64,000 nt of DNA, taken from NCBI GenBank assembly GCA_035610835.1, contig CM069457.1, forward strand, positions 37,536,553 through 37,600,552, given 5' to 3'. The translations under genes and the position numbers were made by a program. The DNA comes from Ophiura sarsii (lineage: Eukaryota > Echinodermata > Ophiuroidea > Amphilepidida > Ophiuridae). Positions 1 to 64,000 of the stretch are shown here, one piece after another. Below the pieces are notes generated by a model. That model did no database searches. It was given only the letters and a program-made list of their open reading frames with translations, and had not been told where the DNA came from. The stretch's first letter is position 1. The number at the start of each line of letters is the position of its first letter.

Positions 1-413
1 TGGATTTTGGGCTTACGGTATATTTGTCGTGCTGATCGTACACGATTCTGGTCGTTGCGCCATAACCCAATAACCCACTACAGCAAGTTTGATATCAAAA
101 TGTTCAGAATTATAAAGCCCATCTCTTGAACGCATTTTGAAGGGCTCAAGTAGTATAGTTTTCATACAGGACTACTAAATATTTGTAAAAAAAGATGTTA
201 CAAAAATTGCATGCTGGGTAACGGTTACCATGGCAACCGCCACGATAGTCCGGTATCGTTGAAATTTTCACAGAAGTGTCCGGCCATTCATAAGCTTTCA
301 GAATATATATAGTTTTACTACCTTACAGAGTCTCATATTCAAATTATAAGTTGATATTTACATGCATGTGCAAATACACAATTTCTTCAAAAATTAATTT
401 GTCAGGGAAAGAG
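1..413. other. No gene recognised
   Basis: AT-rich sequence without a convincing exon, RNA gene or element end. Confidence 0.5.
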
Positions 414-758
414 TTAATATGAGATATTGCACGCTAGGATCGGTTGAATATTTAAGAAGGGACAATCCAAAATGTAAGGTAAAGTCACAATTTCAAATTC
501 ACATTTTACATTTCAACACGGGGGAGAGAATGACAGGTAGCGTGTGTGTGGCGTATTGATCCATCGGAACAATGCGGCCGACTGTCCAACCTGCGCATGC
601 ATCCCCCAATTGCACTACCGGTAATCGATAAGGTACCCGTAGATTGGCCCGCGTGTAGAAAATAAAAATGTGAAAATGGAAATCGGACTTCTCCTTATGT
701 TTTTGAGTGCCACTTCTTCAATAATCACCTGATCCTAGCGTGCAATACCTCATATTAA
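414..758. mobile_element. TTAA-flanked MITE, TATGAGATATTGCACGC family
   Basis: The ends are inverted repeats of about 28 bp (TATGAGATATTGCACGCTAG on the left, its near-complement on the right), each flanked by TTAA. There is no coding capacity. TTAA target use is the piggyBac hallmark; assignment to that superfamily is inference. Confidence 0.8.
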
Positions 759-954
759 AGAAGACAAATTTCTCAACAACTTTATAATTTAATATTTCTA
801 GGTAGGATATATATTTTAAGAGTTAGAAGCCCATTTATTACCTGTATAGTTACTTTTTTTGATGACTGTATTTGCTCAATAGTGAATTAAAAAGTACAAT
901 AGTTTTTAAACGGCTTTCGTTGAATAACAAAATAACAGACATAAGGGACACTTT

Positions 955-1200
955 CTATGCGGCTAGTTTTACCAGAGTGATATTACCTATTACACCTCCC
1001 TGGTTTTGCCATATAAAAAAGATTTTGCAAAAACCTTTTCTAAACTTTCAAAGTCTTATCTCAAGAATAACTGACCTAATACTAAACTAGACGTGCTTGT
1101 ACTTATGTTAATTAATTTCTCATGGTGATTCGAAATATATGATGATGAAAGCCAATAAATTAAATACGTTTGTGAAACATTTTGTGAATTGTATTTTGCG
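955..1200. mobile_element. Degenerate copy of the CACTTTCC MITE family
   Basis: From GCGGCTAGTTTTACCA through the CTAAACTAGACGTGCTTGTA and TTTCTCATGGTGATTC blocks this follows the 245-bp family described at 41423, but both termini are eroded. Confidence 0.6.
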
Positions 1201-1398
1201 TGTGCATAACCGCTCGCATGGACAGCGTTAATCTATTCTATATTTGCCTAAAATTCTCAGTTTGCTTCCCCCCTCCATTTCTTTACATTGCCACAAGCTA
1301 GTGGATATTTATCGCTTTGTTTACCTATCGGAGTAAATATACTTTACACAGGCTAGGCAAACAACTGCGGACATCATCTCAAAATTTCACCCCGGGCG

Positions 1399-1677
1399 CT
1401 AAACAACTGAACACATCTCTCGTCCAATCAAAGCCATGGACATAGATGGATTAGGCGGCGCTTGTAAGTGACCCTGATGCAATACACATAGCATCCAAGC
1501 GTCACACTTCTCGATCAACCAATATACCCGTATGAGAGTGTCATTTGGCTGGACCCGTTCGATAATTACACCGATTTGGTCACGGTTTCCTGAACCAAGT
1601 GACTCGAAGTCATCGCGTACTTGGAATATTGATTTTGAATTCAGGCTATAAGAGCTAGCTATCGTGATAGCTAGCAC
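1399..1677 (-). CDS. Unrecognised open frame, possible exon
   Basis: A 92-codon open stretch in a local patch of higher GC, with fairly protein-like composition (GSGNRDQIGVIIERVQPNDT then IRVYWLIEKCDAWML). I could not match it to a family; an SH3-like or Mib-type beta barrel is only a thought. An inverted repeat overlaps its upstream edge. There is no second exon or clear splice pair, so it may be chance. Confidence 0.18.
   Translation of the reverse strand: MLAITIASSYSLNSKSIFQVRDDFESLGSGNRDQIGVIIERVQPNDTLIRVYWLIEKCDAWMLCVLHQGHLQAPPNPSMSMALIGREMCSVV
1654..1675. repeat. 22-bp perfect inverted repeat
   Basis: GCTAGCTATC, a 2-bp spacer, then GATAGCTAGC. Confidence 0.8.
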
Positions 1678-1852
1678 AAAAAGCTTTCATGTGAAAGTCC
1701 AGATCATTAGCTAACTATACAATGGAATCGCCCAAACTGGTTATTTTTTCTTAGAATTTTTTATTTTCGTCAACATTAGTAATTCACTGACTGGGCATTC
1801 AATGAAAATGGGCATGCCAGAACAGCCTACACAATTTGAGACATCTCATTCC

Positions 1853-1874
1853 GAGCATTTGGATCCAAATGCTC
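1853..1874. repeat. 22-bp perfect palindrome
   Basis: GAGCATTTGGA followed directly by its exact complement, centred on a BamHI-type GGATCC. Confidence 0.85.
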
Positions 1875-2154
1875 CCAATCAATCAAAAAACTACTCTTCC
1901 CTTTAATTGTAAATTGTTGACGATAAGGATTTGTGTCGATAAAACCAACCGTCGTTGAGATTGTTTATTCTATTACAGAAAAGTCAATACTCTGAATTTT
2001 GAAATGACCTGGCTTTGCGTGTCGCGATCCTGAAGCATAGCTCGGAGGACGGTGCTGCGCACCGCTTGGATGGTACGGTACCTGATCAATTTCATTTTTG
2101 GGCCCACCTAAACTTTTCTGGATCCGCGCCTGTTCATGTACATGTCCCAGCCAA

Positions 2155-2640
2155 CATGTATGCATGGCCCCATGTGGGCATGGGCTACATGTAGGCAAGG
2201 GCTATGTGCGGGCTGACCACATGGGTCCCATATGGGTTTTACAAGGGCCATAATGGGCTACGTTTGGGTAAACTTATCGGGGTCCCATACAGGCTGACCA
2301 CATGGGCCCCATGTGGGTTTTACAAGGCTCATAATGGGCTACGTTTGGGTAAACCTATCAGGGTTCCAAATAGGCTGACCACATGGGCCCCATGTGGGTT
2401 TTACAAGGGCCACAATGGGTTACTTTTGGGTAAACCTATCAGGGTCCCATATAGGCTATAACCACATGGGTCCCATAATGGGCTACGTTTGGGTAAACAT
2501 ATTAGGGTCCCATATAGACTGACCACATGGGCCCCGTGTGGGTTTACAAGGGCCATAATGGACTACGTTTGGGTTGGGTAAACCTATCAGGGTCCCGTAT
2601 GGGCTGACCACATGGGTTATATCACTATCAGGGTAATTCC
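2155..2640. repeat. Minisatellite of about 78-bp units
   Basis: Five to six units built from GGCTGACCACATGGGCCCC, TGTGGGTTTTACAAGGGCC and TACGTTTGGGTAAACCTATC blocks. Diverged CCCATAAGGGC-like sequence continues to about 2960. The units stay partly open in one plus frame, but I see no protein signature. Confidence 0.85.
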
Positions 2641-2954
2641 ACGCAGGCGCACTGACCTTGGTTATATTGGTTTCGTAACACTATGGATTTCGCATTTATA
2701 AATGTTGATAAATGATTCGATCCACATCATGCGCACTATTTCATGCCAGTCATTTATTCGGGTACGTTAATAATTCAATTATCAATTACCTTATAGGCCC
2801 TATAGGCTGCCCATAAGGGCAAGGCCATTTAAAACCCTGATTTGGCCATAATTAAATCCCCCATTGAACCCATGGGGCCAACTCGCATGGGCCCCTTTCG
2901 GACAAAGTGGCCAAAATATTAAGGGTCCTATGTGGGCCGCCCAAATGGGGCCCA

Positions 2955-5600
<2,646 letters not shown>

Positions 5601-5612
5601 CTCTTTGGTATG

Positions 5613-5976
5613 CAGGGGCGGACTGGCCACTGTGGCGTTGTGGCGATCGCCACATGGGCCGCTTGGTTTTGGGCCTCTGAGGGCCGGTTACTCAAATTTT
5701 GTGGCCGTGCGAAAATTTGTGAGTGTGCGAAATTTTGTGACCCTACCGCCCCGCCCCCCCCCACCCCCCCACCCCCCCCCCCCACCCCCCCACCCCCCCC
5801 CCCCCCCACCCACTTACGTGAAATTCACGAGGTGACTGACTGGGAAAAAAATTGGGGCAACCTTTTACGAAAATTTACTACCGGGACGACATACTTCTGC
5901 CTGATGCCTGACATGGTCAAAAAGGGCCGCTTTAATAATTTTGCCACGGCCGCTTTCAGGTCCCAGTCCGCCCCTG
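5613..5976. mobile_element. hAT-like MITE
   Basis: The terminal inverted repeats are CAGGGGCGGACTGG and CCAGTCCGCCCCTG. The interior carries a long C-rich run (5753-5812). CAGGGGCG-type ends are typical of hAT elements. An 8-bp target duplication is not visible because a second copy abuts the right end. Confidence 0.75.
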
Positions 5977-6130
5977 GCCACTGTGGCGTTGTGGCGATCG
6001 CCACATGGGCCGCTTGGTTTTGGGCCTCTGAGGGCCGGTTACTCAAATTTTGTGGCCGTGCGAAAATTTGTGAGTGTGCGAAATTTTGTGACCCTACCGC
6101 CCCGCCCCCCCCCCCCACCCCCCCCCCCCC
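5977..6130. mobile_element. Truncated second copy of the hAT-like MITE
   Basis: Repeats the first about 140 bp of the neighbouring element (from GGCCACTGTGGCGTTG) almost exactly, including the C-run, then breaks off. Confidence 0.8.
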
Positions 6131-6200
6131 TTTTTTAAGGATGACCGTTCATGTAGAATAGAAAACTTCAAGTTGAAAATCGGAACATCTACCTTTAAAG
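6131..6200. mobile_element. Right-end fragment of the GGTAGATGACC TTAA element
   Basis: Matches the last about 70 bp of the element at 43015-43368 (AAGTTGAAAATCGGAACATC and on to ACCTTTAA). Confidence 0.8.
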
Positions 6201-6561
6201 ATTGCTGAACATGATTATTACTATTTATGTACAATATTTATATTTTTCATGGCCTAAAAAAATCATGTTTCACATGGGACGGGGTTTTTTTTACATGCCC
6301 TGTGGCCCATTTTGTCTATTCCCAATAATTCGGCTCTATAAATGTCAAGTTCCAATTTCTTTGACGAAGACTTCTGTATGTCATACTATTGCAATAATGT
6401 CACATCTTTAGATAAGTGATGTTAATGCTCTAGGCTATTTCATTTAGAACGGATTTCTTTCGAAGCTCTTTTTGTTAAATGTATTAAAATTCATAATTCG
6501 ATATTACTAATGCACTTTTGAGCATGTGTTAATGTTTTTAATATACAGGGTTTTGCCATAC

Positions 6562-7140
6562 TTAACACTTTCCACGCTGCAGGCGTCTGCCGGGTCTGTA
6601 GACGACATTCCAAAATTTGACAAAATGTTTCAAAAATGTCAAATGTATTGAATTTAAATTACCATATTTGGAGTCACCATGAGAAATGCATTAAAGGTAT
6701 ATGACCCGATCACTTTTTTGGGGCTATGATTTTTTTTTTCACATCAAGATATTTTGGTATCAGAAGAATCCCCAAATTTTTCTCATTATGTCTGTAAAAT
6801 ATTAGGGGCCAGAAATGTTTCATTTGGAAATTATAGGCTAAAATGTGGTGAATTACTGCCAAAGGTGGTTAACCACAAACCAGTCTGTGTACTACTCAAT
6901 GGGCACATGTCTTGTGACCTTGCGCTTCTAAAAATAGAACCTTTTGGGTTATGCAACTCAAACTTTGGAATGCAACAATTTTAAGGATGACCTTTCATGT
7001 AAAATAGAAAACATCAAGTTGAAAATCGGGTCATCTACCTGTAAGATAAGTACAAACATGCCTAGTATTGGATCAGTAATCCTTGAGAAAGACCTTGAAA
7101 GTTGGGAAAGGTTTCTGACAAATCTGCTTTGTATTTCCAT
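6562..7140. mobile_element. CACTTTCC MITE interrupted by another TTAA element
   Basis: The left half (TTAACACTTTCCACGCTGCAG to GAGAAATGCA) and right half (AAGTACAAACATGCC to GGTTTCTGACAAATC) belong to one copy. They are separated at its internal TTAA by the element at 6691-7044. The right terminus is lost. Confidence 0.85.
6691..7044. mobile_element. TTAA element, GGTAGATGACC family, nested
   Basis: Starts TTAAAGGTATATGACCCGAT and ends ATCGGGTCATCTACCT then GTAA. Same family as 43015-43368. The host site in other copies of the outer element is an uninterrupted ATGCATTAAAATAAGTAC. Confidence 0.85.
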
Positions 7141-7402
7141 ACCTCATCAAAATCATCACAATGAACTGTCACAGTACAGTATATGATTCAGCTACTATTT
7201 AAACATTTCTTGTAAAAGTGTCATCATTTATTCATCATTTTCTCTCTAAAATGTCAGCGTATCAAAGATTTAATAACAGAGGGCCTTAGGCAAAAAGAGT
7301 TGTTTAAAGATTGTTTAAAGATTGTTTTCTTTTGGTGGCTTGAAAATGTAACTGTGAAAAGTGGGTTTTTTCTTTTTCATTTACTTTTTTTTTCCATCGC
7401 AG

Positions 7403-7660
7403 ATGGTATTATTCTATTTTGTGACCCCCAGTCAAGGACACTTTCATGCAGCCATTTTATCACAGCTTTTAGAGTGCTGTGTTCGAGCTCATCCTATCTT
7501 TAGCACTTGTGACCTCCCACCAAGCCACCTCTTTACAATAAACTACTGTAATGAAAATATCCATCCTAGATTTTCTTCTAATAATGTTCCTGATTGGTTC
7601 TCTGGCTGGTATAATAGTAGTGCTGGTCACACTCTAATGCACTCTCCCAGTGCCTGTTGA
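7403..7660 (+). CDS. Weak candidate terminal exon, unrecognised
   Basis: A T-rich tract and CCATCGCAG (acceptor-like) lead into an 85-codon open frame starting at 7403 and ending in TGA (7658-7660). AATAAA occurs about 70 bp later. The translation (FVTPSQGHFHAAILSQLLEC and on) is not low-complexity, but I recognise no family and see no partner exon. Confidence 0.15.
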   Translation: MVLFYFVTPSQGHFHAAILSQLLECCVRAHPIFSTCDLPPSHLFTINYCNENIHPRFSSNNVPDWFSGWYNSSAGHTLMHSPSAC

Positions 7661-8417
7661 TGGTAGCCTGTAGCGACGTGTAATGTATAAAGTGAAACAG
7701 CAATATTGGAAAAGTAACCCAAAGGGAGCAAAATAAATAAATGACTTGAGTAATAATTATCAGCGTGTTTACATTCCTGCTTATTCCTAGCTGTGCATAA
7801 TAACATTGTGTGACACAAGTTAACCAGTACAATTAATACATTTAGTTTCTAAGTAGTGAGTCTATGGGCCTCAGGGAACAGTTTATACTAGTATAATATG
7901 ATTCGAATGAATGGATAGGCCTACAATTATGTGAGAAAAAATGAAAGCAACGGACCTAATATCATTGATTTTTATAATGAAAAAAATTAATGAACTTTTG
8001 GCAATGATGGGTGCTAATCATTTCGGGTTCGGGATAGCATGTAGTACACCCCCCCCCCCCCACCCCCTATTTTGTTAACAACAAGAAATGGAATTACAAT
8101 ACTAATTGATACATTGGTCCATATAACATGATGGAACTATTCTCATGTAACCATTCACAAATACCGGTGCCAGTTTATACCATGTTCAAGTTACTGACCA
8201 TTTTACGTGGGAATTTGTGAATTCGCTCTGTTTTAAATATTGTTTAGATGATCAGTATCAACTGCATTAATAAATACCCTCTTGCCCGAATTTGTAGTGA
8301 TTGGTACAATCGCAGTTATTATGTGATCAGAACGGGAAGGATTATTCCAATTTTAGTTTTAAAAAAATCACAAATCCCCAGCAATGTGAAAATGAAATCT
8401 ATCTAAGCCACTACTAA
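7661..8417. other. No gene recognised
   Basis: AT-rich spacer with a short C-run near 8050. Confidence 0.5.
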
Positions 8418-8934
8418 GGGAAGACGTCAAAACTCGACCGCCCGTTGACCGCCGGTTACGTACTGTTCCGCCCGGTTCTTTCAGGTCAAATGTTTTACTG
8501 GTATATGAATATTCACGCATGCAACGCTGAACAACCGCCGGTTGACTTAATGCTGTAACCGGACCAATTTACACTATCAATCTGTTACTTTGCGGTCATA
8601 ATAGCTCTCTCTATAATCGTTCTATAACAAAAAACCATTCATAGACTTTCGGTATTGATTTTGGAAAATTAATTGAGCTATACAGATTGAAAAAGCCAAC
8701 CCCAGCGAAAATCAATAGCTGCATTGTACTGGTTGTCAACTGAGCCCATTACTTCAAGGATTTTTTGCTCACGCGTGTGACGATCGAGGCACTATCGACC
8801 GGTCGTGTTCACCAGAGTGTAACTATTTGACCTCATTATGTGTGTATATTATAACAGACGACACGTTTTGTGAGAACCGGGCGGAACCGGCCGTAACCGG
8901 AGGTCAACGGGCGGTCGAGTTTTGACGTGATCCC
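8418..8934. mobile_element. MITE with TAA target duplication (Harbinger-like)
   Basis: Ends GGGAAGACGTCAAAACTCGA and its near-complement, with arms similar for about 60 bp (CCGCCCGTTGACC and CCGCCCGGTTCT shared). Flanked by TAA on both sides (8415-8417 and 8935-8937). A TWA duplication with GGG ends fits PIF/Harbinger; non-coding. Confidence 0.78.
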
Positions 8935-9609
8935 TAAGTACTAATTCACCTACATGTATACCACTTCATTGGCTATTCAAAAGTCCCTAAACACATGTCA
9001 AAATATGGGGTCACTCAAGTGTGATAAACTTCTTTTACTTTATAATTTAAAAAAATTCTGTCAAAAAGGTGAAATCACCATGTCTTATGCTAAAGAGTGT
9101 ATCTTCAGTTTGATAAGTCCAATGTTACAATGTATTCATGATAAGCTAAAAATGCTAATGAAAGGTTAATATGTCATAAGGATAAAGGAAAAACAATGGT
9201 TCTAATGTTATTGATTTTCTATGTTTTCATACGAAAAAAAAGAATGAACTTTAAACATCGATGGGTAGTAGTAGTCAATTTAGGACAGCCTGTACGTATG
9301 TAAAGTAGCACACTGTGTTTATAGTACAATACAACAAATACAATACATTTATCCAAATTCAATCAAGTTTAAAGTGACCATATAATTTAAATTAATTCAA
9401 TAATTAGCTTTTAATCTACCTCTTCTGTGCGATGATTGTATTTTTTAAATACTCTTCTTGTTGGAGTTGTGATAACATAGAATTGGAATCAAGTCATATC
9501 TATGGTGAAATTAATTGTTGCATCATATTGCATTTGGAAACTGGAAGAATTTATTTTGGTGTGGCAAAAACATTCTCAAAAAATGAATTGCAGGCAACCT
9601 ACAGAAAAC

Positions 9610-9800
9610 AACCTATTTTAACAATTTTCATGCAGCAGTTGTCTGCAGACAGCAGTTCCAAAAGTGCACAAAATGTTCAAAAATGTCAAGATGATTAAAT
9701 TTCATGACCATATGTGGGATCACCGTGAGAAATGCATAAAAATAAGTACAAACATGCCTAGTATTTGTTCAGTAATTCTTTCCACACGGCAGTCATCTGC
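9610..9800. mobile_element. Partial CACTTTCC MITE
   Basis: Contains the GTCTGCAGACAGCAGTTCC, GAGAAATGCATAAAA and ACAAACATGCCTAGTATT blocks, ending in a second TTTCCACACGGCAGTC-like terminus. Confidence 0.65.
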
Positions 9801-9834
9801 AGACGACAATTCCATCACCATTTTTGGAATAACT

Positions 9835-10098
9835 TTTGGTACACATACTATCGCTCGATACTGGTATGATTTTACTGTTCCAGTATCGGTCGATACTGGA
9901 ACACCAAATTGTGTTCCAGTATTGACTGATTCTGGAAGGTTTCTATGTTCCAGCATCCGGCGATACTTACACATACTAATAGTGTTAGTGTCATTTGTCC
10001 CATTATTGAACGATACTGGTACACTGACTTTGTACCAGTTCCAGTATCAGACAATACTAGTTCAGTCCAGAATCTGGGACCTAAAGTACACTTTTTCC
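9835..10098. mobile_element. Palindrome-array element, truncated copy
   Basis: Several CGATACTGG / CCAGTATCG palindromes in a row, ending in CCTAAAGTACACTTTTTCC. Same family as 34890-35219, but the left end is missing. Confidence 0.75.
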
Positions 10099-10100
10099 CA

Positions 10101-10617
10101 TTAGGTGACAGAAAAATACCCTGTTCTACAGGCAAATGAACCTCGCAGGTTGGATTGGTTGGTTAAGCTTTTCCCTTTTTTCTTTCAAAATTACCAGTTG
10201 TTATTGCTCTTAAGCTGTAAAAATGTTGCCGCTTTTTGACAAGCTAAACTCATTATGTTCCCATCCCATAACTTTTGGACTGGTGATTTGACATTTCGCC
10301 AGTAATAAATCATCTAAGATTTTGTCAAACGCTGACTATGTGGCCCATTTTCAGGGTTATGAAGGTTAGTTTATGCCCTTGGGTCATAATTATGTCCTTT
10401 GCAGTCTTTTAATTGAAACACATAATAGACACATCCTTTGATAATTTATTACCGGCGAAATGTCAAATCACTGGTCCAAAAGTGTTAAGGGATGGAACAT
10501 AATGCTTTATATTTTCGGTCGGTATTCATTTCCACATGAAATTTTGTTCACCAATTCCTAAAACAAATGGATCGGTTGGGCCCGTAGAACAGGGTTGGTG
10601 TTTTTTTGTCATCTTAT
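10101..10617. mobile_element. MITE of the TTAGGCGAC...CCTGTTTTACGGG family
   Basis: The left end TTAGGTGACAGAAAAATACC with CCTGTTCTACAGG and the right end GGGCCCGTAGAACAGGGTT with GTCATCTTA are inverted. The interior has a further pair, TTTTGGACTGGTGATTTGAC and its complement near 10480. Confidence 0.72.
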
Positions 10618-10688
10618 CTAGAAATAATGCTGCTATGAACATTTCTCACTCTCTGTTGTGCCTTTGTTAAAGAATCTCTATATAACAT

Positions 10689-11216
10689 ACCGTTATCCCT
10701 ATTAAGCGCCCAGGGCAGTTAGCAAAGTCATTTTGGGTGGGCGCTTATTATATTACCTTTTTTTAAACTCATTTATCGTTGAGACTGTCGAAGGTTGCGA
10801 AGACATTTTTTTCGGTTAACATACCACTCATGTTTTAGCTCATAGAAAAAGGAAAAAAAAGTATGATTTTTCAATCACATTCCATGAATAGTTGTGAAAG
10901 ACAAATCGCTAACGATTTGTTACAATTTGGTTCAAAAACTGCGTAAGAAAAAAACAAAAACTTAGCCGAACAGCGCTACTGTACGCGTATCAGTAGCCTA
11001 GTGCCTAGTGGAATCGGGAGAGAGATGGCGGCGATCTAACCACGGCTTTTACTGGTACTACTTTACTGAAGGACGCTGTGAAGAATGTTGTTGTACAATG
11101 CTACGGTAATTGAAAAGGTGGGCGCTTATAAATAAGAGATTGTTTGTTGTTAGTCATTGAGAAAAACAGGGGTGGGCGCTTATAAGGTCCTGGGCGCTTA
11201 ATAAGGATAATACGGT
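10689..11216. mobile_element. MITE with ACCGTATTATCC...GCGCCCAGG ends
   Basis: ACCGTTATCCCTATTAAGCG at the left and its near-complement at the right, with GGGCGCTTATA repeated inside. A flanking ACAT duplication is possible. Superfamily unknown. Confidence 0.75.
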
Positions 11217-11268
11217 ACATGTTATTATAGAGCTTTTTTATACAGAGCTTTTTTATGTATTTATCAAG

Positions 11269-11509
11269 GGCTCAGAAACACAAGGCTTCATCTCCATTTT
11301 TTCAAAAATGAGATGTTGGTATCAAAATCTTCAGAAAGAAATTCTCTTTCCAGTAACACACAGCCTTATCTCCATAACACAACCCCTTTCAAAGTTATAG
11401 CCATTATCACAAGGCCTCATCTCCATCTCCCCAATGTGTTTAAAAGTCTTCAATCGTCTTTTTCTCAAAATAGTCAATATGGAGATAAGGCCTTGTGTTT
11501 CTGAGCCCT
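11269..11509. mobile_element. MITE with GGGCTCAGAAACACAAGGC ends
   Basis: Perfect 19-bp-plus terminal inverted repeats enclose about 200 bp with further internal inverted ATCTCCAT/ATGGAGAT segments. No target duplication is clear. Confidence 0.72.
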
Positions 11510-11703
11510 CGATATACATGTATGTACAGGGCAGCAATCATTAATATGGCCTCTCACAGTCCTTTATTAAATGTATACAAACTCATGGCAATATCAACTG
11601 CCTGGATCGACTGTTATTACTTGTGAAATCAATTTTCACTTAGAATAGAGCTATGCGCTGTAAAGAGTTGTGGAGTAACCTTTAAAGGTTTCCATTTGGG
11701 GAG

Positions 11704-12015
11704 TTAACCTTAACTCCCTGGGCGTGTGTTTTGTGAATTATCAGGGGAGAAAAACGGATCAAATTTCAGGGGGGGGGAGGTGTAAAATAAGTCTCAGCAT
11801 GCGCCGGGGATCGAACCTGGGCTGCGTGCTTGCAAGTCAGACTCTACCGATTGAACTATAACTGAGCTATTTATGGGTCAGCTTCTAAAAAATATTAAAG
11901 TTTATTTCGCAATTCAATAGTCCGCCAGAGCTTGGCATGGGCCATCGCGCAGTACGAGATTGTAGCAGCGCAGTGTTTTGTAATGTGTAGGCGGGTTAGG
12001 GTTAATAGGAGACAG
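11704..12015 (-). mobile_element. TTAA element with CCCTAAC ends carrying a tRNA-like core
   Basis: The termini read TTAACCTTAACTCCC and, on the complement, TTAACCCTAACCCGCC. The minus strand at about 11795-11870 holds TAGTTCAATCGGTAGAG (A box) and GGTTCGATCCC (B box) with a CTTGCAA anticodon-like loop. Stems pair poorly, so this is a tRNA-derived promoter relic, not a working tRNA. A second copy is at 33525-33817. Confidence 0.75.
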
Positions 12016-12119
12016 TGCCAAACTCATTCTATCTCTATTGCACTCACCCACATTCAAAAGGAAAACAAAACAAAATATATAGTCATGATCAAAACTGGTT
12101 AAGTTGGAGGTGAAGTTGG

Positions 12120-12740
12120 TTAAAGGGACATTAAGTGATGTTGAAAATTTTAAATGTTTAAAAATTTACTTCAGAATTCAAGATGAACATTAAAAATTGC
12201 CATTATTGTTGTTTCTACTAACAAAAACACAACAAAACTTGATTAAAACAATATCATCGCTATTTATTGAAAAACGCCCTCTATGCAAATATGGTTCGCG
12301 TTATGTATCACGCGTACTGCGGGGGATACTGTCGGATGTAAAATGCTTGTTGCGGCTCTACAAGCATTTTAAATCGACGTTTTCTTGTACAAAGAGGGCT
12401 GATTTTTCTTAATCCTTATAGGTGTAAGTTCATACATGTAGTACAATTATAAAAATATACTAATCCCATAAAATGTAAAAAGATGAAGCCAACGGAACCA
12501 GGAACAAAACACACCAAGGATCAGAAAACTGATACAAGAGGATATCTCGAAAAATATAAAAATGCTAAGAGTAAAAGCAAGATATACCAACAGGGTGTGG
12601 GAAAACGGGTAATAACACTTGTTATTACCTGTTTCCCCACACCCTGTTGGTATATCTTGCTTTTACTCTTAGCATACTAATCCCAGTTTTTATCATAATT
12701 GAGGGCGCAGCCTCCAACACATCTCTTAGTGCCCCTTTAA
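12120..12740. mobile_element. TTAA element with AGGGACATTAAGTGATG ends
   Basis: TTAAAGGGACATTAAGTGAT at the left and, complemented, TTAAAGGGGCACTAAGAGAT at the right. It contains the hairpin at 12561-12676. No transposase. Confidence 0.78.
12561..12676. repeat. Near-perfect 116-bp hairpin
   Basis: Two arms of about 57 bp (ATGCTAAGAGTAAAAGCAAG outward, TTATTACC/GGTAATAA at the tip) with almost no mismatch, so recently formed or homogenised. Confidence 0.9.
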
Positions 12741-13380
12741 GGATTGGGAGATAACAGTAAAAATAAATCTGTCAAGCGAATTAATTTTCAATATTCCTTG
12801 ATTCTTATGACGATGGAAGAATAGGGAGGGAGGAAAGAAGGATGAGTCGCACACACTTCATGTTAAACCAATAGGCCTATAAATCACAATAACACAATTA
12901 TAACATGGAATAATTTAATTTCATTATCTATAAAAATAGTTTCTGTTAAAAACTGAGCTGTTTAGACCTGTTTATTTACAGCAATAATAAAACAATATCT
13001 GAGCTTTCAATTTTATTGTTTAATCAGTTTCAAATTGGCAGGAAACATTTGTTTTTATCCTTTCGCAAACAAAAGTAATCCAAGCATATGCGCGATTATG
13101 GCCACTCACACATGGTTTTGGCCGCATGCACGCGTATGCATATGATGCACAGTGCACTTGTTGCCTTCATGCATGCCTGCGTCCTTCTGTATCTCTTCCC
13201 TGCTGTAAGGAGGAGGCTTCTCCAATTTTGAACTGATCAACTATAGTAGGATCTTGCAGAATCTTTCTCAAAGCCAGTGTGTGACAGTACCTTTGATGAA
13301 GATCCTGCTAGGATTGAAATGTCAGGTCCCTAAAAAATAAACAATTCTAAAAGATAGTTTCAAATATAGAATACAGAGGA
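12741..13380. other. No gene recognised
   Basis: AT-rich spacer; nothing assigned. Confidence 0.5.
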
Positions 13381-13659
13381 TTAGGCGACAAAAAACAACA
13401 ACTTTGTTTTATGGGTGGACGGACCTGTCAAGTAGGGTCGGTTGGTCGGGGTTTTTAAATTTTGTACCTACAATTTCACCAAAATCTGCAAAAATCAGGA
13501 ATGTTTTTAAAAATTTCGCCAGATTTTCGGCAAAAAAACGGCTGATTTTAAATGATTGTAGAAAAAAATTCTAAATTTTTAAAAAAAAAAAATCTTGAAA
13601 AACGCAAAGAGTGTGTCGGTCGGGCCCGTAAAACAGGGTTTTGTTTTTTCCTCGCCTTA
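13381..13659. mobile_element. TTAGGCGAC-family MITE
   Basis: TTAGGCGACAAAAAACAAC at the left and GGGCCCGTAAAACAGGGTT with CTCGCCTTA at the right. Confidence 0.75.
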
Positions 13660-13739
13660 CATTGTTTTTTATTACTCAATTTAAAAAGAGTAATTTGCAT
13701 GGAAAGGATTCTCGGATGAAATAAGGCCACTGACACTTT

Positions 13740-14222
13740 TTCCAAGGGTTGCTTGGATCGATAGTCGCGTGTCATCATTTAAAAATAGCCAGTCAGGTAA
13801 AAAAATAGCCAGTCAGGTATAATGTTGTCATCATTCGCAAGAACGAAAACGCAAAATAAGGGTGTTTTTTCGACCACAACGCAGGCCCGCGTTAAGGGTA
13901 TCAAATTCGCCTATTTCAGAGAATAAGGGTGTCTTTTTCAACCTGAATCCGCGCTAAGGGTTGCTTGGACCGATAGTCGCGTGTCATCATTTAAAAAATA
14001 GGCCCAAAATGGTTACGCAATACGCGATACTTCATATGTTCCTTTCAGTCTAAACTCTCTTTAAGGACCTATATCCTTTGCTATGCATATGATTCGTCGA
14101 GCTATATAATTCTTGTAAGGGTCCCTTTTTCCATCTTTGAGAAGCCGTGTTAAGGGTAGTTTTTGAGAGTGGATTCCTCACGGATTATTTCAACTTTTAT
14201 ACATCAGTGCCCCCCCCCCCGG
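13740..14222. repeat. Dispersed repeat, also at 39437-39795
   Basis: AAGGGTTGCTTGGACCGATA, AGAATAAGGGTGTCTTTTTC and TATATCCTTTGCTA blocks recur in the same order in both places, ending in a C-run. The first block is itself duplicated here (13744 and 13957). Class unknown. Confidence 0.7.
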
Positions 14223-14378
14223 TCCAGAACCAAACAGGCAAGTCACATTACATGTGCATTGGTTACACAACTATCTACCATTATTGCACATGCCATAGTG
14301 GATTCCTTCTGTGCATCGATAAATCATTTGTGTCAATTTAAAACTGATAATCATTGCAATCAGGCCACACAAAAAAAA

Positions 14379-14653
14379 TGTTATGTTGCCCTCAAGGGCC
14401 AAAAGTCGGGTCGGTCGGTCGATTTTCCTTCTCTTTTTGCTCTCAAATATTACTGACAGACCGTGGTTCATGACAAGACAAAATTGGTAAATGTCAATTT
14501 GACTAATGTTTCTAGTGTGATAATAGTTTAAAATCAATCTATTCAAGTAAACTTATTCATTTCAAGCAGAAAATAGTAATATTTTGACAAATTTAAAACT
14601 TTTATATACAAAAATTGAGATTTTAGGGTTGGTCACCGAGGGCAACACAACAA
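14379..14653. mobile_element. MITE with TGTTATGTTGCCCTC ends
   Basis: TGTTATGTTGCCCTC at the left and GAGGGCAACACAACA at the right. Confidence 0.65.
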
Positions 14654-14769
14654 TTTATTTGTGGCCTGATCAATTTGGAACTAATAACCATTGCAATCAT
14701 CATCATGCTACTTTATCTCACCCATGATATGACCATTGAGCCATCTCACCCTCAATGGCTGTAATCACC

Positions 14770-15025
14770 CTATTAACAATTTCCACTCGGCAGTCCACTT
14801 TCCACTCGGCGGTTCCAAAATTTCACAAAATGTTCAAAAGTGTCAAAATGATTGAATTTCATCACCATATTTGTAATCACCATAAGAAACACATTATAAT
14901 AAGTACAATCATGCCTAGTAATGACTCAGTAATCCCTGAGATAGACTTTGAAAGTTGGGAACGATTTCTGAAAAATATGTTTTGTAAATATGGTAAACTA
15001 ATAGCCGTGTGAAAAGTATTAACTC
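14770..15025. mobile_element. CACTTTCC MITE, full length
   Basis: Left end TTAACAATTTCCACTCGGC (plus a small terminal duplication), right end GCCGTGTGAAAAGTATTAA. Confidence 0.8.
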
Positions 15026-15463
15026 TTCCAAGCTCAGAACACAGAGTCTCCTCGCCTATGTGATAACCGGCCTCATTGTTCATTTGCCTTTCAAACCTTT
15101 GAACTGAAACGTCTTATCACCACATGATCATTATCACTATTTTGTTACTCTCACTTGTCCATACTCTCATTTATCAAAGTCGTCTTCCCCATCGCTGTCA
15201 CTCTACCTTGGCTCTGACCTCTGACCTCATACCCATAGCAAGCATGCTGTTATTCTGGCATTTTATACATAGAGTTTTGCTGCTTTCGTTGCCAAGGCTT
15301 GCCCCTTCACCTCTCTTGGCCAGCACCACCTATCTTGATATTCAAACCAAATAATTCAGCAGTCAAGGGATTGTTGTAGTTACTGCACATACTTGCAAAC
15401 TTTCACACAACGCCTTTTCTTTGGCAAGATTCTATGCATAATCAGGCTCCATTTTGGCTGGTT

Positions 15464-15520
15464 TCAATCTTCATCACTGCTCCAAGTATCAGCTGTTGCT
15501 CCCACTGTTGTTTTCTTCGG
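15464..15520 (-). CDS. ERCC8: ERCC8 exon 9 (C-terminus and stop)
   Basis: Residues 381-398 and [21 protein letters not shown]. The end matches the human C-terminus (EDAWSSSDEEG). The acceptor TTTTCTCATAG| puts the first codon in phase 0, as exon 8 requires; an in-frame TAG overlaps the acceptor, so the exon cannot extend upstream. No AATAAA was assigned with confidence. Confidence 0.9.
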   Translation of the reverse strand, partial: PKKTTVGATADTWSSDED

Positions 15521-18500
15521 CTATGAGAAAACAAAAACAAGACATTTTAGACGTCTTTCACTAAAATGTATTAAATTATAAGTTACAGAGATACAAAATG
15601 TCCCTAAATATGTTTCACTTCATTAAATATTCAGCATAGGCAACAGAAAAACCAACCCTGTTCTACGGGCCTGACTAACCTTTTCTTTTCTTGAATGTTC
15701 TATTTATTTATTTATTTATTTGTACAAATTGCTTGAAAATATTTTTCTTTTCAATTACTTTTTTTGAAATTGTTGTAAATTTGTTTTTGAAATTTGTTTA
15801 AAATTTAAAATTTGCAAAAATGTTATGAAAAAAATCCCACAACCTACCCCCAAAAAGGGTTGTTTTGCTGCCAACTAAAGATAGCAGTACACAAATTGGT
15901 TTTTGTTGCTGTTTACTGAAGAGAGCAGTACATAAATTGTTTTTTGTTGCTGTCTTCTGAAGATAGCAGTACACAAATAGGTTTGTTTTGCTATCTACTG
16001 AAGATAGCAGTACACAAATAGGTTTGTTTTGCTGTCTACTGAAGATAGCAGTACACAAATAGGTTTGTTTTGCTGTCTACTGAAGATAGCAGTACACAAA
16101 TAGGTTTGTTTTGCTGTCTACTGAAGATAGCAGTACACAAATAGGTTGTTTTGCTGTCTACTGCAGATAGCAGTACACAAATAGGTTTGTTTTGCTGTCT
16201 ACTGACGATAGCAGTACACAAATAGGTTTTTGTTGCTGTTAACTGAAGATAGCTGTACACAAATAGGGTTGTTTTGCTGTCTACTGAAGATAGCAGTACA
16301 CAAATATGTTTGTTTTGCTGTCTACTGAAGATAGCAGTACACAAATATGTTTGTTTTGCTGCCTACTGAAGATAGCAGTACACATACAGGTTTGCTTTGC
16401 TATCTACTGAAGATAGCAGTACACAAATAGGTGTTTTTTGCTGTTACCTGAAGATAGCTGTACACAAATAGGTTTTTTTTGCTGTCTTCTGAAGATAGCA
16501 ATACACAAATAGGTTGTTTTGCTGTCTACTGAAGATAGCAGTACACAAATAAGTTTGTATTGCTGTCTACTGAAGATAGCAGTACACAAATACGTTTGTT
16601 TTTGCTGTCTACTGAAGATAGCAGTACACAAATATGTTTGTTTTGCTGTCTACTGAAGATAGCAGTACACAAATAGGTTTGTATTGCTATCTACTGAAGA
16701 TAGCAGTGCACAAATAGGTTTGTTTTGCTGTCTACTGAAGATAGCAGTACACAAATAGGTTTGTTTTGCTGTCTACTGAAGATAGCAGTACACAAATAGG
16801 TTTGTTTTGCTGTCTACTGAAGATAGCAGTACACAACTAGGTTGTTTTGTATACCTATTATTACAAGTATAATTATCTACAGTTGTGATCATAGCAGGAA
16901 ACACTGTAAACGGTGGCAACATGGTGTAAAACCATGGAATTCTATTTACCAACAAAAAAACTGGTAAAATCACTCAGAAAATAAGTTGTCGGAGTAGATC
17001 CGACAGTTTATTTCAAGGAATTCAAACAGTGATTTTGAAGTAATTAGCAACCGTATGGCTCTTTAACTTAGAAGTAAGATCTTCACGATTTATGATAGAA
17101 AATGCAAATCTACAAGAAAATCTGCTTTCAAAGTAAAAATCAAAGATAGAGGGTGCCACTTGGAAAAGATAGCATAATATGACTTTAACCCCCTGGGGTC
17201 TACCTGTCTATCTTACAGTAGTTCTGATTGGTTTATTACAAGATGTACTCATATGAATAGCCAATTCAAATGCAGCTTGTAAAATGTTTCACTCCCATCT
17301 TTATCAGGGATACAATTATTCTAACAATGTCTCTCTTTGGTGCAATAAATGATGTATCCATCTTTTTAACCAATCGGCCGGTAGTTCTCAGGGGGTTAAC
17401 TAACCTTCTGACTCTTCTTTTCCTCTTCATCTTCTACAATCCTTGTGACTTCAGGCTCCCAGATGAGAACATTGCTGTCATTTCCACCGCTGTAAAGCTC
17501 CTATAAAACAATAAATAATAATAAAAGAAACAGGTAAGATAAGCCATGTATTACAAATTCAACAACTCTCTCAAACCTTAGCACTTTCCATGCGGCTATT
17601 AGTTTTACCATATACAAAGCAGATTTGTCAGAAACCTTTCCCAATTTTCAAAGTCTACCTCAAGCATAACTGAACCAAGTCTAGGCATGTTTGTACTTCT
17701 TTCAATGCATTTCTCATGGTGATTCCAAATAGGGTATTGAAGTTCAATACAATATGACATTTTTGTGAAATTTTGTGAAATTTTGAAATGTTGTCTTCAA
17801 ACGCCTGCAGCGTGGAAAGTGTTAAGTACAGTAGCAAAGCATTGTCAATTGAGTTAAACAACGCTGCTATGGGCAACAAGCACACCGATTGGACCGCATT
17901 ACGCAGATGAGTGTGTTTACGCGCTACGTGATGGCGCAGCTGCAGTGTGTGTTGTTTTTGGAATGGTCGTGCCAACTGTTTACATCGAGCTTTGAAATTT
18001 AAAGGAACGTACCAACAACTTTTTTTGACTCCAAAAAAAATCGTAAAACTTGCACAATTTTTTCCCCGTCAGCAGCTGAAATCTTGATAAGTGTTGATAA
18101 GTGGGGGGGTAGCGATGAAGGTGTCCGCATATAACCGGTCCAAAAAAAAATTGCATGGTCAAAATTGCAAATCTACCGACGGAGGGTCGTTTTTACCGAC
18201 AGGGATATTTCAGGGGGGCAAAGGCCCCCTGTACCCCCCTGGGTGCGCCACTGGTTCAACTTTCCACGGGGCTATTCGTTTTTACCATATACAAAACCGA
18301 TTTTTGAAAAATCTTTCCCAACTTTCAAATTCTTATCGCAAGAATTACTGAACCAATACTAGGCATCTTGGTACTTAATTAAATGCCTTTCTCACGTTGA
18401 TTCCAAATATGAAGATGAAAATCAATCATTTCGACATTTCTGTAACATTTTGTAAACTTTTGGAACTGTCGTCTGCAGACGACTGCTGCGTAGAAAGTGT

Positions 18501-21500
18501 TAAATTTTCAAATAGGGTTCAATCATTTCTTTTTATGAGGTGAAATTTGTACTTGGCATCAACTTGTATCACAATCTTGCACTAGATTTTGAGAGTTATA
18601 TCACGATAGAATAAATGTGATGCATCACATCTAAAGAGGGGACTTTGTGGCTGTGTGTATAGATAAAAATGGACAGAAAGAAAGAACATAATAAGAATTT
18701 AGGAGTCATTTTCTCTCTTATAATCTGAATGCCTTGATCAATTTGGTGTCATTTTAAGCTTAGAAAATGCTCTGAGAGTACACACAATAAACTCAATATT
18801 GACTTCACCGGCAAAGCCCCCCCCCCCTATTTTTTGATGTGCTGCATCACATTTTGAGTTCAAAATGCAATGTAATTCATGAAAGTCAAATAAAAGGGCT
18901 GCACAGGACTAAATATTTGGTGGAAACACTACAAATTGTTTTAACAATTTGGTAAAATAGCCTCAAATCACTACTGAAGTATGTGCTGATGTTGTCTCCT
19001 CAGTAGCGTAATAGGTTATTCTTTTGGGGGGCATGAGGGTGGGGGCATGAGGGGGGGACAGGCCTGTGATCAGGGGGTGAAAAACCGACTATTGTTTGTA
19101 TATATACTAAAAAAGAGTTTGTAATTTAATTTGGAGGGCATCGAGGGGGAGGGGGCAAGCCGTCCCACCCCTATACCCTTTACATGAAATAGAGAGTATA
19201 GAAATGCAAATTTTGCTCCATTTTGTTGCATGATATTTGTAAAAACCATAAATTGTGCTACTTGATAAAATACTGGAAGCACACATTAATGTTAGAGGTT
19301 ATGTCCCTCAACACATGGAATTAATCCAGGGTATGTAAATACACGATCCATCACAGAACGGATTCTGACACACGTGACTCCTTTGCTCACCTGGCAACCT
19401 TTTGAAGATGAAACCCATCAAACATATCAAATGTGCTTAACACTTTCCACGCGGCTACTATAGTTTTACCATATGCAAAACAGATTTGTCAGAAACCTTT
19501 CCCAATTTTCAAAGTTTATCTCAAGGATTACTGACCCAAAACTAGGCATGTTTGTACTTATTTCGATGCATTTCTCATGGCAAATCCAAATATGGTAATG
19601 GGATTCAATAATTATGACATTTTTTAAACATTTTGTGAAATTTTGGAATGTCGTCTGCTGCTGCATGGAAAGCGTTAAACTAACAAAATGGGTCACATAA
19701 GATCCGAAAGTGTTTATTTAGTTTAAAAATTCATGTTTACACAATGCATTCTTCTCGCTTTCTCCAAGATATAAAGCCAATCATAACATATAGCAAATCC
19801 CTTGACTTAGGCTCATAATATGTTCAGAAACAGTTTCTCAGATTAAAGCCTTTCATAGAAGAATGCTCCTTATACAACTTATCCAGAGGTTACAATAAAA
19901 GCAGTAGCGTATCTCCCAGGGTGTCAGTGCTAAACTACCAGGCTAAATGGTAGAAGTGAATTTGTTTCTTTCTGTAAATACAGTGTATGGGGTGGTGGCG
20001 AGGGCCTCATTTTGAGTTGGATGGGTTTAGATTAGTACTGTTGGTTAGTTAACGAGCTTGATTTTTGCACCATTTTGGGGACCCCACGTTACGTGCCCCC
20101 TCCTCCCTCTCAAGTTTCTGACTTGATGGCAGCAATCCTCAGCCTGGTCAAGTTAAAGTCCACCGGGAAAATATATGAACCTTTGCCCCCCCTGACAAGT
20201 GACCCCATATATGCTACTGAATAAAATATCATACCTGCCATAGCTGCTACGTGTTGGAGGAGAAGGGGTGGTATTTTATTACATTAAAGGCATATTATGT
20301 GATCTTTTTCAGATAGCGCCCTCAACTCCTGATTTTTTTTAGAAAGTAGATTTTCTTGCAGATTTACATTTCTGATCATAAATCGTACATACATTCCAAG
20401 TTACAGAGCGATACGATTCCTAATTACCGCAAAATCATGGTTTTAGAGTGAATTTAGAGTGAACCACGACAGTTAATTTTCACTCTAAAACCATGATTTT
20501 GAAATAATTAAGAATCGTATCGCCCTGTAACTTGGAATGTATGTATGATTTATGATCAGAAATGTAAATCTGCAAGAAAATCTACTTTCATTTTTTTATT
20601 TTTTATGTTGACGGCGTTCCCTGGAAAGATCACATAATATACCTTTAAAGTTGGTCTAGGCATGGACCACCTGTTCACTTTGTTTACAACAAGAAAAAAT
20701 AGTTGAGCCTCAATCCTGGTCACCACAAGGGGTAGCATTAACCCCCAATGGGGGTGGGGGGTGAATTACCCCCTAAATGAAATTTTCACAAATTTCCACC
20801 CCTACTTATGGGATTTTTTGAAAGCTTGGAGGTCGCTACATGTATACAGTCGCTATATGGCAACAATATTTTTCACCCACCATTTTTGGATTCTTAACAT
20901 GTTCCAGGTGAAAAAAGACCCCTGACGTTTGGGCCTTAATACTACCCCTGGCCTCCACAGGTTCATCAATAACTAAGATGCCATAGGTAGGGGAAAAGAG
21001 AGACGGTGTTAAATGCACATATGCTTTATCTATGTGGATTTGGGACATGACTCACATACCAACGACAAGTTTACAACTGCAATGTTATTCAAATGGAAGA
21101 AAATGGCATATTTGCATAATCTAACAGTGGTTATTTTCGAGCACTAACATTTTCATGCTCAACAAAGGAAAAGACACAAATAAATGGCTTGTTGAAGATT
21201 CACAAGTGTTTTTGAAAGTTACTAAAAGATAAGTTGCCCTTTCTATTTCACAACTGGTGAACCCTTGAGAAGGGTAAGGTCTAAGATCACCATTGACACC
21301 TGCAGTAGAAACAATGTACTTGTGGTGGTCCAAAAGGAAAAAGCACTGAAAAATACATTGCAGTGGTTGCATACTATTTGAGATCCAATATGATAACACA
21401 CTTCCCACCAAGTCAATACCTAACCAAAACTCCAAGGAGGTGGAACAGGTACCAACATTTGGTTAGACACTCTCCAACTGAGAGCTTTGTGCTTCAATTC

Positions 21501-24500
21501 TAATAACATACTTTTCACCTTTTTGTACAATAGAAATCAGTTTAAAAGGCATGTTTCAGCCCTTTCCACCCTCCATTTAACCTCACCTTTATAAACAAGA
21601 ATCATAGATAAAACTAAATTTAACACTTTCCATGCGGCTATTATTTTTACCATAATACAAAACAGATTTGTCAGAAACATTTCCCAATCCCAAGAATTAC
21701 TGAACCAATACTAGGCATGTGTATTCTTATTTCAATGCATTTCTCATGGTAATTCCAAATATGGTAATGAAATTCAATAACATTTTTGAAAAAAGTTGTG
21801 ACATTTTGGAATTTCGTCTGCAGACGCCTTCCACATAGAAAGTGTTAATTTAAAAAGGTCAGCACTTGACATGAAAATGAAGTCAGATCTCAAAGGAGGA
21901 TAAGATTTGAAGTAGAGTATAGATCAACATTTATGTGGATTTGGGGCTAGGTTTGCATTTGACTCACATACCGACAACTAGATTAAGGTTATTAAGTTAA
22001 CAGCCACAATTTAATTCAAATGGAAATGTCACATTTGCATACTCTAAGACATGTTATTTTTAAGCACTTTTATTTTCACCCTCAACTAGATTTCCACTAA
22101 AGGAAAAGAGACATGTGTTTACAAAAATGGCTTGCTGAAGATTCACAATTGTTTTTAAAAGTAACTTAAAGCTAAGTTGCCCTTTCTACTTCACAAATAG
22201 TGAAATCTTGAGAAGGGTAGGTTATAAGATCCCCATTGATGCATGTATTCAGATAATATTGTGTGTGTGGCCTTAACACTTTCCACGCAGCAGGCATTTG
22301 CAGACGACAATCCAAAATTTCACATAATGTTTCAAAAATGTCAAAATAATTGAATTTGATTGCCACATTTGGAATCATCATGAGAAATGCATTAAAATAA
22401 GTACAAATATACCTAGCTTTGATTCAGTTATCCTTGCTATAGACCTTGAAAGTTAAGAAAGGTTTTCTGAAAAAATAAAATTATGTGGTAAATCCCAAAG
22501 CCGCGTGTAAAGTTGTAAAAATAAAGCTCTGCAAAATATATTACAGCGGTCGCATATTTAACCTAATGTGATTTTAACACGTTTCCAAAGAAGGCAATAC
22601 ATTTGCCAGCCGAAACCCACGGTAATAGAATAGTAATATTATATAGGTTCCAACATTTTGACGTGAACAGAGTTGATGCGTTAGAACAGATTCGATGTGT
22701 TAGAAGACCCAGGGGGTGGGTCACTCAGATACTTTTTGGTAGGGGTGTGCTGCCAGCAAAATGAAAATTGACCCAATCTTTTACCAATTTTCAGGGAGAA
22801 ATGGACCCATATGTTTACCAGATATTCATAATTCTCCTACACATTGGACAGATTTTGCTAACATTTCTGTAAAAAAACCCCGCGAATTTAAGGATATTAG
22901 ACCGATAAATTGACCAATAATGGCTATGAAAAGGGGTCCTTCATTTATCAGACTGGTGAAAAATGGGACCCTATTTGTGGCAGCACATCCCTGTGACTTC
23001 ATATCTACTTAAAGCCCCCCCCCCCCCCCCTCCCCCTGGGTTAGAAGAGTGGTACTCAAGGCACTCCAGCTTTTAAGACAGCAAATTAACCTTATCTTAT
23101 CTTATTATTATTACAGTGTGATTTATATAGATAGTACAACATTTGAGGCACGAGGGATGAGCAGTTGCCAGGAATATAAAATTGGATTTCTCAGGGGTAG
23201 GAGGGAGGTGAATGGAATAAAGGAAAGTTCAACATTCATGCAGGGTTGGACATTCTAGGAGAATCCGACAATCCACTCTCGCAAAGATTCCCGTCAGTAA
23301 AGTTGCTAGAATCCAAGTTGATTCTTGTGGATAATCTGTCTAACACACTATTTGAATGGAAAAGAATCCATACAATGGAAGAATCTGAATGGATTCTCGT
23401 AACCTTTGACAAATGTCTGGCCCTGTTATGTGAATTGGGAGCTGTTATTTATGTGAATTAGGAGCTGGTGTACAAATGGCAAATAGAATCAGGTATGTTT
23501 ACAATGTACAACATTGGCAACTAGAATAATACAGCAGCAGTGTTATTCTAATGGAAATGTCACATTTGCATAATCTAACAGTGGTTGTTTTTGAGCACTT
23601 GGATTTTCCACAGATAGTTTTGACTATCTGTGGATTTTCACGCTCAATCATATTTCAAGTTAACTTGCAATTTGATATGTGCATTTACATAGGAATGTAC
23701 ATGATTGCGCAATTTTGTTTTGTACAAATATGCAACAACAGCGCTAAATTCAATGTGACGCCAACATTTCAACCCTCGTGGTAGAGCAGTGATTTGCACG
23801 ATGACACACTTGGGACAGACAGCTGCACATGTGTCGCATAGCATATAAAATCATCTCATGTCAGGATGGTTATGTAACAACAGCGCTAATAAGTTTAATG
23901 TGATGTCAAAATTGCATCCCTTGCGTTTAGGCGAGGAAAAAACACCCTGTTTTACGGGCCTTTTTGCGTTTTTCAAGAGTTTTTTTAAATTTTTTTAACA
24001 ATTATTTTCTTCTCAAATCATATAAAATCAGCCGTTTTTTGACTGAAAATCTGTTTTTTGCAGATTTTGGTGACATTTTAGGTTAAAAAAAAAAATTAAC
24101 AAATAAATAAATTAATTAAAAAAACCAGACCGACAGACAAACAAAAACAGTGTTGTTGTTTTTTCGTCGCCTAAAGCAGCAATTTGCACGATGACACACT
24201 TGGGACTGACAGCACATGTGTCGTATATAGCGTATAAAATCATCTCATGTCAGTATGGTTCATTATTGACAGCGCGACGTAAAAGCACCAGGTGCGCCGC
24301 CTCTATTGTGGGAATCTTCAGGGAGTGACTTTTATAAAGATGTGAACAGCTGAGGTGTAAAGATCCCATAATGCACTCTGTTCTGGCAGGGGGTACTCAA
24401 CGATTTTGTGTAGGGATGTGCTTCTATATAGCAAAAAGAAAGTTACGTAAGTCAAGACATGTGAATCCCCTGACTGGGGTGTGGTTCAAAATACGCCTTT

Positions 24501-27500
24501 AATCAGTGAATGCGATAGCATCTGGTACGGAAGTCTGATGGTCATATTTGGACAATTAATTTGCAGAATCTGTAAATGGGTTCTATCATTCCCACACAAA
24601 ATGGGTTAAGGGTGCACTACACTAAATGGGGTATCCCCTACCCTTAAGGACGGTGTTTAAAACTAGAATCGGAGAGTATGCATGGCAAAATCCTAAATTT
24701 AAAAGACTTGACAGTAATACAATTGCGTAAATGCCTAAGATTTTTGATTAATTATGATTAATGGGACATCACCTACATGGACCCTGACTATAAACTGTGA
24801 ATATCATCTAGATAAATTTTGTTTAAAATTTGTGCTTTTTACTGGAAACATTGGCGATTACGGCGACTTTTCCATGCTCGTCAGAGAGGTAGTTTACTCC
24901 ATGGGCATATTTTGGAAAATCGAGCAGGTTCACCTACCTATTTTTTTCACTTTTTGGTGAGAAAATGTGATCATCTTTCAGAAAATATCACTCTACAAGG
25001 TCCAATTTTGCAATTTAGTGGTCTAAAACAGAGTTTTATATCAGTATTTTTGTACATATCCCTATGGAGCCCTATTTAGTAGTGTGACCCCTTAAGGGAA
25101 TTCGGCCATATTTGACCCTTGACCCCGTATTTAAGTAAAATTAGGTCAGATATCAGCTGTTTTTAAATTTTATTGCAGACAAATATTGTAAGCAAGGATT
25201 TTCCATCAGATTGGATGGATTTCAATCCAATTGTTGCCTTAATTTGACCCATCTTGACCTGTTTTGTAAGTAAGCCTATTGGAAACACTGTAATTCTATG
25301 CTATTATAGAGAAAAAAGGTGATTTTTACACAAACCGCAAATCTCAGAACCTGATTGTAAGCGGACTGGGTCAAATTCGGCAGTCCTGCATAGTTGTACC
25401 TTACGGTGCACAATTTGGGAGTCTTGGGTAATAATGTCATGTTTGCACCTGATTAGGGGAAATGGGGGTGGGGGGGTGGGGGTGGGGGTGATACTGAGCA
25501 GCATAAAAGTCACTTACAATGAAGCTTTGAGTAACATTTGGCCTATTTGAAACAATCTATGAAGTAAGCTGATAAATGAGTATACTTTGTCCATGCATGG
25601 GCAAAAATCATGTTTCGTGCCCCGTAATGGCACACGCCAATGGGATAAGCTGTGAAATGTTATGGCGTTGATTCCGTATGACGTTACAAACGGGTAAGCC
25701 AAACATGATATTGCCCATGCATGGATGGATGGAGTAGGCCACAGTGCATATGTACTCGGTAAAAAAAAGCTAGACATTCAATTCAACAAGAATTTCTTTC
25801 AAAAGGATGACTGCTGTCCTGACAAGTATTTATTTTAAAAAGGATAGTAGCTGTCCTCACAAAATGTAATATTGATATGTTAATTTTGCTATCTTCAGTA
25901 GATAGCAGGTATCCATGCATGACAATTTCCACTCATAAATAATTATAACAACATGGAAATATCATTAAAATGGTCATAAAAGGTTCCAAATGATTCAAGG
26001 TAACTATTTCAGTACATTTCAGGGACATTCAGCACAATATCAATTTCATGTTGATGTGTGAATAATGGCACGACCCCACAGTGGAGTGCTATTGTGAGCA
26101 TATCAACATCTGCGTAAGTGCATTGATTTTTCTAATTTGTCGAGAAACAAAACATGTATTGACCTAATTCATACACGACACTATACAAATCAAAATTCAC
26201 AATTTGAGCACAATTTTGAAATATGTAAAAAAGAATAAAAACATGTTAACAAGTTTGCTAACCCCCGCAGTGAAAATCGGTGAACCCGCGATTCCTGAAC
26301 AACGAATCAAAACAGAGCGTGTGGCGCGAGTATTCAACGGCGCACACGCAGAGTGCATTAGACACTTTCAATGCACTCCGCGTAGTTTAGTTTCTTGCTT
26401 TCTGACTGGTTCGACACTACTAAGAGTGTATGAATCCCTAATAACGCACTGGACCAGCCCTTGAATTTGTTGTTTCCATGAGGTTCAATATATTGCGCCT
26501 TAACATTTTCCATGTGGCTATTCGTTTTACCATAAACAAAACAGATTTGTTAGCACTCTTTCCCAACTTTCAAAGTCTTATCGCAAGAATTACTGAACCA
26601 ATATTAGGCATGTTTGTACTTGATTTAATGCATTTCTTACGTTTAAACCAAATATGGTGATGAAAATCAATCATTTTGACATTTCTGAAACATTTTGTAA
26701 ACTTTTGGAACTGTCTTCTGCATACGACTGCCGCGTGGAAAGTGTCAAATTTTCAATTAGGGGTTCAATCAAATTTTTTTATGAGGTGAAATTTGTACTT
26801 GGTATCAACTTGTATCACAATCTTGCACTAGATTTTGAGAGTTATATCACGATAGAATAAATGTGATGCATCACATCTAAAGAGGGGACTTTATGGCTGT
26901 GTGTATAGATAAAAATGGACAGAAAGAAAGAACATAATAAGAATTTAGGAGTAATTTTTCTCTTAAATTCTGAATGCCTTGATCAATTTGGTGTCATTTT
27001 AAAGCTTAGAAAATGCTCTGAGAGTACACACAATAAACTCAATATTGACTTCACCGGCAAAGCCCCCCACCCTATTTTTTGATGTGCTGCATCACATTTT
27101 GAGTTCAAAATGCAATGTAATTCATGAAAGTCAAATAAAAGGGCTGCACAGGACTAAATATTTGGTGGAAACACTACAAATTGTTTTAACAATTTGGTAA
27201 AATAGCCTCAAATCACTACTGAAGTATGTGCTGATGTTGTCTCCTCAGTAGCGTAATAGGGTATTCTTTTGGGGGGCATGAGGGGGGACAGGCCTGTGAT
27301 CAGGGGGTGAAAAACCGACTATTGTTTGTATATATACTAAAAAAGAGTTTGTAATTTAATTTGGAGGGCATCGAGGGGGAGAGCTGTCCCACCCCTATAC
27401 CCTTTACATGAAATAGAGAATATAGAAATACCATTTTTGCCCTCATTTTGTTTCATGATATTTGTTAAAACCATAAATGGTGCTACTTGATAAAATACTG

Positions 27501-30500
27501 AAAGCACACATTAATGTTAGAGGTTATGTCCCTCAACACATGGAATTAATCCAGGGTATGTAAATACACGATCCATAACAGAACGGATTCTGATACACTT
27601 GACTCCTTTGCTCACCTGGCAACCTTTTGAAGATGAAACCCATCAAACATATCAAATGTGCTTAACACTTTCCACGCGGCTACTACTAGTTTTACCATAT
27701 GCAAAACAGATTTTTCAGAAACCTTTTCCAATTTTCAAAGTTTATCTCAAGAATAACTGACCCAATGCTAGGCATGTTTGTACTTATTTCGATGCATATC
27801 TCATGGCAAATCCAAATATGGTGATGAGATTCAATAATTATGACATTTTTTAAACATTTTGTGAAATTTTGGAATGTCGTCTGCTGCTGCATGGAAAGCG
27901 TTAAACTAACAAAATGGGTCACATAAGATCCGAAAGTGTTTATTTGGTTTAAAAATTCATGTTTACACAATGCATTCTTCTCACTTTCTCCAAGATATAA
28001 AGCCAATCATAACATAGCAAATCCCTTGACTTGGGCTCATAATATGTTCAGAAACAGTTTCTCAGATTAAAGCCTTTTGTAGAAGAATGCTTCTTACACA
28101 ACTTGTCCAGAGGTTACAATTAAAAGCAGTAGCATATCTCCCGGGGGTCAGGGTTACACTACCGGGCTTAATGGTGGAAGTGAATTTGTTACTTTCTGTA
28201 AATACAGTGTATGGGGTGGTGGCGAGGGCCCCATTTTGAGTTGGATGGGTTTAGATTAGCATGGTTGGTTAGTTATCAAGCTTGATTTTTGCGCCATTTT
28301 GGGGACCCCACATCACGAGCCCCCTCCTCCTCCCTCTCAAGTTTCTGACTTGACGACAGCAATCCTCAGCCTGGTCAAGTTAAAGTCCACCGGGAAAAAT
28401 ATGAACCTTTGCCCCCCTCCCCTGACAAGTGACCCCATATACGCTACTGAATAAAATATCATACCTGCCATAGCTGCCACGTGTTGGAGGGGAAGGGGAT
28501 GGTATTTTGTGAGTGGGAAGGGGGGGGAGCTTACATTAAAGTTGGTCTAGGCATGGACCACCTGTTCACTTTATTTACAACAAGAAGAAGAAAAAAAGCT
28601 TCAATCCTAGCCTCCACAAGGGGTAGCATTAACCCTCAATTGGGGGGGGGGGGTGGTAAATTACCCCCTAAATGAAACTTTCACAAATTTTCACCCCTCA
28701 TATTGGGATTTTTTGAAAGCTTGGAGGTCGCTATGCAGTCGCTATAAATGACAACAATATTTTTCACCCACCATTTTTGGATTCTTAACATGTTCGAGGT
28801 GAAAAAAAGACCCCTGACATTTGGGCCTTAATGCTACCCCTGGCCTCCACAGGTTCATAAATAACTAATATGCCATGGGTAGGGGAAAAGAGAGACGGTT
28901 AGTTCCTGTCAAATACACATGCTTTATCTATGTGGATTTGGGACATGACTCACATACCAACGACTAGTTTACAACCGCAATGTTATTTTAATGGAAGGAA
29001 AATGGCATATTTGCATAATCTAATAGTGGTTATTTTCGAGCACTAACATGATCATGCTCAACAAAGGAAAAGACACAAATAAATGGCTTGTTTTTGAAAG
29101 TTACTAAAAGATAAGTTGCCCTTTCTATTTCACAAATGGTGAACCCTTGAGAAGGGTATAAGGTCTATAAGATTGTGGTGGTCCAAAGGATAAAGCACTC
29201 AAAAATACATTACAGTATGGTTGCATAATATTTGACATCCAATGGAATTATCACATTTCTCATGAAGGCAATACATTTGCCTAACCAAAAGCCCCAAAGC
29301 TTCCACCATCTGTGCCCAAAGAGACCAAACGGGTACCAACATTTGATGGAAAAGTAAACAGACTCGATGAGTTAGAAGAGGGCCACTCCAAACACTCTCC
29401 AACTGAGAGCTTTGACCTTCAATTCTAATAACATACTTTTCACTTTTTGTACGATAGATCAGGTTAAAAGGCATGTTTCAGCCCCTTTCCACCCTCCATT
29501 TAACCTCACCTTACATTTATACGCAAGAATCATAGATAAAACTAATTTAACACTTTCCATGCGGCTATTAGTTTTACCATATACAAAACAGATTTTTCAG
29601 AAACATTTCCCAATCCCAAGAATTACAGGACCAATACTAGGCATGTTAGTACTTATTTCAATGCATTTCTCATGTTAATTCCAAATATGGTAATGAAATT
29701 CAATAACTTTGAAATTTTTGAAAAAAGTTGTGACATTTTGGAATGTCGTCTGTAGATGCATGCCACATGAAAAGTGTTAAGATAAAAAGGTCAGCACTTG
29801 ACATGAAAATGAAGTCAGATCTCTCAGAGGAGGAAAAGATTTGAAGAAGAGTATAGATCAACATTTATGTGGATTTGGGACTTTGCATATGACTTGCATA
29901 CCGACAACTAGAACAAGGTTATTAACACTTTCCATACGGCTATTACTTTTACCATATACAAAACAAATTTTCAGAAACATTTCCGAATTTTCAAAGTCTA
30001 TCTCAAGGATTATTCAACCAATACTAAGCATGCTTGTACTTATTTCAATGCATTTCTCATGGTGATTCCAACTATGGTAATGAAATTCAATAACTTTGAC
30101 ATTTTTGAAACATTTTGTGACATTTTGGAATGTCGTCTGCAGATCCCTGCCACATGAAAAGTGTTAAGATGAAAAGGTCAGTACTTGACATGAAAATGAA
30201 GTCAGATCTCTCAGAGGAGGAAAAGATTTGAAGAGTATAGATCAACATTTATGTGGATTTGGGACTAGGTTTGCATGACTCGCATACCGACAGCTAGAAT
30301 GAGGTTATTAACACATTCCAAACGGCTATTACTTTTACCATATATACAAAACAAATTTTCAGAAACATTTCCCAATTTTCAAAGTCTATCTCAAGGATTA
30401 TTCAACCAATACTAAGCATGCTTGTACTTATTTCAATGCATTTCTCATGGTAATTCTAAATATGGTAATGATATTCAATAATTTTGACATTTTTGAAAAA

Positions 30501-33500
30501 AGTTGTGACATTTTGGAATGTCGTCTGCAGATGCCTGCCGCGTGGAAAGTGTTAAGATCTCTCAGAGGAGGAAAAAATTTGAAGAAAGTATAGCTCAACA
30601 TTTATGTGGATTTGGGGCTAGTGCATGACTGGCATACCAACAACTAGAATAAGGTTATTTATAAGTTAACAGCCACACTTTAATTCTAATGGAAATGTCA
30701 CATTTGCATACTCTAAAGACATGTTATTTTTGAGCACTTTAATTTTCAACCTCAACTAGATTTCATCCAAAGGAAATGATATACAACTTTAAAAAAATGG
30801 CTTGTTAAAGATTCACAACTGTTTTTGAAAGTAATTAAACGATAATTTGCCCTTTCTACTTCACAAATGGTGAACTCTTGAAAAGGGTAAGGTTTATAAG
30901 ATCCCTGTTGATGCATGTATTTAGATATATATTGTGTGTGTGTGTGGCCTTAACACTTTCCATGCAGCAGGCGTTAGCAGATGACATTCCAAAATGTCAC
31001 AAAAAGTTTCAAAAATGTCAAAATAATTGAATTTTATTACCATATTTGGAATTATCATGAGAAATGCATTAAAATAAGTACAAACATACCTAGCATTGAT
31101 TCAGGAATCCTTGATATAGACCTTGGACGTTGGGAAAGGTTTCTGAAAAAATACGTATTTTATGTGGTAAACCAAAAGCCGCTTGTAAAGTTGAAGAAGA
31201 AAAAAACTGCAAAATACATTACAGCGGTCGCATATTTAACCTAATGTGATTTAACACAATTCCAAAGGAAGGCAATACATTTGCCAGCCAAAACCCAAGG
31301 TAATAGAATAGGTACCAACATGTTGACGTGAACAGAGTGGATGTGTTAGAACAGATTTGAAATGTTAAAAGCCCAAGGGGGTTGGGGGGGGGGGGGGGTG
31401 GGGGGGGTGGGGTTGGGGGGGGGGGGTCACTCAGATACTTTTTGGGTAGGGATGCGCTGCCAGCAAAATGAAAATTGACCTAAACTTTTACCAATTTTCA
31501 GGGGGAACGGATCCATATGTTTACCAGATACTCATAATCTTCCTACACATTTGACAGATTTTGCTAACATTTCTGTAAAAAACCCAGTAAATCTAAGGAT
31601 ATTAATCCATAAATTGACCAATAATGGCTATGAAAAAGGGTAATTCATTTACCAGACTGGTGAAAAATGGGACCCTATTTGTGGCGGAACATCCCTGTGA
31701 CCTCATATCCACTTACTTAATTTCGCGGTAACTTGATTTCGCGAATGTCAAATTTCTACCATTACTATCATCTTCACACACATTAATTCGCGGAAATATA
31801 ATTTCGCGAATTTGAGCCTCTCGCAAAATTCGCGAAATTAACTTGTTTTACAGTATTCTAATGGAAATGTCCTATTTGCATAATCTAACAGTGGTTGTTT
31901 TTGAGCACTTGAATTTTCACTCTCAATCATATTTCAAGTTAACTTGCAATTTGATATGTGCATTTACATAGGAATGTACATGATTGCGCAATTTTATTCT
32001 CGTACAAATGTGATTATATGCAAACAACAGCGCTGAATTCAATGTGATGCCAAAATGTGAACCCTCGCGGTAGAGAGCTCAGCAATTTGCTCAATGACAC
32101 ACTTGGGACAGACACCTGCACATGTGTCGCATAGCATATAAAATTGTCTCATGTCAAGATGGTTATTTAACAACATCGCGCTAAGTTTAATGTGATGCCA
32201 AAATGTTAACCCTCACGGTAGAGCAGCAATTTGCACAATGACACACTTGGGACAGACACCTGCACATGTGTCGCATAGCATATAAAATCGTCTCATGTCA
32301 AGATGGTTATTTAACAACATCGCGCTAAGTTCAATGTGATGCCAAAATTTCAACCCTCACGGTAGAGCAGCAATTTGCACAATGACACACTTGGGACAGA
32401 CACCTGCACATGTGTCGCATAGCATATAAAATCGTCTCGTGTCAGGATGGTTATTTAACAACATCGCGCTAAGTTCAATGTGATGCCAAAATTTCAACCC
32501 TTGCGGTAAAGCAGCAATTTGCACAATGACACACTTGGGACAGACAGCTGCACATGTGTCGCATAGCATATAAAATTGTCTCATATCAGGATGGTATGTA
32601 ACAACAGCGCGCTAAGTTCACTGTGAAGTCAGAATTGCATCCCTCGTGTTTAGGCGAGGAAAAAACACCCTGTTTTACGGGCCCGACCTACCCACAGTTT
32701 TTTCAAGAGGTTTTTTTATTTTATTTTTTAAGATTTTAACAAATCATGTAAAATCAGCCGTTTTTTGGCTGAATTTTTGTGTGTGCAGATTTTGGTGAAA
32801 TTTTAGGTTAAAAAAACACATTAAAAAAAGAAAAAAAGAAAAGAGACCGACAGGCCGTAAAACAGTGTTGTTGTTTTTTCTTCGCCTAAAGCAGCAATTT
32901 GCACAATGGCACACTTGGGACTGATAGCACATGTGTCGTATAGTGTATAAAATCATCTCATGTTAGTATGGTTCATTATTGACAGCGAGACGTAAAAGCA
33001 CCAGGTGTGCCTCTAATCGCAGCAATCTTCAGGGAGCGTCTTTGGTAAAGATGCAAAGAAGATGTTAAGGTCTTCCCACAATGCATTGCGTGAACGCCAA
33101 CCAACTAAAGCTTTTTCCACACGATGCATTTGTCAAGCTCTTAAGTTTTAGAAATAAGAAAAAGAAACACTGATAACTAATTTATTCATTGATGAAAACT
33201 AGAACCTAAGAGCACCAATGATGAACGCGATATGAAGCTATGATTGTGTGCATATGTCTATGGGAACCGAGACAAATTAGAGACCAGAGCTAGGGCATTT
33301 TACAAAAACGCAATGCATTGTGGTGGTGTCTTTAAAATCTTCTTTGGTAAAGATGTGAACAGCTGATGTGTAAAGATCCCATAATGCACTCTGTTCTGGC
33401 AAGAGGTACTAACATATTTTGTGTAGGGATGTGCTTCTTTCTAGCAAAAAGAAAATTACTACAAGTCAAGACTTGTGAATCCCCTGACTGGGATATTCAA

Positions 33501-36500
33501 CAAGTGGTTCATAATACCTCTTCAACCCTAACTCTCCGGGTTTTGTTTTGTGAATTAAACTATCAGGGGAGAAAAACAGGGGTCAAATTTGAGTGGGAAA
33601 TCGGTCTCCGCATGCACCGCGGATCGAACCCAGGCCGCGTGCATGCAAGTCTGATGCTGTACCGACTGAGCTATATGGGTAAGGTTCAAAAAACTAATTT
33701 TTTTTCAACAAATCGAACACCTGGTGGAGCATGGTTTCGAGATTGACCGGGCGATCGCAAGGTGCAAGATTGTATAAGCACTGTCAGGTTTTGTAGTGTC
33801 TAGGAGCGTTAGGGTTAATCGGCCAATATAAAAGCATCTGATAGGGAAGTCTGGTGGTCATTTTCGAACATTTAATTTACAGAATCGGTAAATGGGAACA
33901 AGAGTACCAGTTCAATAAGTCCTACACAAAATGGAGTCAAAGGTTATGTAGAGGTCAATCTATGTACACTACACCCCATGAACATCTTAAGTCCCCTTCC
34001 TCAAAGGTTATTGTCACTAAATAAGTTTGGTTGAGATTGAAGTCTGACTTGTCATATGAGAGCACTGAACAGGCTGAACCTAACCAAAAGCGCTACCCTT
34101 ATTTTCTCCTTTAATCTTAACTTAAATGTTAGATTAAACGTCGTAGAGATTTCACTTTTGATTATGGAAAATGTGGAATAAATTCCATTTTATAATGTCG
34201 AATGTTGATACTAGAATGATATTGCTCAGACCGTCTGAGCATTATCTATTCATGTCAACATAAGTATACCTATGTGTGTTATCAATTCCTCAGGCATAAC
34301 AAATATTATTTGTTTGACGTATGTAAAACCATAAATTTAATCGATTAAAGTTTTTGCCTTATATTTTGATATGAGATGTGATGTTGATATTCAGAATATG
34401 TTTAGCAACAGGTTATTATAGTCCCTGTCATATTTCCTTGGACATAATTCACACAAGCGTATTTGCTGTTATTCGCGGAGCTGCATCCAAATGCATGAAA
34501 TGCTCGATCAAGTATGCATGCATGCGCGTGTCAATTTCAAGATTGACCAATGAGGACGCGCAATCATTTCGAAAGCGCCCGGTATGTACTACTGGGTTTA
34601 CGCACATACACTAATGCGCATGTACGTACGCACGCACATATAAGTGGAATTATGTCCAAGGTATTATGACAGAGACTATAAATTGTTTTTAAATAAAATA
34701 AAAATGAATAAAAAGTGTCTGTTCTGCCCATACTGTTTGCACTACTGCCCAATGTACAGATTGGATTAGGACCGGTACATTGACATAAATTTCTGTGTAC
34801 AAAGCTTATGAACCTGTATGATATTGCTTTTGGGTACTCAAATATTTTAGTCGGGATGTGCTTCTATAGAGCTCAACAAATGAAAGTCAGGAAAAAGTGT
34901 ACTTTAAGTATCGTTCAATACAGGACCATAAAAGTTGCCAGTATCGCTCGATACTGGTAAGATTTCACTGTTCCAGTATCGGTCGATACTGGAACACCAA
35001 ATTGTGTTCCAGTACTCGATACTGGGACGTTTTTATGTACACATGCTACCAGTAGTGATTTTGTCCCAGTATTGAACGATACTGGTACACAATTTTGTTC
35101 CAGTATCACCCGATACTGGAACACTGACTTTGTACCAGTATCGAGCGATACTGGGTGTTCCAGTATCGGATGATACTAATTTACAATCCAGAATCTGGGA
35201 CCTAAAGTATACTTTTTCCAAAAGTCATACACTTTGTTTATGTCTTATACAGTGACTTCCAATTATTTGTTGACCAAACAGGCTATAGATAGAAATTTGG
35301 ATGAATTTAGCACAATTTGGTACCAAATCTGCCACAAAACAATAAAGATAAGCCATGATTATATAGCACTATTTAAAGAAAATCTGAGACGTTTCCAAAT
35401 TTGCATTTTCAACACACTATGTGGAGAGAAAATGCTGTGTATGGCGCACTGCATGACCTGGATGACAGCTGGAGATAACGATCACACATTACAACCGTAC
35501 TGCACTACCCATGCATGACAGTTTGAATTTGAATTAGCCCGCGCATGGAAACCTTCCGTCTTTTCTCCCCGTAAATATAAACTTGCACACAATAAGTACA
35601 TTTCAAATTGTACTTGTATTTAACCTGTACTGGGACCGCCACTCAATTTATATTCAATATTTAGTTTTTAAAGATACACACTATATACTTTTATATTTAT
35701 GGCAGTTTTCCTTTAAACACAAAAGAGAAAAAACCCAGAGAATTCCTCTTGCCGTATTTAAAACCTATTGAGAGGAACAACTGAATGACTCCAGTGCTTT
35801 TTCAACCTACATTCAAATGTCATGTTTTTTATACGAAAATGTCAAGACTGTTAAGTCTGTTGGTATATATTGCCGATCTGAAATATTACACTAACAGTCT
35901 TGTTTGCTTTTAAAACATGTAAACTAGTATGACTTAATTAAAGAGACTTTGTCAGGATAGAATTTGAACATTAGGCAACACACAAAAAAGAAACCCTGTT
36001 CTACGGGAAAACAGACATCTCAGGTAGGGTTGGGTTTATTTTATTTTTTTCACTTCAAAATGACTGTAAAAATTGTAAAGAATTCTTCTTCTTCTTCCCC
36101 CGGTAAGTGCAGACTCACATAAAAGTGAGGATAAGACGCACTGCGTTGTATGCATGTGTCGGAGCAAATCGACGCATGACGCTGCAGGCGTTCAATCATA
36201 ATATATTCATGTTGCCTTATTTTGAGATGGTAAAAAAGATATTTGGTCGATATTCATTTGCATGCAAAATTTTGTTCACCAATTTCTTTAAAAAAATGGT
36301 TCAGTTGGGCGGGCTCGTAGAATGGGGTTTCATTTTTTCGTCGCCTTTGAGTTATTTGTCACTTGTTTTGTCGTAAACCTTGTGTACTGTAAAACAAGTT
36401 AATTTCGTAAATTTCGCGAGAGGCTCATATTCGCAAAATTATATTGCCGCGAATTTAATGTGTTTGAAGATGATAGTAGTGGTAGCATAATTTAACAGCC

Positions 36501-39500
36501 TGTACACTGGATACAAATTGATACAGATATCCATACAAACGAAGCTTAATATGACACGCACGATTCATTTAGATTCATTAAAGTTATTGTAATGATATCT
36601 GCTGAAAATCATGTTATATTTGACTTTTTTTTAGTTCAGAATTGTTGTATTTGCGATTGATTTATACTCACAGTAATATCGCGACAGAATCATCCGTGCA
36701 TATTTTATACTGGTGTTTTTTTTCTTCCTCTTTTGCAACTAGCACCGGTCTGTGCTAGCAAATTAAAGCACATGACAATTGACATCGAAGAAAAACACAC
36801 AGCGTCAATTGCCTTGCGTAATACCTGCTTGAACCATAATATACTACTACTATAGGATCAGTATGCTAAATACAACTACTGTTGGTAATAGATGTGCCTA
36901 CGAAAGGCACGGAATAGCTCAAAATTCGGCCAAAAACATAGTTGTATGTCTTTTTTAATTGAGTGTCGGGTTAAAAACTCGACAGTCTCGACGTCTTTAT
37001 ACGTGTGGTAATTTTTTTTTAGTAAATGAAATTTTATATTCGCGAAATTAAGTTTCCGCGAAATTAGTGATGATAAGCAATTTGCGAAAAAAACATGCCG
37101 CACAATTAACTTGGTTTACAGTATCTCCATGTATATGAATATGTATGTATAACCCCTATATCTCCTACAATTGATGTTATAGCCTGACAATTTGGTATGG
37201 AACACACTATAAAAACTTCCTTACCTGAATACATTGGGTGAAATAAACAACAGTTTACATTATGGTAATATCATATCAAATGGTTCATCAATTCGCCATG
37301 CTGAAGATCATATGCTTAATGGATGTGTCCAGCAAGCAATACATTGCGCATTATATCTTAGACAAATAATTATCGAGCTCAAATTGAGTATTTGTATAGA
37401 ACAAAACATCATACTTATTATAAAACGAATAAAAACTGCCATCTCTCAATATGCCAACTGTTAAATTTCGCGGCGATCGAAAGTCCCGGTATCAATGAAG
37501 TCGTAGTTATAAAGGGTTCAACAAAAGAAAGTATACACTTTGTTTATGTCATTTTGAGTAACATTTAATTTTTGTTGTTGACCAAACAGGCTAGATAGGC
37601 ATTTAGATGAATCTTTTAACCCTTTGAACCCTGAGTTATTGGTGGGGGACGGCACCTCCACCCTGAGTTATTTTGAGGAATAATGGATTTATTACCCCGA
37701 GTCTTACACCCTCTGATTCACCTTGGATTCACCGTCTCCAATAATGACATACTGCCCTCTATCATCGTAAATACATTATTCGTAATAAAACATCGTTCTT
37801 ATCCGATCTTTATTCTTTTTTTATCGCCAAATTGGCTATTTATAACCGTAATACAATGCATGTCTGTCTACCTGAGAAACATCTGCGCATGCGCATTCAT
37901 CCCACTTCGTGCTATTTTTGACAGTTTTGTTCTGCCAAATGACATCAAAACACAACGTAAATCTGGCGAAACAAGGTATTTCAGTTCGGGTATAAACATC
38001 ACATGATTTGAGAGTCATATGACCACTCAAAGTCACATGATCAATGTCACCTGTTCTAAGGCCGCTATAGCGGCCTTTCAGGTTATAGCGATCACTCCGT
38101 GCGGCCGCTAAAGCTAAAGCGGCCTTTCGGGTTCAAAGGGTTAAGCATAATTTGATACCAAATTTGCCCCCTAACAACAAAGATAAACCATGATTAGCAC
38201 CATTTAAAGAAAATTAGTCACTTTTCAAAAGTCACATTTTCAATACACTATGCGGGAAGAAAAGACCACATGATACCTGTCCATAATCAAATAGACCGCT
38301 CGTTCAGGCACAACCCAACACATCCCCACTGTGTGATCAATATCCATTTCATTCCCGGCCATTCAAAGTGCCACGTACAGCATTTTCTCGCGGCTTGCAT
38401 GCGTTAAAAATGTGACTTTTGAAAAGTGACCAATTTTCTTTAAATGGTGCTATGGTTTATCTTTGTTGTTAGGGGCAAATATGCCTATCTGGCCTGTTTG
38501 GTCAAAAAAAAAATTAAATGTTACTCAAAATGACATAAACAAAGTGTATACTTTCTTTTGTTGAACCCTTTATAATGCACTTGCGCAAATTTGAGCACCA
38601 ATAACTATGATGTAATTGAAACCCAGACTTTCGATCACCGCAAATTTTAAAAATTGCATGTTGAGAGATGGCAGTTTTGATTGGTTTTTGTGATAAGTAG
38701 GATGTTTTGTTCTATATAACTACGTGATTTGAGCTCAATAATTATTTTTGTAAGATATATTGCACAATATTGTACTTGCTGGACACCTCCTTTAATAGAA
38801 TCGATATTATATTCTGCCTATTTTGTCCCGGACACACTATAACTATTTTCTTACCTGATAAATTGGGTGAAATACACAACAGTTAACATTATGATAATAC
38901 CCATTGAGATTTTACACCAGCTCCCCATTCTGATAATCATATACTATTAATATATCTCCTACATACAATTGACAATATAGATTGCCATTTTTGGCCCGGA
39001 CACACTATAACATTTCTTACCTGATAAATTGGGTGAAACACACAACAGTTAACATTATGATAATGGCCATTGAGATCATACACCAACTCCCCATTTTGAA
39101 GATCATACACTCCTATCTCCCCGACACATGGCACGAAGACTGCGTCGGGCTGTGAGCCTGCAGACACTGCCATTTTGAGAGTCTTTCTGCCATCGTTGTA
39201 AACTTTGCCGAAGTTGATCTGAAAATGTAAAAGGCCAGAAAGAATATTACTTAGGGCTCTTGCCCAAATACAAGTAGAGGAAAGCTCGAGGAAAGAGCGG
39301 GGAAAGCTCGATCCTTTTTTCTATATTGTTAAAAGGAGTGACAAAGGATCAGTGATTAACACCTCACTGAATGGGTACTTCAAGTACCTATTCAGTGAAG
39401 TGATTAAAATCACTGATCCTTTGTAGCGCTGGTCCGTACTAAGGGTATCAAAATCTCAAATTTCAGAGAATAAGGGTGTCTTTTTCAACCTAAATATGTG

Positions 39501-42500
39501 CTAAGGGTTGCTTGGGCCAATAGTCAAACATCATTATTGTAAAAATAGCCTAAAAATGGTTAGGCCTTTAAGACAAATTTACAAACAAAACTGAATCACA
39601 CAATTACTTCATAAGATTTTTCAGTCTAAACTCTGTCTTGAGGACCTATATCCTTTGCTACGAGTATGATTCGTCAAGCTATAATCCTTGTTTATGGGTC
39701 ACTGTTTCCTTGTTTGAGAATCCATGTTAAGGGTAGTTTTGAGAGTGAATTCACACGGATGATTACCACTTTTATACATGAGTGCCCCCCCCCGGGTATT
39801 AGACCTCTGAGCGGGTTAAAAAAAATTCACCCCAACCTCATCCTGGACTTCCCTGTTTCCATCTACCCCTGAACCAATCCAACCTGAACATTTAAAGGCA
39901 AACCCAATTTACCCCAACACGCAAGATATTTTCCAAGACCGAACCGGGTCAAATTGGAACCGGGTCTGTCCATTTATTTTTGTCAACCCCATCCCTCCCC
40001 TCGACATGAATCGTTAGATTTATTTCACCACTCACGTTGATTGTTGAATGTTTAGTATTTTGAGATCGATTAGGATTGTTGGGCAAATATAGGAATGTAT
40101 ATAAACATGGGTATAGTGCAATATGTGTGCTAGAGAGAGTGTTTTAAATGGATGAAAAACGTTCTGAAATATTGTGGATTTTGTCTTGCTTTAAATTATT
40201 TCCCTGTCCTGAATGTAAAATTGGCCCGATTCAACTTGACTATAAGCTGATGGGAATAATAAAATAAATAATAATCAGTATTTATAGCGCCTTTTCCAAA
40301 TGGCTCAAAGCGCTGTAATTTTGCTGCTGGTGAATCATCAGAATCAGGTCGCATCAACTAGGGTGCTGCCAATTTCTAGCGCAAACCTATCCGCAGTTAG
40401 ATTGTAACATCCACCATTTTTCAATGCAGCTCCCCAAATACCTTTGGGTCAAGGAAGTTTTTGATAACCGAAACAACTGATCACTGATTTTGAAAGCAGG
40501 AGGAAACCGGAGAAAACCTGCGAGAGCGTGCATGGATCGTGATAAACCAAATGCACATAAAGCCCGCGGTCGTGCACAGAATTGACCCGGGTTTCATTGG
40601 TGCAAGGCGCCAACACGCTTCCCCTTACTCTTCAGGAAAGATATGGGTCCCGCCCTGATTATTTTCTGGTACGGTCCATGGGACCTGATAGGACACCGCA
40701 CACTTTTTTGCCGTGTTCTTTTGCCAGTCCATCGATTTGGTCCACCATTTTTAAAGATGGCAGCCATATAGAGGGATGCGGGGACCCAGTCTAATTTGAT
40801 ACCCACCACATGTGATACCCATGTGATCCCAGTCATTTGCCCATGTGATACCCATCATTTGCCCATGTGATTCACATGATCAAACCTCTACATCATCACT
40901 TACCAGTGTATTTCTACCCATGATAGTTTCTCATTACCGCAGTCAGTCATTTGTTACAAAACTCACAAGATGAAGTCAATCCCATGTGAAATCCCATCAT
41001 TTGCCCATTTGATACCCAACACTCATTCATATGATACCCATGTGATACCCATCATTTGCCCAAATGATCAATCATCACTTACCAGTGTATTTTTGCCTGT
41101 GATAGTTTCCCATAACCTCAGTCTGTCGTCTGTACCAAAACTCACAAGATAAACTCAACCCCATGTGAAGCCCATCATTTACTCATGTGATACCCATGTG
41201 ATACCCATGTGAAACCACTTACCAGTGTATTTTTGCCTGTGATAGTCTCCCATAACCTCAGTCTGTCGTCTGTTCCAAAACTAACAAGATGAAGTCCGTC
41301 TTCTGTGAACGACAGCCCATTCACATGGCCATTATGAGCTGTGTGAACTGTGGAAAGCATAATTAAAAAACACTATTGAATTGTCTTTAAAAAACACTAT
41401 TCCAATAGCTATAGTCAATGTCTTAACACTTTCCACGCAGCAGGCGTCTGCAGGCGACATTCCAAAATTTCAAAAAAATGTTTAAAAAATGTAAAAATTA
41501 TTGAATTTAATTACCATATTTGGAATCATCATGAGAAATGCATTAAAATATGTACAAACATGCCTAGTATTGGTTCAGTAATCCTTGAGATAGATCTTGA
41601 AAGTTGGAAAAGGTTTCTGAAAAATCTGTTTTGTAATTGGTGAAACCAATAGCCGTGTGGAAAGTGTTAATACTATGGACATAATTCAAGCTATTTCACG
41701 CGAGCGTGTTTTGTTGCTGTTCACGAAGCTGTGCCAAATCATAAATATGCCAACAACTATGCATGCATGCGCGTCACGATTGACCAATCGGTCATTTTTG
41801 AAATCGCCCGGTACACACTTCCCAGTTTACGCACGCACGCATTGTTGGAATTATGTCCAAAGTATTGATGCTTACTATAATCAGAGACAGGAGCACCCCC
41901 ATAAGTAATGCCAATTTGACCTTATTAATGGGTCCTATTATCAGAAGTCTGTCTCATGTGATGGGTACACATATGGCTTGTTTGGTGACCCTTACACTAC
42001 AGAATAAGTTTAAAACATTTAAGTTGTATAGTTTATAATATTTGTATTCAAATTTATGATGTCACAGGTTAGTAAACAAGAAATTAAAGCACTTTTGTAA
42101 CTTAACCGCTGAAGTAGAGGCCAAGATTGCAACACTATATAGCCGATCAGCGCATCATATTCTAACAAATGGATAAAAAAGCATGCATATCAAACTCCAA
42201 TGTTTTGTACACACCCACCTTCAAAGAAGAGGGATTCAGTCTATATGAGGGCCCCTAGTATGCAGCATCATATCATAATGCCTATCATCTGAAGTATAGG
42301 GTCAAAACCTGATCAATGAAAGCCTGCAAGAATGCTAGACTCGATCATTCATGTCTTCCCTATTTTACAAGAAAAAATAGTTCCAAAATTGTGCGCTGAT
42401 AAACTCGTGAATAAACATGAGCTACTTAGTCATGCACCATCACGCCACTGTGCGCTGGTAGGACGCACTATCTTGCCTCCCAAGGCGGAGCGTGATGATC

Positions 42501-45500
42501 GTTCGACGACGCTGCATTTGAATGGACCAATCGGGTGGTATTTCAGTTGTTGTTGGGCACAAATGAGCATGCTCTGTGGGTCGTTTAAATAGTCATGCCA
42601 AATACATGTGGAATTCCACAAGAAACTGCACACTTTTTGGACATACTATTTTCCCAGTCCCTCTTTTTTTAAAGATGATGGCCATATAGAGGGACGCAGG
42701 GACCCAGTCTACAGGAATGGTTGCATATTTTTGGGCACTATTCACAAATAGGAATATTTTGGTATGACCCAGATATCTCAATATTAACACTCGCGACTTC
42801 CGACTGGTTTTTCCATACCACCACACATATGTACACCTAACACAAAAGTTTCAAACCAGGTGCTTTAATGTTAGCTAATTTAAAATCAGTAACACACAAT
42901 AAAAAAAACTGAGATAAATACTTAACAAGCAAATTTCCTCACAATATGACACCTATCTCATTCATAAACATTAACTGGAAACTTTCAAGTTATGATGCTT
43001 TTAATTAACTACACTTAAAGGTAGATGACCCGATCACATTTTCGTAACACAGAATTATTTCAAACATACGAAGATTTTCATATCATATGAAAGCTCGTAT
43101 TTTTCTCATCATCATACTGAAATTTGACGGCCTAAATCGGTATAATTACTGAGAAATCGATGAAACAACGTTGAATTACCGCGAATGGTGGTAACCACCG
43201 ATATAGTTTGTGTACTACTCAATGGGTACAGTTCACAGCATCTTGTGCGTCTAAAATAAGAACCATTTAGAGCTATGCAACTCAAACTTTGGAACACAAC
43301 TTTTTTAAGGATGACCTATCATGTAGAATAGAAAACTTCAAGTTGAAAATCGGAACATCTACCTTTAACAGGTAAAAAGTTGTTTTTTGTGTGGGATGTC
43401 ATTGATTTATATTGAACACTGTGTGTGCTATCGAAACTGCTGGCCAGGAATGTATGGATTAATTGTGAGCTGTGATTCATTTTACACACATTGTCACTGC
43501 TGAGCACACACTAGGCAATGATATCCCATTGAAAATCACTTTAATGCAACTTTGTGCTCGGTTGGTATGATTAACTTTAAGTCATCATAACTTCAAAAGT
43601 ATCCACTCAATTTTTATGAATGCAATGTCATATTGTGGAGAGGAAATTTGCTCATTTAAATGTATGTCGCAGTGTTTTGATAACAATTAGCGATTCAATA
43701 TAAAATTAGCTGACATTAAAGCACCTGGTTCAGAATTTTTTGTATTAGGTGTAGGCCAGGCCTACCTGCTGTTGAAGTGCTACCCACTGTCTCTCCATTG
43801 TGTTGATCCAGAGTCATCAGCCTTCCCTTTGCATGCCTGACATCCCATAATAATATCTTGTTGTCACGACTGTAGGGCGACAGATCAAAAAGAAATAAAG
43901 CATTATACAGGCCAAGGAGAGAAGTAATTTTCGCGAGTGGACATGAAAATGCAAAAAATATAAACACACAAAAATATTCTTTTGCAATAGAATCTTACTA
44001 TAATTCACCGTATGTTGTATGTATGTGTGTATGTGCGTATGTGTGTGTGTATGTATGTATGTGTGTATCCTGAAAAGGCTTTCTCATTTTGCATTTTAAA
44101 GCCGTGAATATTTCACTGATACTAAATAAAGACCGGACACTGGTTATAAGCTATAAATGGCCGAAAACCGTACAGAATTAACCGAGATATGAGCAAAATT
44201 ATGTCCAATTTAGGCCTTTTCAGCCCGGCTATTGAGACTATTTCATGTTTGTTTTTCTCTGCGTACACTGTAACCATGCAGTCGGCGCGCGTTACACATA
44301 GCGCGCAGCAATGCGCCATGCAAAATAAACGCGCACACGCACTACACCCACGCACCCCTACACACGCGGGCAGGCAAATATTGGAGAAATACGCTGCGCC
44401 ACGGGAGTTGGTTTCGGTTTAGGCCTTGGGGTTGCATAAGCCACGGGGCGGGGGCGGGGCGGTTAGGGGTTGTGTGTAATGATCCCTTTAGGGCCTAGGT
44501 TATGCTCTGGTTATGTAGTTTGGGATGGGGTTAATAAAGAAATGTATTATTAAATTGCGTAACGATGGTGTCAGATGTGGGATTTGATACTGTATGTGAC
44601 ACGCGGGCGGACAAATATTGGAGAAGTACGCCGCGCTACGGGAGAGAGTTAAGGTTAGGCCTTGGCGTTGAGATCAATTGCGGGCGGGGAACTTTGGGTT
44701 TTGGGCTTGAGGTATGCCACGGGGAGGGGCGGGTGGGGGGGGGGGGGGGGGCGGTGACGAATGGGGGTTGTGTGTAATGATGTAATGTGGTTTGGGAGAC
44801 AGGGGGTTAATGAAAAAATGTGATGCTAAATTGCGTAACGGATATGCCACTGGACGGGGCGGGCCGGGAGGGGACAGGGAGGGGGAGGGACGGGTGGGGT
44901 ACGGGAGATGGTTAAGGTTTAGGCCTTGGTGTTGAAATATGCCACGGGGCGTGTGCGGGCGGGGGTAATTTTCAAAAAAAATTGAAATTGAAATTTAAAA
45001 ACTTTTGAATTAGGCTACAAAGCCTTTTGATTTAAAACAAAAATGTTTTAAATATTGTTCTATTCCTATGTGTTTCCTTATAAATTTTCAACACTTTATT
45101 TTTGTAGGTGTCTATCTGGTAGGCCCTACTCCCTAGCGGGAGAGCCCGTCCGCAGGACGGGCGTGCCGCTAGTTACATTATAATTAATGGAGAAAGAGCG
45201 AAATTCAAGTTTTGCACATTTTCCAAAAATATAAAATCTAGAAAATATCTATGCGTGAAAATTACCACTAATACAGTGTATTATTTGGTCTTCATGTATT
45301 TGACAAAGAAAGAGCAAATTTGAGATTTTGTTTATTTCTTTTGTTGTTGTTTTGTTTGTTTTATTTATTTTTTAAATGGTCTTTAAAATTGTGTTTTTTT
45401 CTTCTTTTTTTTTCTTAGCAATTTCAGAAATTTCAATAACATATAGAACAGGTTTGAAACTCAAAAACTAACCAACATGGGGTCTCTTTACCCCAAAGCA

Positions 45501-48500
45501 TGAGAGGTGTTACGAGAAATTTTGTTAACCACCCGCTTCAACAGAACAAGATGTGCCCAAAAAAAGGAGCACAATTTGCAGAAATGACATTTTCACAGCA
45601 CTGATCAGTGCTTATCCTCATAACTCATCGGTCAAGAAAAAGTGGCCCAATATTGGGCTACGTAATAACCAGTTTGGTAACACTGTTAAAACTCACCTCC
45701 CACTTGCCAGCAGGTACTCACTCTTAGTAGACCACTTGACGCTCATGACAGAATCTCTATGACCTTTCAGGATGTGTGTCGACGACCCCGATTTGAGGTC
45801 ACAGAGCGTGATGTGTGCACTTAGGTCACCAACTAGTGAAAACAAAAATAGAAAAGGTAAATAGGTCAACATCTCTTTATATCCTATCAATTTTTCTTTT
45901 TGATTTTAAAGAAATATTCAATATTTTAACAATTTCAAACATTTTTCTAAAATTAATTGTAAATTTGGAAGAAAAACACATCTCAAATTCACAATTTATG
46001 TAAATAATATTGAGTTGTTGTCTAAAAAAACCCAGAAAATTGTAAATTAGTCAAAATTTCTTAATGAGTCCACACCACTTGATGAATAATGGAACAGTCC
46101 ACAAAAGACCTGTTGAATTGTGTGGGATGACACTCCACTAAGTGAATATATGAAAATGTTCCAAAAGTAGTGTTGTTGGCTAAAATTTTGGATGATTATT
46201 AAGATCATCAAACAATATCAGTGCAAATGTTCTTCTTTTGACCAATTTTGTATGATTTATAGTCATTTACTTCAATAATTTATTAGAATCGCATAGACCT
46301 AGGCTAGGCCTGGGCACTCTACAAACACGGTGCATATCTCAAAAATGTTGCCTTGACCTTATTTATTTTTAATGATTGCAGGAAAGCCAAGACAGATCTT
46401 CATCCAAAATACATACATTCAAAATGCTTATATAGCGCTGCTACATAAAGAGCGCTGCTACATAAAGAACGCAGCGCTTTAGACCAAAAATATAAATGGC
46501 AAAAAGAGAAAAATACATGCAAAAGAACAAACAAGCAAAGGAGTTAGGCAGGATACAAATGTGTTTTTAAAGCACTCTTAAAACTAGATAATGTGTGGGA
46601 TTCTCTGATGCTAACAGGTAAACTGTTCCAGATATGAGGAGCTGAATAGGAAAAGGTCTTCTTAACAGCAGATTTTAAGGTTCAGATGGAGTTATGCTCA
46701 GCAAGTCGGGTTGTGTCCAAAGCTGAACGAAGACCAGAGCGGGTCGGATGATGTAAGGAGAGACATTCAGATAAATATTCTGGTGTCATCCCATTAAGAC
46801 ATTTGAAGACAAGCAGCAAGGTCTTAAATGTGATTCTACCCGCAATTGGCAACCAATGCAATTGATGTAAATATGGAGTTGCATGTTCCCGTTTCAAAGC
46901 TTGGCAAATCAGTTTCGCAGCCCAGTTTTGTATTCGCTGTAACTTCTTGATGTCTGTTTTGTTAGCACCAAGAAGGAGACCATTGCAATAGTCAAGTCTG
47001 GAGAGGATAATCGCACGGATAATAAGATGACAGGTGTCATAGTCCAGGAATCTACGTATGCGAGATATATTGCGCAATTGAAAGTTAAGATTGCTGCAGA
47101 GGGATTTAACATGCAACGACATGGACATTTGTTGATCAAAGATGACACCTAGGTTACAAACACTGTCACTAGGAGCAATGACCTTATCCTCAACAAGCAA
47201 TGAAACGGGTGACATGTGACGTTTGAAATGAGGGGATGTTATGACCATGAATTCTGCCTTGTCTTCATTTAGTTTGAGCATAAAATGTTAAGTTGAAGCA
47301 ACCAGTTGCTTTATAAGCGAGTAAATGGCGTTCAATTATGGCCCATTTTACACAGTATACTCCCTGTCATAATGCCTTGGACATAATTCCATCAATTATG
47401 CATACATGAAAGTTGCATACGTATGTGCGCGTTGCAATGCATAGGTGTAAATGTGCGTAAACCCGGAAGTGGGTACCGGTCCCTTTAAAAAAATAGTCGC
47501 GCATTATAATTGGTCAATCGTGAAATCGTCACACGCCATGATTGACAGCGCGTGACCATAGCCACGCTATTCATGAATATGCGTGTCGAGGTGAATAGTT
47601 GTTAAGCATTTTGACGCAGCGCCCCGCAAACAACAACAAAATAAGCTTGCATGAAATAACATGAATTTATGTCCGAGGAACTATGACAGGGAGTATAGGT
47701 ATAGGGGATTTATTTAGTGGTGTGGATCCCATTGAATCAATTACCTGCTATAAGACAGTGCTTTAATAGCTATATGTTTGGTTGACGTAACCCGACCGAC
47801 CCTAAATTTTACTACCGTCAATGATCAATAATGTGAACAACCCTATTTTCGATCTGTAAATAGAAGGTGCTAATCTATTTTCACATTCAACCAAACTCAC
47901 ACTTCTGCGGCAGCGCAAATGTAACTATGTCAGAAAAGACAAGAAAATTGTACTTTAGGTCTCAGGCATGTATAAAGTGTCTGGAATAAAGTGCATTATA
48001 TTTTAACTCTTTTTATTTTTATTACCTTGGATTGAAAGTACAATAAAAAGTCTGCATCACACACATTAACCAGAGAGCGCCCTCTTTTAGCGCTAGACTG
48101 GTGTCTCTCTTTGACAGGCAGAAACTGTGACCTTCTGGACTGCTCCAGTCGTTGGCAAGACACTAGTAGTAAGTACATCGAAACCCTTTACATTTTTTTT
48201 AATTTCATTTTTTGTGTGAAAAAAACCCAGTAAAAATGTGTATTTGTGCCATTTGTTTATGTCTGTATGGTATATGTGTGCTGGTATATAAAATGTCATA
48301 GACGTTTTATAGATTTTAAAAAAAATTAAAAAAATTAAAAAAATCCGACCTACCTACCCTATTTTTTTTCTATGTTACACCAATCAAACTTCTTTTTTTT
48401 TAGGCCTAAGTGCCCTCTCCCTTTTTTGGTCCAGACTAAAATTCCCAATATTGTATAAAGTATATTTTCTGATTACAGTGGGGAAATTCCGTAAAGTCGG

Positions 48501-51500
48501 ATGTACATGTACATATCTCACACTTCAACGGTTTGGTGGTGTGGATCCTATTGAATCAATTACCTGCTATGAGACAGTGTTTAGTAGCTATAGGTGACAT
48601 ATCATGGTTGTAAATCGGCTTATCAAAGTCAAATACATCAGCTGGCACCAGGGTATTCGTGTCCCATATCTTTAACTTCATGTCCATTGAGCTTGACGTA
48701 AACATGCCAGTGTCGTGGGGGTACCATTGTACCGTCTCCACACTGCGCTTGTGTACATGGCGATTTGATCTGTGAATAATAAGAAAATGATAAGATTTTA
48801 CTCTCCTTCATATCTGTTCATACTGCATATCACAGACATAGCACAAATGCTGTCTACCGTAGATAGCACACATCCTTCCTACTGAAGATAGCACAAATAC
48901 TGTCTAATGAAGATAGCACACATCCTTTCTACTGAAGATAGCACAAATACTGTCTACTGAAGATAGCACACGTCCTTTCTACTGAAGGTAGCCAAATGCT
49001 GTCTACTGAAGATAGCACAAATGCTGTCTACTGAAGATAGCACAAATACTGTCTACTGAAGATAGCACACATCCTTTCTACTGAAGATAGCACAAATGCT
49101 GTCTACTGAAGATAGCACAAATGCTGTCTACTGAAGATAGCACATATCCTTTCTACTGAAGATAGCACAAATGCTGTCTACTGAAGGTAGCCAATTGCTG
49201 TCTACTGAAGATAGCACAAATGCTGTCTACTGAAGATAGCACAAATACTGTCTAATGAAGATAGCACACATCCTTTCTACTGAAGATAGCACAAATACTG
49301 TCTACTGAAGATAGCACACGTCCTTTCTACTGAAGATAGCACAAATGCTTTCTACTGAAGATAGCACAAATGCCATCTACTGAAGATAGCACAAATGCTG
49401 TCTACTGAAGATAGCACAAATGCTGTCTACTGAAGATAGAACATGTCTGTATTCTGAGCACATTTGTCAAATTGATCTGTAAATAACAAAGGTGGTGATA
49501 ATATTACATGGGCCATCATCTATCTTCATTTAAAATCATCACCAAATTACAGCTTTTTGATGGCATGCATGATCATAAAATTTCGAAGATTAAAATATCT
49601 CCTTTAAAATGCAATAAAAAGAGACATGACAATTTTTGTATATGAAATGATGGTTCAACCCTGTATGCAGGCTCAATAATCACAAAGTTATAACCAAAAG
49701 TATGTCACCTTATATTGCCAAAAACTGTGCAGAAAAACATTGTTGAGTTATGGCCATTAGACATTCTCATATAGAAACCTGTGCTAATTTTACACCATTT
49801 TAGCTTAAATGATCTTTATTTTCACGATGTCCAGTTGCTTGTGTGTGGTTATTTAGGCATCAGTGAATTCACCCCAGATCCCGGATCCCAAATATTTACA
49901 ATTCTGGATTTAAAGGTGGGGTAAACATGGACTTTTCATTTCCTCATATAGGCTTATACACAGCAAAGTACCCTGCCAAATTCTGGACACATGTCATGAT
50001 GAGTGTGCACAACTTTTGTCATAAAGGGCGTCCTCTGTGATCAATAATGTGAACAACCCTATTTGATCTGTAAATAGCAAGGTGCTAATCCATGCGTGTT
50101 CATCTTGACTAGGGCTCTTAAGAAGGGACTTGCCTTGAGGCATCATGCTTGGTGGGCATTTTCCCTTGATATGTTGTATATGATCTGACATTGAAGTGAT
50201 AACAGGTTAATAAAACTGACCAATCACAGGCTTGTATAGCCTGTCAATATTATCCAGAATTGAAATTTGATTGTTGAATACCACCTCTGTGTGAGGAAAG
50301 TGAATGTTAACGCGGCTATTTGTTTTACCATATTATATACAAACAGATTTTTCAGAAACCGTTCCCAACTTTCAAAGTTTATCTCAAGAATTACTGAACC
50401 AATACTAGGCATGTTTGTACTTATTTTAATGCATTTCACATGGTGATTCCAAATATGGTGAAGCAATTCATTAGTTTTGATATTTTTGAAACATTTGTAA
50501 AATTTTGGAACTGTCGTCTACAGTCGCATGCCGCATGGAAAGTGTTAATTTGAGGGCCCATAGGAGGTAATCATATTGTCAGTGGGTATTCTAGTGCAGG
50601 TGCTGCTCTCTTGAGTCGCATCTCGCTACGCTCACAGCGCAGAAGTCCTGTTCTGTTGCATCTCCCTACGCTTGCAGCATGGAACTAGTGCTGCCCTCTA
50701 TTATAACATTAGCTTGGTATCTATATCTCCTTACCTTCCAACTGTACATATTGTCTCACACATAAACTCCTTAGCGCAGGGTTTGCATTCTGTATCATAC
50801 ACAGCTATGACACCCTCTGCGCCACCAGAGAGCACCCTCTATAGCATCGCTTATGAAGATATCTCCTTACCTTCCAACTGTACATATTGTCTCGCACATA
50901 AACTCCTTAGCGCAGGGTTTGCATTCTGTATCATACATTGCTATGACACCCTCTGCGCCACCAGAGAGCACCCTCTATAGCATCGCTTATGAAGATATCT
51001 CCTTACCTTCCAACTGTACATATTGTCTCGCACATAAACTCCTTAGCGCAGGGTTTGCATTCTGTATCATACACTGATATGACACCCTCTGCGCCACCAG
51101 AGAGCGCCCTCTATAGCATCGCTTATGAAGACATCGCCTTACCTTCCAACTGTACATATTGTCTCACACGTAAACTCCTTAGCGCAGGGTTTGCATTCTG
51201 TATCATACATTGCTATGACACCCTCTGCGCCACCAGAGAGCGCCCTCTATAGCATCGCTTATGAAGACATCTCCTTACCTTCCAACTGTACATATTGTCT
51301 CGCACATAAACTCCTTAGCGCAGGGTTTGCATTCTGTATCATACATTGCTATGACACCCTCTGCGCCACCAGAGAGCGCCCTCTATAGCATCCCTTATGA
51401 AGATATCTCCTTACCTTCCAACTGTACATATTGTCTCGCACATAAACTCCTTAGCGCAGGGTTTGCACTCTGTATCATACATTGCTATGACACCCTCTGC

Positions 51501-54179
51501 GCCACCAGAGAGCGCCCTCTATAGCATCGCTTATGAAGACATCTCCTTACCTTCCAACTGTACATATTGTCTCACACATAAACTCCTTAGCGCAGGGTTT
51601 GCATTCTGTATCATACACAGCTATGACACCCTCTGCGCCACCAGAGAGCGCCCTCTATAGCATCGCTTATGAAGACATCTCCTTACCTTCCAACTGTACA
51701 TATTGTCTCACACGTAAACTCCTTAGCGCAGGGTTTGCACTCTGTATCATACATTGCTATGACACCCTCTGCGCCACCAGAGAGCGCCCTCTATAGCATC
51801 GCTTATGAAGACATCTCCTTACCTTCCAACTGTACATATTGTCTCACACATAAACTCCTTAGCGCAGGGTTTGCATTCTGTATCATACACAGCTATGACA
51901 CCCTCTGCGCCACCAGAGAGCGCCCTCTATAGCATCGCTTATGAAGACATCTCCTTACCTTCCAACTGTACATATTGTCTCGCACATAAACTCCTTAGCG
52001 CAGGGTTTGCATTCTGTATCATACATTGCTATGACACCCTCTGCGCCACCAGAGAGCGCCCTCTATAGCATCGCTTATGAAGACATCTCCTTACCTTCCA
52101 ACTGTACATATTGTCTCACACGTAAACTCCTTAGCGCAGGGTTTGCACTCTGTATCATACACTGTTATGACACCCTCTGCGCCACCAGAGAGCGCCCTCT
52201 ATAGCATCGTTTATGAAGACAATCATATCCTTACCTTCCAACTGTACATATTGACTCGCACGTAAACTCCTTAGCGCAGGGTTTGCATTCTGTATCATAC
52301 ACTGCTATGACACCCTCTGCGCCACCAGAGAGCAAACTGAAAAAAAATACAATATTCATATAGATTTAACCACTTAGGCGAAGAAAAAAAACCCTGTTTT
52401 ACGGGCTGACGGACCTGCCAAGGTCGGTCAGTTTTCTTTTGAGTTTTCACCAAAATCTTCAAAAATCAAGGAATTTTTTTAAAATTTGTGAAAAACATTT
52501 TTCAACAGATTTTCAGCCAAAAAACGGCTGATTTTACACGGTTTAAAAAAAAAGAAAATCTAAAAAAATCTAAAAAATGTCTTGAAAAATGCAAAAAGTG
52601 GGTTGGTCTTTTTTATCCCATTTCAACTTACTGCCTCAAATTGTCCCTCGCTCATGATAATTCCCCTCCTATCCTTATTTCCCCATCATTCCTCTTCCAA
52701 CTCATACCATCTTGCCACCTTCCCTTCTCATCCACAACATTTCCCTTCCCTAACCTAAGCACCAGGATTTTGTAGGGCCTAACCTTTATAAATCTCCTCC
52801 CAATTTCCACCTGTTCTCAGCTTGTTTACGCCTCCCATCCCAACACTCTCCAACTCAAAACCTATTTCCTTCTTCTCTCCTAATTCTCCTGACATCATAA
52901 TAATAGTTAATACTCCTTAAACATGATCTCCATTCCCCTCCTCATCCCTATACCCCCCCCCCTCGCCCCTCCCCCTCGGTCACTCGGCATATATAAGTAT
53001 CCACATCCAATAAAGCCATTGGAAAAGGTCAAGATTTCGCCAAATGATGCTGTTGACATACTTTATTCTTTTGAAAAAAGGAGTGCATTTTAGTGAATTT
53101 CATCGATGTTTAGGGCTAGTAATTGTATTTTTGACTGGAGTAAAATGGAGAGAGAAAAGAGAAAACCTGTGATATTTGGCTTGTTTTAGTTTGCTAACAG
53201 CCTAACATACTTCTTGAATTTCTGCAGTGAAATCCGGACTCCATTTATAACATTGGTCCCAGTTTTCTCGCAAGTGCGAGTGAGGCTGTTATAGGGTAGA
53301 CTCTGAGATAAGAGTGTCTGTGTGTTACGCCATTTACCATTTAGGGGTATCAATATGGTTATAAATGTGATGCGATCTGTGAAAACCCGCCACATGTCGG
53401 GATTTTTCCTATTGGAGATATTTATATCATAATAAAGCTGAATCTGTGCTGATTACAGAACTGTTTCGATCATTTTTCTACGATCACTACAACAAAAGTT
53501 ATGAGTGAATGATGATTGTGATGTCATAAAACGCTATAAAACAAGAAATCATGAAAACAGGCCATAAAAGATACATAGTTCAATAGAATAACATTATAAG
53601 GCTACTTAGAAAAGTGACTTAAGTAAGTTTTTGAAGGTGAAATTTCATAAAGGTGATGACACAAAGTAATAGAAATTAATTTTCTAAACAAAATCTTTAA
53701 AAAAAATGATTTTTTTTTAAATTTTATTTATTTATTTTTATTTTTTATTTTACCCATAATCCCTATTTCACATTTTGCGACATCCGACGGGTTTTCACAG
53801 ATCACATCACAAATGTTCTTTATAACATTTAAGGTTTTAGAATTGCATTGACGAGCATTGGTAGCCATTTGGCGGGAGAATGACCCACCAACTCTGGGTT
53901 TGACCCATACACTCTTCTATCCATCTCTATTCCCACTCTCAACCCCCCCCCCCCCCCTCCCAGTCCAATCCCATCCAACCTCATACAAAACCTCAATCAC
54001 ACTTACTATCTACATTCAGTGGAATCAATATCCAAGGCATGGACTCCATTGGCATGGATACGCTGTACATCTTTGGTCTTACACAGCTCTAAGCTGAACG
54101 TCCTCCGCGTCACCTCCGCTCTTGGCAGTGCGTCCGGTCGGTGCGTCCCCATCGCTCTGGCGTTGAGAAATTTCAACAT
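15464..54179 (-). CDS. ERCC8: ERCC8/CSA, complete nine-exon gene (DNA excision repair WD40 protein)
   Basis: CSA is the WD40 receptor of the CUL4-DDB1 ligase that ubiquitinates stalled RNA polymerase II and CSB in nuclear transcription-coupled repair. I joined nine minus-strand segments: 54179-54007, 52336-52235, 48769-48564, 45832-45697, 43869-43766, 41347-41223, 39218-39021, 17500-17405 and 15520-15464. All introns are GT-AG, phases close at every junction, and the sum is 1197 nt, giving 398 aa plus stop (human CSA is 396 aa). Alignment to the human protein, from memory, is collinear from start to stop. Conserved parts are the N-terminal DDB1-binding helix region (residues 1-57), [18 protein letters not shown] in exon 3, the WDVR (DWD box, about 214-217) in exon 5, and the acidic C-terminus WSSDED. 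Introns are about 1.7, 3.5, 2.7, 1.8, 2.4, 2.0, 21.5 and 1.9 kb. Identity is firm; exact ends rest on splice-site reading. Confidence 0.96.
15855..16850. repeat. 40-bp hairpin minisatellite in ERCC8 intron 8
   Basis: About 24 units of GTTTGTTTTGCTGTCTACTG / AAGATAGCAGTACACAAATA. Each unit contains GCTRTCT-ACTGA-AGATAGC, a 7-bp stem with a 5-nt loop (one G-T pair in most units). Because 40 is not a multiple of 3, each frame shows a 40-residue period; the open frames here are by-products. Confidence 0.95.
16851..17404. other. ERCC8 intron 8, no further feature
   Basis: Unique-looking AT-rich intron sequence between the minisatellite and the exon 8 donor. Confidence 0.5.
17405..17500 (-). CDS. 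ERCC8: ERCC8 exon 8
   Basis: Residues 349-380. [16 protein letters not shown] matches human ELYSGSRDCNILAWVP (last WD blade), then an acidic [10 protein letters not shown] tail. The acceptor is TTTTATAG|GAGCTT and the donor is CAGAAG|GTTAGT. If the donor were not used, the frame would stop three codons later at 17396-17398. The match of exon 9 to the human C-terminus argues for splicing. Confidence 0.93.
17578..17825. mobile_element. CACTTTCC MITE, full length
   Basis: Left TTAGCACTTTCCATGCGGC, right GCAGCGTGGAAAGTGTTAA. Confidence 0.85.
18255..18503. mobile_element. CACTTTCC MITE at duplication edge (copy 1)
   Basis: Left end TCAACTTTCCACGGGGC, right GCTGCGTAGAAAGTGTTAA. Partner of 26500-26748. 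A hAT-like GTGCGCCACTGG end abuts on the left. Confidence 0.82.
19437..19678. mobile_element. CACTTTCC MITE
   Basis: TTAACACTTTCCACGCGGC to GCATGGAAAGCGTTAA. Partner of 27662-27904. Confidence 0.85.
20284..20648. mobile_element. TTAA element, AGGCATATTATGTGATC family, long snap-back
   Basis: Arms of about 150 bp are near-perfect inverted repeats (AAATCATGGTTTTAGAGTGA at the centre). The same sequence in copy 2 of the duplication has the empty TTAA at 28536-28539, so this inserted after the duplication. Confidence 0.92.
21620..21848. mobile_element. CACTTTCC MITE
   Basis: TTAACACTTTCCATGCGGC to CACATAGAAAGTGTTAA. Partner of 29547-29780. Confidence 0.85.
22273..22519. mobile_element. CACTTTCC MITE, opposite orientation
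   Basis: Begins TTAACACTTTCCACGCAGCA; the right end is eroded (GCCGCGTGTAAAGTTG). Partner of 30950-31193. Confidence 0.82.
23927..24174. mobile_element. TTAGGCGAC-family MITE (copy 1)
   Basis: TTAGGCGAGGAAAAAACACC with CCTGTTTTACGGGCC, to TTTTTTCGTCGCCTAA. Present at the same place in copy 2, so older than the duplication. Confidence 0.82.
24631..26499. other. Unduplicated spacer between segmental copies
   Basis: No gene seen. A single GCTATCTTCAGTAGATAGCA hairpin, the minisatellite core in the opposite orientation, occurs at about 25889-25908. A GGGGGTGG tract lies near 25470. Confidence 0.55.
26500..26748. mobile_element. CACTTTCC MITE at duplication edge (copy 2)
   Basis: TTAACATTTTCCATGTGGC to GCCGCGTGGAAAGTGTCAA. 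Confidence 0.82.
27662..27904. mobile_element. CACTTTCC MITE
   Basis: Near-identical to 19437-19678. Confidence 0.85.
29547..29780. mobile_element. CACTTTCC MITE, first of a tandem set
   Basis: Followed at about 380-bp steps by 29932 and 30308, each with the same GTCAGCACTTGACATG-type flank, so the MITE was amplified with its flanks rather than inserted three times. Confidence 0.85.
29932..30166. mobile_element. CACTTTCC MITE, second of the tandem set
   Basis: TTAACACTTTCCATACGGC to CACATGAAAAGTGTTAA. Confidence 0.85.
30308..30555. mobile_element. CACTTTCC MITE, third of the tandem set
   Basis: TTAACACATTCCAAACGGC to GCCGCGTGGAAAGTGTTAA. Confidence 0.85.
30950..31193. mobile_element. CACTTTCC MITE, opposite orientation
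   Basis: TTAACACTTTCCATGCAGCA to CCGCTTGTAAAGTTG. Confidence 0.82.
31376..31428. repeat. G-rich tract
   Basis: About 50 nt, nearly all G with a few T, on the plus strand. Copy 1 has a C-run at the matching place (about 23015), the opposite strand composition. Confidence 0.85.
31715..31858. mobile_element. Fragment of the CTGTAAAACAAGTTAATTTCGCG MITE family
   Basis: Ends TTAACTTGTTTTACAGTA. Repeated TTCGCGAA motifs as in 36387-37121. Absent from copy 1, so a later gain. Confidence 0.7.
32040..32590. repeat. 144-bp tandem repeat, four units
   Basis: The CACACTTGGGACAGAC block recurs at about 32098, 32242, 32386 and 32530. Copy 1 has a single unit at about 23803. Confidence 0.88.
32649..32888. 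mobile_element. TTAGGCGAC-family MITE (copy 2)
   Basis: Orthologous insertion to 23927-24174. Confidence 0.8.
33525..33817 (-). mobile_element. TTAA element with CCCTAAC ends and tRNA-like core (second copy)
   Basis: Ends CCCTAACTCTCC and, complemented, CCCTAACGCTCC, beside TCAA and TTAA. The minus strand has TAGCTCAGTCGGTACAGCA (A box) and GGTTCGATCC (B box). The matching site in copy 1 (near 24500) is an empty TTAA, so this inserted after the duplication. Confidence 0.82.
34425..34672. mobile_element. MITE with TATAGTCCCTGTCATA ends
   Basis: TATAGTCCCTGTCATATTTC at the left and GTATTATGACAGAGACTATA at the right. Inner TTGGACATAATTC/GAATTATGTCCAA pair. Related to 47353-47698 and 41671-41885. 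Confidence 0.75.
34890..35219. mobile_element. Palindrome-array MITE
   Basis: The termini GGAAAAAGTGTACTTTA and TAAAGTATACTTTTTCC are inverted. Between them are six to seven CCAGTATCG-NN-CGATACTGG palindromes (up to about 26 bp), spaced about 25-40 bp. The sibling at 9835-10098 keeps only the right end. Confidence 0.88.
35221..35510. mobile_element. Partial relative of the 37316 TTAA element
   Basis: CACTTTGTTTATGTC, TTGACCAAACAGGCTA and AAGATAAGCCATGATTA blocks match the arm of 37316-38795. Termini not found. Confidence 0.65.
35971..36348. mobile_element. TTAGGCGAC-family MITE
   Basis: TTAGGCAACACACAAAAAAG with CCCTGTTCTACGGG, to GTAGAATGGGGTTTC and TCGTCGCCTTT. Confidence 0.7.
36387..37121. 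mobile_element. TA-flanked MITE with CTGTAAAACAAGTTAATT ends
   Basis: CTGTAAAACAAGTTAATTTC at the left and AATTAACTTGGTTTACAG at the right, each beside TA. Several TTCGCGAA motifs. Fits a mariner-type non-autonomous element. Confidence 0.78.
37316..38795. mobile_element. 1.48-kb TTAA element with arms of several hundred bp, inserted in an exon 7 relic
   Basis: Ends GGATGTGTCCAGCAAG and CTTGCTGGACACCTCC beside TTAA. The inverted arms continue through AACAAAAGAAAGTATACACT and the AAGATAAACCATGATTAGCA block for about 390 bp once the nested element is removed. No transposase frame. Confidence 0.85.
37617..38143. mobile_element. TTAA element with CCCTTTGAACCC ends, nested
   Basis: TTAACCCTTTGAACCCTGA at the left and GGGTTCAAAGGGTTAA at the right. 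Inserted in the left arm of 37316-38795; the intact right arm shows the undisturbed order. Internal GGCCGCTATAGCGGCC palindrome. Confidence 0.85.
39021..39218 (-). CDS. ERCC8: ERCC8 exon 7
   Basis: Residues 283-348, phase 0 at both ends. [12 protein letters not shown] aligns with human VNYGKVCNNSKK, and [19 protein letters not shown] with ITMLKGHYKTVDCCVFQS. The acceptor is ATTTTCAG|ATCAAC and the donor is TATCAG|GTAAGA. An imperfect hairpin lies about 130 bp upstream of the acceptor (39349-39426). Confidence 0.95.
39349..39426. repeat. Hairpin upstream of ERCC8 exon 7
   Basis: ACAAAGGATCAGTGATT and the complementary arm with TTCACTGAATAGGTAC/GTACCTATTCAGTGAA at the tip; arms of about 38 bp with a few mismatches, in intron 6 near the acceptor. 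Confidence 0.8.
39437..39795. repeat. Dispersed repeat, partner of 13740-14222
   Basis: Same ordered blocks as the first copy, ending in the same C-run. Confidence 0.7.
40258..40610. repeat. Dispersed repeat with TATAGCGC...AAAGCGCT and GGAGGAAACCGGAGAAAACC
   Basis: Resembles 3' ends of widespread invertebrate retroposons by its GCGCTTT inverted pair and conserved GGAAACCGGAGAAAACC box. Class not established. Confidence 0.45.
40640..40795. repeat. Dispersed repeat, also at about 42625-42715
   Basis: TTTAAAGATGGCAGCCATAT and GAGGGATGCGGGGACCCAGT blocks shared in order by both sites. Confidence 0.65.
40893..41160 (-). pseudogene. Two partial copies of ERCC8 exon 6 3' end plus donor
   Basis: About 75 bp matching the 3' part of exon 6 and its donor recur at about 41078-41155 and 40897-40975, separated by CATGTGATACCCAT-type filler. 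The nearer copy still reads [20 protein letters not shown] before an intact GTAAGT. The farther one is decayed, with an in-frame TGA. Neither has an acceptor, so they are probably non-functional exon relics with decoy donors. Confidence 0.85.
41223..41347 (-). CDS. ERCC8: ERCC8 exon 6
   Basis: Residues 241-282. [19 protein letters not shown] aligns with human TAHNGKVNGLCFTSDGLHL, followed by [18 protein letters not shown]. The acceptor is TTTCCACAG|TTCAC and the donor is ACTG|GTAAGT (phase 0). Two downstream partial copies are listed separately. Confidence 0.96.
41423..41670. mobile_element. CACTTTCC MITE, intact reference copy
   Basis: TTAACACTTTCCACGCAGCA at the left and GCCGTGTGGAAAGTGTTAA at the right, 248 bp, non-coding. 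About 17 copies of this family occur in the window, nearly all ending in TTAA, so TTAA is the likely target duplication. CAC termini plus TTAA suggest a piggyBac-type parent. Confidence 0.9.
41671..41885. mobile_element. Degenerate MITE of the TATAGTCCCTGTCATA family
   Basis: TACTATGGACATAATTC to GGAATTATGTCCAAAGTA; abuts the preceding MITE. Confidence 0.6.
41886..43014. other. ERCC8 intron 5, no gene
   Basis: Unassigned apart from the dispersed repeat near 42625-42715. Confidence 0.5.
43015..43368. mobile_element. TTAA element, GGTAGATGACC family, intact
   Basis: TTAAAGGTAGATGACCCGAT to ATCGGAACATCTACCTTTAA. It includes the uninterrupted TTTTTTAAGGATGACC site that is filled in the 61247 copy. 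Confidence 0.88.
43766..43869 (-). CDS. ERCC8: ERCC8 exon 5, carrying the DWD box
   Basis: Residues 207-240. [21 protein letters not shown] matches human [21 protein letters not shown]. The WDVR is the WDxR motif used by CUL4-DDB1 receptors. The acceptor is CCTACAG|TCGTG and the donor is AGCAG|GTAGGC. A candidate Helitron ends its 5' side about 120 bp upstream of this acceptor. Confidence 0.96.
43993..45172. mobile_element. Candidate non-autonomous Helitron
   Basis: The 3' end has a GCCCGTCC-GCA-GGACGGGC hairpin (45144-45162), 6 nt, then CTAG followed by T. The proposed 5' end is TCTTACTATAATTC after A. Insertion between A and T, a terminal hairpin and CTRR are Helitron hallmarks. The interior is G-rich, with two to three diverged units of about 250 bp (44355-44960). 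No Rep/helicase. Confidence 0.65.
45173..45696. other. ERCC8 intron 4, no further feature
   Basis: AT-rich sequence between the Helitron 3' end and the exon 4 donor. Confidence 0.5.
45697..45832 (-). CDS. ERCC8: ERCC8 exon 4
   Basis: Residues 162-205 plus both flanking split codons. It carries [18 protein letters not shown], nearly identical to human [18 protein letters not shown], then [14 protein letters not shown]. The acceptor is TTTTCACTAG|TTGGTG and the donor is GGGAG|GTGAGT. Confidence 0.96.
46420..47284 (-). mobile_element. CR1/L2-like non-LTR retrotransposon, 5'-truncated
   Basis: The 199-codon frame (46682-47281) is the C-terminal reverse transcriptase region: [48 protein letters not shown] and [17 protein letters not shown] are CR1/L2-type signatures. 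After a stop, the tail [15 protein letters not shown] continues. The rest (RT palm YxDD, endonuclease) is missing. The 3' part has a GCGCTGCGTTCTTTATGTAG duplication. Dead copy in ERCC8 intron 3. Confidence 0.9.
47353..47698. mobile_element. MITE with TATACTCCCTGTCATA ends
   Basis: TATACTCCCTGTCATAATGC at the left, AACTATGACAGGGAGTATA at the right; long inner match TTGGACATAATTC. Confidence 0.8.
47717..47777 (-). pseudogene. Partial copy of ERCC8 exon 3 3' end plus donor
   Basis: GGTGTGGATCC, TTGAATCAATTACCTGCTAT and ACAGTG blocks match the exon 3 donor region (48540-48590). An extra base breaks the frame. The donor AGCAG|GTAATT is intact. Confidence 0.78.
48180..48540. repeat. Dispersed repeat shared with FBXW9 intron (62841-63180)
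   Basis: TGTATTTGTGCCATTTGTTT, ACGTTTTATAGATTTTA, AGTGCCCTCTCCCTTTTTTG and CCGTAAAGTCGGATGTACAT follow in the same order at both sites. Confidence 0.82.
48564..48769 (-). CDS. ERCC8: ERCC8 exon 3
   Basis: Residues 93-160 and one base of Val161. It contains the most recognisable CSA block, [18 protein letters not shown], then LKIWDTNTL and the [12 protein letters not shown] strand. The acceptor is TTCACAG|ATCAAAT and the donor is AGCAG|GTAATT. It joins exon 2 through a split Arg codon (AG|A) and exon 4 through a split Val codon (G|TT). Confidence 0.97.
48850..49442. repeat. 25-27-bp hairpin minisatellite in ERCC8 intron 2
   Basis: About 23 units of CTGTCTACTGAAGATAGCAC plus AAATG or ACATCCTT. 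The TCTACTGAAGATAGCA core is the same as in the 40-bp array at 15855-16850, in the same orientation. Confidence 0.95.
49560..50060. mobile_element. Fragment of the 59446 long-TIR element family
   Basis: GATGTCCAGTTGCTTGTGTG and GTCAATGAT/GTGAACAACCCTATTT-type blocks match the right arm of 59446-60229. Confidence 0.6.
50307..50548. mobile_element. CACTTTCC MITE with damaged left end
   Basis: Left TTAACGCGGC (the CACTTTCCA is lost), right GCCGCATGGAAAGTGTTAA. Confidence 0.8.
50635..52234 (-). repeat. Tandem array of eleven extra ERCC8 exon-2 copies with donor sites (136-bp unit)
   Basis: Directly downstream of the functional exon, in gene direction, the exon plus about 37 bp of intron head repeats. 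Exon-copy 3' ends fall at 52095, 51959, 51823, 51687, 51551, 51415, 51279, 51143, 51007, 50871 and 50735, an exact 136-bp period apart from one 140-bp first step. Every copy keeps GGAAG|GTAAGG and shows no indel or stop in the ERCC8 frame. Differences are point changes, such as Ala/Thr/Ser in GVIxVYD and Thr/Met before Cys. Copies lack the T-rich acceptor; the homology begins at GCTCTCTGG inside the exon. Read-through of any donor gives AGG TAA, an immediate stop. The lowest copy degrades near 50690. Confidence 0.93.
52235..52336 (-). CDS. ERCC8: ERCC8 exon 2, functional copy at the head of a tandem exon array
   Basis: Residues 58-92 (part of WD blade 1), 102 nt, phase 2 at both ends. The acceptor is a strong T-run followed by CAG and the donor is GGAAG|GTAAGG. 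The product reads [14 protein letters not shown] then [11 protein letters not shown], aligning with human MLSGGSDGVIVLYD and YTCKAVCSIGR. This is the only copy in the array with a polypyrimidine acceptor. It also keeps Thr-Cys where several copies have Met-Cys, as expected if it alone is selected. Confidence 0.94.
52377..52620. mobile_element. TTAGGCGAC-family MITE, right end lost
   Basis: TTAGGCGAAGAAAAAAAACC with CCTGTTTTACGGGC; interior AAAAAACGGCTGATTTTA as in sibling copies. It lies about 40 bp upstream of the exon 2 acceptor. Confidence 0.75.
52621..54006. other. ERCC8 intron 1, no gene
   Basis: Includes C-rich and TTTATTTATTTTTA low-complexity tracts (about 52953, 53705-53750, 53942). 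Confidence 0.55.
54007..54179 (-). CDS. ERCC8: ERCC8 exon 1 (start codon)
   Basis: Encodes residues 1-57 and two bases of Tyr58. It begins MLKFLNAR, close to the human N-terminus MLGFLSAR, and continues to the conserved [15 protein letters not shown] stretch that leads into blade 1. The start ATG at 54179-54177 has A at -3. The donor reads GATA|GTAAGT. The N-terminal helices are the DDB1-binding element in the human protein. No 5' UTR or core promoter could be recognised upstream. Confidence 0.95.
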
Positions 54180-55063
54180 AGTCTTTGGCGTAGTTCTACC
54201 CTCTCAGGTTCAATACTTTGAGAAATTTGCACACTGCATAAACTCTTTTAGTGGTCTCAAATTGCATCAATGGTGCTATAAATTATACATCGAACATATG
54301 GATGTCATAAAGCCATAAGTCCAATGAAAACTGCCAACCCTGTGTTCAGAAAACAGAGAAAGAGCAATAATTGTAGATTTTTTTATTTCTAGGTACAAGC
54401 TCTAAGTCATCTAGGTTACGAGCTTCTGGGCAGATTAGATTGTAATTACAAACGCTAAAAAACCCTGTGTTTAATGTGCACTTTGGAAGGTTTGTGCTAC
54501 CTCCAGTATAGCATTGTATCATTTTTAGCAAATATTCGTGCCTCAGCAACCTTACTGCATTTGTCCTAGCTATCTTCAAGAGATTACACTTGCGCTATCT
54601 TCAGTACAGAGCATTCATGCTATCTTCAGTAGAAAGCATTTTATCACTGTTCTGTCAAACTCAAAACCTTGTATGTTTTTCTGGCCCTTCAACATATGTA
54701 TAAAATGAAACTGAACATTGGTTATGCATTGGAAGTTCGGGGGCAGGGGAGGGGGGGTCCCCCCAAAATGGGATTTTGTTGGTGGTTTTTCAACAACAAA
54801 AAATTAGAAAAAAAATTCAAAATGTTTCCTTTTTTTTTAAACGAATCAAAATGGTTCCAAAAATTTCCCCAAACTGTTCTAAAAAGTTTAAAAATTGAAA
54901 ATTTGAAACAAATGGGTGGGTCGCCGTCAGGCCCGTACAACCAGTGACACTGATACAACAGAGATTTTTTTGTCACCTTTCAAATTATGAATAGGACTGT
55001 GTACATTATGCAAATCACTATCACTAATTGCCATTACATATTAGTAGTATTACTAGCCAGCAC
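54180..55063. other. ERCC8 upstream region
   Basis: No TATA box, CpG-rich block or core promoter could be assigned. Two stray CTATCTTCAGTA minisatellite cores (54594 and 54618) and a TTAGGCGAC-family fragment (about 54735-54977) are present. Confidence 0.5.
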
Positions 55064-55258
55064 CAGTGGCGTAGCTACCGGGGAGGAAGCCCTTTGTGCC
55101 CCCGCCCCCATTTATGCCCCGCCCCAGTCTCCGGATTTACAAGGACCATTTTTTGCGGGCGTTAAGTGTACAACATGCCCTTACCCTCCACTACCCTCAA
55201 ATATTCTGAGCTGACTGAAAAAATATTTGGGCACCCTTTTACAAAAAATCTGATTTTG

Positions 55259-55289
<31 letters not shown>

Positions 55290-55304
55290 CTAGCTACGCC
55301 ACTG
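55064..55304. mobile_element. hAT-like MITE with CAGTGGCGTAGCTA ends
   Basis: CAGTGGCGTAGCTA at the left and TAGCTACGCCACTG at the right, a widespread hAT terminal type. The flanks CCAGCAC and CCAGTCAC look like a mutated 8-bp target duplication. Internal C/A-run. Confidence 0.85.
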
Positions 55305-55697
55305 CCAGTCACATATTGAGGCGATTTGAAGGCACTCGAGTGGACTATGAAATACAAATCGCCCACAGCAACTCGGCAGATTGAAAGACCAGTCGCGCAC
55401 AAGTTGGATTGAAGTCAACTGCAGCGATTCAAGCCTAGTGACCTGGTGTGACTTGTGGAAAGTTGCGTGAGGTAATGGTCGCAGCTGACTTGATTGCATT
55501 CGGTTGAACAACAAAGGAAGTAAATTACGTCACTTGGGGCGACCCGGATCGCAAAGCGACGTATGGTACCAGCATTTATGCATGAATTACTTTAATGTTG
55601 TGTTTGAGTAGCAATGGACCAATTGTTTGGTACTTCAAAGATCTTGTAGGAAATTGTGGGTATTTGGGCTTTTATAGTGCTAATGTCGCCAAAAAAG

Positions 55698-56085
55698 AGG
55701 TGGAGGTGGCCGAGCGGTCTAGCGCACTGTACCGTCGGTTGTGAGGTTTCATTCAAGCACAGAATCATGGGTTCAAATCTCCTTGAAACCAAGATTCATT
55801 GCTTACCCTAAAAAGTTTCTATCTACATGTAGGTTGGAAATTCTACAATCACATCTTGATTAAGTAAGGTTAGTTTATTGGATCCTCTTTCCGTGGTTAA
55901 GCTGATATTCGGATTTAATTGGAGAATTTCTCTTCCGCCCCATTCACTTTGTACAATGTGCAGGTTCGAAGAGTCCCGTGTATTCAGACGATTCACCCTG
56001 AACAATGAAAAATAGTTGCAGACCTCATCATAAAGAGTAGGGGATCATCCCGGGTCTGTTACCTGTACCCAAATATTCCATTAGT
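55698..56085 (+). mobile_element. tRNA-derived SINE, copy 1
   Basis: The head GGTGGCCGAGCGGTCTAGCG (A box, Leu/Ser-type) and GGGTTCAAATCTCC (B box) is followed by a tRNA-unrelated body shared with 57053-57480 (AAAAAGTTTCTATCTACATG and GGGGATCATCCCGGGTCTGT blocks). Confidence 0.85.
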
Positions 56086-56335
56086 ATTCCTAGGTTTCAG
56101 GAAATACGCAGTGCGACAATATATTAATATATAAAATGAATTCTGCACTATGTATCGAATAGATAGATAGATAAAAGGCCCAAAGTTGAGCTTCGATATC
56201 GATAGGTTTGGCCTTAATGCTGATTGCTGATTTATAACATACTTTCGGTTGCAGGTCGTGGAGACTTAGAGTAGTTTGTGTGGACTACAAATCGCTCACA
56301 GCAACTTGACAGATCAAACAACCAGTTGTGCCAGT

Positions 56336-56575
56336 AGCGTATCTCCCGGGGGAGGGGGGCAAAGTGCCCTCCCATGACGACTCTGATCAAGCACGAGCAG
56401 TTCAAACTACCGAGCTAAAAGGGGAAGTGATTTTTTCCTTGTAACCTTAAAATGGGGGAGGGGGGCAAGGGGCCCCAATTTTAGTTGGGTCGTTTTAGAT
56501 TAGTAAGTCGGTTAGTTACCGAGCTCGATTTTTGGCGCCTGTTTGGCTGTTTGGGGACGCCATGTTACCAGCCCC
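56336..56575. mobile_element. hAT-related fragment, also in the segmental duplication
   Basis: CAGTAGCGTATCTCCC start and GGACGCCATGTTA block match about 19908-20100 and 28128-28330. Confidence 0.6.
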
Positions 56576-56699
56576 CAACATTAATATACAATATAACTGA
56601 ACACAGTCATCGGCTCATCGCGTATTTAAATCACAAAGTATGTAATCAACAGAGGCTGAGCAGTAATATAAATATCATGTTCTATGCCCCGCAATTAAA

Positions 56700-56769
56700 A
56701 CGTAATAAACGCATACATTTCACAGCATATTTCGGGAAATTCTGTGAAATGTATGCGTTTATATTACGT
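56700..56769. repeat. Hairpin
   Basis: CGTAATAAACGCATACATTT with its complement; arms of about 27 bp. Confidence 0.85.
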
Positions 56770-56894
56770 TTACGGCCCCATATACGGGGCAGCAAACACG
56801 ATATTGCACAACAGAGCTATCACAGTATCAGTATCATCCATTCAATGACCATACTCCAATCCAGACGGTAAGCGTTGTACTTGTATGACTGTAT

Positions 56895-56996
56895 GTCAGC
56901 CGCCGAGAGTTGTTTCAACATACTTCAACGGAATAAACCTCATACTCCATACACGGTTTATTCCGTGAAACGACTCCCGGTGGCTGACATACAACG
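56895..56996. repeat. Hairpin
   Basis: GTATGTCAGCCGCCGAGAGT and GTGGCTGACATAC with inner GGAATAAACC/GGTTTATTCC; imperfect arms of about 45 bp. Confidence 0.8.
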
Positions 56997-57052
56997 CTAA
57001 CCAATCCAGACCTACATTTTGTAAATCCAAACTTTAAACTATATATATTGAG

Positions 57053-57480
57053 AGGTAGAGGTGGCCGAGCGGTCTAGCGCGCTGATCGTTGGTCGGGAGT
57101 TTTCTATCAATCGTGGGTTCAAGTCTCCTTGAAACCAGGATTCCTTGTCCACCCCAAAAAGTTCCTATCTAGGTCGGAAATTCTACAATCAAATCTTAAT
57201 TCAGTGAGTGTTAGTTATCGAAGTCTCTTTCCGTGGTTTAAGCTGATAATCAAATTTAATTGTAGAATTTCTCCTCTACCCCATTCACTGTGTACAACGT
57301 GCAGGTCTATTCAGTGAGTGTCAGTTCGCCGTGATTCGGAGATTCACGTTAAGCCGTTGGTCCCGTGTATTCAGACGATTCACCCTGAACACGTTAAAAT
57401 AGTTGCAGACCTCATCGTAAAGAGTAGGGGATCATCCCGGGTCTGTTACCTGTACACAAAATCCACATCCTCTAGGTTTC
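57053..57480 (+). mobile_element. tRNA-derived SINE, copy 2
   Basis: GAGGTGGCCGAGCGGTCTAG and GGGTTCAAGTCTCC boxes, with the same body as copy 1 plus an internal duplicated TCAGTGAGTGT segment. Confidence 0.85.
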
Positions 57481-59445
57481 AGAGGGCTTCCAGTATAGCT
57501 CCGGACTGAGCTGCAATAGGAAGTTACAAGCACTAAGCACTAAGCACTAAAGCACTAAGACAAAACAATTAATAACATCATGCAAGACTGCCGAATTTTG
57601 AAGTCTATTTTCAATGACAAATAAATTAAACTTAGGATAATCTCATCATTTGATGTGAACGATTATTAGGTTCTGAGAAAAGCATACAATCTTATAGCTA
57701 CAATATCAGATCCCAGTAAATGGTTATAACATTAATATTAGTACTTTTAAACCAAGGTTTTTTCCAAATTTTCAATACAGCCCGACTGATGATTCTCCTT
57801 TGAAAGAAGGAAATAAATACGAACAAAACAAACGCCGGCAAACAAATTGAAAAGAGCATGCGCACACACACACTTCAAAATTTCACAGCTGATCGTCGCA
57901 ATCGAGTTCAGATTTTACTTCGATTTTCCGGTAGGTTTTTAGAGTAATTTCGCCATCAAACCATAATGAAATTTGTCATGTTTTAGACAGAAATATCCGG
58001 GCATTGTCAGGTAGAAAATTAGACCACACAGACATATGTAAACTTTTGTTTTGAATGTTTTTGATGTCCTAGGCCGGGGTCCTAGCTAGGGTCCGTGGAC
58101 CGTGATGAGTCATATTTATTTTTGATGATGATGATAATAATAATAAGCTTACTTACGTCCTAACTGACACCGTGGCAGGTGTGCCGTGTACTAGGCGTGT
58201 ACTACTCATCATTGCATCCAGTCACTATTGATTTTGATCAAGGTATACTCTGTAGTAAACTGCAGTACAATCAGTCTATCTCTAGAAAGTCTCTCACTCT
58301 CACCATGGATGCGATGCTCTGACTTTGGCTTTGAGTTTGACTTTGAGACTGTATTTGTATGTTGTGTTGAGAGCTATGATTGATACAGACAGAGCTACCT
58401 GCAGTGATAGCATAACTTAATACTTGATACTTGATAGGTGAAATCCTTTGCAGCTGAGATCGCAGCTAAACTGGATTGTTGGCACGTGACGTCCGTAGCC
58501 AGACGGAGAATGTGCAGTGAAGAAAAATGGTGCGCGTACTGAAATATTACTTAAAGTTTTTCAAAATATGGGTGCGCTAAACTGGAAGGAATTAAAGGAC
58601 GTTGCTACCATGTGGATTGTGGAGGCTGCATAGCCCTAATGGTAGGCATGGACGAGGTCCTAATATATGTTGACCGACGGATGTATAATGGAGGACACCT
58701 GGACAGCAGCTAGTGGGAGTCTGTTCCATACATAGATCGCCCGTTGGTAGAAGGCAAATTCTAGCAGGCCTAGGCCTATATTATAGCCTAGGCCTATATA
58801 TTTTTATTTGTTAGTGTATCATCATTGATTTGTAATGTGTTTATGGGCAACACTTTCAGTGTAAACTTACAGGCATCTTGTCTAAGTTGTCATGTACCAT
58901 GTGTAAGATAATATAGGCTACTGCTCAACCTCAACGCCCCAATGTTAGGGATGTTCATATCATTGACTATAGTAGTCCTTGCTACCAAAATCTATGATTT
59001 TGGTACTTACTCAAGGCATAGTGTTGAAGGGAACCAATTTAAGAACCTAACCATTTTCTTGACCAGACTTATTGCATCTATAGTCTATTAAGGAAATTGA
59101 GTCTCCTGGTGAAGTCAATAATTTCTTGTTCTATTCATTCATTTATTAAGTTTATTGATTCTTTTGTCATGTTTGTCCTATGCTGGGCATGCATGGATTA
59201 ACATAGGCCTAATCCCAACTTATCTTTTCTGGTATTTCTGGAGCAATCAATATAACTTCTTTTCATATAAACATGATGCCCTAGATGAGATGGATGCTGA
59301 TTATGCAATCTGCTACAGATTAGTTTTTTACAAGCATGGACTTATTTGATAGACTGATTAAGTCTGGGTTTCAAGAGAAGGTTAGCTTCCTCCTTACACA
59401 CTTGCCTGAATAAGTACCAACATCCTAGATTTTGGTACTAAGGAC
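57481..59445. other. Intergenic region, possible FBXW9 promoter
   Basis: No exon recognised. CACGTGACGTC at 58483-58493 overlaps an E-box and a CRE-like site in a region of balanced composition, so it could belong to an upstream promoter. Weak. Confidence 0.25.
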
Positions 59446-60229
59446 TGACTATAGAGGGCAACATTTTTTTGGAAAAAAGTTGACAAAAAAATGTAGAAAA
59501 CTCCATGTTTTAATACCTCTTTTAAATCCAGCGATTTAGTACGAAGTGGGCGGGGATGTATTCACTGATGTCTAAATAACCCCACACAAGAAACTGGACA
59601 TCATGAAAGTAAACCTTTTTTTACCTAAAATGGTTTATTATTATTATATGACTTGCCCAGTTTTCAGCAATATGAGGCAAACTACTTTTGGTTATAACTT
59701 TTTTTATTATTCAGCCTGCAGACAAGGTTGAACCATGATTTTTTATTGTTAAGTACTTTGTTTCCATGTAATCCATTTTCAAAGAGATAATTTGATTTTC
59801 AAAATGTTATGATCATGCCTACCAATGTTGGGGCCAGCGACAACCGTGCAGGATTTGGAGATGTGCAATTGCGTTGGAGTTTAATTTTTGAGGTACCATA
59901 ACTTTTTTGAATCCTAGCTCTCTGATAGACATGATCATAAAATTTTGAAAATAAAAATATCTCTTTGAAAATGGAATACATTGTAGGCCTACATGTAAAC
60001 AAAGTACTTTACAATAAAAAATGAAGGTTCAACCATGTTTGCAGGCTGAATAAACCATTTTAGCTTAAATCAGCTTTACTTTCATGTTGTCCAGTTGCTT
60101 GTGTGTGGTTAGTTGAGACATTAGTGAATACATCCCGGCCCATGTCTTCCTTTTTCGCTGGATTTTTAAAGAGGAAAACATGGAGTTTTCAACAAATTGT
60201 CAAAACAAATATCGCCCTCTGTAGTCAAT
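59446..60229. mobile_element. Long-TIR element, TGACTATAGAGGGC ends
   Basis: Arms of roughly 370 bp are inverted repeats (GAAAACTCCATG, CTGGACATCATGAAAGTAAA and CCTGCAGACAAGGTTGAACC in one arm, complements in the other). About 0.78 kb, no coding capacity. Confidence 0.82.
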
Positions 60230-60616
60230 GATATGAACATCCCTATCTCTGAATGAGAGCTATGGAATGAAAGCATTAAGCATGTGATGAGAGTCCACAT
60301 CGGGGATTTTCATCTATATTTTTCAACTTTTCTAATCACAATTAGTCAAACTGTTAAGCTTCAGATATCATGCTTAATGTTCAAGTAATGTATACGTGGG
60401 TTAAATATCTCAACCTGTTTCTATAACCAAGAAAACTGGTTTGAATTTCAATCATCCTATTCCCGCTTGACAGTAAATCTACGACATGGACTGTCGATAC
60501 ATGCTTCATTTCGTAGCTACCGTAAGGCGTAGTGCTTTTAATTGTTATCGATTGCTGAAAGAGTTTGGGTTTCTGGATGTTGGTGATGTGTTACGGTAGT
60601 GGATTCCAGTCTCTGA

Positions 60617-61246
60617 TAGTTTGTGGTGGTCAGCCGTCTCGCTTCACACTCTATCAGAAACATTAGCCAAATCCGCAGATATCTGGACTGTACTAATAGC
60701 ACTGAGAAACTTGTTCACGCATTTTTCTCTTCTCGTCTTGACTCAAATAACAGCATGGACTTCCAATTTCTCAATTAAGCACATTACAGCGCATCCAAAA
60801 TGCTGGTTGGTAACCTTGACAAAGAAGCGCGTAAAAACATGTATAATAAGCCCAGTGTTATCTTCACTGGTTGCCTGTGGAGAGCTGTATTGTATTTAAA
60901 CTCATGCTTTTAACATACAAAGCACTAAATAACCAGGCTCCAAAGTACTTATGCGACCTTATTTCCATCAAGGAACCCACATGCACTCTTAGGTCAAATG
61001 CATCTGTCATCTTACAAGGGAGGAAAGCTAACACTGTCACCTACTGTATGGCCAAAGATCATTCTCTCATGCAGCTTCTGAACTCTGGAACCGGCTCCCA
61101 TCTCATGTCAGAAATGCCACATCACTGCAGCAATTCAAGAGCTCGCTCAAGACTCACCTCATCACCAAATGACTTTGTTTTGTATCTTTGTTTATATTTT
61201 GTACTTTTTGTTCAGCGCACTGGGGTCTTGCGACGGAGTGCGCTTA
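60617..61246 (+). mobile_element. Decayed CR1/L2-like retrotransposon 3' end
   Basis: Frame-broken C-terminal reverse transcriptase remnant: VFKLMLLTYKALNNQAPKYL, then RKANTV and a SELWNRLPSHVRNAT-like tail readable across frames. The 3' end is an AGTGCGCTTAATAAA-type tail, next to the TTAA element. Confidence 0.8.
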
Positions 61247-61975
61247 ATAAAGGTATATGACCCGATCAAATTTTCATAACACAGATTTTTCTCAAACATA
61301 TGGACATTTTCATATCATATGAAAGATCATATTTTTCTGATTATCATACTGAAATTTGACGGTCCGAATCAGTATGATTACGAAGAAATCGGTGAAATAA
61401 CATCGAATTACCGCGAAAGGTGGTTAACCACCAATTAGTTTGTGTACAACTCAATGGGCACATTTCACAGCATCTTGTGCATCTAAAATAAGAACCATTA
61501 GAGTTATGCAACTCAAACTTTGGAATACAACTCTTTTAAAGGTATATTATGTGATCTTTCCAGGGAACGCCCTCAACATTGAAAAAAAAATTGAAAGCAG
61601 ATTTTCTTGCAGATTTACATTTCTGATCATAAATCATGCATACATTCCAAGTTACAGGGCGATACGATTCTTAATTACTTCAAAATCATGGTTTTAGAGT
61701 GAAAATAAACTGTCGGAATCCCGACAGTTTATTATTTTCACTCTTAATTCACTCTAAAACCATGATTTTGAGGTAATTAGGAATCGTATCGCTCTGTAAC
61801 TTGGAATGTATGTATGATTTATGATCGGAAATGTAAATCTGCAAGAAAATCTACTTTCTAAAAAAATAATGAATAGAGGGCGCTCTCTGGAAAAGATCAC
61901 ATAATATGCCTTTAAGGATGACCTTTCATGTAGAATAGAAAACTTCAAGTTGAAAATCGGAACATCTACCTTTAA
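61247..61975. mobile_element. TTAA element, GGTAGATGACC family, interrupted
   Basis: Left AAAGGTATATGACCCGATC, right ATCGGAACATCTACCTTTAA. Split by the element at 61536-61915. Confidence 0.88.
61536..61915. mobile_element. TTAA element, AGGTATATTATGTGATC family, nested
   Basis: Same family as 20284-20648 with near-perfect arms of about 160 bp. It sits in TTTTTTAAGGATGACC of the outer element with TTAA on both sides; the empty version is at 43303-43318. Confidence 0.92.
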
Positions 61976-62250
61976 TAAGCGTGGTTTTTAATAATAAATA
62001 TAAAAATGTGTGGCCCTCCATCAGGGGTAGCTTTGACTCGCAGATTTAAGGGGTCCAATCTAGTCAGACACCTTAAAACACCATTCCTGCCCTCCATGTT
62101 CCCAGTATAACTCATAGTTTGGGAGACCTTGTGAATCATCAAATAGGGAATACTTTTAAAATCACATACCTGAAAATAATCAATTTTAAATATCATGATC
62201 ATTTTGTTTCCAAATGTTTTTCCAGTATCCAAGCAACTAAATATGAACAT

Positions 62251-62821
62251 ATGCCAGTCCATCAGTGCAATATGAAACCACCACCAGAGGGCGCCTTATC
62301 TCAAGATCAGGAATGCGATATGGCTTCTTGTAACCACGGAGACGTGAATACCGCTAATCAGAAAGACAAAGAAAGTGATAAAATGGATGAAAGCAATGTC
62401 CATCAATCTCAACACGATGCTATGATGACTAGTGACACAGACAACCAGGATCGTCTAGAAACTCCTGATGAACATTTAGAAACGCCTCCGGAAGATGTCA
62501 TCGATGGTGACGATGATAATGTCATCGATGGTGATGATGATGTCATCGATGGTGACGATGATGATGTCATCGATGGTGACGATGATGATGTCATCGGTGA
62601 CGACGATGATGACATGATGGATGATACAGATGCGTCATCGCTGACGTTACTGATGCTACCGCCGGAGGTTCTGTGGTGTATCATCGCGTTCTTGGACACT
62701 AGATTTGTGATCACTCAGATGAGTGCAGTTTGTAAACATTTGTATGAGCTGTTGAATGAGGATGTGACGTGGAAAGCACGGATATCGAAAAGGTGGCCGA
62801 ATAGATATCCTATCAATAAAG
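62251..62821 (+). CDS. FBXW9: FBXW9-like F-box protein, first coding exon (gene continues beyond window)
   Basis: The exon encodes an acidic N-terminus then an F-box. LMLPPEVLWCIIAFLDTRFV, SAVCKHLYELLNEDVTWKAR and the end RYPINK align with human FBXW9 (LSLPPELLLEICSYLDARLV, SRVCHALRDLVSDHVTWRLR, YPVVEEK). F-box proteins bind SKP1 in SCF ubiquitin ligases; in FBXW9 WD repeats follow, here presumably in later exons outside the window. Residues about 88-135 are a DVIDGDDD-type repeat coded by near-identical 21-24-bp units. The donor is ATAAAG|GTAAGG at 62822. A likely acceptor (TTTTTCCAG|TATCC, ending 62225) suggests an upstream untranslated exon, so I chose ATG 62251; 62272 is an alternative. 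The open frame extends back to 62119, but that part looks intronic. Confidence 0.82.
62505..62630 (+). repeat. In-frame acidic microrepeat inside FBXW9-like exon
   Basis: Four to five units of GTCATCGATGGTGACGATGA type (21-24 bp) encode V-I-D-G-D-D-D. The last unit loses the Asp-Gly step and merges into a Gly-Asp5 run. Near-identity at DNA level suggests recent in-frame slippage. The equivalent N-terminal region of human FBXW9 is acidic but, as I recall it, not repetitive. Confidence 0.85.
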
Positions 62822-62840
62822 GTAAGGCCTAAAAAAAATA

Positions 62841-63180
62841 TGTTTGATTGGCGTAACCCGACCGACCCTATTTTTACCACCGACCCTAAACTTCTTCTTT
62901 TTTTAACTTTTTTTAATTTTTATTATTATTATTTTTTTGGTGTGTGTGTGAGAAAAAGAAGAATAAAAACAGTGAAAATGTGTATTTGTGCCATTTGTTT
63001 ATGTCTGTGCTGGTATATAAAATTTCATAGACGTTTTATAGATTTTAGGCCTAAGTGCCCTCTCCCTTTTTTGGTCAAGACTAAAATTCCCAATATTGTA
63101 TAAAGTATATTTTCTGATTACAGTGGGGCAATTCCGTAAAGTCGGATGTACATTTCTCACACTTCAACGGTTTGGGTGGT
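62841..63180. repeat. Dispersed repeat in FBXW9 intron
   Basis: Partner of 48180-48540. Begins GTTTGATTGGCGTAACCCGA, also seen at about 47776. Confidence 0.8.
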
Positions 63181-63289
63181 ATAGTGTTTAGTAATATTTT
63201 TATCAGTTTTGTATGTCCCCTTACTAATAGGTCTGCAGTAATTCTTGCACATAAAAGCTAATATTCTCGCACATATTTTGAACACGGTG

Positions 63290-64000
63290 TTATATTGTTA
63301 AGCTATGTGTTTTACTAGACGCAGTTCTTGAAAATTTGTTTAACTTAAACACATACGTATGGAACTCACTGAAGTGAAAAGTGTCTAACCTTAAACATGG
63401 GTATGGGGATAGTTTAACATGCATTTAACAAACTCATACACCAACTGTATGCCTTGAATGATTGCTCAACCGTGCCCACGGTGCAAATTGATGTGCAGAT
63501 CATGTAGTCTTAAAAATACATTGGGCCGTATTCTCGTACGTAGTTAAACACGGTTTTAAGCTAAACACGCGTCTAATTTTGACTTTAGACACAGCGTTTA
63601 ACTAAACGCAATTCTCATACATTTATTTTACTTAAACACGCGTCTTACTCGCCGAAATGGGTTTAACTTTAAACATGGGTATGGGGGTAGTTTAATGCGT
63701 GTTTAACTAAACTCGCGCACCAACTGTATGCCCTGAATGATCACTCATCCGTGCCCGGTGCAAGCTGACGTGCGGATCCAGAGTTTTTAAAAGTACCGTG
63801 TATTTAAGGCATTCGGTCGATATTTATTGTACTCCATTAGGGCCACAATGAATTAAATACCTGTATACAATACAAGCAGGAACACTCTGGGAATGAGATT
63901 TGCAGAGTTTAAAATTGTGTTTTGTTAAACACGTCGTTTAAAGGAAAAACTCACGTTTAAGTTAGACACGCGTTTAGTTAAACATGGTTTTAAGCTAAAA
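63290..64000. repeat. Repeat rich in GTTTAAC/GTTAAAC motifs, cut by the window end
   Basis: TTAAACATGGGTATGGGG and CCAACTGTATGCC blocks occur twice (about 63395 and 63670). ACACGGTTTTAAGCTAAA occurs at 63545 and again at the end. The element boundary is outside the window. Confidence 0.6.

Follow-up and report, generated by a model that had tools for sequence, protein, structure and literature searches.

Why should an exon of ERCC8 (CSA), complete with its 5' splice site, be repeated twelve times inside the gene's own intron, and what are the copies likely to do there? The repeat lies in a stretch of 64,000 nucleotides of the Ophiura sarsii genome, which we call the window (C17:37536553-37600552 of a chromosome-scale assembly of 1.57 Gb). 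A first-pass annotation of this DNA had treated the repeat as a peculiarity of one CSA exon. Here we describe the gene, the array and the copies of other exons, and ask how such an arrangement could arise and be tolerated.

The ERCC8 locus

ERCC8 lies on the minus strand of the window, with exon 1 starting at 54179 and the final codons near 15464. Eight exons were mapped by means of the human protein, their splice sites were then read in the DNA, and the joined reading frame is open across all eight. The last exon of the gene is known solely by its WSSDED-stop end. Apart from exon 2, which is given below with its copies, the exons are the following; for exons 1, 3, 6 and 7 the basis is the human-protein mapping, the splice sites and the joined frame.

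54007..54179, minus strand: exon 1 (coding)
48564..48769, minus strand: exon 3
45697..45832, minus strand: exon 4, no extra copy found
43766..43869, minus strand: exon 5, no extra copy found
41223..41347, minus strand: exon 6
39021..39218, minus strand: exon 7
17405..17500, minus strand: exon 8, no extra copy found
15464..15484, minus strand: last exon, C-terminal codons WSSDED-stop (exon start unmapped)

The ERCC8 protein is 92% identical to P0002, 85% to the protein of Amphiura filiformis and about 59-71% to those of sea star, sea urchin and crinoid, values that point to a brittle-star gene. When the A. filiformis protein (P0003) was compared with the genome, all of the matches (21/21) fell inside the window, so that ERCC8 is one locus at the sensitivity of this search and was rightly annotated as a single-copy gene. 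A second ERCC8 gene copy was rejected on the same ground, as P0003 matches this locus only. An Rfam search gave no match.

Anatomy of the exon 2 array

Tandem Repeats Finder placed a repeat at 50725-52333, with a period of 136, 11.8 copies and 96% matches, and on the minus strand we read twelve exact GGAAG/GTAAGG donors (the slash marks the splice site), spaced by 140 once and then by 136 ten times. Both results bear out the annotated twelve-fold array of exon 2 and its donor within its own intron: twelve tandem 136-bp copies of the exon and its 5' splice site occupy 50725-52336 on the minus strand. The unit runs from exon nucleotide 4 to about 37 nt beyond the donor, and each one holds 99 of the 102 exon bases. 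Copy 1 forms in-frame junctions with exons 1 and 3, and the intron tail of copy 12 diverges into the flanking intron.

52235..52336, minus strand: exon 2, copy 1, 102 nt, with the sole acceptor TTTTTTTTCAG and the first donor GGAAG/GTAAGG
52095..52193, minus strand: copy 2, exon nt 4-102 and donor, without acceptor
51959..52057, minus strand: copy 3, exon nt 4-102 and donor, without acceptor
51823..51921, minus strand: copy 4, exon nt 4-102 and donor, without acceptor
51687..51785, minus strand: copy 5, exon nt 4-102 and donor, without acceptor
51551..51649, minus strand: copy 6, exon nt 4-102 and donor, without acceptor
51415..51513, minus strand: copy 7, exon nt 4-102 and donor, without acceptor
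51279..51377, minus strand: copy 8, exon nt 4-102 and donor, without acceptor
51143..51241, minus strand: copy 9, exon nt 4-102 and donor, without acceptor
51007..51105, minus strand: copy 10, exon nt 4-102 and donor, without acceptor
50871..50969, minus strand: copy 11, exon nt 4-102 and donor, without acceptor
50735..50833, minus strand: copy 12 (last), exon nt 4-102 and donor

Only copy 1 has an acceptor, as had been claimed. TTTTTTTTCAG occurs once, and within the array the 16 nt before any AG hold at most 10 pyrimidines, so copies 2-12 each have a donor but no acceptor and are predicted decoy 5' splice sites. All twelve donors read AAG/GTAAGG. By an approximate matrix, whose scores express consensus fit and not splice usage, they rank highest among the eight ERCC8 donors. 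Intron 2, counted from the exon 2 donor onward, holds 243 GT sites; the 12 that reach the array-donor score all belong to the array. Read-through past the donor of copy 1 meets AGG TAA, a stop that ends 4 nt beyond the donor, in agreement with the immediate stop noted in the first-pass annotation.

What kind of repeat is this? Searched against the genome, the array DNA was found at a single place, although very common words were skipped in that search and rarity is therefore not proved. A dispersed satellite or transposon would have its unit elsewhere in the genome, which this search did not show. The head-to-tail arrangement of near-identical units with shared variants is that of a minisatellite. 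The array also has the build of a donor-repeating VNTR, since it begins inside exon 2, takes in the exon end with its donor and carries a donor in every unit (by consensus, 12 identical donors).

The copies might instead be alternative or mutually exclusive exons, spliced in as exon variants. They resemble such exons in that exon sequence is repeated in an intron, their 32 codons are open in the ERCC8 frame in every copy, and four residue positions differ among them. Tandemly duplicated, mutually exclusive exons, however, have an acceptor as well as a donor and can enter the spliced transcript. Here copies 2-12 have neither acceptor nor polypyrimidine tract, the 136-bp unit is not a multiple of 3 and inclusion would not keep the frame, TAA follows just beyond the donor on read-through, and the variation among the copies is neutral in pattern (see below). 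We find this explanation hardly credible.

Variation among the exon 2 copies

In the exon parts of the twelve copies 7 of 99 sites are variable; of the eight changes at these sites, five are nonsynonymous and three are synonymous. The possible nonsynonymous, synonymous and stop changes in this part number 213, 62 and 13, so the comparison of synonymous with nonsynonymous differences suggested in the first-pass annotation (three against five, with 62 against 213 possible) yields a pattern of neutral change. With so few changes an absence of stops is to be expected. All copies are indeed open in frame with GGAAG/GTAAGG, as annotated, but with 7/99 sites varying in a neutral pattern the open frames carry little weight and are no evidence of coding.

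Copies 3, 8 and 11 are identical in their exon parts, and so are copies 4, 6 and 12. The mosaic of variants across the copies fits unequal exchange or conversion, and the homogeneity of the array is in keeping with the expansion or conversion proposed for it. A further proposal was that the functional copy is distinct from the others at residues conserved with human. One part of it stood: the Met-for-Val and Met-for-Thr common in the array occur in none of the six aligned relatives. The other part did not, because the Val and Thr of copy 1 are common to several other copies: Thr, the same as in human, is also found in copies 2, 5 and 9, and Val, where human has Leu, in copies 2, 4, 6, 10 and 12. 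Copy 1 is unique at one residue only, a Ser where human has Ala.

These differences also bear on whether assembly could have invented the array or inflated its copy number. Our description is based on one assembly. Against an artefact, as many as 5 of 99 exon sites distinguish one copy from another and the variants recur among the copies as a mosaic, similar arrays exist at many other places, with other numbers in second gene copies, and 1.6 kb is a short length for long reads. We judge an artefact to be highly improbable.

Nor do we give much credit to a role at the level of DNA, in which the array would be retained for clustered CTCF-like sites formed where one unit joins the next (TAGAGGGCGC). 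The CTCF core consensus, YAGRKGGCRS, occurs 13 times in the window against 1.6 expected, nine times at array junctions and once in the flanking intron. However, the nine are a single site multiplied by the array and hence counted nine times, and none of 16 fetched pieces of other arrays of the same build (L029-L044) has a match, which leaves such a role very improbable.

Extra copies at other ERCC8 exons

The exon 2 array is not alone in the gene. At four of the eight mapped exons (2, 3, 6 and 7), donor-bearing copies of the exon's 3' end lie further down the same intron; for exons 1, 4, 5 and 8 we found no extra copies within the gene. No acceptor-containing copy was seen among the extra exon copies found in ERCC8.

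47713..47777, minus strand: exon 3 copy, nt 175-206 with intact donor and about 32 nt of intronic sequence, 90.8% identical
41010..41169, minus strand: exon 6 copy, 3' part with donor, frame broken, donor intact
40840..41009, minus strand: second exon 6 copy, 3' part with donor, frame broken, donor intact
38795..38945, minus strand: exon 7 copy, 3' part with donor, 84.8%, in-frame stop, donor intact
37157..37312, minus strand: second, older exon 7 copy, 3' part with donor, 73.8%, in-frame stop

The donor of the older exon 7 copy (37157..37312) has one base change and retains the consensus. Divergence is about 4% for exon 2, 9% for exon 3 and 15-27% for exons 6 and 7; judged by these values, the extra copies are of unequal ages, those of exons 3, 6 and 7 being older than the array.

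In the window, 20% of the sequence consists of local direct duplications, against 8.5% of 210 kb near chaperonin exons (21 of 27 fetched loci used); their share of the ERCC8 span is 25.8%. Duplications touch four of eight ERCC8 exons and one of 57 chaperonin exons (p 0.0005; without exon 2, 3/7, p 0.003), in a comparison with 57 of 66 chaperonin rows from which three long-exon and six inverted-duplicate rows were left out. Set against the gene's own local-duplication density in 20,000 circular shifts, four touched exons of eight are nevertheless unremarkable (P 0.22). We therefore rejected an enrichment of exon-touching duplications in ERCC8 and claim only their polarity. In the same shifts, four donor ends together with no acceptor ends gave a joint P of 0.0027; taken singly, neither the absence of acceptor ends (P 0.07) nor the four donor ends (P 0.11) are significant.

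Have the spare donors been kept for a function? They could bind U1 snRNP and so damp ERCC8 as poison exons in proportion to copy number, or protect a long intron from early polyadenylation. We consider this quite unlikely, but two observations in the gene itself speak for it. The first is the state of the donors in the decayed copies of exons 3, 6 and 7, five in all. Mismatches there number 1/45 in the donor 9-mers; the exon parts have 62/369 (p 0.004), or 32/245 if codon positions 1 and 2 alone are counted (p 0.02), and the intron parts 56/246 (p 0.0003). Pure neutral decay does not predict this preservation; the test is suggestive only, because the decayed copies are few and not mutually independent. 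The second is that donor-like sites scoring at least 6.8 in the ERCC8 introns number 15 in sense and 1 in antisense (19 and 3 at 5.5, 24 and 12 at 4.4). All 15 strong sense sites, however, are exon-derived copies (11 in the array, 2 from exon 6 and 2 from exon 7), and without them 0 sense sites and 1 antisense site remain.

Arrays of the same build elsewhere in the genome

We surveyed the same genome for members of eight protein families: TCP1 (at least 66 matches), MCM (107), kinesin (at least 122), myosin head (at least 77), SNF2 (at least 115), DEAD (at least 47), UCH (77) and ABC (at least 19). The survey comprised at least 630 matches, or an estimated 490 or so positions if the copies of an array are taken as one. 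ERCC8-type arrays were found in at least five of the eight families, at no fewer than ten independent exons outside ERCC8. Their build is the same: a complete exon with its acceptor comes first, and the copies begin inside the exon and end past its donor. The acceptor word of each array's complete first exon was found once. Short stretches of these arrays were read, and only the ends of the two longest; exon ends were placed by consensus and reading frame.

C1: MCM8-like exon array, about 65 matches, period 144
MCM8-like second gene copy: two complete copies and the beginning of a third
C3: MCM exon array, two intact donors, third copy decayed
Second gene copy of the C3 MCM: full exon and one decayed copy
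C13: kinesin exon array, 192 bp
C18: kinesin exon array, 182 bp, continuing beyond the fetched stretch
C10: kinesin exon array, 119 bp
C10: INO80-like exon array, about 39 matches, about 114 bp
C1: INO80-like second gene copy, 8 matches
C16: myosin exon array, 90 bp, 7 donors
C4: myosin exon array, about 185 bp, alternative donor possible
C15: myosin exon array, 156 bp
C4: USP exon array, 83 bp, 12 copies

The second gene copies, which are paralogues or uncollapsed haplotypes, differ from the first in array length (about 65 against 2 and about 39 against 8); those of MCM on C1, MCM on C3 and the INO80-like gene were counted once with the first copy. Array copies start at exon nt 4-161 among the measured loci, the C4 myosin value being blurred by an indel and that of USP (about nt 38) read by eye.

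Programmed scans of the match tables found ten clusters, and the earliest-starting match was first in 10/10. In the USP array the last match ends seven model positions later, yet the DNA has the same donor. The scans took in 33 of 107 MCM rows (omitting the C1 array region, 67 rows, and seven C9 rows) and 76 of 115 SNF2 rows (omitting the C10 array). Of the 47 DEAD rows they used 16, the others standing alone by eye; the 19 rows of ABC (PF00005) were read by eye. Among the matches listed, none of TCP1, DEAD and ABC showed an array. A TCP1 exon on C7 has one copy of its 3' end, decayed and bereft of the donor, and a second chaperonin candidate duplication was dropped as it involved intron only. 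An MCM array on C9 is a whole-unit coding repeat and was excluded from the polarity count. A survey of protein kinases (the best 139 matches, from 1655 candidates) gave nearly all whole single-exon kinases and was uninformative.

Read-through from the first exon meets a stop before the next donor in nine of the eleven arrays. One further donor is reached in the C10 kinesin array, and all six in the C16 myosin array, which keeps an open frame past every donor and may be coding. Decayed or changed donors were seen outside ERCC8 in the C7 chaperonin (CCT) copy, at the end of each of the two INO80-like arrays (last copy), in the last copy of the C13 kinesin array and in one copy of that on C10, and their decay counts against the retention of spare donors for a function.

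The supposed peculiarity of one CSA exon thus has to be given up, since three more ERCC8 exons and at least ten exons of other genes are alike. The ERCC8 array is one member of a recurrent class and is more interesting as such than as a CSA oddity. Arrays were found at about 2% of the surveyed conserved exon positions.

Polarity of the copies

When ERCC8 and the eight-family survey are taken together, the copies lie on the donor side at 15 of 15 exons with copies and on the acceptor side at none, among the matches listed. This would have a probability of 3e-5 if both sides were equally likely, for a question that was posed after the first cases had already been seen. The polarity could be mutational instead of selective in origin.

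Comparison with known systems

The closest known cases are the human ABCA7 and IFI6 repeats, which multiply a splice donor; the IFI6 minisatellite has a unit of 12 bp. In ABCA7, according to the cited part of the report (PMC5954066), a VNTR in intron 18 has a 25-bp unit that lies behind exon 18 and begins with the donor of that exon, which forms the first two bases of the array. It varies among people, from about 12 to 427 units, with demonstrated consequence: longer alleles show more exon 19 skipping and lower expression, an association that would favour functional spare donors. Retention of one unit occurs and is independent of length, which counts against them and implies that more donors need not bring more misuse. 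As far as that source goes, the ERCC8 array is similar in lying directly behind its exon with a donor in each unit. It differs in that its units hold 99 of 102 exon bases, whereas the 25-bp ABCA7 unit is not built from the coding exon, and in that the pattern is repeated in many genes of one genome and not confined to a single VNTR.

The IFI6 minisatellite provides alternative splice donors, as the cited part of its description states (PMC4526556). It too has its repeat units at the exon end; unlike the ERCC8 array, its units are short, its downstream donors are used in known mRNAs and it is a single case. Introns can also arise from tandem duplication of exon segments (PMC4974935, cited in part). 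Such cases (potato RdRp, ATP2A1 and the 24-bp arrays of fission yeast) likewise duplicate exon sequence together with splice-site letters, but they create a new intron with an acceptor of its own, while the ERCC8 copies sit in an existing intron and bring no new acceptor. For the intronic minisatellite of earthworm metallothionein, the part of the source drawn on describes no exon-derived origin. In a literature search that covered subscription journals thinly, we found no report of satellites made from nearly whole coding exons, of such arrays recurring across one genome or of donor-side polarity.

Proposed explanation

We think it probable that the array is a satellite of acceptor-less exon copies which arose by duplication of an exon end, grew in the manner of a minisatellite, is tolerated by splicing and is one-sided through selection. 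The initial event would have been a short tandem duplication that took in exon 2 from nt 4 onward and about 37 nt of intron behind the 5' splice site. Unequal exchange, slippage or conversion would later have raised the number of copies to twelve, as in minisatellites. Since the array lies downstream of an intact exon 2, the sole acceptor and the first donor can suffice to define that exon and ERCC8 can be functional, with copies 2-12 as pseudo-exons, predicted donors without acceptors. If a downstream donor were used, the lengthened exon would run at once into the TAA, and the transcript would be expected to undergo nonsense-mediated decay.

The same scheme may account for the polarity. A duplication over the 3' end of an exon would spare the acceptor, the exon and the first donor, and its debris would fall downstream. 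Over the 5' end, it would place a spare acceptor upstream, where it is transcribed first. We infer that arrays are found on the donor side only because co-transcriptional splicing would reach such an upstream acceptor first, and selection would remove it. More generally, we may be looking at a genome prone to short local tandem duplication as seen through the filter of splicing, in which duplications of exon ends survive where splicing tolerates them because the exon is still delimited by its one acceptor and the first donor.

In classical work with duplicated 5' splice sites the downstream site was often preferred, so that a rule by which the first donor wins may fail. Competition between 5' splice sites can go either way and is set by bound factors, according to the cited part of one source (PMC5585400). 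A wider version of our explanation, which we hold to be unlikely, would see a whole genomic class of donor-bearing exon satellites, perhaps thousands in number, made one-sided by the direction of splicing, with the spare donors of some genes, such as ERCC8, selected as length-tunable brakes or U1-binding shields.

Significance

Acceptor-less exon copies can mislead exon-based annotation and copy counts in genomes such as this one. The eleven arrays, with 2 to about 65 copies and with second gene copies that differ in length, form a natural series for the choice among equal 5' splice sites, and their competing donors behind one acceptor bear on whether the order of transcription decides that choice. 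The 15-to-0 polarity makes a direct, testable prediction for splicing as a filter of tandem duplications. Arrays of the ERCC8 type are thus a natural experiment in how cells set the ends of their exons.

Repeats at the ERCC8 locus and in the rest of the window

The motif TAGAGGGCGC, which matches the CTCF core consensus, was present at nine of the eleven unit junctions of the ERCC8 exon 2 array (window 50691-52201, minus strand). Over the whole window, 13 matches to the CTCF core were observed versus 1.6 expected, and none was found among the fetched pieces of the other exon arrays. The introns of ERCC8 also carry two long minisatellites, which have the core CTGTCTACTGAAGATAGCA in common:

15851-16849, 41 bp units, about 24 copies
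48838-49443, 25 bp units, about 24 copies

Upstream of ERCC8 exon 1, at 54554-54641, there is an inverted relative of the second. Two further repeat-bearing features were located in the window:

62077-62829, plus strand, F-box exon (PF12937 match)
4027-5586, minus strand, C2H2 zinc-finger units (86/172 bp) arrayed in tandem, reading frame broken in places

In the F-box exon, a 24-bp minisatellite at 62494-62612 supplies the codons of the acidic stretch, and the C2H2 array is perhaps a decayed zinc-finger exon array.

Repeated coding sequences elsewhere in the genome

Intronless kinases form a large expansion in the genome assembly of the same animal: among the 139 protein-kinase matches listed in the genome survey, nearly all were full-length and single-exon, and many of them were clustered on contigs C4, C1, C10 and C2. 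Three tandem repeats of other coding sequences were identified on its contigs:

C1:151181387-151191186, minus strand, MCM8-like exon array within its own gene, 144 bp unit, about 65 matches in tandem
C9:13813168-13817283, minus strand, seven MCM matches of equal score at 639-bp spacing
C16:179300-180250, myosin-head exon array, 90 bp unit (83 nt exon plus 7 nt intron)

The C1 array is interrupted past copy 4 by a repeat-like insert, and a second copy of the MCM8-like gene, about 170 kb away, contains only two complete exon copies. The C9 repeat lies within a single open frame of 1706 residues and is a coding tandem array, different in kind from the donor-side exon arrays. In the fetched stretch of the myosin-head array, the reading frame is open across all seven donors, so the use of later donors would add 30-residue repeats to the motor domain.
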